A DNA stretch of 64,000 nt from Agromyces sp. ISL-38 (GTDB taxonomy: Bacteria > Actinomycetota > Actinomycetes > Actinomycetales > Microbacteriaceae): contig NZ_JAGGPF010000009.1 in NCBI RefSeq assembly GCF_018613935.1, positions 1 through 64,000 on the forward strand, in the 5' to 3' direction. A program made the translations under genes and the position numbers. Positions 1 to 64,000 of this stretch are shown in pieces. Within the stretch, counting starts at the first letter, position 1. Each line of letters begins with the position of its first letter. The notes beneath the pieces are model-generated. The model did not search any database. It was not told where the DNA came from and was given only the letters and a program-made list of their open reading frames with translations.

Positions 1-87
1 GGGCTTCGCGCTGCGGGGCTTCGCGCTGCGCGGGGCTTCGCGCTGCGGGGCTTTGCGCTGCGGGGCTTCGCGCTGTGCGCGGCTGCG
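1..87. repeat. GC-rich short tandem repeat
   Basis: About five head-to-tail copies of a roughly 15-bp unit, GGGGCTTCGCGCTGC, with one 2-bp insertion (30-31) and one C-to-T change. The array runs into the left window edge, so its full length is unknown. Up to about 190 the DNA stays low-complexity GC and I see no gene in it. It lies downstream of the minus-strand RidA gene. Confidence 0.8.
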
Positions 88-190
88 CGCCGTGCGCGGT
101 GCGCGCGGTGGCCCGAGTGCCGCGATCCGCGCCCAAGGCAGCGATCAGCTGGGCCAGGCCGCGGCAAGGCGCGGCAGCGCGCTGAACGAA

Positions 191-229
191 CGGATGCCGC
201 GGCCGGGAGTGATCCCGCCGCGGCATCCG
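191..229 (-). terminator. Stem-loop terminator of the RidA operon
   Basis: A perfect 13-bp inverted repeat (CGGATGCCGCGGC at 191-203, GCCGCGGCATCCG at 217-229); the loop itself can pair GGG with CCC. It lies 14 bases past the RidA stop on the minus strand. There is no T-tract, as is common for actinobacterial terminators. Confidence 0.7.
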
Positions 230-243
230 CCGTTGCACCGGAG

Positions 244-720
244 CTATGCGAACTCGACCACGAGCTCGAGCTCGACGGGCGCGTCGAGCGGGAGCACCGC
301 GACGCCGACCGCCGAGCGGGCGTGCCGGCCGGCCTCGCCGAAGATCTCACCGAGCAGCTCTGAGGCGCCGTTGATGACGCCCGGCTGGCCCGTGAACGCC
401 GGGTCGGATGCCACGAACCCGACGAGCTTCACGATGCGCGTCACGCGATCGAGCGAGCCGATCTCGGCCCGCACCGCGGCGAGCGCATTGAGCGCGCACG
501 TGCGGGCGTAGCCCTTCGCTGCGGCGGCGGATACGAGCCCCTCGGCGTCGCCGACCTTGCCCGTCGCGGGCAGGCCGCCGGCCGTGAACGGCAGTTGTCC
601 TGAGGTGTACGCGTAGTTGCCGGTGACGACGGCCGGGACATATGCGGCCACGGGCGGGGCGACCTCGGGCAGTTCGATGCCGAGCTGCGCGATGCGGGCT
701 TCGTATACCGCCACGCTCAC
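244..720 (-). CDS. RidA family protein (YjgF/YER057c/UK114-like)
   Basis: 158 aa. Contains RidA-family features: the stretch YTSGQLPFTAGG near the N-terminal third, a CALNALAAV helix and a C-terminal LELVVEFA strand. Family members are soluble trimers that hydrolyse reactive enamine/imine intermediates; many of this longer RidA-like subgroup have no proven substrate. Start GTG at 720-718 overlaps the TGA of the upstream DUF4177 gene by 4 bp, so the two are a translationally coupled operon. A longer reading frame upstream exists but would run through that gene. Stop is followed by a strong stem-loop. Confidence 0.88.
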   Translation of the reverse strand: MSVAVYEARIAQLGIELPEVAPPVAAYVPAVVTGNYAYTSGQLPFTAGGLPATGKVGDAEGLVSAAAAKGYARTCALNALAAVRAEIGSLDRVTRIVKLVGFVASDPAFTGQPGVINGASELLGEIFGEAGRHARSAVGVAVLPLDAPVELELVVEFA

Positions 721-941
721 TCCCCCTCGAACTGCTTGGCTGCCTGTGCGGCGGCGGCGGCGCCGGCGGATGCCGCGGTCGACGACTCCCCGCCCACGGG
801 GCGCTTCAGGTAGGCGACGAGACCACCCTCGGGACCCGACACGATCTGCACGAGCTCCCAGCCCTCCGAGCCCCAGTTGTTCAGGATCGCAGCGGTGTTG
901 TGGATCAGCAGCGGGGTGGTGATGTACTCCCAGGCCGGCAT
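717..941 (-). CDS. DUF4177-type small protein
   Basis: 74 aa. Starts MPAWEYITTPLL and carries the GWELVQI core and a short YLKRP strand typical of DUF4177 proteins; function unknown. The C-terminal 25 residues are Ala-rich and probably disordered. It is first in a two-gene minus-strand operon with the RidA gene (GTGA overlap) and divergent from the penicillin-binding protein across a 113-bp gap. Confidence 0.8.
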   Translation of the reverse strand: MPAWEYITTPLLIHNTAAILNNWGSEGWELVQIVSGPEGGLVAYLKRPVGGESSTAASAGAAAAAQAAKQFEGE

Positions 942-1041
942 GGGATTCCTCGTCTCTGGTGTTGGTTATAGGCGGGAGAGGGCGGGTCGCGCCGGATTCC
1001 GGCATGCGCCGTGCATAGCGCGATTTGCCAGCCTTCTCCGT

Positions 1042-1047
1042 TAAGCT
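1042..1047 (+). promoter_or_regulatory. Possible -10 box of a leaderless PBP transcript
   Basis: TAAGCT fits the TANNNT pattern and lies 7 bp before the chosen ATG (1055); no Shine-Dalgarno sequence is present. This is the arrangement seen for leaderless actinobacterial mRNAs. I find no convincing -35 box. Confidence 0.35.
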
Positions 1048-1054
1048 CCACTAT

Positions 1055-3631
1055 ATGTCTGCCCAAAAACGTACGATGAGCGACGTCGGCGCCGGAATCC
1101 TCGGTTTCGTCGGCATGAGTGCTCTCGCCGGTGTACTCGTCACGGCAGCCGTGACCCCGGCACTCGCCGTCACCGGCATGGCCGCGAACAACAGCATCTC
1201 GATGTTCGAGAACCTGCCCGGATACCTCGACATCGGCGAGCTCTCCGAGAAGACGGACATCTACGCATACGCGCCAGACGGCTCGCCCTATCACCTCGCC
1301 TCGTTCTTCGACGAGAACCGAGAGGAGGTCGCCTGGGAGGCGATCTCGCAGTACGTGAAAGACGCCGCGGTCGCCGGTGAAGACCCCCGGTTCTATGAGC
1401 ACGGCGGCATCGACATCCAGGGCACGCTGCGCGCCGCGCTCAACGAGTACGTGATCGGCGGCGCCACGCAGGGTGGGTCGTCCATCACCCAGCAGTACGT
1501 GAAGAACGTGCTCATCAACAACGGCGTGCGCGAGGCGACGACCGAGGAGGAGAAGGAGGCCGCCTACGAGGCGGCCACCGAGACCTCGCCCGATCGCAAG
1601 CTCAAGGAGATGCGGTACGCGATCGCGCTCGAGAAGGAGTTCACGAAAGACGAGATCCTGAAGGGCTACTTGAACATCGCGGCCTTCGGCGGCCGGGTCT
1701 ACGGCATCGAGTCGGCGGCGAAGTACTACTTCGGCGGCAAGCACGCCTCCGAGCTCGCCCTGCCCGAAGCGGCGAGCCTCATCGCCATCGTGAACAACCC
1801 CGAGAAGTTCCGGCTCGACTACCCCGAGAGCGAAACCAACGGCGTCAATTCCGTCAACGAGAAGGGCGAGCCGACGCCGTACGCCGCGAACAAGGAGCGG
1901 CGCGACTACATCCTCGATCAGATGCTCAAGGAGAAGAAGATCACGCAAGAGGAGCACGACGCCGCGGTCGCGACGCCCGTGACTCCTGCCATCACCGAGC
2001 CGAGCACCGGTTGCCAGTCGGCCGGCGGCAGCGCCTACTTCTGCGACTACGTCACCTGGATCATCCTGAACCAGTTCGACGACCCCGACACTGAGAAAGA
2101 CGAGGGCAGGGAGCTCCTCCAGCAGCGTGGCCTGCAGATCTTCACCACGCTCGATCTCGAGCTGCAGGGCGCCGCCGAGGCGGCGATCGCCGAGAACGTG
2201 CCGACGACAGATCCCCGCTTCGACGTGGGTTCGGTCGCGGTCACGGTGGAGCCCGGAACCGGCCGCATCCTCGCGATGGCGCAGAACAAGAAGTTCTCGA
2301 GCGACCCGGAGGTGACCGCGACGAGCGCGGAGTACACCTCGGTCAACTACAGCACCGACTTCAACTACGGCGGGTCGAGCGGGCTCCAGCCCGGATCGAC
2401 CTACAAGGTGTTCACGCTCGCCGAGTGGCTGAACGAAGGGCACTCCCTCACCGAGAAGTTCAATGGCTCGCGTCGGGCGTTCACGTCGTTCACCGACAGC
2501 TGCACCGGCAATTGGACCGGCAGCTACAACCCGAGGAACGACGACGGCCGCATCGCCAACAACGCCGTCGACGCCACGGCCTGGTCGGTGAACACGAGCT
2601 TCATGGCCATGGCGCAGCAGCTCGACCTGTGCAAGATCAAGCAGACCGCGCAGGCCTTCGGCATCCACCGCGCCGACAACGCCGAGCTGCAGATGAACCC
2701 GTCCGACGTGCTCGGCACCCAGGAGATCGCTCCGGTCACGATGGCCGCGGCGTTCGCGGGCGTCGCCAACAAGGGCAACACCTGCACCCCGATCGCGATC
2801 GACAAGATCCTCGACGCCGACGGCGTCGAGATCCCGCCGCCCGCCTCGACGTGCACGCAGTCCGTGCCCGAGAACGTCGCCGCCGGCATGGCCTACGCGA
2901 TGCAGCGCACCTTCGCGAGCGGCGGCACGGCGACCGCCTCGAACACCGGCACCGGAGTTCCGCACATCGGCAAGACCGGAACGACCGACGGTGCGAAGGA
3001 CACGTGGATGATCGGCGCGAGCACCAAGGCCGCGACCGCGGTCTGGGTGGGCAACGTGGTCGGCGACGCGAACCTCCGCGACATGAGCTTCGACAGTGGT
3101 GCCGCGGCGACCGCCCGTCACCGGATCTGGCCTCGAATCATGCAGGTCGCCGACAACAAGTACGGTGGCGACGCGTTCCCAGAGCCCGACGCGACGTCGT
3201 TCCGCCAGGTGATGGTCGCCGTTCCCCAGGTCGCCGGGCTCTCGCTCGACGCCGCGAAACAGGCGATCGAAGCGGCCGGATTCGCCTTCGAAGACGGCGG
3301 ACAGCAGGACTCGAACCTTCCCGCGGGCACGGTCTCCGGCACCGACCCGACGGGTGAGGCGGGCCGCGGCAGCACGATCCGGGTCTTCACGAGCAACGGA
3401 TCGATGACCGCAGTGCCCGACGTCGTCGGACAGAACGCCGATCAAGCCGATGCCGCGCTCAGGGCGGCCGGATTCAAGGTGCAGCGGCAGAACGAGAACA
3501 CGGCCGATCCCACGCAGGCCGGCGTCGTGATCGCGCAGAACCCTGCGGGTGGCGGCTTCGCGAAGCCGGGCGACACGATCACGATCACGATCGGCAAGCT
3601 CGCCGGCCCCACGCCGGGTGCCGGCGGTTGA
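1055..3631 (+). CDS. Bifunctional class A penicillin-binding protein with PASTA domains
   Basis: 858 aa; polymerises and cross-links peptidoglycan outside the membrane. One N-terminal transmembrane segment (about residues 11-39), then a GT51 transglycosylase domain with the motif EDPRFYEHGG (catalytic Glu109) and GGSSITQQYVKN, then a transpeptidase domain with SxxK as STYK (nucleophile Ser448), SxN as SVN and KTGT. Two C-terminal PASTA repeats follow (about 720-850), then a short Gly/Pro tail. The ATG at 1055 is preferred over an in-frame TTG at 1025, because it places a short basic N-terminus directly before the membrane segment. The next gene starts inside the stop codon. This is the conserved actinobacterial PonA type. 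Confidence 0.95.
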   Translation: MSAQKRTMSDVGAGILGFVGMSALAGVLVTAAVTPALAVTGMAANNSISMFENLPGYLDIGELSEKTDIYAYAPDGSPYHLASFFDENREEVAWEAISQYVKDAAVAGEDPRFYEHGGIDIQGTLRAALNEYVIGGATQGGSSITQQYVKNVLINNGVREATTEEEKEAAYEAATETSPDRKLKEMRYAIALEKEFTKDEILKGYLNIAAFGGRVYGIESAAKYYFGGKHASELALPEAASLIAIVNNPEKFRLDYPESETNGVNSVNEKGEPTPYAANKERRDYILDQMLKEKKITQEEHDAAVATPVTPAITEPSTGCQSAGGSAYFCDYVTWIILNQFDDPDTEKDEGRELLQQRGLQIFTTLDLELQGAAEAAIAENVPTTDPRFDVGSVAVTVEPGTGRILAMAQNKKFSSDPEVTATSAEYTSVNYSTDFNYGGSSGLQPGSTYKVFTLAEWLNEGHSLTEKFNGSRRAFTSFTDSCTGNWTGSYNPRNDDGRIANNAVDATAWSVNTSFMAMAQQLDLCKIKQTAQAFGIHRADNAELQMNPSDVLGTQEIAPVTMAAAFAGVANKGNTCTPIAIDKILDADGVEIPPPASTCTQSVPENVAAGMAYAMQRTFASGGTATASNTGTGVPHIGKTGTTDGAKDTWMIGASTKAATAVWVGNVVGDANLRDMSFDSGAAATARHRIWPRIMQVADNKYGGDAFPEPDATSFRQVMVAVPQVAGLSLDAAKQAIEAAGFAFEDGGQQDSNLPAGTVSGTDPTGEAGRGSTIRVFTSNGSMTAVPDVVGQNADQADAALRAAGFKVQRQNENTADPTQAGVVIAQNPAGGGFAKPGDTITITIGKLAGPTPGAGG

Positions 3632-4605
3632 GCCGCCCCGCTCTCCCGCCGGCTGCGCGGATCGCCCTGGCGATCGGCGCAGCCGGCGCTGCCGTACTCG
3701 CGTGGGGCAGCCTCGTCGAGCGCACGAGGTGGACCCTTCGCCGAGCGGATGTCGCGGTGCTGCCGCCGGGTGCCGCGCCCATTCGGGTGCTCCACCTCTC
3801 CGACCTGCACATGGCGCCATGGCAGCGTGACAAACAGGATTGGGTGCGCTCACTCGCCGCACTCGAACCCGACCTCATCGTCGACACGGGCGACAACCTC
3901 GGACACGAGCGCGGCCTCGAAGGCATCCGCCGGGCGTTCGAGCCGTTCCGGGGCATCCCGGGCGTCTTCGTGAACGGCTCGAACGACTACTTCGGGCCCA
4001 CCATCAAGAACCCGTTCGCCTACTTCGGCGGGCCATCCGGATATGTTCCGCGTTCGAAGCCACTCGACATCGACGCCCTGCACTCGTACCTCGCCGACCT
4101 CGGCTGGAACGACCTCGACAACACCGCCGCGAGCCTCGACCTGCGCGGCACGCACTTCGAGTTCTTCGGCGTCGACGACCCGCACAGGGGCTTCGACCGC
4201 CTCGACCTCATCACGGGCGCGATCGACGAGCTCCGAGCCGAAGACCCGCTCGGCGATGAGACGTGGCCTGATGCGGCATCCGTCTCCACTCGACGCCCCA
4301 CCGTCACGATCGGCGTGACCCACGCGCCCTACCAGCGCGTGCTCACCTCGTTCGTGAACCACGGCGCCGAGCTGATCCTCGCAGGCCACACCCACGGCGG
4401 TCAGGTCTGCCTTCCCGGGTTCGGCGCGCTCGTCACGAACTGCGACATCCCCCGCTCGCAAGTGAAGGGGCTGAGCGTGTGGCGGCACGGGCTGCGCTCC
4501 GCGTTCCTCAACGTGTCGGCCGGGCTCGGCACCTCGATCTACGCGCCGGTGCGCTTCGCCTGCCCGCCCGAGGCGACCCTGCTCACGCTCCTGCCGACCG
4601 AGTAG
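3628..4605 (+). CDS. Membrane-anchored metallophosphoesterase
   Basis: 325 aa. Calcineurin-like phosphoesterase: metal-binding motifs HLSDLH, DTGDN, NGSND in place of the usual GNHD, THAPY and GHTHGGQ, in the right order. An N-terminal hydrophobic segment (about residues 8-24) suggests a membrane anchor. Starts at TTG overlapping the TGA of the penicillin-binding protein, a standing pair in actinobacteria that suggests coupled translation and a cell-envelope role. Substrate unknown. Confidence 0.9.
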   Translation: MSRPALPPAARIALAIGAAGAAVLAWGSLVERTRWTLRRADVAVLPPGAAPIRVLHLSDLHMAPWQRDKQDWVRSLAALEPDLIVDTGDNLGHERGLEGIRRAFEPFRGIPGVFVNGSNDYFGPTIKNPFAYFGGPSGYVPRSKPLDIDALHSYLADLGWNDLDNTAASLDLRGTHFEFFGVDDPHRGFDRLDLITGAIDELRAEDPLGDETWPDAASVSTRRPTVTIGVTHAPYQRVLTSFVNHGAELILAGHTHGGQVCLPGFGALVTNCDIPRSQVKGLSVWRHGLRSAFLNVSAGLGTSIYAPVRFACPPEATLLTLLPTE

Positions 4606-4718
4606 CGATCGCCCGATCGGATGCCGCGACATCCGAGGACGTCGGTCGCGCAAACGGCCGGAGGTGGTCTGTCTGGCCTGAATTATCGGCTATCCTTGTG
4701 GAGGCCCGTGAGGGTCAC

Positions 4719-4795
<77 letters not shown>

Positions 4796-4799
4796 AATC

Positions 4800-4835
4800 G
4801 AAGGCCCGGGTATCGCACGCGATATCCGGGCCTTC
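4800..4835. terminator. Terminator between tRNA-Pro and the PPTase gene
   Basis: 17-bp inverted repeat (4800-4816 and 4819-4835, one G:T mismatch, 2-nt centre) of the GAAGGCCCGGG type. It separates two convergent transcription units and can serve both. A similar stem core recurs at 62561-62592. Confidence 0.85.
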
Positions 4836-4840
4836 AGTCG

Positions 4841-5536
4841 TCAGGTGAGCTCGTCGTCAGGTGAGCTGTCGTCGCGTGCCGGAAACGACACGACGCATCC
4901 GCCCGAAACCGTGAAGTGCACGATCGCGCGCTCGGGACCCGAAGCCGTGTCATCGATGGCGCGATCGAGCGCGTCCGTCGGGACGCGACGCGGATCCTTC
5001 GAAAGGCCGGTGCCACGCGCCTTGAGGGTCGCTTCCTTGATGGTCCAGGCACGCGCGAGCGCACGGCGGCGCGCTGTGCGCGGCAGCCGCTCGAGGCGCA
5101 CCTGCTCGTCGGCGGAACACATGCGGCGAATCAGCGCCACACGGTCGAACACGTCGAACGGCTCCTCTTCGACATCGGCGCCGACGAGCCCTTCGGCGAC
5201 GACGGCTACCAGCAGGGTCGAGGCGCTGTGCGCGATGCTGACGTCGATCCTTGCGTCGCCGAGCAGCCGCGGCTTGCGTCCGGGCGCATCAGCAGCGAAG
5301 CCCGCCCACACCGCTCCGAGACGCGAGGTGACGAGGTCACGGGCCCACGCTCGCCCGGCGGAGCGGCGGCGGCGCAGCGCGCCCGCCCGCGCGCTCCGCT
5401 CACCCGAGCCAGCTGCGGAATGGGCCTCGTCGACGCCGGTCGCAACGGTCCAGTCGCCCATCCGCCAGAACACGCCCGAGGCGGTCACGCCCTCGCTCGT
5501 CTCCATGAAGGCTGCGCCGCGGCCGTGGGCGATCAC
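4841..5536 (-). CDS. 4'-phosphopantetheinyl transferase (Sfp-like)
   Basis: 231 aa. Carries the two Sfp-family signatures: GADVEEE (GxDxE, Mg/CoA site) and WTIKEATLKARG (WxxKEA). Converts an apo carrier protein to the holo form with CoA. Start GTG at 5536-5534 overlaps the TGA of the ACP gene (GTGA), so it is the last gene of the FAAL-ACAD-ACAD-ACP operon and very probably activates that ACP. A longer frame upstream would run through the ACP gene. The N-terminal part is poorly conserved, as usual for the family. Confidence 0.92.
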   Translation of the reverse strand: MIAHGRGAAFMETSEGVTASGVFWRMGDWTVATGVDEAHSAAGSGERSARAGALRRRRSAGRAWARDLVTSRLGAVWAGFAADAPGRKPRLLGDARIDVSIAHSASTLLVAVVAEGLVGADVEEEPFDVFDRVALIRRMCSADEQVRLERLPRTARRRALARAWTIKEATLKARGTGLSKDPRRVPTDALDRAIDDTASGPERAIVHFTVSGGCVVSFPARDDSSPDDELT

Positions 5537-5784
5537 GCCGCGGCGAGCCGTTCGGAGAGGCCGCCGGCGAGCTCGCGGATCGTGGGGTGGTCCCACACGA
5601 TCGTCGGATCGACGTCGAGGTCGAACTCGTCCTCGATGTCGCCGCACAGCGTGAGGGCGTACACCGAGTCGAGGCCGAGCTCTGCGAGTGGCGTGTCGGG
5701 TGTGAAGCTGCCGGAATCGACCTTTCCGTAGGCCACGACACGTTCGACGAGCCAGGACTCGATGGCGTCCGTCTGAGTATTCAT
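5533..5784 (-). CDS. Free-standing acyl carrier protein
   Basis: 83 aa acidic protein of PP-binding type; the phosphopantetheine site is LGLDS with Ser40. Length and the absence of other domains make it a discrete carrier. ATG (5784) overlaps the stop of the upstream ACAD gene and its own stop overlaps the PPTase start, so it is locked into the operon between loading enzymes and PPTase. It should carry the acyl chain activated by the FAAL. It is unlikely to be the housekeeping fatty-acid ACP, which normally sits with fab genes. Confidence 0.93.
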   Translation of the reverse strand: MNTQTDAIESWLVERVVAYGKVDSGSFTPDTPLAELGLDSVYALTLCGDIEDEFDLDVDPTIVWDHPTIRELAGGLSERLAAA

Positions 5785-7532
5785 GCTGTACTTCCTTCTT
5801 CGGCTTCAGGATGCCGCGGGTGGGTTCGGGTGGAGGGGGCGAGCCGGATGTCCCGTGCGACGTGATCCTCGGCGAACGCGATCAGCCGATCGACGAACGC
5901 AGGGTCGAGCGGCGGGATCCGCCCGCTGAGCCGACCCTCGATGCGAGCCAGGCATGCTTCGCGTACGAGTGGGTCGCGCGTGATGGACGGTGCATCCGGG
6001 CCAGCGCACACGCCCCCCCAGGCGCCTGCGGCGAGGAGCAGGGTCAGGCGGTGGGCCAGCGCGAATGCGGCCGGCGGGGCATCCGTGCCGAGCTCCGACG
6101 CGGTGAGCGCGTCGATCTGCTCGCCCAACTCGTCCAAAGCCTCACCGAGGCGGTCGAGGGCGTTCGCGGCGCCTGAATCCGGCGCGAACCGTTCCCGCAC
6201 CGTCGGGTCTCGCAACGCGGCTCCGAGCGGGTCGCTCGAGCCCGCGCCGAGTGAGAGTCGGCCGAAGTCCAGCTCCTCGAGCGGGCCGCCGAGCTGGAAG
6301 AGCGCCGGATCGGTCGCCTGGGTTCTGCGCGAGCGGCGGAGCCAAGCCGGCAGGTTCGGGAGGATGGTAAGCAGGCACGCCGTCGATCCGCCATGCCCGA
6401 TCGGAACGATTGCGAGGTCGCGCAGGAACTTCTCGAAGATCTCGTAGGGAGCGACGCGCGCGTAGAACGTCGAGCCGAAGAGCACGGAAAGGTCTTGCAT
6501 CGCCGACGTGAGCAGGTGCGGCACGAGGTACTTCGCCGCGGCGGTGAGGATCAGGCACTCGGCCGGTGCGAGATGGAGCGCGCGCACCACCACCGCGCTG
6601 AGGGCATCGGCGATGAGGAAATCGGCGATGGCGCCCGCGAGGAGTGCCCGGGCGTGCGGCAGGTCGAGCACCACGCCGCCGTAGAGCGAACGCTCCGATC
6701 CGAAGCGAACGGCGAGATCAAGTGCCGCGTCGACGGTGGCGATCGCGAGCGCGGGCACGACGGCGCGGCTCACCTGGAAGGCGGTCAACGCGACCTGCGC
6801 CGCCGCCCCCGGCGCGCCGATGGTGCCCGAGGCGGGCACCGGGAGGTCGTCGAACACCGCGTCGCCGAGTCGGCAGCCGCGCATGCCGGCGGTGAGCACC
6901 CGACGTGACGTGTCGGCGAAGGGCCGGGTGACGTCATCTTTGTTCCACATCAGCAGCGTGTGGCTGCGCGCGCCGGGCTCGTCGGATGTCCGCGCCATGA
7001 TCAGGATCGACTCGGCGCGATCGACGTTGTTGATGACGTGCTTCTGGCCGCGCACGTACCAGCGGCCTCCGCGCTCGGTGGCGGCGCATTCGTTGTGCAG
7101 CAGGTCGTTGCCGTGGTCGAGTTCGTGGAAGCCTACGGCGATGCGCTCGCCGCGCACGAGACGATCGGCGACATCCGCGCGCTGCTCGTCGTCGCCGGCG
7201 ACCCACACATTGAGTGCGGCCATGAGCGTGGTGATCCCGTAGCCGAGGCCGAGCGACGGATCCCGGCGGAAGATGGGCCGCCACCGCTGTACGAGGTCCT
7301 CGGTGGAGACCCAGCGGCCGCCGAGTGACGCGGGCACGAAGTCCGCCCCCGCGCCCCACTCCTCGAGGATCGACTCCGCGGCTGCGCTCATGCGGCGTGC
7401 CTGGTCGTCGTCGGCGATCGTGGCGTATCCGAACGGGCCGGGCGCCATCGGGTCGCCGAAGAGCGCGTCGAGGTCGTCGGGCTCGCCCGCCGTCGTGCGC
7501 GCCCGGGGCGAGGAAGACCCGACCGTCGTCAT
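5781..7532 (-). CDS. Acyl-CoA dehydrogenase homologue, probable beta-type partner
   Basis: 583 aa, longer than typical 380-400 aa ACADs because of a C-terminal extension of about 180 residues. ACAD fold signs: HELDHGNDL in the flavin/substrate middle region, RTSDEPGARSHTLLMW beta domain, an all-alpha C-terminal domain with RDLAIVPIGHGG. By eye this last motif aligns with IYEGT of canonical ACADs, and the catalytic-base Glu position reads His. ATG overlaps the stop of the upstream ACAD and its stop overlaps the ACP. Related in layout to the adjacent ACAD, which suggests a heteromeric enzyme acting on ACP-bound acyl chains. Activity is unproven. Confidence 0.82.
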   Translation of the reverse strand: MTTVGSSSPRARTTAGEPDDLDALFGDPMAPGPFGYATIADDDQARRMSAAAESILEEWGAGADFVPASLGGRWVSTEDLVQRWRPIFRRDPSLGLGYGITTLMAALNVWVAGDDEQRADVADRLVRGERIAVGFHELDHGNDLLHNECAATERGGRWYVRGQKHVINNVDRAESILIMARTSDEPGARSHTLLMWNKDDVTRPFADTSRRVLTAGMRGCRLGDAVFDDLPVPASGTIGAPGAAAQVALTAFQVSRAVVPALAIATVDAALDLAVRFGSERSLYGGVVLDLPHARALLAGAIADFLIADALSAVVVRALHLAPAECLILTAAAKYLVPHLLTSAMQDLSVLFGSTFYARVAPYEIFEKFLRDLAIVPIGHGGSTACLLTILPNLPAWLRRSRRTQATDPALFQLGGPLEELDFGRLSLGAGSSDPLGAALRDPTVRERFAPDSGAANALDRLGEALDELGEQIDALTASELGTDAPPAAFALAHRLTLLLAAGAWGGVCAGPDAPSITRDPLVREACLARIEGRLSGRIPPLDPAFVDRLIAFAEDHVARDIRLAPSTRTHPRHPEAEEGSTA

Positions 7533-9220
7533 GCGTGGACCCCCCAGCCATCGAGCATCGAAAGCCTGCTGCCGGATCGCGCCGCCTCGAGTGCCTGCCC
7601 TGCCAGCTCGGCGGCCGATGCCGCGGCCGACTCGGAGCGCACCAGACCGAGCCGCACCGAGATCCGCTCGAGGATCGCGAGGAGCCGACCCTCCGACGCA
7701 GCACCACCACTCCCTCGCCCGGCGAGCTCGACGGCGATCGCGCAGGATGCCCCGAAGCAGAGCGCCAGCCGCATCGCGACATCGAACGATGCTGCACTGG
7801 GCGCGGCTTGCCGTGGCGCGGCGCCGGCGGCCTCGAGCAGCCGATGGAGCTCGGCGGTGATGTCCTGCGCCGGCCCGGCCGATGGCCGTGAGCCGAGCAG
7901 GTCGGCGAACGCGGGGAGCGCACGCAGCAACCGCGACCCTCGGCGGGTCACGAGTCGGAGGTGGAGCGGATCCACCCAGACCTGCGGTTCCGCGTCCACG
8001 TGGAAGTCGCGCAGGATGCCGCCGACGTCGACCGGGTCGGCAGGGCGGGTGATGGCCGTGAACTCGTTGACGATCATGTTGAGGTTCACGACGGAGTTGC
8101 CGTCGAAGATCCCGACGGCCCGGTTGTCTCGCGCTGCCTTCTGGAACTCCCCGGCGCCTGCGACGCCGAGCAGCTGCGACCTGGCCCCGAGGAACGACGT
8201 GAGGTCGCGGAAGAGGAGGTCGACGGTGTCGGGCACGAGGAACTTCACGAGCGAACTCACGAGCGCCAGCTCTTGCGGCGCGTGATGCGCCTCGCGCGCC
8301 CCGGCGAATGTCACACACTCCGCGAGCAGCGCATCGGCCACGGCAGTTCCGAGCGTCGCCCGGGCTGCGGGCAGCGACCCGAGCTCCCGCCCGAACACCC
8401 GGCGCGACGCGGCGAACTCCACGGCCACGTCGACCGCGTGGTCCGCCGCTCCGAGCGAGAGTGCGGTCGAGAGCGGGCGCGTGAACTGCAGGCTCTTCAG
8501 CACGATCTCGAGGCCGAGGCCCGGGTCGCCGACGAGCCTGTCACGTTCGACGGTCGTTCCTCGCATCGAGAGGCCGCTGATGTCCGCGCCGCGATTGCCG
8601 TAGGTTGCCACCTTGGGCTCCGAGGCGAGGGAATGCGTGTCGACGCGACCCTTGTCGACGAGGACGAGCGACAGCGCGCGGGGCCCGGGCGCATCCGAGG
8701 TGCGTGCGAGCACGGTCATCGCGCGCCCCCGCGTGGCATTGTTGACCGGCCACTTGACGCCGTCGACCACGATGCTCGAGCCGATCGCAGCGGTCGTCGC
8801 CGTGGCGGAGAGATCGGAGCCCCTCCCACGCTCGGTGAGACCCCACGAGAGGGGCGCGCCGTCGAGCACGAGCTCGGCCATGATCGCCGCGATCTGGCCG
8901 CCCGCCACCCATGCGCTGACGGCGCCGAGGAAGCTGATGCCGTGGGCGACCGCGACGGTGAGATCGCGCGCGGCGGTGGCGCGGATCATCATCATCGGCA
9001 CGAACACATCGCGAAGCTCTCCGCCGTGTTCGGCCGGGGTGTAGTACCGGTGCAGCCCCCACGCGTTCAGGGCGCCGACCGCGTCGCCGGGGTACGCCGA
9101 GGCCTCGTCGAGCTCGAGCGAACGCTCGGTCGAGATCACCGCGGACTGATCGCGCGGATCGCCGAGGTACCGGTCGAGGTCCGCGACTGCCATCCGGCCG
9201 GCGAGCGCTGAGCGCGTCAT
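7529..9220 (-). CDS. Acyl-CoA (acyl-ACP) dehydrogenase homologue
   Basis: 563 aa. ACAD features in order: N-terminal helical domain, SWGLTERGRGSDL (the x-TExxxGSD flavin motif) near residue 150, VKWPVNNATRG beta strand, RTSDAPGPRALSLVLV, and a C-terminal helical domain with FRDLTSFLG. At the position of the catalytic Glu of IYEGT it has IFDG, i.e. Asp, by manual alignment. The canonical GSD motif is kept here but not in the downstream homologue. Overlaps the FAAL stop by 4 bp. Expected reaction: FAD-dependent alpha,beta-desaturation of an acyl thioester; electron acceptor not in the window. Confidence 0.85.
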   Translation of the reverse strand: MTRSALAGRMAVADLDRYLGDPRDQSAVISTERSLELDEASAYPGDAVGALNAWGLHRYYTPAEHGGELRDVFVPMMMIRATAARDLTVAVAHGISFLGAVSAWVAGGQIAAIMAELVLDGAPLSWGLTERGRGSDLSATATTAAIGSSIVVDGVKWPVNNATRGRAMTVLARTSDAPGPRALSLVLVDKGRVDTHSLASEPKVATYGNRGADISGLSMRGTTVERDRLVGDPGLGLEIVLKSLQFTRPLSTALSLGAADHAVDVAVEFAASRRVFGRELGSLPAARATLGTAVADALLAECVTFAGAREAHHAPQELALVSSLVKFLVPDTVDLLFRDLTSFLGARSQLLGVAGAGEFQKAARDNRAVGIFDGNSVVNLNMIVNEFTAITRPADPVDVGGILRDFHVDAEPQVWVDPLHLRLVTRRGSRLLRALPAFADLLGSRPSAGPAQDITAELHRLLEAAGAAPRQAAPSAASFDVAMRLALCFGASCAIAVELAGRGSGGAASEGRLLAILERISVRLGLVRSESAAASAAELAGQALEAARSGSRLSMLDGWGVHA

Positions 9221-10941
9221 GCGACCGCTCCTCGGTCGAACCCGAGCGTGAGCACGGTGGGCAGTCGTTCCTCCGCGAGGAGCGAACGGGTGAGCCCGCG
9301 CTGCACTTTGCCGCTCGTCGTCCGCGGAAGGCTTCCCTTGCGGATGAGCGCGACGCCGAGCTCGGGCAACATGTACTCCTCCGAGACCGCGCGCCGAACC
9401 CGCTCGGCGAGGGCCTCGAGGTCGCCGTCGGCGAGGCGTGCGGCATCGACCTCGGCCACGAGGCCGACGGCGGGATGCGACGCCGATCCCTCGAATGCGG
9501 CGCTGAGGCATCCAGCGTGCAGCAGGGGCGCGGCGGTCTGCTCGAGGTCCTGCGGATAGATGTTGCGACCGCGGATGATGATGAGGTCTTTGAGCCGACC
9601 GGTGATCAGCAGCTCACCATCGACGGTCGTGCCGAGGTCGCCGGTGCGGAGGTACCGATGGTCGTCCCCCGGGATGATCACGCCGAACACAGCCGCGGTC
9701 TCGCCGGGCCGGCGCCAATACCCCTGCGTGATGCTCGGGCCGCTCACGAGGATCTCGCCGACCTCGCCGTCGGCGGCGCGCGTGCCGGTCACGGGATCCA
9801 CAATCTCTATGCGGTGCCCCTCGGCCGGCGGCCCGCAGGAGACGAGGTCTACCTTTCGCGCGTCATCAGCCGGCGCGCGCAGGAGGCCTTGCTCGATGCC
9901 GGCCGCGTCCGCTGGTATCGCCCGCACCGGGTGACCGGCGGCCTTCGCCGTCACGAGGAGCGTGGTCTCCGCCATGCCGTACGCCGGAATGAAGGAATCG
10001 GCGCGGAATCCGGTGGGCGCGAACCGCTCGGCGAACGCCCGGAGCGTCGCGATCCGCACCGGTTCCGCGCCGGTGATCACGCCCTCGAGCGAGGAGAGGT
10101 CGAGTCCGGCGAGCTGTTCGTCGGTCACCAGCCGCGTGCACAGCGCATAGGCGAAGTCGGGCCCGACCGTATGGGTGGCGCGATGCTCGGTGATGAGCCG
10201 CAACCAGAGCAAGGGGCGCCGGAGGAACTGGCTCGGCGAGGTGAGCACGCTGTCGCCCCCGACGTAGATCGGTTGGAGCAGCTGCCCCACGAGGCCCATG
10301 TCGTGGTAGTGCGGGAGCCATCCGACGGTGCGGGACGCCGCGGTGAGCCCCACAGCCGACGTGATCGCCGCCTCGTTCGCGACGAGGTTGCCGTGGCTGA
10401 CCATGACCCCCTTCGGCACGCCCGTTGAGCCCGACGTGTACTGGAGCAGCGCGAGGGACTCCGCGTCGATCGCGGGCGGTGTCCAGTCGTCGGCGCGGCC
10501 GTCGAGGCTGTCGACCGCCATGACGCTCGCGACGCCGACCGCATCACCCACGGCGAGTCCGAGCGGCGCCAGCGCGGCATCCTGCGTGAGCACGATGCGG
10601 CTTCCGGAGTCGGCCACGATCGACTCGAGTCGGCGCAGCGCGACCTCGGGCTGACGCGTCGCCGTGACCGGCACGGGTGCGGCGGTGAGGCCCGCATAGA
10701 ACACGGCGTAGAGCGCGCGGATGAATCCCAGGCCGGGGTCGAAGGCGAGCACCACGACATCACCGGCGGCATACCCTGCTGCGGTGAGCGCAGCGGCATC
10801 CGCTTGAGCCTGATGGTCGAGCGACGCATACGACGCGAACACCGAGTCGCTCGGGTTCGTGTAGAAACGCAGACCGCGTGCGTCGCCTGCCGTCACGGCG
10901 GCGCTGCGCATCGCGTCGAGGAACGTGGTGTTCGTGTTCAC
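9217..10941 (-). CDS. Fatty-acyl-AMP ligase (FAAL)
   Basis: 574 aa ANL-superfamily enzyme. P-loop YTSGSTGVPKGVMVSH, then LPHYHDMGL and GPDFAYALC that mark FAALs rather than acyl-CoA ligases, the RTGDLG hinge region, the GRLKDLIIIRGRNIYPQDLE A8 loop, and a C-terminal SGKVQRG Lys. FAALs adenylate free fatty acids and hand them to an ACP. Start GTG at 10941; first gene of the operon. Faces the pyruvyl transferase of the glycan locus across a 241-bp divergent gap. Chain length not predictable by eye. Confidence 0.93.
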   Translation of the reverse strand: MNTNTTFLDAMRSAAVTAGDARGLRFYTNPSDSVFASYASLDHQAQADAAALTAAGYAAGDVVVLAFDPGLGFIRALYAVFYAGLTAAPVPVTATRQPEVALRRLESIVADSGSRIVLTQDAALAPLGLAVGDAVGVASVMAVDSLDGRADDWTPPAIDAESLALLQYTSGSTGVPKGVMVSHGNLVANEAAITSAVGLTAASRTVGWLPHYHDMGLVGQLLQPIYVGGDSVLTSPSQFLRRPLLWLRLITEHRATHTVGPDFAYALCTRLVTDEQLAGLDLSSLEGVITGAEPVRIATLRAFAERFAPTGFRADSFIPAYGMAETTLLVTAKAAGHPVRAIPADAAGIEQGLLRAPADDARKVDLVSCGPPAEGHRIEIVDPVTGTRAADGEVGEILVSGPSITQGYWRRPGETAAVFGVIIPGDDHRYLRTGDLGTTVDGELLITGRLKDLIIIRGRNIYPQDLEQTAAPLLHAGCLSAAFEGSASHPAVGLVAEVDAARLADGDLEALAERVRRAVSEEYMLPELGVALIRKGSLPRTTSGKVQRGLTRSLLAEERLPTVLTLGFDRGAVA

Positions 10942-11182
10942 GCCGGCATCCTCTCCCCAGTCGGCTGCGGCCCCACGACGTCGCGTCGCTCACGCCACAT
11001 GGGAGTTCGGCCGAGACTACGACCGCAACTTGAACGACGACGACATGGAAGATTGCGTGCGTGTTACATCTCCGCGCGGCGCACCCCCAGTTCGGGCGAC
11101 GTGGCGCTTGCGGCACTCGCGCTCGGTATCATGGCCGCTTGCCGGGGCGGTTCGCGCCTCCGCGTTCACGAGGAGGCGCCAG
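10942..11182. other. Divergent intergenic region between FAAL operon and glycan locus A
   Basis: No gene seen. It must hold promoters for both directions. On the plus strand TATCAT (11127-11132) is a possible -10 box about 50 bp before the pyruvyl transferase start, without a matching -35. The strong ribosome site AGGAGG is at 11171-11176. Sharing of this region allows co-regulation of lipid activation and glycan synthesis, which is inference. Confidence 0.4.
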
Positions 11183-12442
11183 ATGGCGATGCGGGCCGGG
11201 GAACTGAAACAGCGGTTGTCGCGGCCGTTGCGCTCGCCGGGGCTGATCGCGGCCGCCGACCGGATGCTGCTGCGCCGCCCGAACCCGCCGGTCGACGGCC
11301 GCCGCCACCATGTGGTGCTCGCGCCCGCCGGGGGCGGGAACATCGGCGATCAGGCGCTCGTCGAGGCGTTCATCGAGAACGTCGACGGCGATGTGACGGT
11401 GATCTGCCGACGCCCGACCGACTACGTACTCCCCGGCGATCCCGATGACGCCGACGACGGCAGGGTTCGGATGCTGCCCCTCCTCTCGCTCGTCTACGGC
11501 GACCTCATCGGGCACCTCCGCGACCTCGGCCGCTTCCGCGCTGCCCTCCGCACGGCGACCTCGTTCTCCGTGATCGGGGCGGATGTCATGGACGGCGGCT
11601 ACGGCTTCCGCGCCTCGACGAACCGCGCGAACCTCGCGCGGCGCGTCGCGGAACTCGGGATCGATGCGCGGATCCTCGGGTTCAGCTGGAACGCGTCGCC
11701 CGATCCACGAGCACGCGACGCGGTTCGTGAAGCCGCTCGTCGGGGCGTCACGACGGTGCTGCGGGATCCGCGCTCCGCCGCTCGCGCCCGCGCCGACGGC
11801 ATCGACCCCGTCGTCGACGGTGCCGACATCGTGTTCCTCGCGCGCAGTGTCGACGATGCTTCGGCGGCGGCATGGGCCGACCGGGTCGCCGCACCGCTCG
11901 CGCTCGTGAACTTCTCCGGCCTCGTCCCGGCCGCGGGCGGGCTCGACCCGTACGTCGCCGTCGTCCAGGAGCTCCGCGACCGCGGGCACGGCGTGCTCCT
12001 CGTGCCCCACGTGTCGAGACCGGGCGCCGACGACCTGCCGCTCTCCCGCGCGGTGTCCGAGCGGTTCGCCGCAGACGATGACGTGCTGCTCGTCGATCGG
12101 CTCCTCACGCCTGCGGCGATCCGCGGGCTCACGAGGCGTGCACGCGTCACCGTGACGGGTCGCATGCACCTGGCCGTCATGAGCCTCATGCACGGGGTTC
12201 CCGCGGTGACGGTGGCAACCCAGGGCAAGGTCGAGGGCCTGATGGAGCTGTTCGGCACGCCGGAGCTGTGCGTGCCGACCGACGCGATCGCGACATCGCT
12301 CGCGGCGGTCGCGGCGACGACCGCCGACACCGCCGACCAGCTCTCCAGCGTCATCCGCGCCCGCCTCGACGCGGTGACCGAGCTCGCCGGCCGCAACTTC
12401 GTCGGCCTGCGGCGAGCCGACCGCACTGTTACCTCCCGGTAA
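11183..12442 (+). CDS. Polysaccharide pyruvyl transferase family protein
   Basis: 419 aa. PF04230-type: N-terminal GGGNIGDQALVEAF and C-terminal VTGRMHLAVMSLMHGVP are the family hallmarks (as in WcaK/CsaB). The enzyme moves enolpyruvate from PEP to a sugar hydroxyl as a ketal, giving the glycan a negative charge. ATG 11183 is chosen because AGGAGG lies 6 bases upstream; a longer in-frame extension to 10925 has no such signal and would overlap the FAAL start. First gene of the plus-strand run of locus A. Confidence 0.9.
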   Translation: MAMRAGELKQRLSRPLRSPGLIAAADRMLLRRPNPPVDGRRHHVVLAPAGGGNIGDQALVEAFIENVDGDVTVICRRPTDYVLPGDPDDADDGRVRMLPLLSLVYGDLIGHLRDLGRFRAALRTATSFSVIGADVMDGGYGFRASTNRANLARRVAELGIDARILGFSWNASPDPRARDAVREAARRGVTTVLRDPRSAARARADGIDPVVDGADIVFLARSVDDASAAAWADRVAAPLALVNFSGLVPAAGGLDPYVAVVQELRDRGHGVLLVPHVSRPGADDLPLSRAVSERFAADDDVLLVDRLLTPAAIRGLTRRARVTVTGRMHLAVMSLMHGVPAVTVATQGKVEGLMELFGTPELCVPTDAIATSLAAVAATTADTADQLSSVIRARLDAVTELAGRNFVGLRRADRTVTSR

Positions 12443-12582
12443 ACAATCCATACGTCGACGGCGCAGGTGACCGAACCGGAGGCTACGCTGGTCGGGCTGG
12501 CGACTCGACCGATGACGGACCTCTCGGAGATGGACCAACGGCCGTAGGGTCCTTCGAGACCGGCGGGCACGGGAGGGCGGAA

Positions 12583-13143
12583 GTGAACGGTCTTGACTTG
12601 CTGTTGCTCATGCAACGGGCACGCGATGCGGCCTTCTCGTGGATCGCCTCGTCGGGCTTCGCGGGCTTCGGCGCGCGGTCGCGAATCCTGCTGCCCTTCC
12701 GCGTCGGCAACGCCGACCGCATCTCGATCGGATCGGACGTGCTCATCGGGCCCGGCTCATGGCTGATCGTCCCGCGGCTCGACCATCCAGGTCCGGTCAT
12801 ACGGATCGGCGACCGCGTGCGAATGAACGAGACCTCGATCTCGGCCGTCAGCAGCGTGATCATCGAAGACGGCGTGGCGATCGCGCGCGGCGTCTACATC
12901 TCCGACCACGCCCACGGGTTCGACCGGCCCGATGTGTTCATCCGCGACCAGCCGCTCGATCGCGTCGCGCCGGTGCGCATCGGCCGCGGTGCCTGGCTCG
13001 GGCAGAACGTGGTCGTCATGCCGGGAGTCACGATCGGGGCCGGCGCCGTCGTCGGCGCCAACTCGGTCGTTCGCGACGATGTGCCGCCGCGTTGCGTGGT
13101 CGCAGGAACCCCAGCCCGGCTCATCCGTCAGCTGACGACATGA
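12583..13143 (+). CDS. Left-handed beta-helix O-acyltransferase
   Basis: 186 aa. Hexapeptide-repeat pattern throughout (IGSDVLIGPGS, IGAGAVVGANSVV) ending with the VVAGTPARLI tail of the maltose/serine acetyltransferase group; residues DHAHGF supply the usual catalytic His. Likely acetylates a sugar of the glycan. GTG 12583 follows GGGAGG at 12571-12576. Stop overlaps the next glycosyltransferase start (ATGA). The 140-bp gap before it holds no evident gene. Confidence 0.85.
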   Translation: MNGLDLLLLMQRARDAAFSWIASSGFAGFGARSRILLPFRVGNADRISIGSDVLIGPGSWLIVPRLDHPGPVIRIGDRVRMNETSISAVSSVIIEDGVAIARGVYISDHAHGFDRPDVFIRDQPLDRVAPVRIGRGAWLGQNVVVMPGVTIGAGAVVGANSVVRDDVPPRCVVAGTPARLIRQLTT

Positions 13144-14336
13144 TCGAACGGTCCGGCCCGCGAGCATCGTCGGTGGGACCCGGCTCGAGTTCCACGAACA
13201 CGGCCGACTTCGTGTTCACCTTCAGCTACGAGACCTATTCCGACGCCGTGCGACGCGGCATGATGCGTCCGCCCGACCGCATCCTGGCGAGCCTCATGCG
13301 CAGCCCCGAGGTGCGCCGGCTCCTCGTCGCGAACCCGTTCCGCTGGTTCCCCCGCGTCGCCGCCACTCCCCTGCTCGACCGCGACGTGCGCTTCCCTCCG
13401 GGCGAGCGGATGTCGCTGCATCATCCCGCCCGCCTGCGACGTGACGACCCCACCGACCTTCCCGCGGTCGCGGCAGAGTACACCGTCTACGATCGCTCGC
13501 TCGCTCGCGCCTCGCGGCGCATGGGCCTCGAGCGGCCGCGGGTCCTCACGACGAACCCCCTCGTCGCCGGATTCGCCCCGCTCGACTGGGCCGCAGAGGT
13601 CACGTTCTTCGCCCGTGACGACTGGTCGAGCTCGCCGGCCAGGGAAGCGTACTGGCCGGCGTACCGGGAGGCATACCGGCGCATCGCCGGCTCGGGCCGA
13701 GCCGTCGCGGCCGTGTCCGCTGAGATCATCGAACGGATCGCGCCGACGGGCCCGGCGGCGGTCGTTCCGAACGGCGTCGAACCGTCGGAGTGGCTCGGCA
13801 GCCCGCCCATTCCCCCGAGCTGGTTCGACCGGATCCCCGGACCCCGGGCGGTCTACGTCGGAACGCTCGACTCCCGCCTCGACGTCCCCGGCATCGTCGA
13901 CCTCGCGAGCCGGCAGCGCGAGCTGCAGGTCGTGCTCCTGGGCCCGCTCCCCGACCCCGGCTACGTCGATGAGCTCCGTCCGCTGCCGAACGTGCACCTG
14001 CATCCGAGCGTCGCACGCGCCGAGCTCGTCGCGACGCTGCGCAACGCGGAGCTCTGCCTGCTCGCGCACCGACGCACCCCGCTCACCGAGGCGATGAGCC
14101 CGCTGAAGATCTACGAGTACCTCGCGGCGGGGGTGCCCGTGATCTCGGTCGACCTGCCCCCGGTGCGCGGCATCGACGACCGTGTGTTGCTCGTCGACTC
14201 GGTGCACGACTTCGCCGACGTCGTCCCCGCGGCCCTCGAACTGGGTCGGGCGCACGAGAATCGCCGCACGTCGTTCGTGCATGCGAACTCCTGGGCTGCG
14301 CGACACGAGCGCATCTTCGAACTCGCGCGCCGCTGA
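13140..14336 (+). CDS. Glycosyltransferase, GT-B fold (GT4-like)
   Basis: 398 aa. GT-B type with a C-terminal half like GT4: VPNGVEPSEW linker, AVYVGTLDSRLDV, then LTEAMSPLKIYEYLAAGVPVI (the E-x7-E-like nucleotide-sugar region). Cytoplasmic, no signal peptide. ATG overlaps the acyltransferase stop. Donor and acceptor unknown. Confidence 0.85.
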   Translation: MIERSGPRASSVGPGSSSTNTADFVFTFSYETYSDAVRRGMMRPPDRILASLMRSPEVRRLLVANPFRWFPRVAATPLLDRDVRFPPGERMSLHHPARLRRDDPTDLPAVAAEYTVYDRSLARASRRMGLERPRVLTTNPLVAGFAPLDWAAEVTFFARDDWSSSPAREAYWPAYREAYRRIAGSGRAVAAVSAEIIERIAPTGPAAVVPNGVEPSEWLGSPPIPPSWFDRIPGPRAVYVGTLDSRLDVPGIVDLASRQRELQVVLLGPLPDPGYVDELRPLPNVHLHPSVARAELVATLRNAELCLLAHRRTPLTEAMSPLKIYEYLAAGVPVISVDLPPVRGIDDRVLLVDSVHDFADVVPAALELGRAHENRRTSFVHANSWAARHERIFELARR

Positions 14337-14722
14337 GCGAGGCTGACCGCGAAAACGCCCGGCTACCCCCCAAAAGGAGGGTGCATCGGCCCTCGCTGAC
14401 CCCCGAAGGGAGGGGGTTTCCATCGGCTTTGTGTCGAGGATGTGTCAGCTTACGAAAGAGCCTGTGAACTGCTCTCGACGACCCTTCCAGGCGCGGTCGA
14501 GCGCTCGTTAGCATCGGCGCAACAGCCCGATCGAGCTGCAGACGAGGAGCAGTGCGAATCGGCCCAACGGCCGAAGAGCGGCTCCGCCCGATCTCGCTGC
14601 ATCATTCACCCAGGCGACGACTGCCTGAATAACCGGTTCCCATGGCTGGGCTGGTGGTCGTGAGCGCCGTTCGTCGACTCTCCGCTTCAGCCGTACCCGG
14701 CGGAATCCAAGGGGGTCCGACG
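14337..14722 (+). other. 386-bp intergenic leader of the sugar-phosphate transferase
   Basis: No protein gene supported. It holds two C-rich/G-rich hairpin-like boxes (14365-14427) right after the glycosyltransferase stop, and about 290 bp of otherwise unassigned DNA before the PGT ribosome site AAGGGGG (14709-14715). A long leader or promoter region of the key initiating enzyme is likely; no -35/-10 pair is convincing. Confidence 0.5.
14365..14427 (+). repeat. Two similar C/G-box stem-loops, ending ATCGGC
   Basis: Unit 1 (14365-14390): ACCCCCC AAAA GGAGGG then GCATCGGC. Unit 2 (14399-14427): ACCCCCGAAGGGAGGGGGT then CCATCGGC. Each can fold into a short hairpin. May be a tandem terminator for the upstream gene or a regulatory leader element. 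Confidence 0.5.
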
Positions 14723-16240
14723 ATGTCCAGCGAAGCCGAATCGATGACGTTCGTCGGACGCCCCGCAGATCGCCTCATCGGTCGCGCCGCGGTCGTCGGG
14801 CGCCGGGTCGTCGCCCAGCCGAGGCGATTGGGATGGCGTCGACGCCTCGTGTACGCCCTCGCGCTGACCGATACGGCGCTCATCGCGGTCGCCCTGCTCG
14901 TGGCGCAGCTGGTGCGATTCCGAACCAGCGGATTCGACGCCGCGACGCCGCAGAGCGACGTCGACTATCTCTCGCTCAGCGCGGCGATCGCGGTCGGCTG
15001 GCTCCTCGCCCTCTCGGCCACCCGGTCGCGTCTGCTTCGCAACATCGGCACCGGCACGGTCGAGTACCAACGGGTCGTCAACGCGACGCTCATCACCTTC
15101 GGCACCTTCGCCGTCATAGCGTTCCTCCTCCAGATCGACATCGCCCGCGGCTTCCTCGCGGTCGCGCTTCCCCTCGGGCTCGCACTTCTGCTCGCCGGCC
15201 GCATCACGTGGCGCTACGCATTGCACGCGATGCGACGGGTGGGTCGATGCACGACCGGGGCGATCATCGTCGGGCGACCCGACGATGTCGCACGCGTGGT
15301 CGTCGAGCTCCGCCGCCAATACCGGGTCGGGTATCGCGCGATCGGTGCGGCATTCGCCGGATCCGCTCGCACCCCGCAGCCACGCGCGTTCGACCTGCCG
15401 ACCGTCGCCTTCGCCGACCTCGCCGCGACATCGAGGCGCACGCGCACTCGAGCGGTCATCGTCGCGGGCGACCTGCCCGGCGGCAGCGCGACGATCCGTC
15501 GACTGGGTTGGGACCTCGAGAACTCCCAGACCGAGCTCATCCTGGTGTCCCGGTTGACGGATGTCGCGGGCCCGCGAATCCACCTGCGGCCCATCAACGG
15601 CCTTCCGATGGTTCACGTCGACCTGCCGCAATACTCCGGCTTCGCGCACTCCGTCAAACGCGTCTTCGACATCGTCGTGACCGGTGGCGTGCTCCTCGTG
15701 TTGAGCCCGCTCTTCGCGGCGATCGCGATCGGGGTGCGGCTCTCGAGCGCGGGACCGGTGCTCTTCCGGCAGGAACGGGTAGGAGCGAACGGCACGCGGT
15801 TCACGATGCTGAAGTTCCGATCCATGGTCACCGACGCCGAGGCGAGGCTCCTCGAGCTGCGGGACCGGAACGAGGGCAACACGGTGCTCTTCAAGATGAG
15901 GGACGACCCGCGCGTCACGCCGTTCGGCCGCATCATCCGCCGGTTCTCGCTCGACGAGCTGCCGCAACTGTGGAACGTCCTCGCCGGCGAGATGAGCCTC
16001 GTCGGCCCGCGGCCGCCCCTACCGCACGAGGTCGAGCAGTACCAGGAGGATGTCACCCGCCGCCTCCTCACGAAGCCCGGCATCACCGGTCTCTGGCAGG
16101 TGAGCGGACGGTCGAACCTCTCCTGGGAGGAGAGCGTGAAGATCGACCTCTACTACGTGGAGAACTGGTCGCTGACCGGGGATCTCGTCATCTTGTTGAA
16201 GACGGCGCGCGCGGTCTTCAGCAGCCAGGGAGCGTATTGA
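14723..16240 (+). CDS. Polyprenyl-phosphate sugar-1-phosphate transferase (initiating, WbaP/CpsE type)
   Basis: 505 aa integral membrane enzyme that starts glycan repeat synthesis by putting a hexose-1-phosphate on undecaprenyl (decaprenyl) phosphate. N-terminal cluster of membrane helices (about 45-180), a central Rossmann-like CoA-binding domain, one further hydrophobic segment near residue 325 (VFDIVVTGGVLLVL), then the catalytic Bac_transf domain: KFRSMVTDAE, DELPQLWNVL, GEMSLVGPRPP and TGLWQVSGRS. ATG 14723 sits 7 bases after AAGGGGG; the frame is open further upstream without such support. It is the only enzyme of this class in the window, so it may serve both glycan loci. Confidence 0.94.
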   Translation: MSSEAESMTFVGRPADRLIGRAAVVGRRVVAQPRRLGWRRRLVYALALTDTALIAVALLVAQLVRFRTSGFDAATPQSDVDYLSLSAAIAVGWLLALSATRSRLLRNIGTGTVEYQRVVNATLITFGTFAVIAFLLQIDIARGFLAVALPLGLALLLAGRITWRYALHAMRRVGRCTTGAIIVGRPDDVARVVVELRRQYRVGYRAIGAAFAGSARTPQPRAFDLPTVAFADLAATSRRTRTRAVIVAGDLPGGSATIRRLGWDLENSQTELILVSRLTDVAGPRIHLRPINGLPMVHVDLPQYSGFAHSVKRVFDIVVTGGVLLVLSPLFAAIAIGVRLSSAGPVLFRQERVGANGTRFTMLKFRSMVTDAEARLLELRDRNEGNTVLFKMRDDPRVTPFGRIIRRFSLDELPQLWNVLAGEMSLVGPRPPLPHEVEQYQEDVTRRLLTKPGITGLWQVSGRSNLSWEESVKIDLYYVENWSLTGDLVILLKTARAVFSSQGAY

Positions 16241-16300
16241 ACCACCGAACCCACTGCTCGATCCACTGAAATACCGAACCCAACCCGATGGGAGCACGGA

Positions 16301-17467
16301 ATGTCAGGATTGATCGTCCAAGAATGGCTGGAGCCGGCGGGGGGTGCCGAACAGGTGCTCGACGCCGTACGGGTCGCGCTTCCCGATGCGCGCGTCGCCT
16401 GCCTGTGGAATGACGACCCCGTGCGGTTCCCGCCCGAGCACGTCGATGAGTCGTGGCTCGCCCGGACCCCGCTCCGCGGACGGAAGGCGCTCTCACTCCC
16501 GCTCATGTCGGGCACGTGGCGCCGAGGGTGGGGCGACCTCGAGCCCGAGTGGGTCGTGACGAGCAGCTACGTGTTCGCGCATCACGCCGGATTCGGCACC
16601 GAGCGCGGCATCCCGAAGTTCTCGTACATCCACACCCCGGCGCGGTACTTGTGGGAGCCCGAGCTCGACGGACGGGCCGGCAGCATGCCGCTCGCCAGGC
16701 TCGCGCGTTCCTACTTGCGAAGCGTTGACCGCCGCGCAGCGAGCGCGTCGGGCTCACTCGCCGCGAACAGTGCATTCGTACAAGAACGGGTCCAGCGAGT
16801 GTGGGACCGTGACGCGCGCGTCATCCATCCGCCGGTGAACGCGGCGGCGATCGCGGCCGTGCCCGACTGGGCTGCGCACATCACCGCCGACGAACGGGCG
16901 ATCCTCGAGTCGCTGCCGGATCACGGGTTCCTCATGGCCGCGTCACGCCTGGTCGCCTACAAGCGTCACGACGCCGTCATCCGCATGGGTGCCGTGCTCG
17001 GCCTTCCCGTCGTCGTCGTCGGCTCCGGGCCCGAGCGCGAACGGATCCAAGCGCTCGCCGCCGTGGCGGTCGTTCCCGTGCACGTCCTGGGCCGGGTCTC
17101 GGACGAGCTGATGCGGGCCCTGTTCCAGCGGGCGCTCGCCTTCGTGTTCCCTCCAGTCGAAGATTTCGGCATCATCCCGGTCGAGGCGATGGCCGCCGGA
17201 TGCCCCGTCATCGTGAACCGCATCGGCGGGGCCGCCGAATCCGTGCTCGACGGCATCACGGGCGTGCACTACGACCCCGACGACGGGGCGGGGCTCGCCG
17301 CCGCGGTCGACGCCGCCGGCCGGATCTCGCCCGACGCGGCCCGACGACGTGCCCTCGACTTCGACGTGGCACGCTTCGTCGACGACGTGCGCGGCTGGGT
17401 GCTCGGCGACGCCGGTCAGGCGTCGGCGAGCTCGCGTCCGAAGAGCGTCGCCTCGGCGGCCGGGTAA
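16301..17467 (+). CDS. Glycosyltransferase family 4
   Basis: 388 aa GT-B enzyme: N-terminal EPAGGAEQVLDAV, acceptor region FSYIHTPARYLWEP, donor half with SRLVAYKRHDAVIRM, VVGSGPERERI and FPPVEDFGIIPVEAMAAG (EDFGIxPVE is the classic GT4 motif). Similar in layout to the locus B enzyme at 51249-52376, suggesting they use the same sort of acceptor. RBS GGGAG at 16290-16294. The last 52 bp overlap the 3' end of the convergent GT2 gene, both being coding. Confidence 0.92.
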   Translation: MSGLIVQEWLEPAGGAEQVLDAVRVALPDARVACLWNDDPVRFPPEHVDESWLARTPLRGRKALSLPLMSGTWRRGWGDLEPEWVVTSSYVFAHHAGFGTERGIPKFSYIHTPARYLWEPELDGRAGSMPLARLARSYLRSVDRRAASASGSLAANSAFVQERVQRVWDRDARVIHPPVNAAAIAAVPDWAAHITADERAILESLPDHGFLMAASRLVAYKRHDAVIRMGAVLGLPVVVVGSGPERERIQALAAVAVVPVHVLGRVSDELMRALFQRALAFVFPPVEDFGIIPVEAMAAGCPVIVNRIGGAAESVLDGITGVHYDPDDGAGLAAAVDAAGRISPDAARRRALDFDVARFVDDVRGWVLGDAGQASASSRPKSVASAAG

Positions 17468-18369
17468 CCGTCGGCCCAGTCCCGTCGGCGACGCCACACG
17501 GTGCTCCACGGGGCTCGGGCCCGACGGGTCAGCGCCTCCAGGGCGGCGCGGACGCCGACGCCCGCGATGAGGAGCCGAATCCCCAGCGTGGCGCGCCGCG
17601 GCGGCCAGGTCTTGCGCAGGTGCGTGACCTTTCCTGCCATGACCATGCAGCCCTTCGCGCCTCCCGCGTCGCTCGACCCGCCGACATCGTGCACGATGAC
17701 CGCATCGGGCACGACCACCCGTCGAAGCCCTGCGCGACCGGCGCGCATGCTGAACTCCGCGTCCTCGCCGTAGAGGAAGTAGTCCTCATCCATCCCACCG
17801 AGCCGATCCCACTCGGAGCGACTGATCAGCAGGAGGCATCCGGTGACGATCGGCACTTCGCGAACGCTGTCGCGCTGCCAGGCGCCGAGCGACTCGGGGT
17901 CGAAGATCGGCGACCGCTTGAAGACCGTCGACAGCATCGTCGCGAACATCGTGAGCGACCACAGGCTCGGGGCGCCCCAGCAGGAGCTCGGGTCCACCGT
18001 GCCGTCGGGCCGCAGGGTGCGGCCACCGAAGACCCCGTACTCGGGGTGGTCCGCGGCGAACCGCAGCAGCGCCTGCAGCGAGCCCGGAAGCGTGATCGTG
18101 TCGGGGTTCAGCAGCAGGACCCAGGTGCCCGTCGCGGCGCGCACCCCCAGGTTCACACCGCGGGCGAAGCCCAGGTTCTCACCTGCCTCGATCGTGTCGA
18201 CCTCGGGGAAGCACTTGCGGAATGCCGGGACACTGCCGTCGACCGAGCCGTTGTCGACGACGATGAGCTCGAGATCGACGGATGGCGCGGCCTCGAGCAC
18301 CGACCGCAGGCACGCCGACGTGGCTTCCCGCGTGTTGTAGTTCACGACGACGACGCTGAGATCCGGCAC
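17416..18369 (-). CDS. Glycosyltransferase family 2 (rhamnosyltransferase-like)
   Basis: 317 aa. GT-A fold: VVVVNYNTR start, VVDNGSVDGS, GENLGFARGVNLG, LLLNPDT (DxD-like metal site), and DEDYFLYGEDAEFSMR, as in WbbL-type rhamnosyltransferases. Cytoplasmic. Last gene of the minus-strand run 17416-25122; separated by 14 bp from the GT28-type gene. Sugar specificity is inference only. Confidence 0.9.
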   Translation of the reverse strand: MPDLSVVVVNYNTREATSACLRSVLEAAPSVDLELIVVDNGSVDGSVPAFRKCFPEVDTIEAGENLGFARGVNLGVRAATGTWVLLLNPDTITLPGSLQALLRFAADHPEYGVFGGRTLRPDGTVDPSSCWGAPSLWSLTMFATMLSTVFKRSPIFDPESLGAWQRDSVREVPIVTGCLLLISRSEWDRLGGMDEDYFLYGEDAEFSMRAGRAGLRRVVVPDAVIVHDVGGSSDAGGAKGCMVMAGKVTHLRKTWPPRRATLGIRLLIAGVGVRAALEALTRRARAPWSTVWRRRRDWADGYPAAEATLFGRELADA

Positions 18370-18383
18370 GAGTTGTGTTCCGA

Positions 18384-19316
18384 TCAGATGAAGACGGGCT
18401 CGAGGTCGTCGCGTCGGGTGACCCGCCAGCTCGACGCCTCACGGAGGTCGTCGGGCGTGATCGCGTCCGCCGGGCGCACGACAGCGAGTCCGCGCTCGGC
18501 GAGGAATGCGGCGAGGTCGTCCTGATGCGAGTCGATATGCTCGCCGTGGTGCACGGACCTCGGCGAGAGCACGGGCACCTTGCCGGCGATCAGCGCGGCG
18601 AGCGCGGTTCCCGTGCCGGCGTGGCCGATGACGACGTCTGCCGCGCCGAGCTCGGCGGAGAGAGTCGCGGACGGCACCGAGGCGACGGCGTCGATGTCGA
18701 GGCCCGAGACATCCGTCGAACCGGTCTGCCAGAGCACCCGGGCGTCAGCGGGAAGGGCGCGCACGGCGGACTCCACGAGCCGACGGAAACCGAAGTCGCC
18801 GTTGCCTCCGACAGTCACGACGGCACGCGTTATCGGTGCCGGCTCGGCCCGTTCGACGCGGAACCCGTCGAAGACGGACAGCGCGTAGCGCCATCGCACT
18901 GACACGCGGCCCGGGTACTGCACGTAACGGCGCACCGTGGGGATCCGCTCGATGAGCTTGCCGGTCGTCGAGAGGTCGGTCACGCGCGTCGCACTCTCGA
19001 CGTAGCTGAACGGCACCCGTCGCAGCAGCGCGGGGATGAGGGCCGACAGGGCGATCTGGGCTCCCGAGCTCACGACCCTGTCGACCCGGTGCTCGGCGAA
19101 CGCCCGGCGTGCGACGCGGGTGTCGCGGAGCACACCGAGATGGTCGCGCGGCGGCCGGGTGGGCACGTGGTAGACGCGCTCGCCCTCGAGGAGCGACCTG
19201 CTCTGCGCCGTGTCGTCGGTCATCCAGACGATGTCTTCGCCAGCGACGATACGCGGCGCGAGCATGTGCAGCTGGGCGAGGTGCCCACCCGAGATCGCCA
19301 CGAGCATGGTCGTCAT
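18384..19316 (-). CDS. GT28-type glycosyltransferase (fused Alg14/Alg13-like)
   Basis: 310 aa. The N-terminal half begins TTMLVAISGGHLAQL and resembles the membrane-recruiting Alg14/Cps14F part; the C-terminal half has VTVGGNGDFGF and DVVIGHAGTGTALAALIAGKVPVLSPR, the Alg13/MurG-like UDP-sugar-binding part. In many bacteria these are two proteins; here one chain. Probably adds a second sugar to the lipid-linked first sugar. ATG overlaps the stop of the SGNH gene. Confidence 0.85.
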   Translation of the reverse strand: MTTMLVAISGGHLAQLHMLAPRIVAGEDIVWMTDDTAQSRSLLEGERVYHVPTRPPRDHLGVLRDTRVARRAFAEHRVDRVVSSGAQIALSALIPALLRRVPFSYVESATRVTDLSTTGKLIERIPTVRRYVQYPGRVSVRWRYALSVFDGFRVERAEPAPITRAVVTVGGNGDFGFRRLVESAVRALPADARVLWQTGSTDVSGLDIDAVASVPSATLSAELGAADVVIGHAGTGTALAALIAGKVPVLSPRSVHHGEHIDSHQDDLAAFLAERGLAVVRPADAITPDDLREASSWRVTRRDDLEPVFI

Positions 19317-20185
19317 CCGGCACCCTTTTCCAACGCGTTCCAGGCGAGCTCGGCGATCACGCGTTGTCCGGCGACCGACGGATGAAAGTAGTCGATCGAG
19401 GAGATCTCATCCGCCGTGAACGGGTAGGTGAACACCGCGCCGTCGTCGTCGATGCAGCGCTCGACCGCGGCGCACACTCGCTCGATGGCGGCGTTGTACT
19501 CAACGACCTGGGCAGCGACGGCGTCGCGCCGCCCGGCTGCCTCAGCCGACTCGTCGTCGGCGGAGCCGAGCAGGTTCTTGCAGGACGCGCTGCCGTTCCA
19601 CGTCTGCACCGTGCGCTCGTTCGCATGTCCGATCTCCCAGAGGTGATAGAGGTCGGGCACGGAGAGGGCGAGGATCGTGGCGTCGGGCGCCTCAGTGCTC
19701 AAACGGCCGAACAGCTTCGTCAACCGGGCCTCGTAGTCGTGTGTACTGGTCATCTCGGCGAGGCTCGGCGCGCACGCGTCATTGCCGCCGAGCAGCACGG
19801 TGACCAATTGTGGCCCTGCCTGGAGCACTTCGTCGACGAGCCCGAGGGCGTCTTCGACATCGCCGCCGTCTTTCGCCGCGTTCACGACGTTCGGTTCGAC
19901 ACCGGATGCCACGGCCAGCCGCTCCGCGATGGATCCGACAGCCGGGTCGGTGCCGCCCGACCAGGATGCCGCGGCGCATTGGCCCTGCTCGGCGCACGCG
20001 TTGACGCCGAGCGACACGGAGTCGCCGAGGATGCCGAGGGTTGCGACCGCGGGCGCGGCCGACGGCGGCTCCAGGTCGGCGAGGTCGGGGGGCGGTTCGC
20101 TCGTTGCGCAGCCCGCGAACAGCGTCAGCGCGAGGGTCGCGATGATCGGGCGCGCGATCCGAGCTCGGGTGCGGGATCTGCTCAC
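19313..20185 (-). CDS. SGNH/GDSL hydrolase lipoprotein
   Basis: 290 aa. N-terminus has a basic region, a hydrophobic core and the lipobox LFAGC (about residues 22-26), so an exported lipoprotein. SGNH blocks: GDSVSLG (nucleophile Ser), GGNDAC and a C-terminal DYFHPSVAG (catalytic Asp/His). Such enzymes remove or move O-acyl groups. GTG start overlaps the flippase stop (GTGA). Probably edits acyl groups on the exported glycan; a second SGNH-like lipoprotein opens locus B. Confidence 0.88.
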   Translation of the reverse strand: MSRSRTRARIARPIIATLALTLFAGCATSEPPPDLADLEPPSAAPAVATLGILGDSVSLGVNACAEQGQCAAASWSGGTDPAVGSIAERLAVASGVEPNVVNAAKDGGDVEDALGLVDEVLQAGPQLVTVLLGGNDACAPSLAEMTSTHDYEARLTKLFGRLSTEAPDATILALSVPDLYHLWEIGHANERTVQTWNGSASCKNLLGSADDESAEAAGRRDAVAAQVVEYNAAIERVCAAVERCIDDDGAVFTYPFTADEISSIDYFHPSVAGQRVIAELAWNALEKGAG

Positions 20186-21783
20186 GGTTCCGCCTTCCTG
20201 TCGTTGCCGACGGCGTCGCGGTGGGGTGCGTGATCGCCCTCGCGTGCCGCCGCGACATCCCGGACGACCTCGTCGACATACGTCGGCACCGCTGCCGCGG
20301 ACGACGGCGCGGCCGCCGCCGGCTTGCGCACCTGCTTGACGAATCCGATGATCTGCGCGAGATCGCGTCGGTACGCCGGGATGAGGAGGCACGCGAGCAG
20401 TGGTGCGATGCCGGCGGCGACGCCGAGCGCGAGTTGCACGACGGCGGGAAGCCCGGGCGTCGCCAGCTGCACGCCGTAGGCGGCGCCGAAGCACAACGGG
20501 GCGAGGACGACAGGCCGGATGATCGGGCGCAGGATGTCGCCGATGCGCACGAAGGTCCCGGTCGTGGCGAAGTGGAAGCCGGGCACGAGCAAAGCGAGCG
20601 TGAGGAGTCCGTAGACGAGGGCGAGCCCCTCGACGCCCGCCCACCAGATGCCGAGGAAGTACCCGCCGATCACCATCGGACGCGTCACGAGGTAGTAGAT
20701 GAGCTGGCGATGCGCGCGACCGAGGGTGATGTACAGCCATCCGAGCACGCTGCCGATCGACTGCGCGACGCCCGCGATGGCGAGGAGGCTGAAGAGCGTC
20801 GCGGCCTCCTCCCAGCCGGGCCCGAGCAGGATCGCGATGAGCGGCGACGAGACCGCGGCGGCGACGGCGTAGACCGGGATGGTCAGGTAGCCGATGATCA
20901 TGAGGGCGCCGCGTATGTACCGGCGATACCGGTCGCCGTCGTCCTGCAGCTTGCTGAGCACCGGCAGCGCCACGCGCCCGAGGGTGCCGTTCAGCTGCTG
21001 CATCGGCAGGAGGTAGAGCGCGTACGCTCGCGAGTACTGGCCGAGGGCCGCGGGCCCCATCTGCTGGCCGATGATGACGTTGTCGAAGTTCTTCGCCGCG
21101 TAGTTCAGCAGCTGGACGCCGAAGATGCTGCCACCGGTCGTGACCAGCGGCACGACCTCGCGCGAGATGTGCGGGCGGCCGAACTTGGGCCGGGAGGCGA
21201 CCCACAGGGCGATGAGCCGGTAGAGCTGCCCTGCGCCCGACATGACCACGAGCGACCACACGCCCCAGCCGAGCAGGGCCGCGCCGATGCCGAGGCCGAC
21301 GCCGCAGAGCATCGAGACGACGTCGATGTTCGCGAGCACGCCGAATCGCAGGTTGCGCTGCACGCGCGCCTGCATCGGCATCGACAGCCCGTTGATGAGG
21401 AGGATCGGAGCGATCGCCAGGGTGAGCGGGATGAGCCGCTCCTCGTCGTAGAGCAGTGCGATGAGCGGTGCGGACGCGGCAATCACGACCATGAGCACGA
21501 CCCCGAGTGCCACCGAGAGCCACATGACGCTCATCCACATGCGATCGCTCAGGTTCCTCGCCTGGATGATTGCGCCGGTGAGGCCGAAGTCGCGCACGAG
21601 GTCGGCGACGCCGACGATGGCGGTGACCATCGCGACGAGGCCGAAGTCGGCCGGCGTGAGCAGACGGGCGAGCACGACCGTCGACGCCACCTGGATGAGC
21701 GTCTTGCCGCCGAAGCCGCCCATGGTCACGAACACCCCCCGTGAGGAGGTGTGCGCGAGCCGGTCGGTGGCCGGGGCGCTCAT
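20182..21783 (-). CDS. Polysaccharide flippase (Wzx-like, MOP superfamily)
   Basis: 533 aa, with about a dozen hydrophobic segments between residues 20 and 460 and a hydrophilic tail. LTPADFGLVAMVTAI and NFDNVIIGQQMGPAALGQYSRAY are typical of Wzx/MOP family 2 exporters (WzxC type). Moves lipid-linked repeat units across the membrane. ATG overlaps the upstream GT2 stop. Paired with the polymerase at 22637-24262 as the locus A Wzx/Wzy set. Confidence 0.93.
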   Translation of the reverse strand: MSAPATDRLAHTSSRGVFVTMGGFGGKTLIQVASTVVLARLLTPADFGLVAMVTAIVGVADLVRDFGLTGAIIQARNLSDRMWMSVMWLSVALGVVLMVVIAASAPLIALLYDEERLIPLTLAIAPILLINGLSMPMQARVQRNLRFGVLANIDVVSMLCGVGLGIGAALLGWGVWSLVVMSGAGQLYRLIALWVASRPKFGRPHISREVVPLVTTGGSIFGVQLLNYAAKNFDNVIIGQQMGPAALGQYSRAYALYLLPMQQLNGTLGRVALPVLSKLQDDGDRYRRYIRGALMIIGYLTIPVYAVAAAVSSPLIAILLGPGWEEAATLFSLLAIAGVAQSIGSVLGWLYITLGRAHRQLIYYLVTRPMVIGGYFLGIWWAGVEGLALVYGLLTLALLVPGFHFATTGTFVRIGDILRPIIRPVVLAPLCFGAAYGVQLATPGLPAVVQLALGVAAGIAPLLACLLIPAYRRDLAQIIGFVKQVRKPAAAAPSSAAAVPTYVDEVVRDVAAAREGDHAPHRDAVGNDRKAEP

Positions 21784-22640
21784 GCGATCGCCCTGCTGGT
21801 CTCGTCGCGCGCCCACTCCGGCTCCCTTCGCTCGGCGATCAGCCTGCGGGCCCGAAGCCTCGGAACCGTCGAGGTGACGCAGTAGACCCCGAACGCGACC
21901 CAGAGCCGCGGTTGCCGCGCCACCCGTCGCACGAGGTTGCCGGCGCGGTCTCCCATTGGCGCGTCGGCCGCGAGCTGCACGTCCGACGGGAGCTCGCGGT
22001 TGCCCCGCGCGATCCGGGTCGAGCGCCGCAGGTGCGCCGCGAGGGTGCGGGCGCTCCGGACACGGAACGCGTGCCCGTCGAGGGTCTCGCGCTCGGACGG
22101 CAGGAACAGCTGCTGCACGAAGCGGTCGTCCGCGATGACGTGCGGCCAGGTATCGAAGCGCGCGCGCCCCGCGGCCGACATCGCGTAGATGCCGGAACCG
22201 ATGTGCCCAGCGCTCCGGTAGTCGGTCAGCTCCCAGATCCGATAGTGCTGGCGCACCGGCCATGACACGCCGTCCGTGTCGATCTCCAACCGTGGCGAAG
22301 CGACGAGCGGACCGCCGGTGCGAGTGAGCGCGTCGGCGAGCGCGAGCAGCGTCGCAACGTCGACTGCGACGTCGGCGTCGACGTACGCGCGGGGAAACGT
22401 CGTGGCGGCGGCATCCCCCGCCTCGAGGGCGTCGATCTTCGACGCCGCGGCGATCTCGACCACGCGCACGGCCGGTTCGAACGCGCGCGCCACAGGCACG
22501 GTCGCGTCGCGGCATCCGTTCGCGACCACGACGATCTCGAGTTCGGTCGAGTGCGGGTCGGAGGTGAGCGCCTCGAGCAGGCGCCCGATGACGGCGGCTT
22601 CGTCGTGCGCCGGGATCACGACGGAGAGGCGCACCGTCAT
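21780..22640 (-). CDS. Glycosyltransferase family 2
   Basis: 286 aa. Starts LSVVIPAHDEAAVIGRLL, then VVVANGCRDAT, AYVDADVAV (DxD) and IADDRFVQQLF. The C-terminal 80 residues contain a hydrophobic stretch (VAFGVYCVTS) and may contact the membrane. Translation is coupled on both sides by 4-bp overlaps (polymerase and flippase). Confidence 0.9.
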   Translation of the reverse strand: MTVRLSVVIPAHDEAAVIGRLLEALTSDPHSTELEIVVVANGCRDATVPVARAFEPAVRVVEIAAASKIDALEAGDAAATTFPRAYVDADVAVDVATLLALADALTRTGGPLVASPRLEIDTDGVSWPVRQHYRIWELTDYRSAGHIGSGIYAMSAAGRARFDTWPHVIADDRFVQQLFLPSERETLDGHAFRVRSARTLAAHLRRSTRIARGNRELPSDVQLAADAPMGDRAGNLVRRVARQPRLWVAFGVYCVTSTVPRLRARRLIAERREPEWARDETSRAIA

Positions 22641-24262
22641 CTGGCCGACCCCATCTCGCGGTCGGCCGGCTCGGCGAGGTCGGATGCCTCGTCCGTTGTC
22701 TCCATCGAACGACGGCGCTCACGCCGCGGCGCCTCGATGAGCAGCCACGCGCCGACGGCGAGGAGCATGCACAAAATGAAGAACGTCTGGAAGAAGCCGA
22801 ACGCGTCGTAGAAGAAGATCGCCGCGATGTACCCGGAGAGCGACACGGCGATGGTGATGGCGAGCATGGAGTGGCGATGCTCTGCCGCCTGGGTGAACGC
22901 GAAATGGAGCAACCGGATCGGCGGCACGAGGAGGAACACCGCGAGGCCGAGCACGCCAAGCGCGCCCGTCTCCATGAGCGTGCCGAGGAACTGGTTGTCG
23001 AGGATGAACGCGTTGGCCTCGTCGCCGATCACGATGCGGCTGCCGAACCCGCTGCCGAAGAACGGTTGCTGGCCGACCTCGCGCATCGCAGGTTCGAGGT
23101 CGGCGAGCCTGCCCGCACCGCCGAAGCCCGCCGAGGTGTACTGCGACGCGACGAGCGAGTCGATGTCGAGGAAGGAGAGCACCATCGACTCGAACACCTT
23201 GGGCAGCACGGCGGCCGCGAGCAGCACGACGGGGAACGCGAGCGCGAACAGGACCCCTGCGACCCGTGGATGGAAGATCAGCGTGACGAGGAACATGATC
23301 CCGAGCACAACGACCGCCGTGCGGGAGATCGCGGCGAGGACACCGCCGAAGAGCATGACCGTTGCGCCCGCGTAGACGAGCTTGCGATTGATGCTGTTCG
23401 TCGGCCATGCCGCGTACTTCGCCAGGTAAATGGCGAGCGGGATGAGGATGCAGAGCGCGACGGCGAGTGCGATCGGATGCTGCGCCGAGCCGAACGCGCG
23501 GGTGACGCCCGCGCGACTCACGTCGCCGCCCTCGCGGAGGAGCGTGAGCGGCAGCACGTCGCCGAGCATGAGGAAGACGTTCATCTTCGACACGCGCTCG
23601 ATCAACGCGAAGAACGAGACGACCACGCCCGCCCACGTAATGAACGTGACGAGGAGCATCACGTCGCGCTCCGAGCGCAGCAAGAGCCGGAAGCAGTAGA
23701 AGACCGCGAGCATGGCCAGGAGCTGGGAGATGCCCCCGATCGCAGTCTCGACGAGTCCCTGGTTCGCGAGCTCCATGCCGTTCACGACGAACGAGACGAG
23801 CACGGTGACGAGGAGGATGCCGATCGGCCACCCGAACGCCACGGGGCGCCAGCGCACCTCGGGCTTCAGGATGAGTGCCACGACGAGCGCCACGACCACG
23901 ATCCCGAGCACGAGACGGTAAGGCTCGAGCTGGAACGGCAACGGCATCGGGATCGCGTAGCGGCGCGCTGGCACGAACATGATGACCGCGGCGAGCGCGA
24001 TGATCGCCGCCGTCCAGCTGAAGACGAACCGGCGGAAGATCACGAGCAGCGCCACCACGAGGAGCACGCCGCCTGCGATCAGCGGCGGGAGCAGCGCCAC
24101 CGCGGTGACCGCGACGACCGCCAGCACGGCGGCCGCCACGATGACACGCCGCCGATCGAGCGCGGCTGTCGGCGGTTCGGCCTGCGGCGTTTCGGATGCG
24201 GCACCGGTCTCGGGCGCACGGGTCGCGTCGGCGGCTTCGAGCACGCCGTCGGCGGAGGTCAC
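22637..24262 (-). CDS. O-antigen polymerase/ligase family membrane protein (Wzy-like)
   Basis: 541 aa with around 12 membrane helices and a large extracytoplasmic loop holding the ligase-type region (SRTAVVVLGIMFLVT, then FGGAGRLADL and FFGSGFGSR). Expected to polymerise lipid-linked repeat units on the outer face. The start is GTG 24262; GAGG upstream and only 8 bp separate it from the chain-length gene. The hydrophilic first 35 residues are Ala/Glu-rich. Confidence 0.88.
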   Translation of the reverse strand: MTSADGVLEAADATRAPETGAASETPQAEPPTAALDRRRVIVAAAVLAVVAVTAVALLPPLIAGGVLLVVALLVIFRRFVFSWTAAIIALAAVIMFVPARRYAIPMPLPFQLEPYRLVLGIVVVALVVALILKPEVRWRPVAFGWPIGILLVTVLVSFVVNGMELANQGLVETAIGGISQLLAMLAVFYCFRLLLRSERDVMLLVTFITWAGVVVSFFALIERVSKMNVFLMLGDVLPLTLLREGGDVSRAGVTRAFGSAQHPIALAVALCILIPLAIYLAKYAAWPTNSINRKLVYAGATVMLFGGVLAAISRTAVVVLGIMFLVTLIFHPRVAGVLFALAFPVVLLAAAVLPKVFESMVLSFLDIDSLVASQYTSAGFGGAGRLADLEPAMREVGQQPFFGSGFGSRIVIGDEANAFILDNQFLGTLMETGALGVLGLAVFLLVPPIRLLHFAFTQAAEHRHSMLAITIAVSLSGYIAAIFFYDAFGFFQTFFILCMLLAVGAWLLIEAPRRERRRSMETTDEASDLAEPADREMGSAR

Positions 24263-24270
24263 GGTGCGCC

Positions 24271-25122
24271 TCAGTCCGTCCGGGTGCCGGCGCCGATGAG
24301 CACGTGGTCGTCGGAGCCCTTCGAGGCTCTCTCTGACGGCTCGGGCCCGGCGGCCTGCGTCTCGGATGCCGCGTCGTCGACCGGCGCCGTATCGCGAGCG
24401 GCCCGCCGCGAACGGCGCTTCGCACGGCTCGATCGGATCCCGGCGAGCACGAACGCGAGGGCGATGAATGCCAGGAAGACGGCGAATCCGGTGATCACGA
24501 TCGGGATCGCGGGATTGCTCGTCTCACCCTCGACCGCCGCCCCTTCGGCCAGGACCTCGAGCATGACGCGGTTCTCGGGCGCGATCGCCTTCTCCGTCTG
24601 CTGCGTCTCGACGTAGCCGAGGAAGACTCCGGTGGCCGCCGAGGAGATCTCCTCGGCGCGCTCCTCCGTCGCCGCCGTGCCCACGATCTCGAGCACCGGC
24701 AGTTTCAGCGAACCCGGGAACCGCTCGTCGCCCGCGGGCTGCGTGGTACGACGGATCGCGGTGATGGTCTCCGTGTCCTCGTCGAGGACGCCGATGTCGG
24801 ACTCGACGGCAGCGCGAACGGTGGCACCCGCCACGATGTAGGCGTAGATCTGCGCCGCGGACGGTAGGTCGAGCGGCTCAGGCGCCGAGACGCCCTGCTC
24901 GATCGGCTGGCCGGGGATCGTCGCCTGGTACAGCGTGTCGCTCGGACTCGTGACGAGGATCGTCGTGCCGGCGGTGTACGACTTCACGGCCCTCGACTCG
25001 ACCTGGCCCGTGTTGGTGATCGTGAATCCGGCGAAGAAGCCGGCCACGATCGCAACGATCAGGCCGAAGGCCAACAGCCACTTGTAGCTCCACAACGTTT
25101 GGAGGTACTTCGGAGTCTCCAT
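24271..25122 (-). CDS. Chain-length determinant (Wzz-like) without kinase domain
   Basis: 283 aa: short cytoplasmic N-terminus (METPKYLQTLWSYKW), membrane helix about 15-38, a periplasm-side domain of about 170 residues, second helix near residues 215-240, and a basic then acidic cytoplasmic tail. This is the Wzz topology; no Walker motifs, so no BY-kinase. First gene of the minus-strand operon that ends at 17416. Controls length of the locus A glycan, by family analogy. Confidence 0.83.
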   Translation of the reverse strand: METPKYLQTLWSYKWLLAFGLIVAIVAGFFAGFTITNTGQVESRAVKSYTAGTTILVTSPSDTLYQATIPGQPIEQGVSAPEPLDLPSAAQIYAYIVAGATVRAAVESDIGVLDEDTETITAIRRTTQPAGDERFPGSLKLPVLEIVGTAATEERAEEISSAATGVFLGYVETQQTEKAIAPENRVMLEVLAEGAAVEGETSNPAIPIVITGFAVFLAFIALAFVLAGIRSSRAKRRSRRAARDTAPVDDAASETQAAGPEPSERASKGSDDHVLIGAGTRTD

Positions 25123-25256
25123 GGCGGTTCCCACTCTCGTCTCGGCCGGCTCCCCCGGGCACTTGCTCGAGCGCCCCGCCCGATCGCTCGGTCCCGGTGC
25201 GCCATTGTCAACGCGAGATGTGAGGAACACTCCGTCACGTTCATAGTGGGGCCGGA

Positions 25257-25297
25257 CTGTTAACGGCGCGCCCGCTTTGTGTTGCGCACCTGTTAAC
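25257..25297. promoter_or_regulatory. Two CTGTTAAC boxes 33 bp apart in a divergent promoter region
   Basis: CTGTTAAC occurs at 25257-25264 and 25290-25297, same orientation, start-to-start distance 33 bp (about three helical turns); each core GTTAAC is palindromic. They lie in the 264-bp gap between the Wzz-like gene and a divergent glycosyltransferase, the sole control region for two glycan operons. This looks like an operator pair; no -10/-35 is convincing. Confidence 0.5.
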
Positions 25298-25386
25298 TCT
25301 GCGCGTCAATGCGGCGTCTGAAGTTGTGGATGCCTCGGTTTCCCATCGATGGTTGGAGGGACACACTCTGCGTCACGGGGGTACTC

Positions 25387-26598
25387 ATGGCTTCGACGGG
25401 ATCGAAGGGCGGCCAACGGGTTTCGATCCTGTACAGCTTCCCGCACGCGATCGGCGCGCCCGGCATCGGATGGACGGCGTGGAACCAGGTGAACGAACTC
25501 GTCCGCGCCGGGCACGAGGTGCACGTCGTCGCCGCGAGCGTCGCACGCCGGGTGCCCGGTCTCGCATCCGTCGAGACCTCGCTCACGGTGGCCGGCCGTC
25601 GGATCCCCCATCGCGCGATAGGTCGCGACCGTGCCCTCGCCTGGCACGACACGGTCGCAGCGCGATCGGTCGCCAGGCGAGCTCCCGAGGTCGTGCACGT
25701 ATGGCCGCTCGCGGCGAGCCGGACGATCGCCGCGGCTGCGCGGAGCGGCATCCCGTCGTTCCGCGAGGTGCCGAACACTCACACCGGCAACGCCTACGAG
25801 GTCGTGGCGCGCGAGTCCGCACGCCTGGGGCTCACCCCGCGAGCGGGTGCGTCGCACTCCGCCGATCCGCGGCGGCTCGCCACGGAGGAGCGCGAGTGGG
25901 CTACCGCGACGGCACTCCTCGTTCCCTCGGAGGCGGTGGCGACGACGTTCCTCGAGCGCGGGTTCGACCCTTCGAGGCTTCGGCGCCATCGCTACGGCTG
26001 CACGCCGGATGCCACGGTGACGCGAATCGGGTCGGGGTCGACCGGGCTCACGGCCGTCTTCCTCGGCCGCGTCGAGCCGCGAAAGGGACTCCACCACGCC
26101 CTCGACGCCTGGCTCGCCTCGAGCGCCTGCGGCCACGGACGACTGCTCGTGTTCGGTGCCATCGACGATGACTACCGCTCGGTGCTCGCCGATCGCCTCG
26201 CGCATCCGAGCGTCGAACTTCGGGGCGTGACGAACGCGCCGATGCATGAACTCGCCGGCGCGGACGTGCTGCTCCTTCCGACCATCGAGGAGGGCAGTGC
26301 GCTGGTCACCTACGAGGCCCAGGTCGCCGGATGCGTCCCGCTCGTCTCGACCGCGGCGGGTGCCCTGCTCGACCACGACGTGCACGGGTTGCTGCACGAC
26401 GTCGGCGATGTCGCCACCCTCACGGCGCAGCTCGACCTGCTCGCCGGCGATCCCGACACGCTCGCCCGACTCAGTGCGGGCGCCATGGCCCACGCTCCCG
26501 AATTGAGCTGGGCCGCCGCAGCGCAGAGCCTCCTCGCCGCCTACGGCCGAACCTCAAGCCTCGCCCCGAAGGGATCCGAGCGTGCAGACGCCGCATGA
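25387..26598 (+). CDS. Glycosyltransferase family 4-like
   Basis: 403 aa from ATG 25387, 5 bases after GGGGG; ATG 25309 and 25330 are in frame but lack a ribosome site. GT-B enzyme: HAIGAPGIGWTAWNQV, VHVWPLAASR, LFLGRVEPRKGLHHAL-like donor start (AVFLGRVEPRKG), and EGSALVTYEAQVAG (E-x7-E type). Opens the second plus-strand operon of locus A, 25387-30478. Start certainty is moderate. Confidence 0.85.
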   Translation: MASTGSKGGQRVSILYSFPHAIGAPGIGWTAWNQVNELVRAGHEVHVVAASVARRVPGLASVETSLTVAGRRIPHRAIGRDRALAWHDTVAARSVARRAPEVVHVWPLAASRTIAAAARSGIPSFREVPNTHTGNAYEVVARESARLGLTPRAGASHSADPRRLATEEREWATATALLVPSEAVATTFLERGFDPSRLRRHRYGCTPDATVTRIGSGSTGLTAVFLGRVEPRKGLHHALDAWLASSACGHGRLLVFGAIDDDYRSVLADRLAHPSVELRGVTNAPMHELAGADVLLLPTIEEGSALVTYEAQVAGCVPLVSTAAGALLDHDVHGLLHDVGDVATLTAQLDLLAGDPDTLARLSAGAMAHAPELSWAAAAQSLLAAYGRTSSLAPKGSERADAA

Positions 26599-27520
26599 CC
26601 TCGCCGTGATCGTGTGCACTCGCAATCGTGCGACGATGCTCGCGGCCGCGCTCCGTTCGATCACCCAAGCGGTGCCCGCCGGCGTGGAGGTGCTCGTCGT
26701 CGACTCCGCATCGGACACGTGGGAGACCCGCGACGTCGCCGAGGCGGCCGGTGCCGGGTACGTGCGCAGCGAGATCCGTGGCCTCTCGATCGCGCGCGAC
26801 CTCGGCCTCCGCACGAGCACGCGCCCGCTCGTGCTGTTCACCGACGACGACTGCATCGCCGTAGACGGGTGGATCGACCCGATCCTCGAGCGATTCGGCG
26901 ACCCCACCGTCGGCGCGGTGACGGGCCGCATGCTCGACCACACGCTCATCGGCGACACCGGCGCACCGGCGCCACCGCGCCGGTTCACGCGGACGATCCA
27001 GGGCCCCGACGCCGGTCACGGCGCCGTCATGGCTTTCCGCCGTCAGCTCGTGCTCGAACTCGGCGGCTTCGACGATGTGCTGGGAGCCGGACGTCATCTG
27101 GCTGGCGCGGAGGACCTCGACATGTTCTGCCGCGTGCTCGACGCCGGCCACGCGATCGTGCACGAGCCCTCGTGCATCATCCACCACACGAACACCCGCG
27201 AGGGCGACTCGTACACTGCGCTCCACCTCGGCTACGGGCTCGGCCTCGGCGCGCTCGCCAACAAGCTCCTGCGCTTGCGCTTCCGGGTGGGCATCGCCTT
27301 TCTCGCGGTGCTGCTCAAGCGCACCGGCGGGCGCGCGGTGCGGCACTTCCGCGATCCGCGCAAGGGCAGCGCGGATCGGGCGATGCTCCGCGGCATCCGT
27401 CAGGGCTTCGTCGCCGGCGCCAGGATGAAACTCCAGGGAACCACGTTCATCGACGAGCATCCACCGCCGTCGACGCCGGTCGACGAGCACGTCGACCGAG
27501 ACACCGAGAGGAATCGATGA
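26582..27520 (+). CDS. Glycosyltransferase family 2
   Basis: 312 aa. GT-A motifs: [35 protein letters not shown] (DxD), [11 protein letters not shown] and [18 protein letters not shown] start follows GAAGGGA and overlaps the previous gene by 17 bp. Stop overlaps the WS/DGAT-like gene (ATGA), so that acyltransferase is translated together with it. Confidence 0.9.
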
Positions 27521-28830
27521 CGCGAGCCGACACGAGAGCGGAGCTGATCCGCACGCTCGACGAGAAGTACGTGGCGAACTCCATCGCGTTCGACGCGATG
27601 ATCGCCGCCGCCGCCCTCATCGTCGACGGTGCCGCTTTGCGCGGACCCGACGGGGCGATCGACCTCACGGCGATCAGGGCACGGCTCGAGGCGCTGACGT
27701 GGCGCGTGCCGGCGATGCGGCAGCGGCTCGTGCCCACGCCCTTGCGCCTCACGACGCCGGCGTGGGTGCCGGTCGCCGAGCTGGACATCGCGCGGCACGT
27801 GACGCTTCAGGAGACGGTCGAGGTCGACGGCCCCGCTCTCGTCGAGATTCTCACCGGACGGCTCAACGGGCCGATGGACCCGTCGCGTCCGCTGTGGGAC
27901 TTCCGCGTGGTCGAGCTGGCCTCCGGTCGTGTCGCCATCGTCGCGCGCTACCACCACGTGATCGGCGACGCCCTTTTCGGACTGCGGATCGGCGACATCG
28001 TCGCCGGCACCGATCCCACACCGCTCATCACCGAGGTCGCGCCCGACGACCGCGCGGCCGTCGGCGTCGCCCCACGCACGGGATTCGGCATCCTCGGCAT
28101 CGCCGGGCGCGAGTGGTGGCATCAGCAGAGCGGATTCGCGGGCGCCTGGCACGAGTACTGGCGCAAGCCCTTCGTGCGCCGGCTGCGCCGCTGGGGCGGC
28201 CGGATCATCCGACCGCTGAAGAACGCGGTCATCGAGCGATCGGGCGAGGCGCGCCGGGTGCTCGTCCCGCGTCACTCGCGTTACCTCGAGATGGAGCTCG
28301 CGCCCGCGGTGAAGCACGCGTACCGGCTCGGCGGCACCATCCACGATCTCACGGTCGCCGCGACGCTGCGTGCGGCGGCCCAGCTCGATCCCGGCCGCGA
28401 GTCCGTGTCGCTCCTGGTACCGATCTCCCGGCGCGAGCAGGGCGACGCGAACGTGCGGAACCACATCAGCGTCGTGAAGGTCACCGTGCCGGCCGCGGCA
28501 CCACTCGAGGAGCTCGTTCCCGAGGTTCGCGCCCAGGTTCGCGCTGCCTTGGAGGACCGTTCCCGACGCGATCTCGGCAGCCGCGACTGGAGCGGCTACG
28601 CGACGTTCATGACGTGGGGCCGGCAGCGGCGCTACTTCGGCGGCGCGCCGATCGAGACCGTCACCGGATGGCCTGCGGGCGACCCCCGCGACGACATCGC
28701 ATGTCTCTCGTGTTCGTACGAGACGCGGCTCACGATCTCGGTGACCACGAAGGCGTCGACCGACATCGACGCGCTCATGGCCTCGATCGCCGAGTCGTTC
28801 ACCGTGTCCGAGCCGGCGACGGCGCCGTGA
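27517..28830 (+). CDS. WS/DGAT-type O-acyltransferase within the glycan operon
   Basis: 437 aa, wax ester synthase/diacylglycerol acyltransferase-like (PF03007 N-terminal and DUF1298-like C-terminal parts). Active-site motif HHVIGDALF corresponds to HHxxxDG but the last Gly is Ala. N-terminal [14 protein letters not shown] and C-terminal [15 protein letters not shown] are family landmarks. The family transfers acyl groups from CoA (some relatives from carrier proteins) to hydroxyls. Coupled by 4-bp overlaps to a GT2 upstream and a hexapeptide acyltransferase downstream, which ties it to a glycoconjugate rather than storage lipid. It may use the acyl chain made by the FAAL cassette; inference. 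Confidence 0.87.
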
Positions 28831-29369
28831 TCAGGATGCCCCGGCTCTCCGGAGTGGCACGGTCGATGCTCGACCTCCGCACCTACCTGCACGCGTTCCG
28901 ACTCGCGCACTTCTCCAGCTACTCGCATGTGCGACAAGTCAGGCGGCTCCAGCTCGGCGAGGGGGCGTCGATGGCGCCCAACGTCTCGTTCCGCAACGCG
29001 GAGCGCATCACGATCGGCGCCGGATCGCACATCGGCGAGCACTCCGTGATCTGGGCCGGCAACAGCACCGGACGCATCGTGATCGGCGAAAAGTGCCTGT
29101 TCGCGCCCAACGTGACGCTCACGGCGTCGAACTACGGCATCGTGCAGGGTGAACAGGCGATCATGGACCAGCCGAAGGTCGAGCAGGACATCATCATCGG
29201 CGACGGGGCGTGGCTCGGCGCGAACGTCGTCGTGCTCGCCGGCGTGAGCATCGGCACGGGGGCGGTCGTCGCCGCCGGCGCGGTCGTCACGAAGGACGTG
29301 CCGGCGCAGAGCATCGTGGGCGGTGTGCCCGCGAAGGTGATCGGCGAGCGCCCGAAAGCGGACGCATGA
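28827..29369 (+). CDS. Left-handed beta-helix acetyltransferase
   Basis: 180 aa. Hexapeptide repeats ([48 protein letters not shown]) and the closing [12 protein letters not shown]. Likely sugar O-acetyltransferase with acetyl-CoA. GTG start at 28827 overlaps the WS/DGAT stop; stop overlaps the next gene. Resembles colanic acid WcaF-type enzymes in layout. Confidence 0.88.
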
Positions 29370-30478
29370 GCGCAGCATCCCGCCCCCTGGTCGTCGAGGC
29401 GGAGCCCGCCTTCCGCACCGCCCACGCGAACCCGTACAACTCGCGCCTCTACGCGACGATCGCGGCCGACGGATGCACCGTGCGCGACCTCTCTTACCTG
29501 CGGCTGTTCACCCGGCGCGTCGACGTCGTGCACCTGCACTGGCCCGAGCTGACCTTCCTCACCGGGAGGCCATGGCGGGTGCTGGCGCGCCTGCTGCTCT
29601 TCCGAGCCGGTCTCCGCGTCGCGCGCCGCCGCGGTGCTACGAAGCTCGTGTGGACCGTGCACAACATGGCCTCGCACGAACGGCGCACCACCCCGGTGCT
29701 CCGCGCGATGCATCGCCGACTCCTGGTCGAGGAGGTCGACGGGCTGCTCTCGCTCACCGAGGGCGGGCTCGACGCCGCCCGTGCCGCGTACCCCGAGCTC
29801 GTCGACAAGCCTTCGGCGGTCACCCCGCACGGGCACTACCGCGACGACTACGACTTCGCCGCGTCGCGTGCGGAGGCACGCATCGATCGCGGCATCCGGG
29901 CCGATGCGACCCTCGTGGTCTCGGTGGGCATGATCCGGACGTACAAGAACATCCCCGACCTCGTGCGCACGGTCGTCTCGGTGAAGAATGAACACCTGCT
30001 GCTCACCGTCGCGGGCAAGCCGGCCACCGACGCACTCGCCGAGGAGATTCGCTCGGCGGCGTCGGGCGATGCCCGGGTGGCGCTCGACCTCGCGTTCCAG
30101 TCCGATGCGGCGATCGCCTCGTGGCTCCGTGCCGCCGACCTCGTGGTGCTGCCCTACCGCGCGATCCAGAACTCGGGATCGGCGATCCTCGCCCTCTCGG
30201 CCGACCGGCCGGTGGTCGTGCCGGCCCTCGGCGCGATGCGCGAACTGCAGGAGCTCGTCGGGTCGGAGTGGGTGCGCTGCTACGAGGGCGAGTTCGACGC
30301 CGACGAATTCGCGCAGAGCATCGCCTGGGCTCATGCACCGAGATCGGAACGCGCGCCGCTCGACCGCCTCGCCTGGGGCGGCATCGCACGGTCGACGATC
30401 GAGTTCTACCACCACGTGCGCGGCGACGAAGCCGCCGCGTCGACCATCCCCGTCTCGCAGACGTCGTCGCAGCACTGA
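29366..30478 (+). CDS. Glycosyltransferase, GT-B fold
   Basis: 370 aa. N-terminal [11 protein letters not shown] and [13 protein letters not shown] are seen in a group of actinobacterial GT-B enzymes (GumK/GT70-like or GT4-like); the donor half has [16 protein letters not shown] and [17 protein letters not shown]. Last glycosyltransferase of the operon; the secreted subtilase follows 16 bp later. Confidence 0.83.
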
Positions 30479-30483
30479 CCTCG

Positions 30484-30488
30484 AGGAG
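30484..30488 (+). promoter_or_regulatory. Ribosome binding site that fixes an ATT start
   Basis: AGGAG lies 6 bases before ATT (30495). No ATG, GTG or TTG lies in that frame between the preceding gene's last 60 bp and GTG 30561, which would cut off the basic part of the signal peptide. Confidence 0.65.
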
Positions 30489-30494
30489 CCTCCC

Positions 30495-32201
30495 ATTTCC
30501 ATCACCGCAACACCCGCCCCCATCGCCAGGCGCCGTCGCCGTCTCCTCGCACCGCTCGGGGTGGCGGTCGCCGGGATCACGGCAGCGGCCGGCCTCGCCG
30601 CCGGCCCGGTCGCAGCATCCGCTGCCCCGCTTGCCGCCGGCACCTACACGGTGAGCTTCACGGATGCCGCGACCGCCGATGCGGCGCTCCGGTCGCAGGG
30701 CGTCGAGCCGCTCCGCCGCTACGACTCGGTGATCGCGGGCTTCACCGCCCGGCTCACCGCGGCGCAGGTCGCGAGCTTCGCGGATGCCACGGGAGTCGTC
30801 GGCCTCATCGCCGACAAGCCGCTCACGCCACTCGCCCAGACCGTGCCACCCGCCGTGCAAACCGCCGAGGCCGACCAACCGCCGGTCAACGCCGGATCGG
30901 GCGCCGTGTGGAGCGGGCCGGGCGTCGCCGTGCTCGACTCGGGCGTCAGCGCGCACCCCGACCTGAACCTGAAGTCGGCCATCAACTGCCTCTCGACAGG
31001 CACGGGCGCCGACGGCGACGGCCACGGAACTGGCGTGTCGGGTGTGCTCGGCGCCATCGACAACTCGACCGGCATCGTGGGCATCGCGCCCGGCGTGCCG
31101 ATCTATTCCGTGCGGGTGCTCGACGACAGCGTGAAGGGCACGGTGCAGACACTCATGTGCGGGCTCGAGTGGGTCTCGGAGAACGCCGACCAGTTCGACC
31201 TCAAGGTTGTGAACATGAGCATCTCCTACGCGGGCGCCGACGACGGGAACTGCGGGTTCTCCAACGCCGATGCGATCCACCAGGCCATCTGCTCACTCAC
31301 AGACGACGGGATCTCGGTCGTCGGCGGGGCCGGCAACTCCGCGAAGGACTTCGCTGGCACCTCGCCCGCGAACTTCGACGAGGTGCTCGCCGTCACGAAC
31401 GTGGCCGACTACGACGGCAAGCCCGGCGGGCTCGGCACCGCGCCGTGCAGCGCTACGACGAGGGACGACGCCTACGCCGTCTCGACGAACTTCGCGGTGA
31501 GCGCCGCCGACCAGGCGCACACCGTCGCCGCCCCCGGCGTCTGCCCCTACACGACCAAGAGGGGCAGCCAGTACGGGTACGTCGCGACCGGCACGAGCAT
31601 GGCCACTGGCGTCGCTTCCGGTGTCGTGCTGAACTGCTACGCCGACGGCGCTTGCGCCGGGAAGTCCGCGCAGCAGGTCATCGCGATCGTGCGCGGGCAG
31701 GCCCAGGCGGCCGCGGCGCGCGGGCACGTGTTCACCGGCGACCCGACGAAGCCAGTCGCCGGGATGTACTTCGGCTACCTCGTGTCGACGGTGCCGAGCG
31801 GAACGACGCCGACCCCCACGCCGACACCCTCGCCCACGCCCACCCCCACGCCCACCCCCACGCCCACCCCCACGCCGACACCCACGCCGACACCCACGCC
31901 GACGCCCGACACCACGGCACCGTCGGTGACCATCACGTCGCCGACGTCGGGCAGCACCGTCTCCGGGGCATCGGTCGCCGTGACCGTGACCGCGAGCGAC
32001 GACGTCGGCGTGGCATCCGTGGAGCTGTGGTCGGGCACGACGCGACTCGGCACCGCGACACGGCAGGCCGACGGCACCTGGCGCGGCGTCTTCGACTCGC
32101 GGCGCTACCCGAACGGGGCGTATGCGATGACGGCGAAGGCGACGGATGCCGCCGGCAATGTCGGCACGAGCGCCCCGATCACGATCGCGGTGCGCAACTG
32201 A
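30495..32201 (+). CDS. Secreted subtilisin-like serine peptidase (S8) with Thr-Pro linker and Ig-like domain
   Basis: 568 aa from an ATT start. Signal peptide: five Arg near residue 12, hydrophobic core, cleavage near ASA (about 43). Then an inhibitor-I9-like propeptide (to about 115), S8 catalytic domain with Asp148 (VAVLDSGVS), His177 (GDGHGTG) and Ser368 (GTSMATG), a Thr-Pro repeat linker (about 437-472) and a C-terminal bacterial Ig-like domain with DDVGVASVELW. Fully exported; no sorting signal seen. It sits between a glycosyltransferase and Ugd in a glycan operon, so it may process surface proteins of the same layer. Function in glycan assembly is unproven. Confidence 0.88.
   Translation: MSITATPAPIARRRRRLLAPLGVAVAGITAAAGLAAGPVAASAAPLAAGTYTVSFTDAATADAALRSQGVEPLRRYDSVIAGFTARLTAAQVASFADATGVVGLIADKPLTPLAQTVPPAVQTAEADQPPVNAGSGAVWSGPGVAVLDSGVSAHPDLNLKSAINCLSTGTGADGDGHGTGVSGVLGAIDNSTGIVGIAPGVPIYSVRVLDDSVKGTVQTLMCGLEWVSENADQFDLKVVNMSISYAGADDGNCGFSNADAIHQAICSLTDDGISVVGGAGNSAKDFAGTSPANFDEVLAVTNVADYDGKPGGLGTAPCSATTRDDAYAVSTNFAVSAADQAHTVAAPGVCPYTTKRGSQYGYVATGTSMATGVASGVVLNCYADGACAGKSAQQVIAIVRGQAQAAAARGHVFTGDPTKPVAGMYFGYLVSTVPSGTTPTPTPTPSPTPTPTPTPTPTPTPTPTPTPTPTPDTTAPSVTITSPTSGSTVSGASVAVTVTASDDVGVASVELWSGTTRLGTATRQADGTWRGVFDSRRYPNGAYAMTAKATDAAGNVGTSAPITIAVRN
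31804..31908 (+). repeat. Coding microsatellite for Thr-Pro linker
   Basis: About 35 codons alternating Thr (ACG/ACA/ACC) and Pro (CCC/CCG) inside the peptidase gene, interrupted by one Ser. Gives an extended, likely O-glycosylatable spacer between catalytic and Ig-like domains. Prone to in-frame length variation. Confidence 0.9.
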
Positions 32202-32268
32202 TCGGCGGCCGGGGCGTGCAGCGTCGCGCGCACTTCTCACTTCGTCCCAGCAACGAGAGGAAACGCGC

Positions 32269-33570
32269 ATGAAGCTGTCCGTCATCGGATGCGGCTACCT
32301 CGGAGCCGTGCACGCCTCGGCGATGGCCGAGCTCGGCCACGAGGTCATCGGCATCGACGTCGATCCCGGCAAGATCGAGCAACTCCAGGCCGGCCGGCCG
32401 CCGTTCTTCGAACCCGGGCTCCCCGAGGTGCTGATGTCGGCTCGAGAATCGGGCCGGCTGCGCTTCTCGACGAACATCGCGGATGCCGCGGACGCGACCG
32501 TGCACTTCGTGGCGGTCGGCACGCCGCAGTCCCGCGACGGCCATGCCGCCGACCTCCGCTACGTCGATGCCGCGATCGACGCCCTGCTGCCGCACCTCAA
32601 GGCCGGCGACCTCGTGGTGGGCAAGAGCACGGTTCCGGTCGGCACGGCGCAGCGACTCGCCGACCGGATCGACGCATCAGGCAGCGGCGCGCGGCTCGCC
32701 TGGAATCCCGAGTTCCTCCGCGAGGGCTACGCCGTCAAGGACACCGTGGAGCCCGACCGACTCGTCTACGGTGTCGGCGACGTGCGCGATGTGACGGTGC
32801 TCGACGAGGTGTACACCTCGGCGATCGCATCGGGCACGCCTCGGATCGTCACGAACTTTCCGACGGCCGAGCTCGTGAAGGTCGCCGCGAACGCGTTCCT
32901 GGCGACGAAGATCAGCTTCATCAACGCGATGGCCGAGATCGCCGAGGTCACGGGTGCCGACGTGACGCGGCTCGCGGATGCGATCGGCCACGACGCCCGC
33001 ATCGGCCGGCGGTTCCTGAACGCCGGCGTCGGCTTCGGCGGCGGATGCCTCCCGAAGGACATCCGGGCGTTCGCCGCGCGCGCCGAGGAGCTCGGTCGCG
33101 GCGAGTCGGTCGCCTTCCTGAAAGAGGTGGACGCGATCAACCTGCGGCGCCGCCAGCGGGTGGTCGAGCTCGCGCAGGAGGCCCTCGACGGCGCCGTATA
33201 CGGCAAGAAGGTCGCCGTGCTCGGGGTCACGTTCAAGCCACACTCCGACGACGTGCGAGACTCCCCCGCCCTCGACGTCGCGGTGCAGCTCAAGGGCCTG
33301 GGTGCAGACGTGGTGGTGACCGATCCCGAGGGCATCGACAACGCGCGGCTCCGGCATCCGCAGCTGCTCTACTCGAACGTCACCGATGAGGCCCTTCGGC
33401 ACGCCGATCTCGTGGTGCTCGTGACCGAGTGGCCCGAGTACGTGGCGCTCGATCCCGCACACGTGAAGGAGATCGCCCGCGCGTCCACGATCATCGACGG
33501 GCGCAACTGCCTCGACGCAGATCGTTGGAAGGCGGCCGGCTGGCGCTACGTGGGAATGGGACGGACCTGA
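32269..33570 (+). CDS. ugd: UDP-glucose 6-dehydrogenase (copy 1)
   Basis: 433 aa. NAD site MKLSVIGCGYLGAVHA, TVHFVAVGTPQ, GKSTVPVGTA, NPEFLREGYA, the lysine motif VKVAANAFLATKISF and the catalytic-Cys motif GGGCLPKDI, then the C-terminal VLGVTFKPHSDDVRDSP. Oxidises UDP-glucose to UDP-glucuronate. RBS GAGAGGAAA. Homologous along its whole length to the copy at 37591-38892, which has the same residue count. Supplies an acidic sugar for the glycan. Confidence 0.95.
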   Translation: MKLSVIGCGYLGAVHASAMAELGHEVIGIDVDPGKIEQLQAGRPPFFEPGLPEVLMSARESGRLRFSTNIADAADATVHFVAVGTPQSRDGHAADLRYVDAAIDALLPHLKAGDLVVGKSTVPVGTAQRLADRIDASGSGARLAWNPEFLREGYAVKDTVEPDRLVYGVGDVRDVTVLDEVYTSAIASGTPRIVTNFPTAELVKVAANAFLATKISFINAMAEIAEVTGADVTRLADAIGHDARIGRRFLNAGVGFGGGCLPKDIRAFAARAEELGRGESVAFLKEVDAINLRRRQRVVELAQEALDGAVYGKKVAVLGVTFKPHSDDVRDSPALDVAVQLKGLGADVVVTDPEGIDNARLRHPQLLYSNVTDEALRHADLVVLVTEWPEYVALDPAHVKEIARASTIIDGRNCLDADRWKAAGWRYVGMGRT

Positions 33571-33578
33571 CGAGCCGC

Positions 33579-33607
33579 GCTCGCTGACGGACCCACGGTC
33601 GGCGAGC
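33579..33607. terminator. Bidirectional terminator between ugd and the beta-helix gene
   Basis: 10-bp stem (GCTCGCTGAC 33579-33588; GTCGGCGAGC 33598-33607, one G:T) with a 9-nt loop in the 42-bp gap between two convergent genes. Confidence 0.7.
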
Positions 33608-33612
33608 CCGGC

Positions 33613-34851
33613 TCAGCCCCAGATGCCGCGCAGGTAGTCGTCGGTGGGGGTCGGCGTGAGCTCGTCGAACCAGTCGGCCGCCAACGACGACATCGACGCG
33701 TCGTACTGCCAGGCGCCCACCTTCGACTTGTTGTTCGTCGGCGCCTTGCTGTACGAGGAGAAGCTATTCTCCACCGAGCCCCACTGGGTGGTGTACAAGG
33801 ACCCGAAGACGTAGGAGTCCTTGGCGAAGAGCTGGCCCGACTCTCCGCTGCCGTTGATGGCCTGCCCGATCGTCGGCGTGTACGCGCCGGGCGGAGCCGG
33901 ATAGCGCACCCGCATGGCGACGATCTGGGCGGTGAGGATCGAGTGGTCGAGCGTCATGAACGGGGTGCCGAGATCGGGGTCCTGGGACTTCGGCCCACCG
34001 AGTTGAAGCGCGCTGTTCAGTGCGCCGAAGAACGTGGAGTCGCGGATGGTGAGCCCCCGGTAGGCGCCGTTGCCGTACATCTGGAGCGTGTCGATATGGT
34101 CGGTCGCGCCGCCCGGGCGGAAGACGGGAGCGCAGTAGCATCCCTCCCACAACGAGTCCGTGATCATCGAATTCGTGCCCGCGGCGAAACCGAAGGGATC
34201 GGAGATGTCGGCCTTCGCATCGGCCATGACGACCTCGTAGGCGTTGCACTCCTTGACGATGCCGCTCGAGGCCGTCATGCGGAACCCGTACGACACCTTG
34301 GAGTGCGCCCAGTTCGTGCGCGAACAGTCGGTGAGCAGGATGAACGGCCCGTTGATGCGCGCGAAGGTCACGCCCTTCACGGCGACGAGTCGCGACGAAT
34401 CGGTGATCGTGACGGAGCCCCAGCCGTCCCTCGGCGAGACGAGGATGTTCTTCGTCGCCGTGCCGCGCCCGACGCCCTTGAGCACAGCTTGGGAGCCCGA
34501 CGACGCACCGTAGCCGGGAAGTGTGCCGGGAGCGACGCGGATGTGCACGCCCGCCGCGATCTGGGCGTCGGTCACCGAGATGATCGCCTTGCCGATCGCG
34601 GTCCAGTCGCAGGCGACGTCGATCATCTTGTCGAACGTATCGCCGATCTGCGGCGTGTTGGCAGGCCAATGGGTGCCGTTCGGCCCGTACGAGCGCACCG
34701 TGGCGACCGCCGCCTTGCCGGTCGGCTTGCTGGCCTCGACCCGGCCGAGCTTCGCGTGGGGCGGGTCGGCCGGCACGGTCGGCGCGAGGATCGCCGGAAC
34801 GATCAGCGCTACCGAGGTAAGCAGGGAGCGTCGGGAGATTCGGTCGGTCAT
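33613..34851 (-). CDS. Tat-exported right-handed beta-helix protein (polysaccharide lyase/hydrolase-like)
   Basis: 412 aa. N-terminus MTDRISRRSLLTSVALI is a twin-arginine signal. The rest has the short, regularly spaced strands of a parallel beta-helix (VAVKGVTFARINGPFILL, GLTIRDSTFF, FMTLDHSILTAQ), as in pectate-lyase-fold enzymes. I cannot name catalytic residues, so lyase, hydrolase or non-enzymatic binding are all open. It is monocistronic between glycan genes and VanZ. May trim or release the surface glycan, which is inference. Confidence 0.75.
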   Translation of the reverse strand: MTDRISRRSLLTSVALIVPAILAPTVPADPPHAKLGRVEASKPTGKAAVATVRSYGPNGTHWPANTPQIGDTFDKMIDVACDWTAIGKAIISVTDAQIAAGVHIRVAPGTLPGYGASSGSQAVLKGVGRGTATKNILVSPRDGWGSVTITDSSRLVAVKGVTFARINGPFILLTDCSRTNWAHSKVSYGFRMTASSGIVKECNAYEVVMADAKADISDPFGFAAGTNSMITDSLWEGCYCAPVFRPGGATDHIDTLQMYGNGAYRGLTIRDSTFFGALNSALQLGGPKSQDPDLGTPFMTLDHSILTAQIVAMRVRYPAPPGAYTPTIGQAINGSGESGQLFAKDSYVFGSLYTTQWGSVENSFSSYSKAPTNNKSKVGAWQYDASMSSLAADWFDELTPTPTDDYLRGIWG

Positions 34852-35055
34852 GTGGCGTCCTCCGGTCTTCGATGAACGTTCCGGTGCACGTCCGACTCAC
34901 GGCAGACGCGGGTGCGCCGAGCATGATCGCCGGGCCCCCTGGTGCGACAATGTCGACGCTACCGGGGATTCATTAACCCGGCATTACGAACACGCGACAA
35001 CTCTGCACCCGGGCGCGAGCCCGCGCACGGCGAAAGAACCCCGTCGTATCGAGGA

Positions 35056-35088
35056 AACCTCGCGGGAACCTCGTGGGAACCTCGCGCC
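35056..35088 (+). repeat. Three tandem 11-bp iterons before a leaderless promoter
   Basis: AACCTCG recurs at exactly 35056, 35067 and 35078 in units AACCTCGCGGG, AACCTCGTGGG and AACCTCGCGCC, i.e. one per DNA turn, ending 2 bp before a -10-like box. It covers the place where the -35 element should be, so it looks like an operator or activator array. It lies in the 297-bp gap between the beta-helix gene and VanZ. Confidence 0.7.
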
Positions 35089-35090
35089 GC

Positions 35091-35096
35091 TAGCCT
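35091..35096 (+). promoter_or_regulatory. -10 box of leaderless transcript
   Basis: TAGCCT (TANNNT) lies 6 bp before ATG 35103, the spacing expected of leaderless actinobacterial mRNAs. Confidence 0.5.
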
Positions 35097-35102
35097 GAGC
35101 GG

Positions 35103-35159
35103 ATGAGCACGAATCGATCCGGCCGCGCGCGCCCGACGCGGATGCCTCGTGGCCGCTGA
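35103..35159 (+). CDS. 18-codon leader ORF overlapping the VanZ start
   Basis: ATG to TGA, 18 residues with seven Arg (begins MSTNRSGRARPTR). No ribosome site but a -10 box 6 bp upstream. It ends inside the VanZ-like gene (11-bp overlap), so it could couple translation of the GTG-started VanZ gene, which itself lacks a Shine-Dalgarno. The alternative is that ATG 35103 is the true VanZ start and one base is missing or extra before 35149. Confidence 0.4.
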   Translation: MSTNRSGRARPTRMPRGR

Positions 35160-35655
35160 CGCGGCGAGCCGGCCGACCCATCGGCGGCGCTGGTGGCTCG
35201 TCGCGTGCGCCGTGGCATACGCGGCGGCGCTCGGGATCGTGCTGCTGTGGCCCGTGCACGTCGACGGCGAGGGTGGACTGTTTCCGTCGAGGCCGATCCT
35301 GACCTTCCTCGAGGGGTTCGGCATCCCCGCGTGGGCGAGCTATCCGTGGGTTGAGTTCGGGGCGAACGCCACGTTGTTCGCGCCGCTCGGCGCGCTCTGG
35401 GTCGCGGCTGCTCGCGACCCGCGCGCCAGGGACGTGGCCACGGCAGCATCAGTGGGAGCGGCGGTGAGCGTCGCCGCCGAGGCGGCGCAGGGGTTGTTCA
35501 TCTCGGCGCGCACGGTCGATGCGCGCGACGTGCTCGCGAATGCCGTCGGCGCGGTGCTCGGCGCGGTCGCGATCGTGGCACTCGATCGGGCGCTCGGCCG
35601 GCAGGGCGTTGCAGCGGCGGCATCCGGACGGTTGCCGGCCGACCAGCCTCGCTGA
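35149..35655 (+). CDS. VanZ-like family membrane protein (copy 1)
   Basis: 168 aa, GTG start. Four hydrophobic segments; VEFGANATLFAPLGALW and TVDARDVLANAVGAVLG match the VanZ family (membrane proteins of uncertain role, named for teicoplanin resistance). Convergent with GH15; its stop lies in a 22-bp tandem repeat. A second VanZ-like gene is 3.4 kb away. Confidence 0.8.
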   Translation: MAADAASRPTHRRRWWLVACAVAYAAALGIVLLWPVHVDGEGGLFPSRPILTFLEGFGIPAWASYPWVEFGANATLFAPLGALWVAAARDPRARDVATAASVGAAVSVAAEAAQGLFISARTVDARDVLANAVGAVLGAVAIVALDRALGRQGVAAAASGRLPADQPR

Positions 35656-35716
35656 TGCGCCCGCTCAGCCGCGCTGACGCGCCCGCTCAGCCTTGCTGAC
35701 GCGGCCGCCGAGCCGC
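35651..35716. repeat. Three tandem 22-bp repeats at convergent gene ends
   Basis: Units at 35651-35672, 35673-35694 and 35695-35716, consensus GCTGACGCGCCCGCTCAGCC plus 2 bases; the third is degenerate. The VanZ stop and the GH15 stop both fall in unit 1, and units 2-3 encode the last residues of GH15. Since 22 is not a multiple of 3, copy-number change would alter the GH15 C-terminus. Confidence 0.85.
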
Positions 35717-37587
35717 CCTGAGCCCGGCCGGCCCCGAGAGCTCCTCGCCGCGCTCGCGAGTGCGCCCTCCGCCGCGATGCCCCGCGCGTGCGCGATCGCG
35801 TCGGCGGCCCGCACGAGCGCGAGATGCGAGAGCGCCTGCGGGGTGTTGCCGGCCTGTCGACCGGTGCGCGGGTCGGCCTGCTCGGCGAGGAGGCCGAGGT
35901 CGGTGCGGTAGCCGAGGATGCGATCCATGAGTGCTGCCGCCTCGTCGAGGCGGCCGGTGTGGGCGTACTGCTCGACGAGCCAGAACGAACACGCGAGGAA
36001 CGCGTTCTCGTCGCCGGGCACGCCGTCGACCTCGGCCTCGGTGCGGTAGCGCCGCAGCAGCCCATCGCGAAGCAGGGTGCGCTCGATCCGGTCGACGGTG
36101 CCGAGCATGCGGGGGTCGTCGTAGGCGACGTAGCCGATCTGCGCGAGCTGCAGCAGCGCGGCATCCACCTCGGTCGAGCCCTCGAACTGCACGTAACTGC
36201 CGAGCGAGGTGTCGAACCCGCCGCGCTCGATGCGTGCGGCGAGGTCGGCGCGGATGGAGCGCCACCGGTCGACAGGGCCGCTCCGCCCGTCGTGCTCCAC
36301 AGCGCAGATCGCGCGGTCGAAGGCCGCCCAGAGCATCGCGCGCGAGTGGGTGAAGTGCTGGCCCGGGCCGCGGATCTCCCAGATCCCCGAGTCGGGCCGA
36401 TCGAGGTGGCGCTCGGCTTCGCGCAGCAGTGCAACCTGCAGCGACCACGAGAATCTGTCTTCGTCGATGCCGCGGTGTCGCGTCGCGTCGAGCGCGATCA
36501 TCACCTCGCCGAAGATGTCGGCCTGGTACTGCTCGGATGCCGCATTGCCGACGCGCACCGGTGCGCTGCCCCCGTGACCCGGCAATGTCGGCACCTCCCA
36601 CTCGTGGATGCGGCGCTCGCCGGCGAGTCCGTACATGATCTGCACGTCGGCCGGGTCGCCCGCGATCGCGCGGAGGAGCCATCCCCGCCACGCCTGCGCC
36701 TCCTGGGTGAAGCCGTGATGCAGGAGCGCCTCGAGCGTGAGGGCGGCATCGCGGAGCCATACGTAGCGGTAGTCCCAGTTGCGGACTCCGCCGAAGTCCT
36801 CGGGCAGGCTGGTCGTCGCGGCCGCCACGATGCCCCCGGTCGCCTCGTGCGTGAGAAGTCGCAGCACGAGGAGCGAGCGTCGCACGGCCTCGTCGTAAGC
36901 GCCCGGTTCGACGCACGACTGCACCCACGATCGCCACCACGCCTCGGTCGCGGCGAGCACGGCGTCGACGTCGAGCGCGTCGGGCATCGTCAGGTGAGCG
37001 GGATACCAGGTGAGTTGCACGTCCACCGTCTCACCCGCCGCCACGGTAAAGTCGCCAACGTGGCGGTGGTCGCGCGCCACGAGCTTCTGGCCGCGCACGA
37101 CGAGGGCGTCGGGTCCGGCGACGGCGAGCAGCGCCGGGGCCTGCGCCGTGCCCACCTGGCGCATCCAAGGCAGCGACGACGCGTAGTCGAATCGCACGCG
37201 CAGCTCCTGCTGCATGACCACGCGTCCCCGGATTCCGCGCACGCGCCGGATCACGTCGCTGCGCCGCTCGGAACCCGCCGCGCCGTACATTCCGCCGCCG
37301 TGACCCACGCGGGGCATGAACTCCACGACCTCGACCTCGCCCTCGGCAGTCACCCAGCGCGTGACGAGCGTGAAAGTGTCGGGCGTGTAGGCCCGGGAGC
37401 CCGTTGCCGCGGCATCCGCCGGCCGGAGGCTCCACCGACCCTGCTCCTCATCGCCGAGTAGCGCGCCGAACACCGAGGGCGCGTCGAACCGGGGCGCGCA
37501 GAACCAGTCGATGGACCCATCCGAGCCGATGAGCGCCGCCGTGCGGCAGTCGCCGATGACCGCGTACGCTTCGATGGGCATGGCCAT
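35665..37587 (-). CDS. Glycoside hydrolase family 15 protein (glucoamylase/trehalase-like)
   Basis: 640 aa, the usual length of actinobacterial GH15. N-terminal IEAYAVIGDCRTAALIGSDG and IDWFCAPRFDAPS, the (alpha/alpha)6 barrel part with FGGVRNWDYRYVWLRDAALT and the C-terminal GLLAEQADPRTGRQAGNTPQ where the family has its base Glu. No signal peptide, so cytoplasmic; hydrolyses alpha-glucosides such as trehalose or maltodextrin. The basic tail is encoded in a 22-bp repeat. 3 bp after the Ugd copy 2 stop, same strand, so likely one transcript. Confidence 0.9.
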   Translation of the reverse strand: MAMPIEAYAVIGDCRTAALIGSDGSIDWFCAPRFDAPSVFGALLGDEEQGRWSLRPADAAATGSRAYTPDTFTLVTRWVTAEGEVEVVEFMPRVGHGGGMYGAAGSERRSDVIRRVRGIRGRVVMQQELRVRFDYASSLPWMRQVGTAQAPALLAVAGPDALVVRGQKLVARDHRHVGDFTVAAGETVDVQLTWYPAHLTMPDALDVDAVLAATEAWWRSWVQSCVEPGAYDEAVRRSLLVLRLLTHEATGGIVAAATTSLPEDFGGVRNWDYRYVWLRDAALTLEALLHHGFTQEAQAWRGWLLRAIAGDPADVQIMYGLAGERRIHEWEVPTLPGHGGSAPVRVGNAASEQYQADIFGEVMIALDATRHRGIDEDRFSWSLQVALLREAERHLDRPDSGIWEIRGPGQHFTHSRAMLWAAFDRAICAVEHDGRSGPVDRWRSIRADLAARIERGGFDTSLGSYVQFEGSTEVDAALLQLAQIGYVAYDDPRMLGTVDRIERTLLRDGLLRRYRTEAEVDGVPGDENAFLACSFWLVEQYAHTGRLDEAAALMDRILGYRTDLGLLAEQADPRTGRQAGNTPQALSHLALVRAADAIAHARGIAAEGALASAARSSRGRPGSGRLGGRVSKAERARQRG

Positions 37588-37590
37588 GGG

Positions 37591-38892
37591 TCAGGGCCGG
37601 CCGAGTCCGCGGTACTGCCAGCCGGCCGCGCGCCATGCCGCCGGGTCGAGCACGTTGCGCCCGTCGATGATGCGGCGACCGGCGACGAGACGGCCGGTCG
37701 CGTCGGGATCGAGCGCGCGGTACTCGCGCCATTCCGTTGCGAGCACCACGAGATCGGCGTCGCGCAGCGCCTCGCGGGTCGACTCCAGGTACGTGAGCTG
37801 CGGATGCCTCGACCGCGCGTTCTCGATTCCCTCGGGATCGGTCGCAACCACCTCTGCCCCGAGGCCCTTGAGCTGCACGGCGACATCGAGCGCAGGCGAG
37901 TCGCGCACATCGTCGGACTCGGGCTTGAAGGTGACGCCGAGGACGGCGATCCTCGAGCGATGCACCGAACCCCCGAGCGCAGCGACGGCCAGGTCGACCA
38001 CTCGCTTTCGCTGCCGCATGTTGATCGTGTCGACCTCCTTCAGGAACTCGAGCGACTCGCCGCGTCCGAGCTCTTCGGCGCGGGCCGTGAACGCCCGGAT
38101 GTCCTTGGGCAGGCAGCCGCCCCCGAAGCCGATGCCCGCGTTGAGGAAGCGCCGGCCGATGCGGGCGTCATGCCCGATCGCGTCGGCGAGGGCCGTGACA
38201 TCCGCTCCGGTGGCGTCGGCGATCTCGGCCATGGCGTTGATGAAGCTGATCTTGGTGGCGAGGAAGGCGTTGGCCGCCACCTTCACGAGCTCGGCCGTCG
38301 CGTAGTCGGTGACGAGACGCGGCGTGCCGGCCTCGATCGCGGCCCGGTAGACCTGGTCGAGCACGGAGGTCACGTGCTCGTGCGCGATTCCGTAGACGAG
38401 TCGATCGGGCTCGAGTGTGTCTTTCACTGCGAACCCCTCGCGCAGGAACTCGGGGTTCCATGCCAGGCTCGCGTGCGGCGCCGCCTCAGCGAGCCGGCCG
38501 GCCAGGCGCGCGGCGGTACCGACCGGCACCGTGCTCTTGCCGACGACGAGCGCGCCCTCGGCGAGATGCGGGAGCAGCCCCTCGAATGCGGCGTCGACGT
38601 ACGAGACGTCAGCGGCGTTCGTGCCGGCGGTCTGCGGGGTGCCCACCGCGAGGAAGTGCACCTCGGAGCCCGCGGCATCCGCGATGTCGGTGCTGAATCG
38701 CAAGCGACCGGTGGCGGTCGCCGAGGTGAGGATCTCGGGGAGGCCGGGCTCGAAGAACGGCGGGCGCCCCGCGGCGAGCGCGGCGATCTTGCGCTCGTCG
38801 ACGTCGATGCCGATCACCTCGTGGCCGAGTTCGGCCATCGCCGAGGCATGCACGGCACCGAGATAGCCGCAACCGATCACCGAGATTCGCAT
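37591..38892 (-). CDS. ugd: UDP-glucose 6-dehydrogenase (copy 2)
   Basis: 433 aa, paralogue of the 32269-33570 protein with the same motifs (MRISVIGCGYLGAVHA, GKSTVPVGTA, NPEFLREGFA, FGGGCLPKDI, VLGVTFKPESDDVRDSP). RBS AAGGAG 6 bases before ATG. Forms UDP-glucuronate. A TTGACA at 38940-38935 could be its -35 box, without a clear -10. Cotranscribed with GH15. Two copies 4 kb apart in opposite orientation are separately regulated. Confidence 0.94.
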   Translation of the reverse strand: MRISVIGCGYLGAVHASAMAELGHEVIGIDVDERKIAALAAGRPPFFEPGLPEILTSATATGRLRFSTDIADAAGSEVHFLAVGTPQTAGTNAADVSYVDAAFEGLLPHLAEGALVVGKSTVPVGTAARLAGRLAEAAPHASLAWNPEFLREGFAVKDTLEPDRLVYGIAHEHVTSVLDQVYRAAIEAGTPRLVTDYATAELVKVAANAFLATKISFINAMAEIADATGADVTALADAIGHDARIGRRFLNAGIGFGGGCLPKDIRAFTARAEELGRGESLEFLKEVDTINMRQRKRVVDLAVAALGGSVHRSRIAVLGVTFKPESDDVRDSPALDVAVQLKGLGAEVVATDPEGIENARSRHPQLTYLESTREALRDADLVVLATEWREYRALDPDATGRLVAGRRIIDGRNVLDPAAWRAAGWQYRGLGRP

Positions 38893-39033
38893 AGTGCTCC
38901 TTCGAGAAGTTGTGCCGGCGCGTGCACACAGGCGTGTCAATTGTCCACTACGGCCATTGAATGTGCCTGATTATCGAAGCACGCCACGCGTACGCGTCGC
39001 CTCGCGGGAACGACGTGACGACGACTCGATCCC

Positions 39034-39459
39034 TCAGCTCGCGCCGGCCTGCCGGCCCTTGGCGTTCGCAACGCGGACGACCGCCGAGACGATCAGCCAC
39101 CCGATCGCCCCGCCGAGCGTGTTGGCGATCACGTCGCTCACCGTGGTGAAGCGCTGCGGCAGCAGCGTGAACTGCACGAGCTCGATCATCGCCGACGCGG
39201 CGCAGCAAGCGAGCGGCGGCACCCACCGTGCCAGTCGGGGGCGCAGTGCGAGCGTGAGGAGCAGCCCGAGGGGGATGAACATGAGCACGTTGGCGGCGAA
39301 CTCGATGTGCTCGTACTGAAGCCCGATCAACCCGTTGCCGCGCACGAACGCCGCGAACCGGAGCACGCCGATGCGCATCCCCTGGTCGACCGGCACAGGC
39401 CAGAACGCAATGACGCCCACCGCGGCGATGTACACGGTGAGCAGGAGTCGGATGACCAT
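39034..39459 (-). CDS. VanZ-like family membrane protein (copy 2)
   Basis: 141 aa from ATG 39459, chosen for GAGAGG 7 bases upstream and because the first membrane helix starts at once (VIRLLLTVYIAAVGVIAFW). VanZ signs: IEFAANVLMFIPLGLLL and TTVSDVIANTLGGAIGWL. An in-frame ATG at 39540, overlapping the DUF4012 stop, is possible but lacks a ribosome site. Downstream of the DUF4012 gene on the same strand. Confidence 0.82.
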   Translation of the reverse strand: MVIRLLLTVYIAAVGVIAFWPVPVDQGMRIGVLRFAAFVRGNGLIGLQYEHIEFAANVLMFIPLGLLLTLALRPRLARWVPPLACCAASAMIELVQFTLLPQRFTTVSDVIANTLGGAIGWLIVSAVVRVANAKGRQAGAS

Positions 39460-39526
39460 TCGTCTGCCTCTCGGGAAGCGTTCAAGGGCGAGGAATCGAG
39501 CACTCGGGCGCGGATCGATCTGCCGC

Positions 39527-41257
39527 TCAACAGTGTGCATCGTAGATGCGCAGCGGCGTCTGCCTCACCATCGGGGTGTCACGCACCTTCAGCTCGGCGT
39601 AGTCGAGCCCCTCGCCCTCGAAGAGCACCTCGAACGAGACGGTCTGGCCCGGCTGCAGGAGGATCGGGACGGTCACGACAGAGCGACCGTCGAGTGCAGA
39701 GACATCGGCGTTGTCGAACGGTTGGTCTCCGAGCCGCGCGCCCGTCATCGCAGCGCCGTTCGGCCCAACGACCTCGATACGGGTGAGCACTTCGCCCGCC
39801 GGGAGCACGGGACTCGTGAGGCTCCCCGGCAGCCCCGACGTCGGCACGCTCGACGTGAGGGTGCCGGCGACGGAGAACTGCGTCGATGCGCTCTCGCAAC
39901 GGTTGGCGCTCACGTCGAGCGTGGCATCGAGGTAATAGTCGAGCTTCGTCTTGCTGTAGTCGTTGGCGAAGACGCCGATCGTCGTCGCCGTGTCGTCATC
40001 GGCCGCGAAGGCTCCCTCGAGCCCGGTTCGCGCAACCAGCTCCTGTTCGCTCGGATCGGCCAGCCAGAACCGGAGGCGATCCTCTTCGGCTGCTCGGGCG
40101 AGCTGCTCGATGAGGTCGACGAACGATCCCTGGCCCGCCGCGACGGCGATGAAGACGAGTGAGCTGGCTCCGGCGAAGTACGCGTCTTGGGCCGCGCCGT
40201 CGGGGTAGCGGGCGTAGACGTCGGAGAGGAGCGCTCGCGTGACATTGTCGGATGCGAGTTGACCGCCGTCGTCGAGCGTGACCGGCCCGATCGCCTCCAG
40301 CACGTAGCTGAGGGCCACGGGGTCGACCGAGAGGACGCCATCGAACTGCCGGTCGGCCGCTTCACTCCAGAGGCCCGCGGCCAGTGCCGCCGTGGTCGGG
40401 AAATCGGGCGTCATGGTCACGGAGTCCATCGTGCGCCCGGTCTCAGCGCCGAAGAGCTCCACGAGCCCGTCGTCGACCGGCAGCGGCGGCTGGTCGAGCA
40501 TCGCGGTCTCGGCGAACGGATTCAGACTCGGCTCGATGGTCATCACGCCGCGGTCGACCGACAGGATCGCGAATGCCGTGACATTGCCGCCCTGGCTCCG
40601 CAACTCAGCGTTGTTCGGGAACATCAGCAGGTAGCTGCGGGGCTCCGACGCACCCATCGCGTCGGGCAGGATCTGCGCCGCCAGGGAGAGGCCCGCCGTG
40701 ATGTCGCCGACCCGGTGCAGCTCCGACCGCAGCTGCAGCACGGAGACGGCAACGGGTCCGATGAGCTGGTCGGTGTCGATCTCGTCCATGAGTCGCGCCG
40801 CCGCGTGAATCGTCTCGTCGGCAGACGTGACGGCGGGTTGGGTGCGGAGCACGGCCTCGATGTCGAGTCGTCCGCCCTGCGGGCGGAACGCGTTCAGTTC
40901 GATGCCGGATGCCTCGCGCACCGCGCCCTTGGCGACCGCCTCGGCGACGCCCGTCGTGACGGTGATCGCCTCGAGATTGGGGCCGAGCAGCGGCATCCGC
41001 TCCCCGATCTTCCAGAACGGGTTGTCGATTGCGCGCGACGCCGCCTCGGTGTGCTCGACGAATGCGTCGACGTTGGCCTCGAGCTGCTTCGTCTCACCGG
41101 AGACGAGGCCGGCCTGGATGGATGCCGCGAGCGGGAGCGCCCGCTCGAGCTCACCGCGCGCCGAGAATCCGGAGATGATGATGCCCGCCGCGCCGATCGC
41201 CACTGCCACCGCCACGGCACCGAGCACCCACCATGCGACCCTGCGGACGATACGCAT
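39527..41257 (-). CDS. DUF4012 domain protein (copy 1)
   Basis: 576 aa. One N-terminal membrane helix (about 8-30), then an extracytoplasmic coiled region and the DUF4012 core: SYLLMFPNNAELRSQGG (about 203-219), GVMTIEPSL, FDGVLSVDPVALSYVLEAIG, then a beta-rich C-terminal domain with one Cys (ANRC) and a final Cys as last residue. Family function unknown. By eye the core order recalls LytR-CpsA-Psr transferases (LLxGxDxR, then VxVDxxGFxxLVDALGG). Placed between the two glycan loci; a glycan attachment or length role is inference. Confidence 0.85.
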   Translation of the reverse strand: MRIVRRVAWWVLGAVAVAVAIGAAGIIISGFSARGELERALPLAASIQAGLVSGETKQLEANVDAFVEHTEAASRAIDNPFWKIGERMPLLGPNLEAITVTTGVAEAVAKGAVREASGIELNAFRPQGGRLDIEAVLRTQPAVTSADETIHAAARLMDEIDTDQLIGPVAVSVLQLRSELHRVGDITAGLSLAAQILPDAMGASEPRSYLLMFPNNAELRSQGGNVTAFAILSVDRGVMTIEPSLNPFAETAMLDQPPLPVDDGLVELFGAETGRTMDSVTMTPDFPTTAALAAGLWSEAADRQFDGVLSVDPVALSYVLEAIGPVTLDDGGQLASDNVTRALLSDVYARYPDGAAQDAYFAGASSLVFIAVAAGQGSFVDLIEQLARAAEEDRLRFWLADPSEQELVARTGLEGAFAADDDTATTIGVFANDYSKTKLDYYLDATLDVSANRCESASTQFSVAGTLTSSVPTSGLPGSLTSPVLPAGEVLTRIEVVGPNGAAMTGARLGDQPFDNADVSALDGRSVVTVPILLQPGQTVSFEVLFEGEGLDYAELKVRDTPMVRQTPLRIYDAHC

Positions 41258-41345
41258 CGTGCGCCCTGTGTGCTGTGAGATGCCCGTCTCCCCCGAATTC
41301 TTCCGATACGCCAGTTGTCATCATATGGCCGCAACAATCGCCCCC

Positions 41346-41351
41346 TAATAT
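41346..41351 (+). promoter_or_regulatory. -10 box TAATAT, near-leaderless
   Basis: TAATAT ends 8 bp before ATG 41360 and no ribosome site is present, so the SGNH lipoprotein mRNA probably starts at or just before its ATG. TTGTCA (41315-41320) is too far upstream (25 bp) for a normal -35. Confidence 0.55.
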
Positions 41352-41359
41352 CGTGGTCC

Positions 41360-42643
41360 ATGGCTGAACGAAGCGTCCGCAGCGTCCGCGCACGACGAGC
41401 ACTCACGGCGCTCGCAGCCGTGGCGAGCCTGCTGCTCGCCGGCTGCGTCCCCGTCGACGCCACCGAACCGGTGCCTCGCTCAGATGGTCCGGGGGCGGGC
41501 CGCCTGGTCGACTACAGCTTCGGCCACACGGCGGCGGTGGCGAAGCAGTTCGCCGACGCCCCGCTCGACGCGGTGCAGCGCCTCCCGTTCACGCTCGCGG
41601 CCGACGCCACGAGTTTCCGCATCCACGTGCGCAACTGGAACTACCTCAGCGATGAGCCCGTGCAGGGCGCGCTCGAGATCACGGGCGTTTGGATGGGCCG
41701 GCAGGGAGACGACCCCGAGAGCTCCGCCTACGCCGAGAAGCCTGCCTACGTGGCCGAGGGCGGCCCCATCACCGACGGCGCCACGTACACGAGTCCCTGG
41801 ATCTCCGCGAGCGATGTCCCGCTCGACGCGGAGACGCCGATGCTGCTCTCGGTGGGGCTGCGTGCCGACACCGGCATCCCCCTCGCGGTGACGGGCGGAG
41901 TCTCGTGGCTCGACCTCCTCGGCGCCTCGAAGCTCGGCGGCGTCGAGGACGCCCTCGGCACGTGGAATCCGAGCGCCTCACTCCTCGACATCTGGATCGA
42001 GCACACCGTCGCGCCCGATACGCCGGTGCTCTTCTCGATCGGCCACTCGCTCAACGCCCCCGGCAACGTCGACCCCGTTGCGAGTCCGCATGAGGGCGAG
42101 ATCACGTCGTGGCCGCAACAGTGGGCCCGGGCGGTGGGTGGCGCGGCCTCCACCCTCGCGGTCTCCGGCGCGTGGACCACGAGCTTCGGCCCGGAGTCAC
42201 CGAAGTGGATGACCTACGCCGGCGCGGTTCCCGACTACGTGAGCATCTGGAGCAGCTCGAGTGACCTCGCATCCGGTCGCACGCTCGCCGATGTGCAGGC
42301 CTCGATGCAGGTGCTCGTCGAACGTGCACGAAAGCTGTGGCCTGATGCTCGCATCATCGGTTTCACGGAGCCGCCGCGCTCGAACAAGGCCGACGTCGAC
42401 GCGTCGCGCACTGCCTACAACACCTGGATCCGCACGAAGCCGCTCGGCCTCGATGCGGTGGTCGACGCCGACGCGGCCCTCACCGATCCCGCCGACCCGC
42501 TGGCACTCCAGGCGGGCATGACCGCCGACGGCGCCCACTTCAACGCCGCCGGCCACGAGCTGGTGGCCAGCCTGTTCACCGAGGCGGTCGAGGCCCTCGA
42601 AGGCAGCGGCCCGGGCGGGGGCGCGGCGACCGTCACACCGTGA
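41360..42643 (+). CDS. SGNH hydrolase-like lipoprotein
   Basis: 427 aa from ATG 41360. Signal peptide with basic start (RSVRSVRARR) and lipobox LLAGC (about 25-29). A central beta-rich region, then an SGNH-like domain: FSIGHSLN in the nucleophile position (GHS instead of GDS) and a C-terminal DGAHFNAAGHELVAS block that supplies Asp/His. Surface-anchored; likely acts on acyl groups of an exported glycan. Tail-to-tail overlap of 11 bp with the membrane acyltransferase. Confidence 0.8.
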   Translation: MAERSVRSVRARRALTALAAVASLLLAGCVPVDATEPVPRSDGPGAGRLVDYSFGHTAAVAKQFADAPLDAVQRLPFTLAADATSFRIHVRNWNYLSDEPVQGALEITGVWMGRQGDDPESSAYAEKPAYVAEGGPITDGATYTSPWISASDVPLDAETPMLLSVGLRADTGIPLAVTGGVSWLDLLGASKLGGVEDALGTWNPSASLLDIWIEHTVAPDTPVLFSIGHSLNAPGNVDPVASPHEGEITSWPQQWARAVGGAASTLAVSGAWTTSFGPESPKWMTYAGAVPDYVSIWSSSSDLASGRTLADVQASMQVLVERARKLWPDARIIGFTEPPRSNKADVDASRTAYNTWIRTKPLGLDAVVDADAALTDPADPLALQAGMTADGAHFNAAGHELVASLFTEAVEALEGSGPGGGAATVTP

Positions 42644-43913
42644 CGGTCTCCTTCACCTTGCCGCGGTCGCGGACGCCGACGCGCTTGCGCGCCGCCAGCA
42701 GTTGGGCCGGCCGCTCGATCAGCCAATAGGTCACCGTCGCGATCGCGATGCTCAGCACGGTCACCAACGCGAAGCTCTGCAGCGCGCCGAGCGGGGTGTC
42801 GGTGCCGTACCATCCCAGCCGGATGACGGTGAGCAGCACCGGGTAGTGCCACAGGTAGGTGCTGAGGGAGATGAGTCCGACGTAGTGCAACGGCGGCACG
42901 TCGAGTGTCGATGCGACGACCGGCACCCGGCCCTTCGAGGTCGGCAGGAGGAGCGCGAGGAACAGGCCGGCGGATGCCACTGCCACCGCGGTGCTGATGA
43001 ACCTCGGCAGCACGACGAGGGCGATCGCGGCGAACAGGATCGCGAAGATCGTCACGAGCACCGCCACCGTACGCACCCGCAGCTTGCCGACGTGCGTGAG
43101 CACGCCCTTCTTCGCTGCGATGAAGACGACGACCGCCACCATCCCCGCACCGAAGTTGTCGGACCAGATGAAGAAGCTGCGTGAGAACACGCCGAGCCAG
43201 TTGGGGCCCCACTCCGCATCGAGGAGCGTCAGGTCGGAGAAGGCGAAGGCCACCGCACCGAGCACGCGCATGAGGATGCCGAATGCGAAGAGCACGAGAC
43301 CCGGCATTGCCGCGACGAGGTACCGGTTGCGGCCACCGCGGTTGGCGACACGGGCAGCGAGGAGTGCGATCAGCGGCAGCACCGCGTAGAACGTGATCTC
43401 GACCGTGAGGGTCCACGATGAGTTGATGCCCGTCTGCAGCTCGCTCGGCACGTAGTTCTGCATGAGCGTGAGGTGCAGCAGCACCTCGAACGGGTTGGTG
43501 ATCGTGCCGGTGCCGTCGTCGGTGTAGGGGACCATCGACTCCATCGCGTTGTGGAGGAACGAGCCGGCGAGCACGTAGTTCGCGACGAGGAAGATGGCGA
43601 TGTAGGCCGGATAGACCCGGAAGGCCCGGGCGAGGTAGTAGCTGCGCAGCGACGGCGTGTCGCGTCCGTCGATGATGCGGGTGGCGAACGGCCAGTAGAT
43701 GAGGAAGCCCGAGAGGGCGAAGAAGATCACGATCACCTGCCCGGCCAGATCGAGATGGGTCTGTGCCATCACGGCGGGAGCGACGGCGCCGAGCGTGTGC
43801 ACCATGATCACGGACAGCGCGAGCACCCCGCGCATGCCATCGAGGCCGATCAGGCGACTGCGAGGTGCGATTCGCGGCGCGCCGGACACCGCCGTCTCAG
43901 TGATGCCGGTCAT
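42633..43913 (-). CDS. Membrane acyltransferase family 3 (OafA/YrhL-like)
   Basis: 426 aa with about 10 membrane segments. LIGLDGMRGVLALSVIMVH (acyltransferase 3 start with the RxxAxxxVxxxH-type motif), FFALSGFLIYWPF, SWTLTVEITFYAVLPL and LSTYLWHYP are family landmarks. Moves acyl groups onto sugars across the membrane. ATG overlaps the polymerase stop; last gene of the minus-strand locus B operon. Confidence 0.92.
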   Translation of the reverse strand: MTGITETAVSGAPRIAPRSRLIGLDGMRGVLALSVIMVHTLGAVAPAVMAQTHLDLAGQVIVIFFALSGFLIYWPFATRIIDGRDTPSLRSYYLARAFRVYPAYIAIFLVANYVLAGSFLHNAMESMVPYTDDGTGTITNPFEVLLHLTLMQNYVPSELQTGINSSWTLTVEITFYAVLPLIALLAARVANRGGRNRYLVAAMPGLVLFAFGILMRVLGAVAFAFSDLTLLDAEWGPNWLGVFSRSFFIWSDNFGAGMVAVVVFIAAKKGVLTHVGKLRVRTVAVLVTIFAILFAAIALVVLPRFISTAVAVASAGLFLALLLPTSKGRVPVVASTLDVPPLHYVGLISLSTYLWHYPVLLTVIRLGWYGTDTPLGALQSFALVTVLSIAIATVTYWLIERPAQLLAARKRVGVRDRGKVKETVTV

Positions 43914-45319
43914 GTCAGAACCTCCCGGGTTCGTCGGATGCTGCGCGGCAGCTCATCCCGCTCGGTGACGGGAATCGCCACCGGGTGGGTCAGGTAGTTG
44001 TCGGAGGTCGGCAGGTTCGCGAGGAAGAAGGCGAAGAGCGCCGCCACCGAGGGAATCGTGATCACCGGGAAGTCGAGTTGCAGCGCGACGAGCGTGAACC
44101 CGATGAATCCGGCACCGATGAAGCCGTGGCGGGCTTCCGATCGTCGGAGCCCCCGATAGGAGAGCACGAGGCCGTAGATGAGCACGGCGCAGAAGAACAG
44201 GCCCACGATGATGCCGCCCCGGTACACGGAGAGGAGCGGCGCGTTCGCCACGTGGTTCACCGCCATGCCCACGGATCCGTCGCGGAACTCGATGCGGCCC
44301 CAGCCGAGCCCGAACAACCAGTTGCCGTCCATGTGCTTGGGGTAGTCGCGGAGGGCGTCGGCGCGCGCCGAGGAACCCACGTCGTTCGACCCGAAGGAGC
44401 CGAGGATGCGCTCCTGGATCGCCGGGATCGCGAGCAGTACTGCACCGACGATCGCGGCGAAGCCCACCATGCGCAGCTTGCCGCCGAAGCGCATGTTCTG
44501 CACGGCCAGGAAGATGAGGAACGCGACGCCGATCGAGAGCAGTGCCGACCTGCTCAGCGTGAGCGTCATCGCGAGCAGCACGATGCCCGTGAACACGACC
44601 TGCCAGAGCCCGCGGAACAGCGCGAGGGCGAGCAACACGCCGACAAAGAGGAACAGCCCGCCGGCGTTCGGGTCGACGTAGGTGCCGGTCAGCCGCACCG
44701 TCATCTCGCCCTCGCCGACGACGTAGCGCAGGTTGGTGCCGCCGGCTGTGCCGTACCCGAGGAACGAGAGCAGGGAGAGCATGTTCCCGGCACGATCGAA
44801 CAACAGCATCGCCAGTGCGAACAGGCTCGCGCCGACCGCCCCGAAGACGTACCAGCGGCCGACGAGGTCGAGCCGGTCGGGCTGGAGCCGGAGCAGTGCG
44901 AAGAGGGTCGAGGTGGCGATGAGCCACTTGGAGAACTCGGTGAGGTCGTAGCTCGTCGAGAACGTCACTGCGAGCGAGAGTACGGAGGTCACGACGAGCC
45001 CGAGCACCCACCACTCCATGCTCGTGAACGGGCGAGAGTGGCCCGACGGGAGCTGGAGCACCGCGGTCGCCCCGATGCTCACGCCGAGCAGCAGCACGAG
45101 CGGGAGCGGCGACGACGGCAGCACCCCGAACGGCACCGAGGCCAGGCTGAAGGCGTAGGCGCAATAGATCCACAGCGGCCGGCGGAGCGCGACCCAGATG
45201 CCGAGCGGGAACCCCATCGCGAGCAGCGCGATGATGCGGGGCCCGGGCGCGGCATCGCTCGCGAGGAACGCCGCGACAAGCGGTGTCATCGCGGCGAAGA
45301 TCCAGACGACGATTCTCAT
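43910..45319 (-). CDS. O-antigen polymerase/ligase family membrane protein (Wzy-like, locus B)
   Basis: 469 aa, about 11-12 membrane helices. Ligase-type region TLSRSALLSIGVAFLI and a large outer loop with GTYVDPNAGGLFLF, FGLGWGRIEF. Expected polymerase of the second glycan. ATG 45319 overlaps the GT4 stop (ATGA), so an upstream in-frame extension is not used. Confidence 0.88.
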   Translation of the reverse strand: MRIVVWIFAAMTPLVAAFLASDAAPGPRIIALLAMGFPLGIWVALRRPLWIYCAYAFSLASVPFGVLPSSPLPLVLLLGVSIGATAVLQLPSGHSRPFTSMEWWVLGLVVTSVLSLAVTFSTSYDLTEFSKWLIATSTLFALLRLQPDRLDLVGRWYVFGAVGASLFALAMLLFDRAGNMLSLLSFLGYGTAGGTNLRYVVGEGEMTVRLTGTYVDPNAGGLFLFVGVLLALALFRGLWQVVFTGIVLLAMTLTLSRSALLSIGVAFLIFLAVQNMRFGGKLRMVGFAAIVGAVLLAIPAIQERILGSFGSNDVGSSARADALRDYPKHMDGNWLFGLGWGRIEFRDGSVGMAVNHVANAPLLSVYRGGIIVGLFFCAVLIYGLVLSYRGLRRSEARHGFIGAGFIGFTLVALQLDFPVITIPSVAALFAFFLANLPTSDNYLTHPVAIPVTERDELPRSIRRTREVLT

Positions 45320-46422
45320 GGGGCCAGCCATTCGCCCACGCGTGCGTGCGGCATCTGCCGCTGCCATCGGTCCTGGTTCAGGTCGTAGAGCCGGTCACCT
45401 TCCGCCGCCGCGGCGGCGCGATCGACCAGGAAACGCCGGCACTGCTCCACGAAGGCCTCGCGGCCGTCGTTCGTGCCGATGCCGAAGACCGGCGCATGCG
45501 AGCCCAGGGCGGCGGTCGTTCCGACCACCGGAAGACCGCGGCTCGCCGCCTCGAGGAGCTTCACGCGCACGCCGCCACCCGTGAGCACGGGCGCGAGCAA
45601 CGCGCGACAGGAGTTGAGCACCACCTCCAGGTCGTCGGCGAAGCCGAGATCCGTCATCCCGTCGGGCAAGGCCTTCGGCGTGGAGCCGGGCGCCCGCTTG
45701 CCGACGACGACGAGCTCGGCCCCGGGGATCCCGCGCGCGATGTCGGGCCACCACTGCACCAGCTGCTCGAAGGCCTCGTGGTTCGGCGGCCATGTGCGAT
45801 CGCCGAGGAAGACGAGCCGGGGGTCGGATGCCGCGATCGGCGCCTTTCGCGCCGGCGGCAGGGTGATGTCGAGCCAGTGCACCCGGCCGACGCCGCCGCG
45901 CCGGTAGAAGTCGACTTCCTCCCGGTCGTACGTGCCAACGGATCGGGCCGATCGCGCGGTGCGCAACTCGTCGGCGACGATGCGTGGCGCCTCGATGCGC
46001 CCACCGAGTCCGCGGTTCGCCCGCCACACGATCGATTCGGAGTTCACGGTGTTGAGCGCGAGCGGCGTCACCCCTCGGTGGCGCGTTCGGAGGAACGACT
46101 CGACCATGTAGTTGTGCTCGGCCACGAAGAGGTCGGGCTGCCGGCGGTCGATCTCCGCGCGCAACGCCGCGACGTCGAATCGCGAATGCACGACGCTCCG
46201 CCGGTGGCGCAGGCTCCGCAGCATGAGCTTCGGCAGCGACACCGGCGGCTTCGGCACACGTGTCACCGTCGAATCCGGCGACGGCTCCCCTGCACGCGAG
46301 AGGCAGATCGAGTCGACCGAGAGCGAGGCGCGGGCGAGGTCCATCACGAGGCGGGCGAGCGCGATGTCGCCGCCGTGGTCGATCGTCGGGTCCTTCGCGA
46401 GCAGGAAGGTCGCAACTCTCAT
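45316..46422 (-). CDS. Glycosyltransferase family 4-like
   Basis: 368 aa. Starts MRVATFLLAKDPTIDHGGDI; acceptor side LFVAEHNYMVES and NTVNSESIVWRA; donor side VFLGDRTWPPNHEAFEQL, LAPVLTGGGVRVKLLEAAS and GLPVVGT. This GGG-x-KLLEA form is common in GT4 enzymes of sugar-chain elongation. Coupled by 4-bp overlaps to flippase and polymerase. Confidence 0.88.
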   Translation of the reverse strand: MRVATFLLAKDPTIDHGGDIALARLVMDLARASLSVDSICLSRAGEPSPDSTVTRVPKPPVSLPKLMLRSLRHRRSVVHSRFDVAALRAEIDRRQPDLFVAEHNYMVESFLRTRHRGVTPLALNTVNSESIVWRANRGLGGRIEAPRIVADELRTARSARSVGTYDREEVDFYRRGGVGRVHWLDITLPPARKAPIAASDPRLVFLGDRTWPPNHEAFEQLVQWWPDIARGIPGAELVVVGKRAPGSTPKALPDGMTDLGFADDLEVVLNSCRALLAPVLTGGGVRVKLLEAASRGLPVVGTTAALGSHAPVFGIGTNDGREAFVEQCRRFLVDRAAAAAEGDRLYDLNQDRWQRQMPHARVGEWLAP

Positions 46423-47648
46423 CGCGGCCACCCTTCGACGATCGGCGGCAGGAGGCGCACCGGCTGCTCGGTCTTCTCCGGCGACGTGAGGCTCAGCTCT
46501 GGAGACCACGAGTAGACGACTCGGGAGTACCAGATGACGAGCACGAGCTCCGCGACGATGCTCGCGAACGCCGCACCGAGTGCGCCGAGCCCGGCGAAGG
46601 CGAGGAGCGTCAGCAGCCCGAGCTTCACCGCTCCGGCGATCCAGCCGGCGGCGACACGATGGCCGTCGCGGTGCTGTACGTAGAGGATCGTCGTGAGCAC
46701 GAGGGAGGTCGAGCGGAGCACGACGAAGAAGCTCATGGCCACGAGGACCGCTCCGACGTTCTCCTCGTTTCCGAGTGCCATCGCCACGAGCCCGACGACC
46801 AGCACGGCGCCCCCGAGGAGCACCGAGATCACGACCGTGACGGCGGGCTTCGGACCCACGCCGGGGTTGCCGCCGGCGCTGCGGAGTCGCTCATGGTAGG
46901 TGTGCACGAACATCTGCGCGAACGCGGATGCCGCGAGCGCGACCACCGACACGAGCGAGTACGCTCCGGCGACTTCATCGTTCGTGAGGATGCCGAGCAG
47001 CAACACGTCACCCTGCAGGTAGAGGGCGAGCGCCATGGCGTCGAACCAGAGCAACAGCATCTCGCGCAACGATCCGGGCACCGCCGCACGGCTGCCCCGT
47101 CCCTGCAGGATCGCCATGACGAGCACGACGACATAGGGAATGCTGTACAGCGCCACCGTCATCTCGAGCCGCGGGTCGGGCACGGTGAAGAGGTAGGCGG
47201 CGGCGATCGCGACGGATGCCGCCTGCCGGATCGCGTCGTACCGCATGACGACGTTCGGATGCCCGTCGCGAAGGAAGGAGCTCTTCACGCTGTTGAAGAG
47301 GATCTCGCCGCCCGCCACGATGAAGGCGAAGCCGACGATGAAGCTCGGCAGGAACAGCGCGCACCCCACGATGAGCAGTGCCGCGCCCACCCAGACGCGG
47401 GTGGCACGTTCGGACCTGAACGTCTCGTCGCTCACGCGCAGCGAGCGTACGAGGAAGATGTTGTCGAGGGGGGCGGCGATGATGGCCGAGATCGCGTAGG
47501 CGATTGCGTAGGCACCGTAGTCGCCGAGACCGAGCGAGAAGATGAGGAGCGCGGTCCACAGCAGCCCCATGACCCGCCCGCCGAGCACCCAGCCCGAGGC
47601 GACGCCCGCCTTGATGAGGTTCGGGCTGAAGAGTCGGCTGAGGATCAT
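46419..47648 (-). CDS. Polysaccharide flippase (Wzx-like, locus B)
   Basis: 409 aa with about 12 hydrophobic segments and a soluble tail. MOP-superfamily look (GLGDYGAYAIAYAISAI, NDEVAGAYSLVSVVALAASAF). Second flippase of the window and only distantly like the locus A one, so the two lines export different units. Overlaps with both neighbours by ATGA. Confidence 0.87.
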   Translation of the reverse strand: MILSRLFSPNLIKAGVASGWVLGGRVMGLLWTALLIFSLGLGDYGAYAIAYAISAIIAAPLDNIFLVRSLRVSDETFRSERATRVWVGAALLIVGCALFLPSFIVGFAFIVAGGEILFNSVKSSFLRDGHPNVVMRYDAIRQAASVAIAAAYLFTVPDPRLEMTVALYSIPYVVVLVMAILQGRGSRAAVPGSLREMLLLWFDAMALALYLQGDVLLLGILTNDEVAGAYSLVSVVALAASAFAQMFVHTYHERLRSAGGNPGVGPKPAVTVVISVLLGGAVLVVGLVAMALGNEENVGAVLVAMSFFVVLRSTSLVLTTILYVQHRDGHRVAAGWIAGAVKLGLLTLLAFAGLGALGAAFASIVAELVLVIWYSRVVYSWSPELSLTSPEKTEQPVRLLPPIVEGWPR

Positions 47649-48724
47649 CCTGCCCTCCAGATCTCGAGATAGTCGTCGATGACGCGTTCCGCCGCGTGAT
47701 CCGTGCGGAGACGATCAGCCTCGGCCTGCAGCTCGACGAGGCGACCTGGATCGTTGAGGAGCTCGTTCGCCGCGGCCGCGAGCTCTGCCGCGCCGCCGTC
47801 GACGACCACCGCACCGCCGTCCTCCGCGAGCTCGCGGAGGGCACCATGTCCGCGGCACAGCACGGGGGTGCTGTACGCCATCGCGCGACTGACGGTGCTC
47901 GCCGCCGGGAAGGCCTCGCGACCGTAGATGTGGCGCGGGTTGTAGGGCACGAGCAGCAGCCTGATGGAGTTGAAGAAGGCGTCCTCGTCGTCGTCGAGCA
48001 CTTCGCCGAGGATCTCGACACCGTCGAGCGGCGGCAACTCCTCGGTGCCGCGCCCTGCGATGCGGATCGTGATCTTCGGATCGAGGTGCTCACGCAGGTC
48101 GGCGAGCACGTCGAATCCCTTGCCCCGGTAGACGTAGCCGAACAGGCCGATCGCCATCGGCCGATCGGTGACGGGGTCGAGATCGGGCCGCTTCGGCACG
48201 AACAGCGACGACGACGCGATCGTCGACCCCTTCATCACCACGGCGAGCTCGCGTGCGCCGGTGCGACTGAGCGCGACGAGGGTGCGTCCCCGGTTCACCT
48301 TCGTCTCGAGCCGGGCCAGCGGCCGGCGGAACGTGTAGTGGATCCCGTGCCCGAGGATCCTGATGCGTGCGGCGATGCGCGTGCGGAACGGCCACCACAC
48401 CGTGAGGGGCGGATCGTGCACCGTCGACGTGACCTGCACGCCGCGAAGCCCGAGGGGACCCCAGAACGGCAGCAGCGCCCCGCCGCTCTGTTCCGTGTGC
48501 ACGATCGTGTGCCGATCGGAGTCGCGCACGATCCTGCGCACCTCCCGGCACTGGCCCAGAAGTTGCCGGAGGGTCGCCCATCCCGGCCCGCGGTGCCGGA
48601 ACTCGACGGTCTCGCCGAAATGCGGCCGCACTGCGTCGATGAACTCGTCGGCATAGTCGCCGACACCGCTCTCCCCTGCCTTGGGAGCGATGTAGACGAG
48701 TCGAGCCTGGCTGAGATCGATCAC
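47645..48724 (-). CDS. Glycosyltransferase family 4-like
   Basis: 359 aa. GT-B: YIAPKAGESGVGDYADEF, acceptor side VTSTVHDPPLTVWWPF, donor side GLFGYVYRGKGFDVLADL and REAFPAASTVSRAMAYSTPVL. GTG start lies 1 bp after the acyltransferase stop, so translation is coupled. Specificity unknown. Confidence 0.86.
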   Translation of the reverse strand: MIDLSQARLVYIAPKAGESGVGDYADEFIDAVRPHFGETVEFRHRGPGWATLRQLLGQCREVRRIVRDSDRHTIVHTEQSGGALLPFWGPLGLRGVQVTSTVHDPPLTVWWPFRTRIAARIRILGHGIHYTFRRPLARLETKVNRGRTLVALSRTGARELAVVMKGSTIASSSLFVPKRPDLDPVTDRPMAIGLFGYVYRGKGFDVLADLREHLDPKITIRIAGRGTEELPPLDGVEILGEVLDDDEDAFFNSIRLLLVPYNPRHIYGREAFPAASTVSRAMAYSTPVLCRGHGALRELAEDGGAVVVDGGAAELAAAANELLNDPGRLVELQAEADRLRTDHAAERVIDDYLEIWRAG

Positions 48725-48725
48725 G

Positions 48726-49322
48726 TCAGAAGAACGGGGGCTTGTAGGTCGGGCGGTAGGCGAGGGCCGATTCGCGCTGCCCGCGCACCTTCGCCGGGAC
48801 GCCGGCGACGATGTCCATCTCGGCGACGTCGTCGCGCACGAGCGACGTCGCACCGACGACGGCGCCCCGCCCGATGGTCACATCGGGCAGCACGGTCGCA
48901 CGGCTCGCGATCCACGCATGGTCGCCGACGACGATGGGCAGCAGCGTGTACTCGAAGGTGTCGGAGTCGGGGAAGTGGGTCCCGGTGATGAAGTGCACAT
49001 CGCTCGCGATCACGACGCTGTTGCCGATCGTGAGGCCGCCGCGGGCGTCGAGCAGGCAGCGGAAGCTGATCACCGTGGCTTCGCCGATGCGGAGCTTGTC
49101 GATGCCGAGCACCGTCGTCCCCCGGAAGACCGAGGTGTCCTTGCCGATCTCGGCACCCCACAGGCGCAGCACGCCGAGGCGCAGCCAGTGTCCCGGCATG
49201 TAGGTGATGAAGAAGTTGTAGAACACGACGCCCAATCGGTCCCAGACTCGTTTCACGATCGATGCCCCTTTCGCTGTTTCGGTGGATGTTGCACGTTCGG
49301 TGGCTGCTGCGAGCTCGGTCAT
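48726..49322 (-). CDS. Left-handed beta-helix acyltransferase (tandem copy a)
   Basis: 198 aa. Contains VFRGTTVLGIDKLRIGEATV, GGLTIGNSVVIASDVHFITG and ATVLPDVTIGRGAVVGATSLV hexapeptide repeats, with a C-terminal VAGVPAKV and RPTYKPPFF tail. Close paralogue of the next gene, with an extra 25-residue N-terminus. Start ATG shares one base with the upstream stop (TGATG). Probable sugar O-acetyltransferase. Confidence 0.88.
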   Translation of the reverse strand: MTELAAATERATSTETAKGASIVKRVWDRLGVVFYNFFITYMPGHWLRLGVLRLWGAEIGKDTSVFRGTTVLGIDKLRIGEATVISFRCLLDARGGLTIGNSVVIASDVHFITGTHFPDSDTFEYTLLPIVVGDHAWIASRATVLPDVTIGRGAVVGATSLVRDDVAEMDIVAGVPAKVRGQRESALAYRPTYKPPFF

Positions 49323-49855
49323 CAGAACAGCTTCGGCCGGTACACGGGTCGGTAGGTGAGAGCCGACGTGCGCACGGCCACCGGCTTCGCCGGAATACCG
49401 GCGGCGATCTGCATCGGCTCGACGGATCGGCGCACGAGCGAGCAGGCGCCCACGACGGCGCCGCGGCCGACGGTGATGCCCTCGAGCACGGTCGCCCTGC
49501 TGGCGATCCACACGTAGTCCTCAATGAGGGTGGGCTCGAGCACGTAGCCGAAATCGTCGGAGTTCGGCAGATGATGGCCGGCGATGAAGTGCACATCGCT
49601 CGCGATCACGACGTTGTCGCCGATCGTGAGGCCACCGCGGCCGTCGAGCAGGCAACGGAATCCGATCACGGATGCCTCGCCGATGCGGATCCCGTCGATG
49701 CCGAGCACCGTCGTTCCGCGGAAGACGGCCGATTCCGCGCCGATCTTCGCACCCCACAGGCGGAGCACGGCCTGCCGCACCCGATGCGACGGGAAGTGCG
49801 TGAAGAAGTGGTTGAAGAGCACGACCCCTGCGTGCTCCCACAGCTTGCGGATCAT
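49322..49855 (-). CDS. Left-handed beta-helix acyltransferase (tandem copy b)
   Basis: 177 aa. Same blocks as copy a (VFRGTTVLGIDGIRIGEASV, VVIASDVHFIAGHHLP, ATVLEGITVGRGAVVGACSLV, RPVYRPKLF). The two differ in the HFxxG region and in loop lengths, so they may modify different positions. ATG overlaps the stop of the pseudokinase gene. Confidence 0.88.
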   Translation of the reverse strand: MIRKLWEHAGVVLFNHFFTHFPSHRVRQAVLRLWGAKIGAESAVFRGTTVLGIDGIRIGEASVIGFRCLLDGRGGLTIGDNVVIASDVHFIAGHHLPNSDDFGYVLEPTLIEDYVWIASRATVLEGITVGRGAVVGACSLVRRSVEPMQIAAGIPAKPVAVRTSALTYRPVYRPKLF

Positions 49856-51252
49856 CCGGATACCCTTTCCCTGCGGCTCGGCCGCGTCGCTCGCATCGAA
49901 TCACCGATGGTGGCGGCGATCTCCTCCATGGCGTCGACACCGATCGAAGGCTGGTCGTTGACGAGGATCCCGACGAGCGTGCCACTCGGCTCGAGCGCGT
50001 CGATCGCCGCCGTCAGGTGTGCTCGACGAAGATGGCCGGCGCGTGCCACGAGCACGGTCGAGCCGACGACGCTCGCGAGCGCTGTCGCGTCGGCGGTCGC
50101 GCTCGCCGAACCACCGTCGATGACCACGTCGTCGAATCGATCGCAGAACGCGTCGAGGATCGCTCGCATGCGGACGGAGCCGAGTACGTCATTGGAGTTC
50201 GGCGGGATGGTCCCGGCGGTCATGACGAAGAGCTCGGGCACCTCGTCCCACGACCTGGCGGCGTCGCGTTGATTCGCCGCTCCGATGAGCACGTCGGTGA
50301 GGCCGGGCGCCGGCGGCATCCCGAGCAGATCGAAGATCTCGGGGCTCCGCAGGTGGGCGTCGACGAGGAGCACGCGGCGTCCGAGTTGCGCGATCGCGAG
50401 CGCGAGGTTCACGGCGGCGGTCGTCGTGCCCTGCTCGCCCCGCGCACCGACCACGAGCACACTGCGGTTGCGCGCCTCGAACCCGAAGAACTGGAGGTTC
50501 GTGCGCAGGCTCCGGAACTGCTTCGCGACGCGGCTGTCATCGTCGAGCGCGATCGTCATGAGGTCGGCCTTGCGGTCGCGGGCGATCGTGCCGATGACTC
50601 GCAGCGACGTGACGGCCTGCACGTCGCGCAGTCCGCGCACCCGTGCATCGAAGCTATGCCGGAGCAGCATCACGCCGAGTCCCATGACGAACCCGACCAT
50701 CCCACCCACCGACACGGATGGTACGAGGTGCGGGTAGGCGGCGGCGACGGGAATGCCGGGGTTCTCGACGACCGTGACCCGCAGCGCACTGCCTTCGGCG
50801 GTCATCTCCGACTCGAGCTGCAGCTCGATCACCTGCACGAGCTCGCGTGCGACCGCACTCGCGATCGCGGGCGCCTCGGTGTTGAATCGGCTCGCGGCGA
50901 CGATCTCGATCAGCAGGCTGTCGGGCACCGGCGTCGCCGTCACCCTCGAGGCGAGCTCCTCGACGCTCGCGTCGAGATCGAGTTCGAGGGCGACGGGGCG
51001 CAGCACCGCCGGCGAGCTCACGACCTCGGCGTAGGACTGCAGGCGCTGGCGCGCGTAGATCGTCAGCGCGAGGCTGTCGAGCGGCGTGTCGGCTTCAGTC
51101 GAGGTGATGAACACGCGAGCGGTCGCCTCGAACCTCGGCGTCGCGAGCAGAGCCGTTGAGAGCCCGCCGAGGAGCCCGAGCCCGGTGAACATGACCAGCA
51201 CGGGCCAGCCACGTCCGAGCACGGCGATCACTCCGCGGAGGGCGAGTCTCAT
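49852..51252 (-). CDS. Wzz/BY-kinase-like protein with degenerate Walker A and no Tyr tail
   Basis: 466 aa. Wzz part: helices about 10-38 and 175-198 flanking an outer domain. Then a cytoplasmic P-loop domain: FRSLRTNLQFFGF, Walker A as GARGEQGTTTAAVNLA, where the position of the essential Lys (GKS/T) is Thr, Walker A' LLVDAHLRSPEI and Walker B-like DVVIDGG. The C-terminus lacks a tyrosine cluster. It should not bind or transfer phosphate normally. Likely a structural or regulatory partner of the intact kinase at 52410-53771. Coupled to neighbours by ATGA overlaps. Confidence 0.88.
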   Translation of the reverse strand: MRLALRGVIAVLGRGWPVLVMFTGLGLLGGLSTALLATPRFEATARVFITSTEADTPLDSLALTIYARQRLQSYAEVVSSPAVLRPVALELDLDASVEELASRVTATPVPDSLLIEIVAASRFNTEAPAIASAVARELVQVIELQLESEMTAEGSALRVTVVENPGIPVAAAYPHLVPSVSVGGMVGFVMGLGVMLLRHSFDARVRGLRDVQAVTSLRVIGTIARDRKADLMTIALDDDSRVAKQFRSLRTNLQFFGFEARNRSVLVVGARGEQGTTTAAVNLALAIAQLGRRVLLVDAHLRSPEIFDLLGMPPAPGLTDVLIGAANQRDAARSWDEVPELFVMTAGTIPPNSNDVLGSVRMRAILDAFCDRFDDVVIDGGSASATADATALASVVGSTVLVARAGHLRRAHLTAAIDALEPSGTLVGILVNDQPSIGVDAMEEIAATIGDSMRATRPSRRERVSG

Positions 51253-52376
51253 TGCATCACCATCGGTGCCCTGGGTGCCATCGGTGCCATCGCGGCGATC
51301 GCGTCGCGGAGCGCCTCATGGAATCGCGCCTCGGAGAACCGGTCGGTCGCCGCGAGGATCGACTCGCGGTGCCAGTCCGTCACCTCGATGCGATCGAGGG
51401 CGTCGCGAATCGCGCCCGGCGTGGGCTCATCGAAGAAGACACCGGTCGTGCCCTCGATGACCGTGTCGAGGAATCCGCCCCACCGCAGCACGGCGCTCGG
51501 CTTGCCGAATGCCGCGCCCTCGATGGGCGTGAGCCCGAAGTCCTCGTAGCTCGCGGCGACGATCGCACGGCAGCGGCGGTAGAGCCAGTGCAGCTGCCCG
51601 TCGGTCAAGTCTTTGAGCATCGTGACGTTGCGCGGCAGCCGGTGCGCGAGTCGTGCTTCTTCGGGGCCGGAGCCGACGATCACGAGGCGACGCTCGGGTG
51701 TCTCGGACACGGCCTCGATGATCCGATCGACGTTCTTGTACGGCAGCAGTCGCGAGATGCACAGGTAGAAGTCCTCGCCGACCCCGAGCACGGGCTCTTC
51801 GGGCTGCGTCGTGTCGATCGAGTGCGGCGCGGAGAGCACCGACGCAGTGATTCCGTACGCATTGAGGATCCGGTCCTGCACCGCCGACGAGATCGCCAGG
51901 TAGCGAGCAGCGGATGCCGCGGCCCGACGGTCCCAGGCGCGAAGCGCCGGCCCCGCCGTCGCGATGATCGCACGCTTCACTCCGCCACGATCGCCGAGGT
52001 AGACGTCGCTCTGGTAGAGCCAGCGAGCGGGTGAGTAGCAGTACACGAGCTTCTGCCCGTTGGTACGGAAGCCGTGCGCCCAGCCGCTGCTGCTCGTGAG
52101 CACGATGTCGGCATCGATCGTGATGGAGTTCGACACGAACGGCAGCGCGAGCAGTGCGCCGCGGTGATTACGCCGGAGGGGGCCCACTGCATTCAGCGCG
52201 GACGGCCGAACGTCGAGTGACGCGAACTCGGGGAACGTGCCGGCTGGCTCATAGAGCGTGGTGTAGATCGGCGCGTCGGGGAAGGCCCGCGCCATCGCGA
52301 GCACCACCTTCTCGGCGCCACCTCGTTGCGTGAGGTAGTCGTGAGCGATCGCCACTCGGGTGCGGCTCTCTGGCAT
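51249..52376 (-). CDS. Glycosyltransferase family 4
   Basis: 375 aa. HDYLTQRGGAEKVVLAMA, YCYSPARWLYQSDVYLGD, donor side CISRLLPYKNVDRIIEAV, VIVGSGPEEARLA, SYEDFGLTPIEGAAFGKP (EDFGLTPIE is the E-x7-E motif). Same subgroup as the locus A enzyme at 16301. C-terminal MAPMAPRAPM arises from a short GGTGCCATC repeat. 33 bp after the kinase stop; a TACCCCCCA box sits in that gap. Confidence 0.92.
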   Translation of the reverse strand: MPESRTRVAIAHDYLTQRGGAEKVVLAMARAFPDAPIYTTLYEPAGTFPEFASLDVRPSALNAVGPLRRNHRGALLALPFVSNSITIDADIVLTSSSGWAHGFRTNGQKLVYCYSPARWLYQSDVYLGDRGGVKRAIIATAGPALRAWDRRAAASAARYLAISSAVQDRILNAYGITASVLSAPHSIDTTQPEEPVLGVGEDFYLCISRLLPYKNVDRIIEAVSETPERRLVIVGSGPEEARLAHRLPRNVTMLKDLTDGQLHWLYRRCRAIVAASYEDFGLTPIEGAAFGKPSAVLRWGGFLDTVIEGTTGVFFDEPTPGAIRDALDRIEVTDWHRESILAATDRFSEARFHEALRDAIAAMAPMAPRAPMVMQ

Positions 52377-52409
52377 TTCGGTCTCCCATACGTACCCCCC
52401 ATTTGTGAC

Positions 52410-53771
52410 CTACTTCTCCACATACTCGTACCCGTAGGCGCCGTACGAATCCGGGCCTCGAGTCGGGAGCATGTTCACTACCAGTCCCAGCACCTTGGCA
52501 TCGATGTTCTCGAGTCCCCCCAAGGCGTGTGAGAGCTGGGTCGTACGTGTGAGCCCGACGGCGCACACCACAAGTGCGCCATCGGTGACCTTGCTGAGCA
52601 CGGCGGCGTCGGTCACCGGCAGCAGCGGTGGCGCGTCGATGATGATCTGCTCGAACTCGCCGCGGAGCGTTTCGAGGAGCTCGGCCATCGAATCCGACCC
52701 GAGCAGCTCGCTCGGGTTCGGCGGTCGCGAGCCCGACGGAAGCACGAACAGACGCCCCTCTTCACCCCAGGGCTGGAGCGTCTCGGTGAGCGTCGCGCGG
52801 CCGACGAGCACGTCGCTGAGCCCAACGCCGCCCTCGACGGCCATGTACTCGGCGACCTTCGGGCGCCGAAGGTCGGCGTCGATGAGCAGCGTCGACTTGC
52901 CGGCATCCGCGAGTGCGATCGCGAGATTCGCCGCGATCGTCGACTTGCCCTCTGAAGCAAGCGACGAGGTGACGACGAGCGCTCGGCTCCTGGCGCCGAA
53001 GTCGATGAACTGCAGGCTCGTTCGAAGCGACCTGAATGCCTCTGCTCGGGGACTGCGCGGCCCCGCGTGCACGGTGAGCGGCTGCTTCGCGGCGGTCGGA
53101 TCGAAGAGGAAGCCTGCGAGGACGGGATGCTTGGTCGTGGCTGTGACATCGCGCTCGCTGTGCACACGGGTATCGAGTGCCTGGCGCGCGAAGGCGAATG
53201 CGAGGCCGGCGATGAGCCCGAGCACCCCGCCGACGACCATGAAGAGGGGGATCGACGGCGACGTCGGGCTGTGCGGCTCCATCGCTCGCTTGACCACCGT
53301 GAGGTTCACGAGGGCACTGTCATCGCCGACCTGCTCCTCGAGATCGTCGATGACGACGTCGCGCAAGTGATGCGCCACCGAGTTGCTGATCTCGGCCGCC
53401 TCTTCAGCAGTCTCGCTGGAGGCGACGATCTCGATGAGCACCGTGTCGGGGATGACTCGCGCGCTGATCGCGCCGGCGAGCGCCTCGGCGCTTGTGTCGA
53501 GGTTGAGTTCCTCGATCACGCGGTCGAGCACCAAGGGGTCGGTCGTCACTTCGACATACGACTGCATTCGCGCTTGCGTGTAGCTCGAACCCTGGAATGC
53601 CTCGACCGCCGAGCCGACGGACTGCGTCGAGACGAAGATGCGGGTCGTGGCCTGGTAGATCGGGGTGGCGGTGAAGGCGAGCACCGCTGCGACCGCGAGC
53701 CCCAGCGCCGTCAAGATGACAACGCTCAGCCAACGTCGTCGCAACGTGTCGACGAAATCCCGCAACTCCAC
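52410..53771 (-). CDS. Chain-length determinant fused to BY-kinase (Wzc/CpsCD-like)
   Basis: 453 aa. Wzz domain with helices about 14-36 and 177-198, then a kinase domain with intact Walker A (SSLASEGKSTIAANLA, Lys present), Walker A' LLIDADLRRPKV and Walker B IIIDAPP, and a C-terminal tail with four Tyr (SYGAYGYEY). Autophosphorylating tyrosine kinase that controls polymer length and export. GTG 53771 is favoured because GGAAGGGG is 8 bases upstream; GTG 53780 is in frame but touches that site. Partner phosphatase is the next gene upstream. Confidence 0.94.
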   Translation of the reverse strand: MELRDFVDTLRRRWLSVVILTALGLAVAAVLAFTATPIYQATTRIFVSTQSVGSAVEAFQGSSYTQARMQSYVEVTTDPLVLDRVIEELNLDTSAEALAGAISARVIPDTVLIEIVASSETAEEAAEISNSVAHHLRDVVIDDLEEQVGDDSALVNLTVVKRAMEPHSPTSPSIPLFMVVGGVLGLIAGLAFAFARQALDTRVHSERDVTATTKHPVLAGFLFDPTAAKQPLTVHAGPRSPRAEAFRSLRTSLQFIDFGARSRALVVTSSLASEGKSTIAANLAIALADAGKSTLLIDADLRRPKVAEYMAVEGGVGLSDVLVGRATLTETLQPWGEEGRLFVLPSGSRPPNPSELLGSDSMAELLETLRGEFEQIIIDAPPLLPVTDAAVLSKVTDGALVVCAVGLTRTTQLSHALGGLENIDAKVLGLVVNMLPTRGPDSYGAYGYEYVEK

Positions 53772-53897
53772 AGACCGCACCCCTTCCGCCCACGAGGCAG
53801 CTCATTCCGCGCCGACAGCACTCATCGGCACGAACAGGCGCCGTCCCCCCAGCGTTTGCTGCGGTCACCTTCGATCGCCGTCTTCGGCAATCTGCGA

Positions 53898-53920
53898 ACG
53901 GCCGCTCAGAGAGCGGCCGT
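53898..53920 (-). terminator. Stem-loop after the phosphatase gene
   Basis: Perfect 10-bp repeat ACGGCCGCTC / GAGCGGCCGT with a 3-nt loop, 40 bp past the phosphatase stop on the minus strand. The rest of the 188-bp gap to the kinase start has a CCCC TGA GGGG mini-palindrome at 53947-53957 and no gene. Confidence 0.65.
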
Positions 53921-53959
53921 CCCGTGTCTGACTCGTAGTGTATCCGCCCCTGAGGGGTG

Positions 53960-54682
53960 TCAGCGACCCGCGAGTTCGGTCAGCGCGTTCACGATGTCAT
54001 CAACCGACTTCGAGATCGTGTCGGCCACTGCCGTGTAGACATCTGCCTTCCTGCGATAGGGATCGGCGATATCAAAGGCCTTGGCGTCGGACGGCGGCGG
54101 AACCATTCCGCGCCGACGGCTCGCACGAGTGCTCGTCAGCCGAAGGAAGGTAGCGACATCGGGTGCCTCGAACTGGGGGGTCGAAGCGTCGACGGGCAAT
54201 GCCCGGAACGAGTCGACGACGCGAGCGTACTCCACGAGCGTGAACGCCTTCGTGACGAGTCTCGGAGCGAGCTTCACTGCAGCCCTGCGGTGCTCGCGCG
54301 TCATGCCGATCACGAGATCGACGTCTTCGAGCAGCTCGGCGGTCAGCGCCGTCGTCGTGTGCAGCACGGGCGGGGCACCGAGTCGCCGCAACTGGTCGGC
54401 GACCTCGGCCGGCTGCTCGAGCGCGGCATCCGTCGCGGTACCGGCGCTGCGCACGGCGAAGGGCTTCGACTCGGCCCAGAGCGCGTCGTCGCCTGAGGCA
54501 CCCTTGGGCCACGACGAGCGAATCGCGCGTTCGAGACGATCGCCGAGCAGGACCTCGGCCATGGGCGAACGGCAGATGTTCCCGGTGCACACGAAGAGCA
54601 CGACGAACGGCGCGATACCGACGCTCGAGGGGGATTCGGATCGGTCGAGTCGGGGCTCGAACGCGAGGTGCTGCGAGGACAT
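53960..54682 (-). CDS. Low-molecular-weight protein tyrosine phosphatase (Wzb-like)
   Basis: 240 aa, longer than the usual 150-170. P-loop FVCTGNICRSPMAE with Cys32 and Arg38, and the late general-acid DP in DIADPYRRK. About 30 extra residues precede the P-loop and inserts follow it. Dephosphorylates the Tyr tail of the adjacent BY-kinase, by family analogy. Own promoter, divergent from gmd. Confidence 0.9.
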   Translation of the reverse strand: MSSQHLAFEPRLDRSESPSSVGIAPFVVLFVCTGNICRSPMAEVLLGDRLERAIRSSWPKGASGDDALWAESKPFAVRSAGTATDAALEQPAEVADQLRRLGAPPVLHTTTALTAELLEDVDLVIGMTREHRRAAVKLAPRLVTKAFTLVEYARVVDSFRALPVDASTPQFEAPDVATFLRLTSTRASRRRGMVPPPSDAKAFDIADPYRRKADVYTAVADTISKSVDDIVNALTELAGR

Positions 54683-54735
54683 GGGTTACACAATAGGCCA
54701 CGCGCGACCCACGTTCGCGGGTGATTCTCACTGCA

Positions 54736-54765
54736 GACGATACGGAGGCTTTCCTCCGTATCGTC
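54736..54765. promoter_or_regulatory. Perfect 13-bp palindromic hairpin between divergent genes
   Basis: GACGATACGGAGG (54736-54748), loop CTTT, CCTCCGTATCGTC (54753-54765). It lies between the divergent phosphatase and gmd genes, where no transcript needs to end, and has no T-tract. Operator or gmd leader element is more likely than a terminator. Confidence 0.6.
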
Positions 54766-54886
54766 TCATCGCGCGGCACTGACTAGGAAGCGCATGCCCG
54801 CACCCTGCATACTGTCCGTACAATCAAACACCCACACGTCAATGCCGACAGGGTCACGGGGAACCAACCACAGCAAGCGGGGAGCG

Positions 54887-55888
54887 ATGGCAGGCGAACG
54901 CAAGGCACTTCTGACGGGAATCACGGGGCAAGACGGCGGCCACCTTGCCGAGTTGCTGCACGAAGAGGGGTACGAGGTCTTCGGAATCATCCGCGGGCAG
55001 AACAACCCGCGACGTGAAACGATCTCGCGCGAACTGCCCTACGTGCGTCTGATCGAGGGCGACCTCACCGATCCCACGTCCATCGTGCGGGCGGTCGAGG
55101 CGTCACAGCCCGACGAGCTCTACAATCTCGCGGCGATCAGCCACGTCGGCTATTCGTTCAAGAACCCGACGCTGACCGCCTCGGTCACCGGTATGGGCGT
55201 GCTCAACGTGCTCGAGGCGGTGCGCGTCACGGGCCTTGCAGGAACCACGAAGGTCTACCAGGCGTCGACGTCGGAGATGTTCGGCGGCCTCGACTACAAC
55301 CGCCCCGGCGCCGGCTACAACGAGGACTCGCTGTTCCACCCGCGCAGCCCTTACGGCGTCGCCAAGCTCTACGGCCACTGGATCGCGAAGAACTATCGCG
55401 AGAGCTACGGCATGTTCGTCGCGTGCGGCATCCTCTTCAACCACGAGGGCGAGAAACGCGGCCTCGAGTTCGTCACGCGCAAGATCACCAACGCCGTCGC
55501 GCGAATCAGCCTCGGGTTGCAGGAGACGATCGAACTCGGCGACCTCTGGCCGAAGCGCGACTGGGGCTACGCCGGCGACTTCGTGCGCGGCATGTGGCTG
55601 ATGCTGCAGCACGAGGTGCCCGACGACTTCGTGCTCGCGACCGGCGAGACGCATTCGATCGAGGAGTTCCTCACCCTCGCCTTCGCTGAGATCGGCATCG
55701 ACGACTGGCGGCCGTACGTCGTGCAGAACCCTGAATTCATGCGGCCCGCCGAGGTCGACATCCTGCTCGGCGACCCCACCAAGGCGGAGCGAGAGCTCGG
55801 ATGGACGCGCGAGGTCGACTTCCCGGGCCTCGTCTCACGCATGGTGGCGCACGACCTCAGCCTGCAATCGTCTGCCGTTCGGGTATGA
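54887..55888 (+). CDS. gmd: GDP-mannose 4,6-dehydratase
   Basis: 333 aa extended SDR. NADP site LLTGITGQDGGHL, catalytic STSEMFG, SPYGVAKLYGHW (YxxxK), and RKITNAVARI, GDLWPKRDWGYAGDFV typical of Gmd. Converts GDP-mannose to GDP-4-keto-6-deoxymannose. ATG 54887 follows GGGGAG by 4 bases; the open frame to 54794 has no ribosome site. Overlaps the reductase gene (ATGA). Confidence 0.95.
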   Translation: MAGERKALLTGITGQDGGHLAELLHEEGYEVFGIIRGQNNPRRETISRELPYVRLIEGDLTDPTSIVRAVEASQPDELYNLAAISHVGYSFKNPTLTASVTGMGVLNVLEAVRVTGLAGTTKVYQASTSEMFGGLDYNRPGAGYNEDSLFHPRSPYGVAKLYGHWIAKNYRESYGMFVACGILFNHEGEKRGLEFVTRKITNAVARISLGLQETIELGDLWPKRDWGYAGDFVRGMWLMLQHEVPDDFVLATGETHSIEEFLTLAFAEIGIDDWRPYVVQNPEFMRPAEVDILLGDPTKAERELGWTREVDFPGLVSRMVAHDLSLQSSAVRV

Positions 55889-56832
55889 CGAGGTCGACCT
55901 CAGGAAGCCCGACACTCAGGATCACGATCACCGGAGCCGACGGCTTCGTGGGCCGGCATCTGGCTCGCGCCGCGACCGCCGCCGGCCACCATGTCATCGG
56001 CATCGGCCACAGGCCGCTGGACGATCCCACGCTCGACGGTTCGCTCGACGAATCGCACGTGGCCGATCTTCGCGAGGGATGGCCTGACGACGCACTCGGC
56101 GACGTCGTCGTGCACCTCGCCGGCCGCGCCGCAGTCGGGCCGTCCTTCGACGACCCGCAGGGCTATATCTGCGACAACAGCGCGATGGTGACGAGCCTCG
56201 GCGAGGCCATCCTGAAGCGCCCCCGCGACGAATGGCCCCGAGTCGTGCTCGCGAGCACGGGTGCGGTCTACGACGCGAGCGGTGAGGCGACCCCGCGCAC
56301 GGAGCAGTCGCCCATCAGGCATGCGTCGCCGTACGTGGTCAGCAAGCTCCTCGTCGAGAGCCAGCTGCTCTACTATCGCGAGCGCAGCATGGATTGCGTG
56401 ATCGTGCGCCCGTTCAATCACATCGGGCCCGGGCAGGCGGGCGGATTCCTCGTGCCCGACCTCACCGAAGCGCTCGCTGCCCTTCCGGCCGATGAGCCGC
56501 TCCTGATCGGCGATCTCGACACCCAACGCGACTACACCGATGTGCGTGACGTCGTCGACGCCTACCTGCTGCTCGCAGCGGCTCCGACCACGTCAGAGGT
56601 CATCTACAACGTCGCGTCGGGTCGCTCGCGTGCCGGCATCGAGTTGCTCGGCTACATCTGCGAATCGCTCGGACGCTCCGTGCCGCGGCTCGAGATCGAT
56701 GAGCGCCGCATCCGTGCCACCGATGCTCGAGTCATCGTGGGGTCGGCCCACCGGCTCCGTGACGAGTTCGGCTGGGAGCCCAAGATTCCGATCCGCCGAT
56801 CGGTCGAGGAGTTCGTCGCGTCACGTCGGTGA
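55885..56832 (+). CDS. rmd: NAD-dependent epimerase/dehydratase, probable GDP-6-deoxy-D-mannose reductase
   Basis: 315 aa SDR: TGADGFVGRHLA, LASTGAVYD, SPYVVSKLLVE (YxxxK), RPFNHIGPGQ and RDYTDVRDVVDAYLLL. The last block and the gmd coupling match Rmd, which makes GDP-D-rhamnose. A GDP-fucose synthase or a 4-ketoreductase of other stereochemistry cannot be excluded. Convergent with the DUF4012 gene (24 bp apart). Confidence 0.85.
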   Translation: MTRSTSGSPTLRITITGADGFVGRHLARAATAAGHHVIGIGHRPLDDPTLDGSLDESHVADLREGWPDDALGDVVVHLAGRAAVGPSFDDPQGYICDNSAMVTSLGEAILKRPRDEWPRVVLASTGAVYDASGEATPRTEQSPIRHASPYVVSKLLVESQLLYYRERSMDCVIVRPFNHIGPGQAGGFLVPDLTEALAALPADEPLLIGDLDTQRDYTDVRDVVDAYLLLAAAPTTSEVIYNVASGRSRAGIELLGYICESLGRSVPRLEIDERRIRATDARVIVGSAHRLRDEFGWEPKIPIRRSVEEFVASRR

Positions 56833-56856
56833 CGGCACGGCCGCACGAGCAGGCGA

Positions 56857-58635
56857 TCACCCGCACGGGGCATCCTGCAACGTGACGGTCATCGGGTTGA
56901 TCATCGGCGTGCTGCGCACGATCGTCGGACCGTACGCCTTCTCCCCCGGCACGCCGGCGAAGGTCGCTCGCACGACGCCCGCCTGGCCGCGCACGAGGTC
57001 GATCGTGAACTTCACCGCGGGCCGGCCGAGATCGTCGACGATCGGCCCCGTCGCGGTGGCCGTTCCCGCTTCCAGCACGGCCGCCTCGACGACAGAGCCC
57101 CCGACCGGACCGTAGGCGAACACCTCGGTGCGGTTGAAGTCGTACAGCTCTCCCTCTACGAACACCGGAAGCTCGATGCCCGGCGGGAAGTCGAACCAGA
57201 TCCTGGTCTCGACGGTGTAGCCCGGCGCAGCGGCGTCGCACGTGTTCGTGGTCACCACGGTCTCTGCATGGAGATAGAAGTCGGCCTTCGACGACGAGCG
57301 GTCGCGGAAGTACACGCCGAGCACCGTCTCGGGGTCGTTCGACGTCGGCAGGGTGCCCTGCAGCCGTGTTCCGGCGGTGAGCGCATCCGTCTCAGGGTCG
57401 GAGCTCCAGACCATGAGGCTGCCGTATTCGGCCGCGCGACTGAGCGCGTCGGCCATCGCCCAGAGATCGTAGTCGGCGGCCATCACCCGGGTGAAGACCG
57501 CGTCAGCGGCCCGCTGGAAGAAGTCGTCGGCCTCGGTCCGGCCGTCGTACAGGAAGTACGCCTGGTTCAGCAGCAGGCTCACCGCATTGCCGGAATCGAG
57601 CACCTCTCCTGACGACACGGTCACGGGTCCGGTCACCTCGAGGATCATCGCGAGCGCGATCGGGTCGAGCGAGATGATGCCGTCGGGCCGGATGCCGCGG
57701 ATCCGCTGCCACTGCGCGCCGAGGATCGCCGCCGCGGTGGGGAGATCGGGCCGGCTGAATGCCCCATTGATGTGAGCCGTCAGGATGTCGTCGTAGAGCA
57801 GACGCGCGCTCTCGTCGACGGCGACGTCGGCCGGCACGCCCTGGGGGAAGTCGTAGCTCGTCACGTGTTCGACGACCGTGACGCTCCCGTTGTCGACGCT
57901 GAGCAGTGTCTGCGCGGCAGGCCCGCCACCGAGCGCCGCCAGTTCCGCGTTGTTGAGGAATGCCAGGACGATGGTCGCCGGTCCGTCGACACCGAGCAAG
58001 GCACTCAGTCCCGCGACCCCGGCCCCCGCCTGGTCGAGCAGGTCCGTCATTTCGCCGAGCATGTCCTCGTACTGTGCAACGGCCTCGCCGACGGGTACCA
58101 GCGTGAGCTCGGTGTTCACGCCGGCGAGCGCCGTCGAGGCATCCGACACGTTCCGTTTCGCCGCGTCGAGGATGTCTCGTGCGGCCGAGATCGGTGCCGT
58201 GTCGAACACACCGGTGACAGGGTCGCGGATGAGCGTGAACGAGCTCACGAACTCGACTGCCGGCGACACGACCTGGCGCGAGAACCCGTCGACACTCTCG
58301 GCGACGATGCGCACGGCGCGGAGGTTCTCGCCGAGCACCGGCACGGACTCGCCTGCGCGCCACAGCGGACTCTCGGTGTGCTCGACGGCACGGGCGGTCG
58401 ACTCCTCGAGGTCGTCGGCGAGCCGAGGCAGACTCTCGGTGTCGCGTTCAGCCGCCGCGACCTGGAGCCGGGCGGCGCCGGCCTGCGCGTCCTGGAGGTC
58501 GTCGCGCACGGCGAACGCCTCGAAGGCGAGCACGGCGCCGCAAGCAGCCAGCCCGAGAAGCACGGCGCCGATCGAGGTCGGCACCCAGAAGCGTGCGGTG
58601 CGGAACCATGGACGTCGGGTACGGCAGCGGTTCAT
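56857..58635 (-). CDS. DUF4012 domain protein (tandem copy 2)
   Basis: 592 aa. N-terminal membrane helix (about 15-40), long coiled region, core with AFLNNAELAALGG, PDGIISLDPIALAMILEVTG, and a beta-rich C-terminal domain with TNTCDAAAP and a CG terminus. The Arg that follows NNAEL in copy 1 is Ala. Nearly parallel along its whole length to copy 3, so a recent tandem duplication. Own promoter-like box upstream. Function unknown; possible wall-linking role. Confidence 0.86.
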   Translation of the reverse strand: MNRCRTRRPWFRTARFWVPTSIGAVLLGLAACGAVLAFEAFAVRDDLQDAQAGAARLQVAAAERDTESLPRLADDLEESTARAVEHTESPLWRAGESVPVLGENLRAVRIVAESVDGFSRQVVSPAVEFVSSFTLIRDPVTGVFDTAPISAARDILDAAKRNVSDASTALAGVNTELTLVPVGEAVAQYEDMLGEMTDLLDQAGAGVAGLSALLGVDGPATIVLAFLNNAELAALGGGPAAQTLLSVDNGSVTVVEHVTSYDFPQGVPADVAVDESARLLYDDILTAHINGAFSRPDLPTAAAILGAQWQRIRGIRPDGIISLDPIALAMILEVTGPVTVSSGEVLDSGNAVSLLLNQAYFLYDGRTEADDFFQRAADAVFTRVMAADYDLWAMADALSRAAEYGSLMVWSSDPETDALTAGTRLQGTLPTSNDPETVLGVYFRDRSSSKADFYLHAETVVTTNTCDAAAPGYTVETRIWFDFPPGIELPVFVEGELYDFNRTEVFAYGPVGGSVVEAAVLEAGTATATGPIVDDLGRPAVKFTIDLVRGQAGVVRATFAGVPGEKAYGPTIVRSTPMINPMTVTLQDAPCG

Positions 58636-58647
58636 GCGCTCTCGCCC

Positions 58648-58661
58648 ACCCTAACCCCGGC
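58648..58661 (-). promoter_or_regulatory. Upstream box shared by DUF4012 copies 2 and 3
   Basis: On the minus strand GCCGGGGTTAGGGT, containing TAGGGT (TANNNT) 12 bp before the start ATG. The same 14-mer with one change lies before copy 3, so each copy likely has its own promoter. Confidence 0.5.
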
Positions 58662-58712
58662 ACCAGGCAGAGCATGAGGGGGTTGATTACCGCATTGGGT
58701 CGGGGGCGGGAA

Positions 58713-60488
58713 TCACCCGCACGGGGCATCCTGCATCGTGATCGCGATCGGGTTGATCATCGGGCTGCTGCGCACGAGGGTCGGCCCGTACTCCCCCGGA
58801 ACGCCCGCGAAGGTCGATCGCACGACGCCCGTCTGCCCCCGCACGAGGTCGACCGTGTACTTCACCGCGGGCCTGCCGAGATCGTCGACGATCGGCCCCG
58901 TCGCGGTCGCGGTTCCCGCTTCCAGCACGGCCGCGTTGCTGACGGATGCACCGACCGGACCGTACGCGAACACCTCGGTGCGGTAGAAGTCGAAGAACTC
59001 GCCTTCGACGAAGTCGGGAAGCTCGATGCCCGGCGGGAAGTCGAACCAGATCCTGGTCTCGACGGTGTAGGTCGGCGCATCGGCGTCGCACAAGTTCGTG
59101 GTCACGACCGTATCGGCGTGAAGGTAGAAGTCGACCTTCGACGACGAACGGTCGCGGAAGTACACGCCGAGCACCGTCTCGGGGTCGTTCGTCGTCGGCA
59201 GGGTGCCCTGCAGCCGCGTTCCGGTGGTGAACGCCTCAGTCTCGGCGTCGGCGCTCCACATCATGAGGCTGCCGTAATCTGCCGCGTGCACGAGCGCGTC
59301 GGCCATCGCCCAGACGTCGTAGTCGGCGGCCATCACCCGATCGAAGACCGCAGAGGTAGCTCGCTCGAAGAAGTCGTCGGCCTCGGTGTGGCCGTCGTAT
59401 CGGAGGTACGACTCGTTCAGCAGCATGCTGACCGCGTTTCCCGAGTCGAGCACCTCTCCGGAGGAGACCGTCACCGGGCCGGTCGCCTGGAGGATCATCG
59501 CGAGCGCGATCGGGTCGACCGAGATGACGCCGTCGAGCTGGACGCCGCGGATCCGCTGCCACTGCGCGTCGAGGATCTTCGCGGCCGTCGGGAGGTCGGG
59601 CCGGCTGAAGGACGCGTTGATGTTGGACGTCAGGATCTCGTCGTACAACATGCGCGCGCTCTCGTCGACCTCGACCGGGGCCGGTGTGCCCTCGGCGAAG
59701 TCCCAGCTCGACACCTGCTCGACGACCTCGACACGGCCGCTGTCGACCGTGAGCAGCAACTGCGCGGCCGGCCCGCCGCCGAGGGGTGCCAGTTCCGCGT
59801 TGTTGAGGAACGCCAGGACGATCGTCTCCGGCCCGTTGATGCCGAGCAGAGCACCGAGCGCACTGATTCCCGCCTGCGACTGGTCGAGCATGCGCCCCAT
59901 GTCGCCGAGCACGCCCGCGTACTCGTCGACCGCCTCACCGACCGGCTGCAGCGTGAGATCGGTGTTCACGCTGTCGAGCTCGGAAGCGGCATCCGACACA
60001 TTCTGCTTCGCCGCGGCGAGGATGTCTCGTGCAGCGGAGACCGGCGAGGTGTCGAACGCGCCGGTCGCAGGGTCGCGGGTGAGCGTGAATGAGCTCGCGA
60101 GCTCGATTGCCGGCGACACGAGCTCGCGTGATAGACCGTCGACGCTCTCGGCGACGAACCTCACTCCACGCAGGTTCTCGCCGAGCACGGGCACGAACTC
60201 GCCGGCGCGCCACAGCGGACTCTCGGTGCGCTCGACGGCGCGGGTGGCCGAGTCCGCGAGTTCGTCGCCGAGTTCGGGAAGGCTGGCCATGTCGCGCTGC
60301 CCGGCGGCCACCTGCAGCTGCGTCACTGTTGCCCGCGCGTCTTCGATGTCGCCCCGCACGGAGTACGCGTCGAGGGCGAGCACGGTGCCGAAGATGAGCA
60401 CTGCGAGCAGTGTCGCACCGAGAGCCGTCGGTATCCAGAAGCGTGCGGTGCGGAAGCGCGATGGACGTGGTCTGCGGCGGCGGTTCAT
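58713..60488 (-). CDS. DUF4012 domain protein (tandem copy 3)
   Basis: 591 aa. Same organisation as copy 2 (AFLNNAELAPLGG, LDGVISVDPIALAMILQATG, TNLCDADAP, DAPCG end). Differences are scattered, with most in the N-terminal coiled region. One N-terminal membrane helix. Each of the two has an unpaired Cys in the C-terminal domain plus one at the very end, which could form a disulfide outside the cell. Confidence 0.86.
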   Translation of the reverse strand: MNRRRRPRPSRFRTARFWIPTALGATLLAVLIFGTVLALDAYSVRGDIEDARATVTQLQVAAGQRDMASLPELGDELADSATRAVERTESPLWRAGEFVPVLGENLRGVRFVAESVDGLSRELVSPAIELASSFTLTRDPATGAFDTSPVSAARDILAAAKQNVSDAASELDSVNTDLTLQPVGEAVDEYAGVLGDMGRMLDQSQAGISALGALLGINGPETIVLAFLNNAELAPLGGGPAAQLLLTVDSGRVEVVEQVSSWDFAEGTPAPVEVDESARMLYDEILTSNINASFSRPDLPTAAKILDAQWQRIRGVQLDGVISVDPIALAMILQATGPVTVSSGEVLDSGNAVSMLLNESYLRYDGHTEADDFFERATSAVFDRVMAADYDVWAMADALVHAADYGSLMMWSADAETEAFTTGTRLQGTLPTTNDPETVLGVYFRDRSSSKVDFYLHADTVVTTNLCDADAPTYTVETRIWFDFPPGIELPDFVEGEFFDFYRTEVFAYGPVGASVSNAAVLEAGTATATGPIVDDLGRPAVKYTVDLVRGQTGVVRSTFAGVPGEYGPTLVRSSPMINPIAITMQDAPCG

Positions 60489-60497
60489 ACTCTCCTC

Positions 60498-60511
60498 ACC
60501 CTAACCTCGGC
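60498..60511 (-). promoter_or_regulatory. Upstream box of DUF4012 copy 3
   Basis: GCCGAGGTTAGGGT on the minus strand; TAGGGT lies 9 bp before ATG 60488. Differs by one base from the box at 58648-58661. Confidence 0.5.
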
Positions 60512-60576
60512 GACGGACTGCTCTCGTTGGATCGGCCCATCACAAGGCCCTGTGGCCCCCGAATTGGGGCGGCGAG

Positions 60577-61335
60577 CTACGCCGCCCTGGCTTCGACGAG
60601 CTCGTCGATGACGTCGACGGTGGCCTCCCACCCGTCGACCGCGATGCACGCGACGCCGAGCAACTTCACCGGGTAGTCGTTGCCGGCCGGGTCGAGCCGG
60701 TCGCCGATGAAGAGCATGTCGGAGAGCGGCACTGCGGTCGCTTCGGCGAGCTTTCGCATGCCGTAGGCCTTGTCGACGCCGCGTCTCGTGATGTCGATCG
60801 ACGTCGATCCGCCCGAGCGCACCTCGAGGTCGGGCAGGTCGATCGCGACGGCAGCACGCAGCGTCGACTTCTTCTCGCCACTTGGGTCCCATGCGGCCTT
60901 CGCGTCGACGGGCGCGGTCTGGCCGAGAGCCGAGAACGTGACTTGCGATCCCCGGTCTTCGAGGATCGGGCCCCAGGTCTGCGTCTCCCAGTACCCGAGT
61001 GCCCGTGCGTGGCCCTCGACCGAGGTGAGCGCGCGGGTCTTCTCGTCGTCGGTCAGCGTCTCGGCGTACTGCTCGCGCCACTCGCCGCCCACGTATCGCA
61101 GATACTGGGTGCCGCACGTCGGCATGAGGTGCAGGCGCTCGAAGCGCACGGATGCCGCGTCGCCGAGCCGATCGAGCACTTGGGCACTGAACTGCCCGAA
61201 GTGGCCACCCGAGATGATGCATACGTCGGCGACGTCGAGCAATCTGGTGAGGGCGTCGACCATGGCGGGTTCGAGCGGTGATTTCGACGGCGCAAGGGTG
61301 TCGTCGAGATCGAAGGCGATGAGTCGAGGGGTCAC
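60577..61335 (-). CDS. HAD-family phosphomannomutase-like protein
   Basis: 252 aa HAD-IIB fold. DxDxT as FDLDDTLAPSK, IISGGHFGQF, CGTQYLRY, a substrate-loop SQVTFSALGQ, GGSTSIDITRRGVDKAYGM (as GG-x-SxDVxPxGWDK in eukaryotic-type PMM) and FIGDRLDPAGND. Probably interconverts mannose 6- and 1-phosphate, feeding GDP-mannose to Gmd; a sugar phosphatase is the alternative. GTG start overlaps the upstream stop (GTGA). Confidence 0.82.
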   Translation of the reverse strand: MTPRLIAFDLDDTLAPSKSPLEPAMVDALTRLLDVADVCIISGGHFGQFSAQVLDRLGDAASVRFERLHLMPTCGTQYLRYVGGEWREQYAETLTDDEKTRALTSVEGHARALGYWETQTWGPILEDRGSQVTFSALGQTAPVDAKAAWDPSGEKKSTLRAAVAIDLPDLEVRSGGSTSIDITRRGVDKAYGMRKLAEATAVPLSDMLFIGDRLDPAGNDYPVKLLGVACIAVDGWEATVDVIDELVEARAA

Positions 61336-62510
61336 TGGTCTCCATTCAGTCTTGGGAGGCTGGCGGGCTGGTCGGCGGCGGGCGGGGCGTCAGAGCTGCT
61401 TGCTCGGCTCGCTCGGCCCTCGGGGCTCGCTCCCATGGCACGGCTCCGGCCGCTCGCCCAGCGCAGCAGTCGCTCGAGCGGACCGCGTCCGAGGTAGCGG
61501 CGCCAGAGCCACGCGAAGAGCATCGAACCGACGATGAGCCCGATGAGGAGCGGCCACGAGTCGTCGGTGATGATGCCGTCTTCCTCACGCACGGCCAGCC
61601 CGATGATGACGAGGTGGATCGTGTAGATGCTGAGGGGCATCGACCCCATCGCGGTGATCGGCGACAGCAGCGTGGCGGCCACCCGGCGCACGGCCGGCCT
61701 GGCGAGGGCGGTCAGCGTGAGCATCGCGGCGACGATGAGCGCCCCGACGCCGACGTTGCCGAGCGTCTCGAGCGAGGCGCGCAGCGGCACCGACCATGCC
61801 ATCTCGGCGACGATCTCGGGCGCGGGCAGCAGTGTCGAGATCGGCAGGAACACGGATGCCGCTGCGGTGCCGACGAGCGCCGTGACGCCGATCACTCGAG
61901 CCGACGTGAGGTCGTGGCGGGCAAGCGCGAGGCCGACGAGCATGACGGAGACCCACACGATCACGGGGTAGGCGCCGCCGACCGCCCAGTCGGCGAGGAA
62001 CTTCAGCGGAGTCTGGCGCACCGCGTTCACGAACTCGCTGCGTGCGCCGATCGAGGCGAGCGCCGGGGTCACGGCGAGCAGGGCGATGCCCACGCCGAGC
62101 GTGACGCGCCGCGGGAGGAAGACGAGCGGCAGCATCACGAGGAAGGCGACGCCGTAGACGTCGAGGATGATGAACACGAGCGGGTTCAACGTCGACCAGA
62201 TCAGCATGCCGAGCGCGATCAGGATGACGGCGCGCACGGCGATCTGCCGGCGCAGTTCGCCACGCCCTTCGGTGATGGGTCGCGTGCCGCCCGACATGAA
62301 ACCGAGGCCGATGCCCGCCGTGAGGGCGAAGAGCAGCCGGGGCCGCTCATCCGCGAGCGCGATGAACTCCGCGGCGGTGATCGCCTCGACGGCCGGCGCG
62401 ACATGCGCGATGAACATGCCGATGAGCGCGAGGCCGCGGGCCGCATCGACACCGTCGATGCGGCGTGGCAATGGTGCCCTCGCCGTCGCAACGGGCCGCA
62501 CGCTCGTCAT
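61332..62510 (-). CDS. Membrane acyltransferase/DUF418-like protein
   Basis: 392 aa with about 10 membrane segments. Start RIDGVDAARGLALIGMFIAH is the RxxGxDxARGxAxxxMxxxH pattern of heparan-alpha-glucosaminide acetyltransferase/DUF418-like proteins; PITAMGSMPLSIYTIHLV is the matching C-terminal block. ATG 62510 follows GAGGA. The hydrophilic tail (about 350-392) is Arg/Ala/Ser-rich. Likely carries acetyl or acyl groups across the membrane. Confidence 0.78.
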   Translation of the reverse strand: MTSVRPVATARAPLPRRIDGVDAARGLALIGMFIAHVAPAVEAITAAEFIALADERPRLLFALTAGIGLGFMSGGTRPITEGRGELRRQIAVRAVILIALGMLIWSTLNPLVFIILDVYGVAFLVMLPLVFLPRRVTLGVGIALLAVTPALASIGARSEFVNAVRQTPLKFLADWAVGGAYPVIVWVSVMLVGLALARHDLTSARVIGVTALVGTAAASVFLPISTLLPAPEIVAEMAWSVPLRASLETLGNVGVGALIVAAMLTLTALARPAVRRVAATLLSPITAMGSMPLSIYTIHLVIIGLAVREEDGIITDDSWPLLIGLIVGSMLFAWLWRRYLGRGPLERLLRWASGRSRAMGASPEGRASRASSSDAPPAADQPASLPRLNGDQ

Positions 62511-62560
62511 GGAGCAATCCTCGCACTCTCGATTCCTCGGCAACCGGGAGAAGACAGACC

Positions 62561-62592
62561 GAAGGCCCGGATCACTGTGCGTCCGGGCCTTC
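62561..62592 (-). terminator. Terminator of the LPSTG protein gene
   Basis: 11-bp perfect stem GAAGGCCCGGA / TCCGGGCCTTC with a 10-nt loop, 70 bp past the stop at 62663. Same stem core as the terminator after tRNA-Pro. Confidence 0.8.
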
Positions 62593-62662
62593 GATCGACT
62601 TCGTGTGCGAATCGGGCTGCACCTGAATTCAGCGCAGTCGCGCCTCGCGGGAGATGCCGTGG

Positions 62663-63160
62663 CTACGCCGAAGCGCGGCTTCGCCGTACGGTCGTGAGGA
62701 CGGCGACGAGTGCGCCGCCGAGGATGACTGCTCCGACGCCGCCCCAGAGCAGCACGACCGGGAAGTCGTACCCGGTGCTCGGGAGGCCCCCCGTGCCGGT
62801 TGCGGCGTCGCCGGGAGCGACGGTGAGCGTGGCGGTGGCGACCGCCTGGCCCGCCGTGACGGTGATGGTGTAGGTGCCTGGCTCGGTCGCCATGGCGGTG
62901 TAGCTGACGACGCCTGAGGCGTTGGTGGGCTTGGAAGCCGTCTCCGCCTTCAGCACGCTCAGCGTGACCGCGTCGTCGGCCGTGGCCGTTGACGGGGTGC
63001 TCGGCGGAAGGTCGGAGAAGGTCAGCACGACCGCCTCACCCGCTTCTACGACGACGGTGCCCGGCCCATCACCGGTGTAGCCCGCCGCGTTTGCGACCGC
63101 TGGTATTGCGAAGACTGCTGCAAGCGCGAGTAGCGCCGCAGCGACAATCTTGCGAGTCAT
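62663..63160 (-). CDS. Small LPXTG-anchored surface protein
   Basis: 165 aa. Signal peptide (RKIVAAALLALAAVFAIPAVANA, cleavage about 26), a single Ig-like/Thr-Val-rich domain, then a sortase signal LPSTG (126-130), hydrophobic helix and RRSRASA tail. Sortase should link it to peptidoglycan. ATG 63160 follows GGGGGAAA by 4-5 bases. Two terminators isolate it as a single-gene unit next to the DUF4012 gene. Confidence 0.9.
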   Translation of the reverse strand: MTRKIVAAALLALAAVFAIPAVANAAGYTGDGPGTVVVEAGEAVVLTFSDLPPSTPSTATADDAVTLSVLKAETASKPTNASGVVSYTAMATEPGTYTITVTAGQAVATATLTVAPGDAATGTGGLPSTGYDFPVVLLWGGVGAVILGGALVAVLTTVRRSRASA

Positions 63161-63197
63161 AAGTTTCCCCCTAGTTATTGCGGTGCTATAGCGCGTC

Positions 63198-63219
63198 CCC
63201 CGGCGCACGAACGCCGGGG
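63198..63219 (-). terminator. Terminator of DUF4012 copy 4
   Basis: 8-bp stem CCCCGGCG / CGCCGGGG with a 6-nt loop, about 20 bp past the DUF4012 stop and upstream of the LPSTG gene. Confidence 0.65.
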
Positions 63220-63239
63220 TTCACACCTCGGCGTACCCC

Positions 63240-64000
63240 TTACCTTAGAGCAGACTCACAGGAAATCGGAAGACTCGATATTTCGGCTGCGTAAACTAAT
63301 GGCGTCGATCGCACCTCCACGGCGCGATCTCCCGGTTCTCCGGCGAGGAATCCGAACTCGTACGTCGCACGCTCTCCCGGCGCGAGTAGGGAGTCGATCT
63401 TGCTGAGGGTGTACCCGGAGTCGGAGGTCGGGTGGTACTCCGCAGCGGTGCCATCGCGCAAGACTCCGAGGTTGTAGCTGCCCGGGGTGCCGTACACGAG
63501 GAGCGCGGTCGCGATCACGCCGGGAGGAGTGCCGAATTGGCCGACTCCCCTGACATACCGCGGAAGTGACGTCGCGGCATCCGGCGGCGCCGTGTTCTCG
63601 AGCGTGACCGAGACGACGTAATTCTGGAGGCCGTCGGCGCGGCAGGTGACGGCGCCGGCCTGGATCTTCACGTCGAGGTACGGGCCCATCTTCGCGCCCG
63701 TGGTGTCGTTCAGGTAGACGCCGAACGACTGGTGCTCGTCGGTGCTCACCGGGAGTCCGCCGGCAAGGGAGGTGCCATCGAGCACGGCCTGCTCGGCGGC
63801 ATCCGCATTCCAGATGAGAATCCGGTGCTCCTCACCCGATTCGATGAACGCGTCGATCAGCTTCCGGGCGTCGACCTTGTCCCCCGAAATGCCGACAACG
63901 ACGCTCGCAGCGGCTGCGGCGAAGAAGGCGTCCTGGTCGGCCGGATTCTGATAACGCTCGTAGACGTCGCGGAGCAGCATCTGCACGGCGTTCTCGCTCG
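63240..64000 (-). CDS. DUF4012 domain protein (copy 4, 5' part outside window)
   Basis: C-terminal 253 or so residues of a DUF4012 protein running off the right edge. Sequence MLLRDVYERYQNPADQDAFF aligns with LLSDVYARYPDGAAQDAYF of copy 1, to which it is closest; then the beta-rich domain with VTCRADG and a C-terminal ISCESALR. Stop TAA. The membrane helix and DUF4012 core lie beyond 64000. Confidence 0.85.
   Translation of the reverse strand, partial: SENAVQMLLRDVYERYQNPADQDAFFAAAAASVVVGISGDKVDARKLIDAFIESGEEHRILIWNADAAEQAVLDGTSLAGGLPVSTDEHQSFGVYLNDTTGAKMGPYLDVKIQAGAVTCRADGLQNYVVSVTLENTAPPDAATSLPRYVRGVGQFGTPPGVIATALLVYGTPGSYNLGVLRDGTAAEYHPTSDSGYTLSKIDSLLAPGERATYEFGFLAGEPGDRAVEVRSTPLVYAAEISSLPISCESALR

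Follow-up and report, generated by a model that had tools for sequence, protein, structure and literature searches.

A carrier-protein fatty acid cassette predicted to feed a WS/DGAT-family acyltransferase in an Agromyces polysaccharide locus

A five-gene cassette in the 64,000-nucleotide stretch of Agromyces sp. ISL-38 DNA analyzed here (the window) probably loads a fatty acid onto a carrier protein, desaturates it, and supplies it to a WS/DGAT-family acyltransferase that would attach it to a polysaccharide, a reading in which we place moderate confidence. We infer every chemical step that follows, and likewise which sugar accepts the acyl group, how long the chain is, and where its double bond lies. 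The phosphopantetheinyl transferase (PPTase) would convert the acyl carrier protein (ACP) to its holo form, and the fatty acyl-AMP ligase (FAAL) would adenylate a free fatty acid and hand it to the ACP. ACAD1, an acyl-CoA dehydrogenase homologue, probably with ACAD2 as a partner subunit, would oxidize the acyl-ACP, most likely to 2-enoyl-ACP, and the acyl chain is probably alpha,beta-unsaturated. The WS/DGAT homologue would transfer the acyl group from ACP to a sugar hydroxyl; meanwhile, the neighboring family-2 glycosyltransferase would build the repeat unit, which a Wzx/Wzy-type system would export and polymerize. The genes, their conserved linkage, their co-occurrence, and fusions among them are observed, and no other consumer is evident in the genome.

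The cassette and its predicted enzymes

The first-pass annotation had described five genes linked by 4-bp overlaps, and gene calls, the sequence, and Pfam bear this out, with FAAL-ACAD1-ACAD2-ACP-PPTase on the minus strand (10941–4841; Table 1). The four junctions read ATGA, ATGA, ATGA, and GTGA. A hairpin lies 3' of the PPTase stop codon, followed by a convergent tRNA-Pro gene at 4719–4795. The NCBIfam rows listed contain no match above cut-off for any of the five proteins; for FAAL, these rows are the 25 best of 104.

Table 1. Cassette and glycan-locus features in the window
Feature	Coordinates	Strand	Basis or remark
Hairpin at operon end, probable terminator	4799..4836	-	-27.8 kcal/mol, z -5.84, 0/200 shuffles as stable
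PPTase, Sfp/AcpT-type phosphopantetheinyl transferase	4841..5536	-	PF01648 ACPS 1.2e-13; NCBIfam HetI/AcpT models below cut-off
ACP, free-standing acyl carrier protein	5533..5784	-	PF00550 PP-binding 2e-14; GLDS attachment motif
ACAD2, acyl-CoA dehydrogenase family without acidic catalytic base, predicted partner subunit	5781..7532	-	PF02770, PF00441
ACAD1, acyl-CoA dehydrogenase family, predicted catalytic acyl-ACP dehydrogenase	7529..9220	-	Middle and C-terminal Pfam domains
FAAL, fatty acyl-AMP ligase	9217..10941	-	GTG start; PF00501 AMP-binding 8.9e-66
Polysaccharide pyruvyl transferase, first gene divergent from FAAL	11264..12442	+	PF04230 1.9e-17; start uncertain, alternative in-frame upstream starts
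Initiating sugar transferase	14723..16240	+	PF02397 1.5e-69
Polysaccharide flippase, Wzx type	20182..21816	-	PF13440 8.3e-77
Polysaccharide polymerase/ligase, Wzy type	22637..24262	-	PF04932 8.4e-9
Family-2 glycosyltransferase	26582..27520	+	PF00535; ATGA overlap with WS/DGAT gene; homologue fused to WS/DGAT in relatives
WS/DGAT-family acyltransferase, predicted ACP-to-glycan acyl transfer	27517..28830	+	PF03007, HHxxxD motif, fold
Hexapeptide-repeat acetyltransferase beside WS/DGAT gene	28866..29369	+	PF00132

By sequence, the cassette ligase classifies as a FAAL, nearer to solved FAALs than to acyl-CoA ligases, and transfer of its acyl-AMP to the ACP is predicted. It matches FadD23, FAAL, FadD32, and FadD28 entries at 5e-76 to 2.4e-59, whereas matches to long-chain acyl-CoA ligases are much weaker (8weu, 1.2e-26; FadD13, 8.4e-23). 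The top solved entry, 7r7f (1.7e-111), is named a polyketide synthase but is presumably a FAAL, as we also take the higher-scoring entries named saframycin synthetase and acyl-CoA synthase to be. The window's genome contains one FAAL, its sole match at E ≤ 1e-40.

The two dehydrogenase homologues noted at first are both real genes, but two working enzymes are not to be assumed, given the missing acidic base of ACAD2 and its losses in Microbacterium. ACAD1 has the acyl-CoA dehydrogenase fold, the flavin motif, and the carboxylate base (28 of 29 rows kept in the alignment after a length filter) and looks catalytic. ACAD2 lacks this carboxylate base in the alignment: the base position is occupied by His in all 18 full-length rows, and the place that corresponds to Glu254 in isovaleryl-CoA dehydrogenase holds Ser or Thr. 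A base may lie elsewhere in the protein. ACAD2 may be a partner subunit. In Microbacterium, all 10 ACAD2 rows lack the His as well as the flavin motif: seven are missing most of the middle domain, and three have lost the motif within it. With these losses, we rejected as unproven the idea of two independent dehydrogenases and hence a diene, although a diene may be possible in Agromyces. The truncated Microbacterium ACAD2 raises the question of what role the second dehydrogenase gene has in lipopeptide clusters, on which, according to a 2021 review, no mechanistic studies had been published to that date (PMC9113097).

A WS/DGAT gene within the divergent glycan locus

A glycan locus does run divergently from the operon, as first annotated and as confirmed by a Pfam scan of the neighboring genes. 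An initiating sugar transferase, a flippase, and a polymerase are found by Pfam in one cluster, the combination that marks a Wzx/Wzy-dependent locus. A GDSL-type hydrolase is encoded at 19313–20185. The statement that no NRPS, PKS, or thioesterase stands alongside also held, with no Pfam matches among the neighbors scanned (genes above 4605). Support for the proposal of an ACP-bound acyl chain destined for a glycan, and not for a peptide or polyketide, comes from synteny, co-occurrence, fusions, and a genome in which no NRPS or PKS was found. The transfer enzyme had been overlooked: the single WS/DGAT gene of the genome belongs to the divergent polysaccharide cluster, at a distance of 16.6 kb from the cassette and in a separate operon.

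The nearest fold to this protein is that of wax ester synthase/DGAT, and the model also resembles PapA5 (1q9j), which we take to be a mycobacterial acyltransferase using carrier-bound acyl chains. Sequence family and nearest fold would thus suit a storage-lipid enzyme, making wax ester or triacylglycerol from chains supplied by the FAAL cassette, yet we regard this as extremely improbable. The protein scores 93 bits against NCBIfam TIGR02946, for which the cut-off is 310. Storage-lipid enzymes are known to use acyl-CoA, whereas an ACP with its own PPTase has been kept here, and both the fusions to glycosyltransferases and the operons shared with them suggest that the acceptor is a sugar. A family-2 glycosyltransferase is fused to WS/DGAT in 8 of the 44 WS/DGAT frames fetched, and the same fusion occurs in P0156, P0166, P0168, and P0169. 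The wax ester synthase/DGAT enzymes of Marinobacter (6chj) and Acinetobacter (AbWSD1, 7nxg) share 15–16% identity with the window's protein in a fold alignment; unlike them, the WS/DGAT of the loci described here is linked or fused to glycosyltransferases and linked to FAAL/ACP genes.

Conservation and co-occurrence in Microbacteriaceae

ACAD1 orthologues are present in 21 Microbacteriaceae genomes, standing in the same gene set as in the window (the G1180 locus was read as far as FAAL, its ACAD2, ACP, and PPTase lying outside the fetched stretch), and because of this conservation a chance grouping of the cassette genes is excluded. A scan of genome contigs gave a single locus, in Agromyces sp. 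Soil535. Beside the cassette, the PPTase gene is absent in 4 of 20 loci (G836, G922, G832, and G277). A WS/DGAT gene is found in the fetched neighborhood of 20 of the 21 cassette genomes: all 7 in Agromyces, all 11 in Microbacterium, and 2 of 3 in a third genus. G277 has the cassette, ACAD2 included, but no WS/DGAT in the 60 kb covered.

At the genome level, a WS/DGAT orthologue (at least 70% identity) is found in exactly the 7 cassette genomes of 60 in Agromyces (Fisher p 2.6e-9), and among 366 Microbacterium genomes, WS/DGAT at E ≤ 1e-25 is found in 11 of 11 with the cassette versus 19 of 355 others (Fisher p 1.6e-13), both p values being uncorrected for kinship. Most of the glycan cluster is common to 15 of the 21 cassette loci (7 Agromyces and 8 Microbacterium), in which the cassette frames are intact. 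In all 15 of these type A loci (cassette plus glycan cluster), the window included, the hexapeptide-repeat acetyltransferase gene adjoins WS/DGAT. The stretches fetched from the eight Microbacterium type A loci yielded neither a flippase nor a pyruvyl transferase. Saccharide and fatty acid clusters in Microbacterium are mentioned from antiSMASH, with data not shown, in PMC7438953.

It is also conceivable, if unlikely in our judgment, that the product is a small free glycolipid or lipid-linked precursor, with WS/DGAT acylating a sugar or other alcohol and the polysaccharide genes being partly independent neighbors. Such a product would fit G384 and G451, in which FAAL-ACAD1-ACAD2-ACP-PPTase-WS/DGAT form one operon, WS/DGAT last, and BLAST with the window's glycan genes gave no match in the stretches covered (60 kb and 20 kb, respectively); in G384, a Glycolipid_bind gene (PF06475) is situated 1.1 kb from FAAL. 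It would likewise fit G836, G922, and G832: there WS/DGAT is divergent from FAAL, and the surroundings yielded few matches to glycan genes of the window (in G836, to sugar transferase, tyrosine-kinase-like, and phosphatase genes; in G922, to sugar transferases). A free glycolipid does not, however, readily account for the retention of most of the glycan cluster in 15 of the 21 loci, nor for the position of WS/DGAT between, or fused to, glycosyltransferases.

Attachment to a polysaccharide, the reading we prefer, also draws on the presence of WS/DGAT in the cassette operon of G384 and G451 and on a second arrangement, FAAL(1–3)-ACP-PPTase-WS/DGAT amid glycan genes and without ACADs, in six genomes. 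On the WS/DGAT tree, the type of acyl supply requires four changes (minimum 3, shuffled mean 22.5), and the 15 rows with cassette and glycan cluster, from two genera, form one clade (100/99); the three cassette rows of G836, G922, and G832 cluster with the ACAD-less type. FAAL is absent from 16 WS/DGAT genomes (one of them, G1106, 72% complete), indicating that the WS/DGAT family can use another donor. Also weighing against the preferred reading are the 16.6-kb separation in the window, the missing glycan matches of G384 and G451, the lack of WS/DGAT in G277, the four loci without an adjacent PPTase gene, and the flippase and pyruvyl transferase not found in the Microbacterium type A loci. More tentatively, and with somewhat less than even confidence, we propose that Microbacteriaceae share a carrier-protein lipidation of heteropolysaccharide, in which a starter module of lipopeptide type (FAAL-ACP-PPTase, with or without the ACAD pair) would feed a WS/DGAT, sometimes glycosyltransferase-fused, that acylates the repeat unit. 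Three supply modes (FAAL-ACAD-ACP, FAAL-ACP, and none) would then operate on related glycan loci, largely tracking WS/DGAT clades.

If this is so, a starter module familiar from antibiotic assembly lines would also serve to decorate a surface polymer of bacteria, by way of an enzyme family chiefly associated with storage lipids. A role would be explained for FAAL/ACP genes in actinobacteria without NRPS or PKS, hydrophobic or emulsifying polysaccharides would be predicted in soil and leaf isolates, and the loci would offer a natural series with and without desaturation.

Related acylation systems and starter modules

In mycobacterial glycolipid pathways with FAAL and Pap enzymes (PapA5 and the acyltrehalose enzymes), a condensation/WS-DGAT superfamily enzyme moves carrier-bound chains onto an alcohol. 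The predicted Agromyces route is alike in its FAAL-activated, carrier-bound chain and subsequent alcohol acylation, but a large PKS extends the mycobacterial chain, whereas the window's genome has a stand-alone ACP, no PKS, and a glycan locus of Wzx/Wzy type. In the Vi antigen capsule system, VexE, a member of the lysophosphatidyl acyltransferase family, places an acyl group from acyl-ACP onto UDP-GlcNAc for the reducing end, according to the portion of PMC9597891 available. There too a dedicated acyltransferase in a polysaccharide locus acts from acyl-ACP to sugar, as predicted for Agromyces; unlike the Agromyces locus, that of VexE has a single acyltransferase candidate, and FAAL and ACAD go unmentioned in the same portion (PMC9597891). 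Among the matches listed from the open-licence literature, there was no description of FAAL/ACP genes with WS/DGAT in a polysaccharide locus and none of an acylated polysaccharide from these strains.

The first-pass annotation knew of no described system with this exact set of genes. For the first four this no longer stands: rthH-I-J-K of rotihibin (Streptomyces scabies) are FAAL-ACAD-ACAD-ACP starter genes, the order seen in the window's cassette (PMC8552735). In lipopeptide clusters with unsaturated tails, FAAL and ACP are described as flanking a single ACAD gene or a pair (PMC9113097), and related dehydrogenases are Tar5/Tar6 of taromycin, MlcH/MlcI of malacidin, and LipB of friulimicin (PMC8552735; PMC9113097). 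The gene order is known, then, and the polysaccharide and WS/DGAT context is what is new. Both systems have FAAL, two ACADs, and ACP in the same order, with a fatty acid that is ACP-activated and desaturated (in Agromyces, by prediction). Rotihibin-type clusters, however, feed an NRPS; none was found in the window's genome, where WS/DGAT and glycan genes take that place. The cassette also differs in its built-in PPTase and in the truncation of ACAD2 in Microbacterium.

The shared order, and likewise the cassette's company outside Microbacteriaceae, would be expected if the cassette belonged to a lipopeptide or polyketide pathway, as a remnant or as a working starter module, and had no relation to the glycan genes. 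Of 13 out-of-family genomes with a match, eight loci were fetched. In these, the four genes have NRPS neighbors in G703 (by Pfam) and in G583 and G786 (large proteins with an adenylation-type BLAST match), KS-AT PKS neighbors in G691 and G808 (by Pfam) and in G629 and G542 (by similar gene sizes), and a KASIII-type gene in G581. We nevertheless judge both versions, remnant and unrelated starter module, very unlikely in the window's genome. PF00668, the NRPS condensation domain, had no match there, whereas 4 of 14 known genomes used as a control gave matches. No PKS was found either: of four ketosynthase-model matches, the one at full length belongs to an apparent FabD-FabH-ACP-FabF housekeeping operon that has an ACP of its own, and the largest frame, which is matched in part, falls in a thiolase-like gene, both read by eye. 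These absences are provisional because the assembly is 92.9% complete and in 24 contigs. The cassette frames, intact and conserved alongside the glycan cluster in 15 genomes (7 Agromyces, 8 Microbacterium), also speak against both versions. It had been foreseen that conserved neighbors elsewhere might prove to be NRPS/PKS genes and this locus a remnant of them; the first is so outside the family, but within Microbacteriaceae the locus is conserved, and we reject the remnant.

The FAAL tree, which is unrooted and holds 41 rows after length and alignment filters from 45 best hits, likewise separates the Microbacteriaceae FAALs, on their own side, from the sampled NRPS/PKS FAALs (100/100). The G691 row labelled FAAL (31632) is probably another ligase (branch 3.24).

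Cassette and its distribution in Microbacteriaceae

Gene calls bear out the positions claimed in the first-pass annotation for the five cassette genes, in the order FAAL (fatty acyl-AMP ligase), ACAD1 and ACAD2 (acyl-CoA dehydrogenase homologues), ACP, and PPTase, as well as the 4-base overlaps at the four junctions (three ATGA, one GTGA). Pfam identifies the products as AMP-binding, two acyl-CoA dehydrogenases, carrier protein, and phosphopantetheinyl transferase; its solved relatives place the ligase among the FAALs, as proposed. The operon ends in a strong hairpin, followed by a convergent tRNA-Pro.

ACAD1 orthologues were found in 7 of 60 Agromyces genomes (the window's own included), 11/366 Microbacterium genomes, 3/15 genomes of a third genus, 5/398 of a family sample (three being Agromyces already counted, and two recurring among the third genus), and 15/394 of a class sample (two being Agromyces). 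Neighborhoods were examined in all 21 Microbacteriaceae cassette genomes, the window among them. In 15 (seven Agromyces and eight Microbacterium), the cassette adjoins most of the same polysaccharide (glycan) cluster, which carries an acyltransferase gene, WS/DGAT (type A). In G836, G922, and G832, FAAL and a more distant WS/DGAT are arranged divergently; in G384 and G451, the cassette operon ends with WS/DGAT. The remaining genome, G277, has no WS/DGAT within 60 kb; a 516-residue AMP-binding protein comes after its cassette, and its ACP is the exception to the G-x-D-S motif found in 33 of 34 ACP sequences. At this locus (L055–L057), a TetR-like gene, the AMP-binding protein, and a 299-residue gene product occupy the place of WS/DGAT. 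No PPTase gene lies beside the cassette in G836, G922, G832, or G277. Neither flippase nor pyruvyl transferase was matched in the eight Microbacterium loci with a glycan cluster, and the cluster of G037 has no pyruvyl transferase call.

The four-gene order elsewhere

Outside the family, neighborhoods were examined for 8 of the 13 matched genomes. NRPS genes neighbor the four genes in G703 (Pfam) and, judging from size and BLAST, in G583 and G786; KS-AT-ACP PKS genes do so in G691 and G808 (Pfam), and a KASIII-type gene in G581. Gene sizes in G629 and G542 resemble the PKS loci. None of the eight loci, 20–40 kb each, contains a WS/DGAT match. We therefore regard the cassette as a general starter module that is paired with WS/DGAT in Microbacteriaceae. 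The search bears both ways on the first-pass proposal of an ACP-bound α,β-unsaturated acyl chain destined for a glycolipid or acylated polysaccharide: neighbors in the eight loci outside the family are of NRPS, PKS, or KASIII type, and within it WS/DGAT takes their place in 20 of 21 genomes. In an unrooted FAAL tree, a 100/100 branch separates all 32 Microbacteriaceae sequences (types A, A2, and B) from nine of NRPS/PKS-type loci.

At L082, L086–L088, and L093, the neighbors of the four genes include a KS-AT-ACP PKS as well as genes for a KASIII-like protein and an acyltransferase of 2-oxoacid dehydrogenase type (Pfam for G691, partly for G808). A further gene there is presumably FkbH-like, and we take the set to resemble a tetronate-type pathway. 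In G581 (L084–L085), the KASIII-type gene comes after the cassette, together with two genes that by eye are ATP-grasp ligase-like and PLP-dependent decarboxylase-like; no NRPS or PKS was noticed within 40 kb.

The first-pass annotation knew of no described system with the exact five-gene set; the order FAAL-ACAD-ACAD-ACP is identical to rthHIJK of rotihibin (PMC8552735). One or two ACADs lie between FAAL and ACP, and mechanistic studies are lacking, according to a review (PMC9113097). VexE, a capsule sugar acyltransferase, is acyl-ACP-dependent (PMC9597891) but belongs to another family than WS/DGAT. Among the matches listed, the open-licence literature searched described no polysaccharide locus in which FAAL/ACP is combined with WS/DGAT. 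The parts are known, their combination is apparently undescribed, and the chemistry is predicted from sequence.

WS/DGAT as candidate acyl-ACP consumer

Among Agromyces, a WS/DGAT orthologue (70% or more identity) occurs in 7/7 cassette genomes versus 0/53 others (Fisher p = 2.6e-9, kinship ignored); counting any WS/DGAT at E ≤ 1e-25, 3/53 others have one (p = 3.1e-7, kinship ignored), and four more give partial matches (E between 1e-13 and 1e-10). In Microbacterium, the figures for any WS/DGAT at E ≤ 1e-25 are 11/11 versus 19/355 (p = 1.6e-13, kinship ignored). On the WS/DGAT tree (n = 44), the supply label changes four times (minimum 3; shuffled mean 22.5; 0/200 shuffles as low), and a single clade (100/99) holds the 15 cassette-plus-glycan entries of two genera.

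Two further supply modes are proposed. The ACAD cassette is absent from 19 of the 30 Microbacterium genomes that have WS/DGAT, and each of these 19 was read, along with three Agromyces (G028, G047, and G036). In six (type B: G036, G1083, G1184, G431, G967, and G977), between one and three FAAL genes are followed consecutively by ACP, PPTase, and WS/DGAT among glycan genes, and ACADs are absent (operons L131–L135 and L081). Tandem FAAL paralogues, three each in G967 and G036, suggest that several fatty acids enter one ACP. In the other 16 (type C), WS/DGAT lies amid glycan genes (G1105 read over 3.5 kb only), and no FAAL was found in these genomes at E ≤ 1e-40. A family-2 glycosyltransferase is fused to WS/DGAT in eight proteins, seven of type C and one of type B; fusion P0156 and the ACAD1 relative P0033 are both from Microbacterium sp. 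bgisy203, on contigs of equal length (529940). GT2a homologues of ~670–700 residues, some 370 of them extra, occur in 12/14 Microbacterium type C loci (L117–L120, L122, L123, and L125–L130).

The window's genome (G000; close named relative, Agromyces sp. Soil535) comprises 3.72 Mb in 24 contigs, is 92.9% complete, and contains one FAAL and no condensation domain. Of four ketosynthase-model matches, the one that is full-length, in a 453-residue frame, stands behind FabD-, FabH-, and ACP-like genes (read by eye), and G000 therefore has a separate housekeeping ACP. The largest frame with a partial match (788 residues) is a thiolase-like gene adjoining an AMP-ligase-like gene (by eye), with sizes unlike PKS. 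No acyl-ACP consumer other than WS/DGAT is evident in this incomplete assembly.

Further features of the window

The GDSL-type hydrolase conserved across type A loci could edit acyl or acetyl groups. The two UDP-sugar dehydrogenases have almost identical N-terminal residues.

Positions of further features
Feature	Position	Remarks
GDSL-type hydrolase gene	19313-20185	one per polysaccharide cluster; conserved across type A loci
GDSL-type hydrolase gene	41360-42643	one per polysaccharide cluster
UDP-sugar dehydrogenase gene	32269-33570	Pfam; opposite strand to the next, 4 kb apart
UDP-sugar dehydrogenase gene	37591-38892	
Second polysaccharide cluster	39527-54682	acyltransferase-3 gene, Wzy-like gene, glycosyltransferases, two Wzz/tyrosine-kinase-like genes, low-molecular-weight phosphatase
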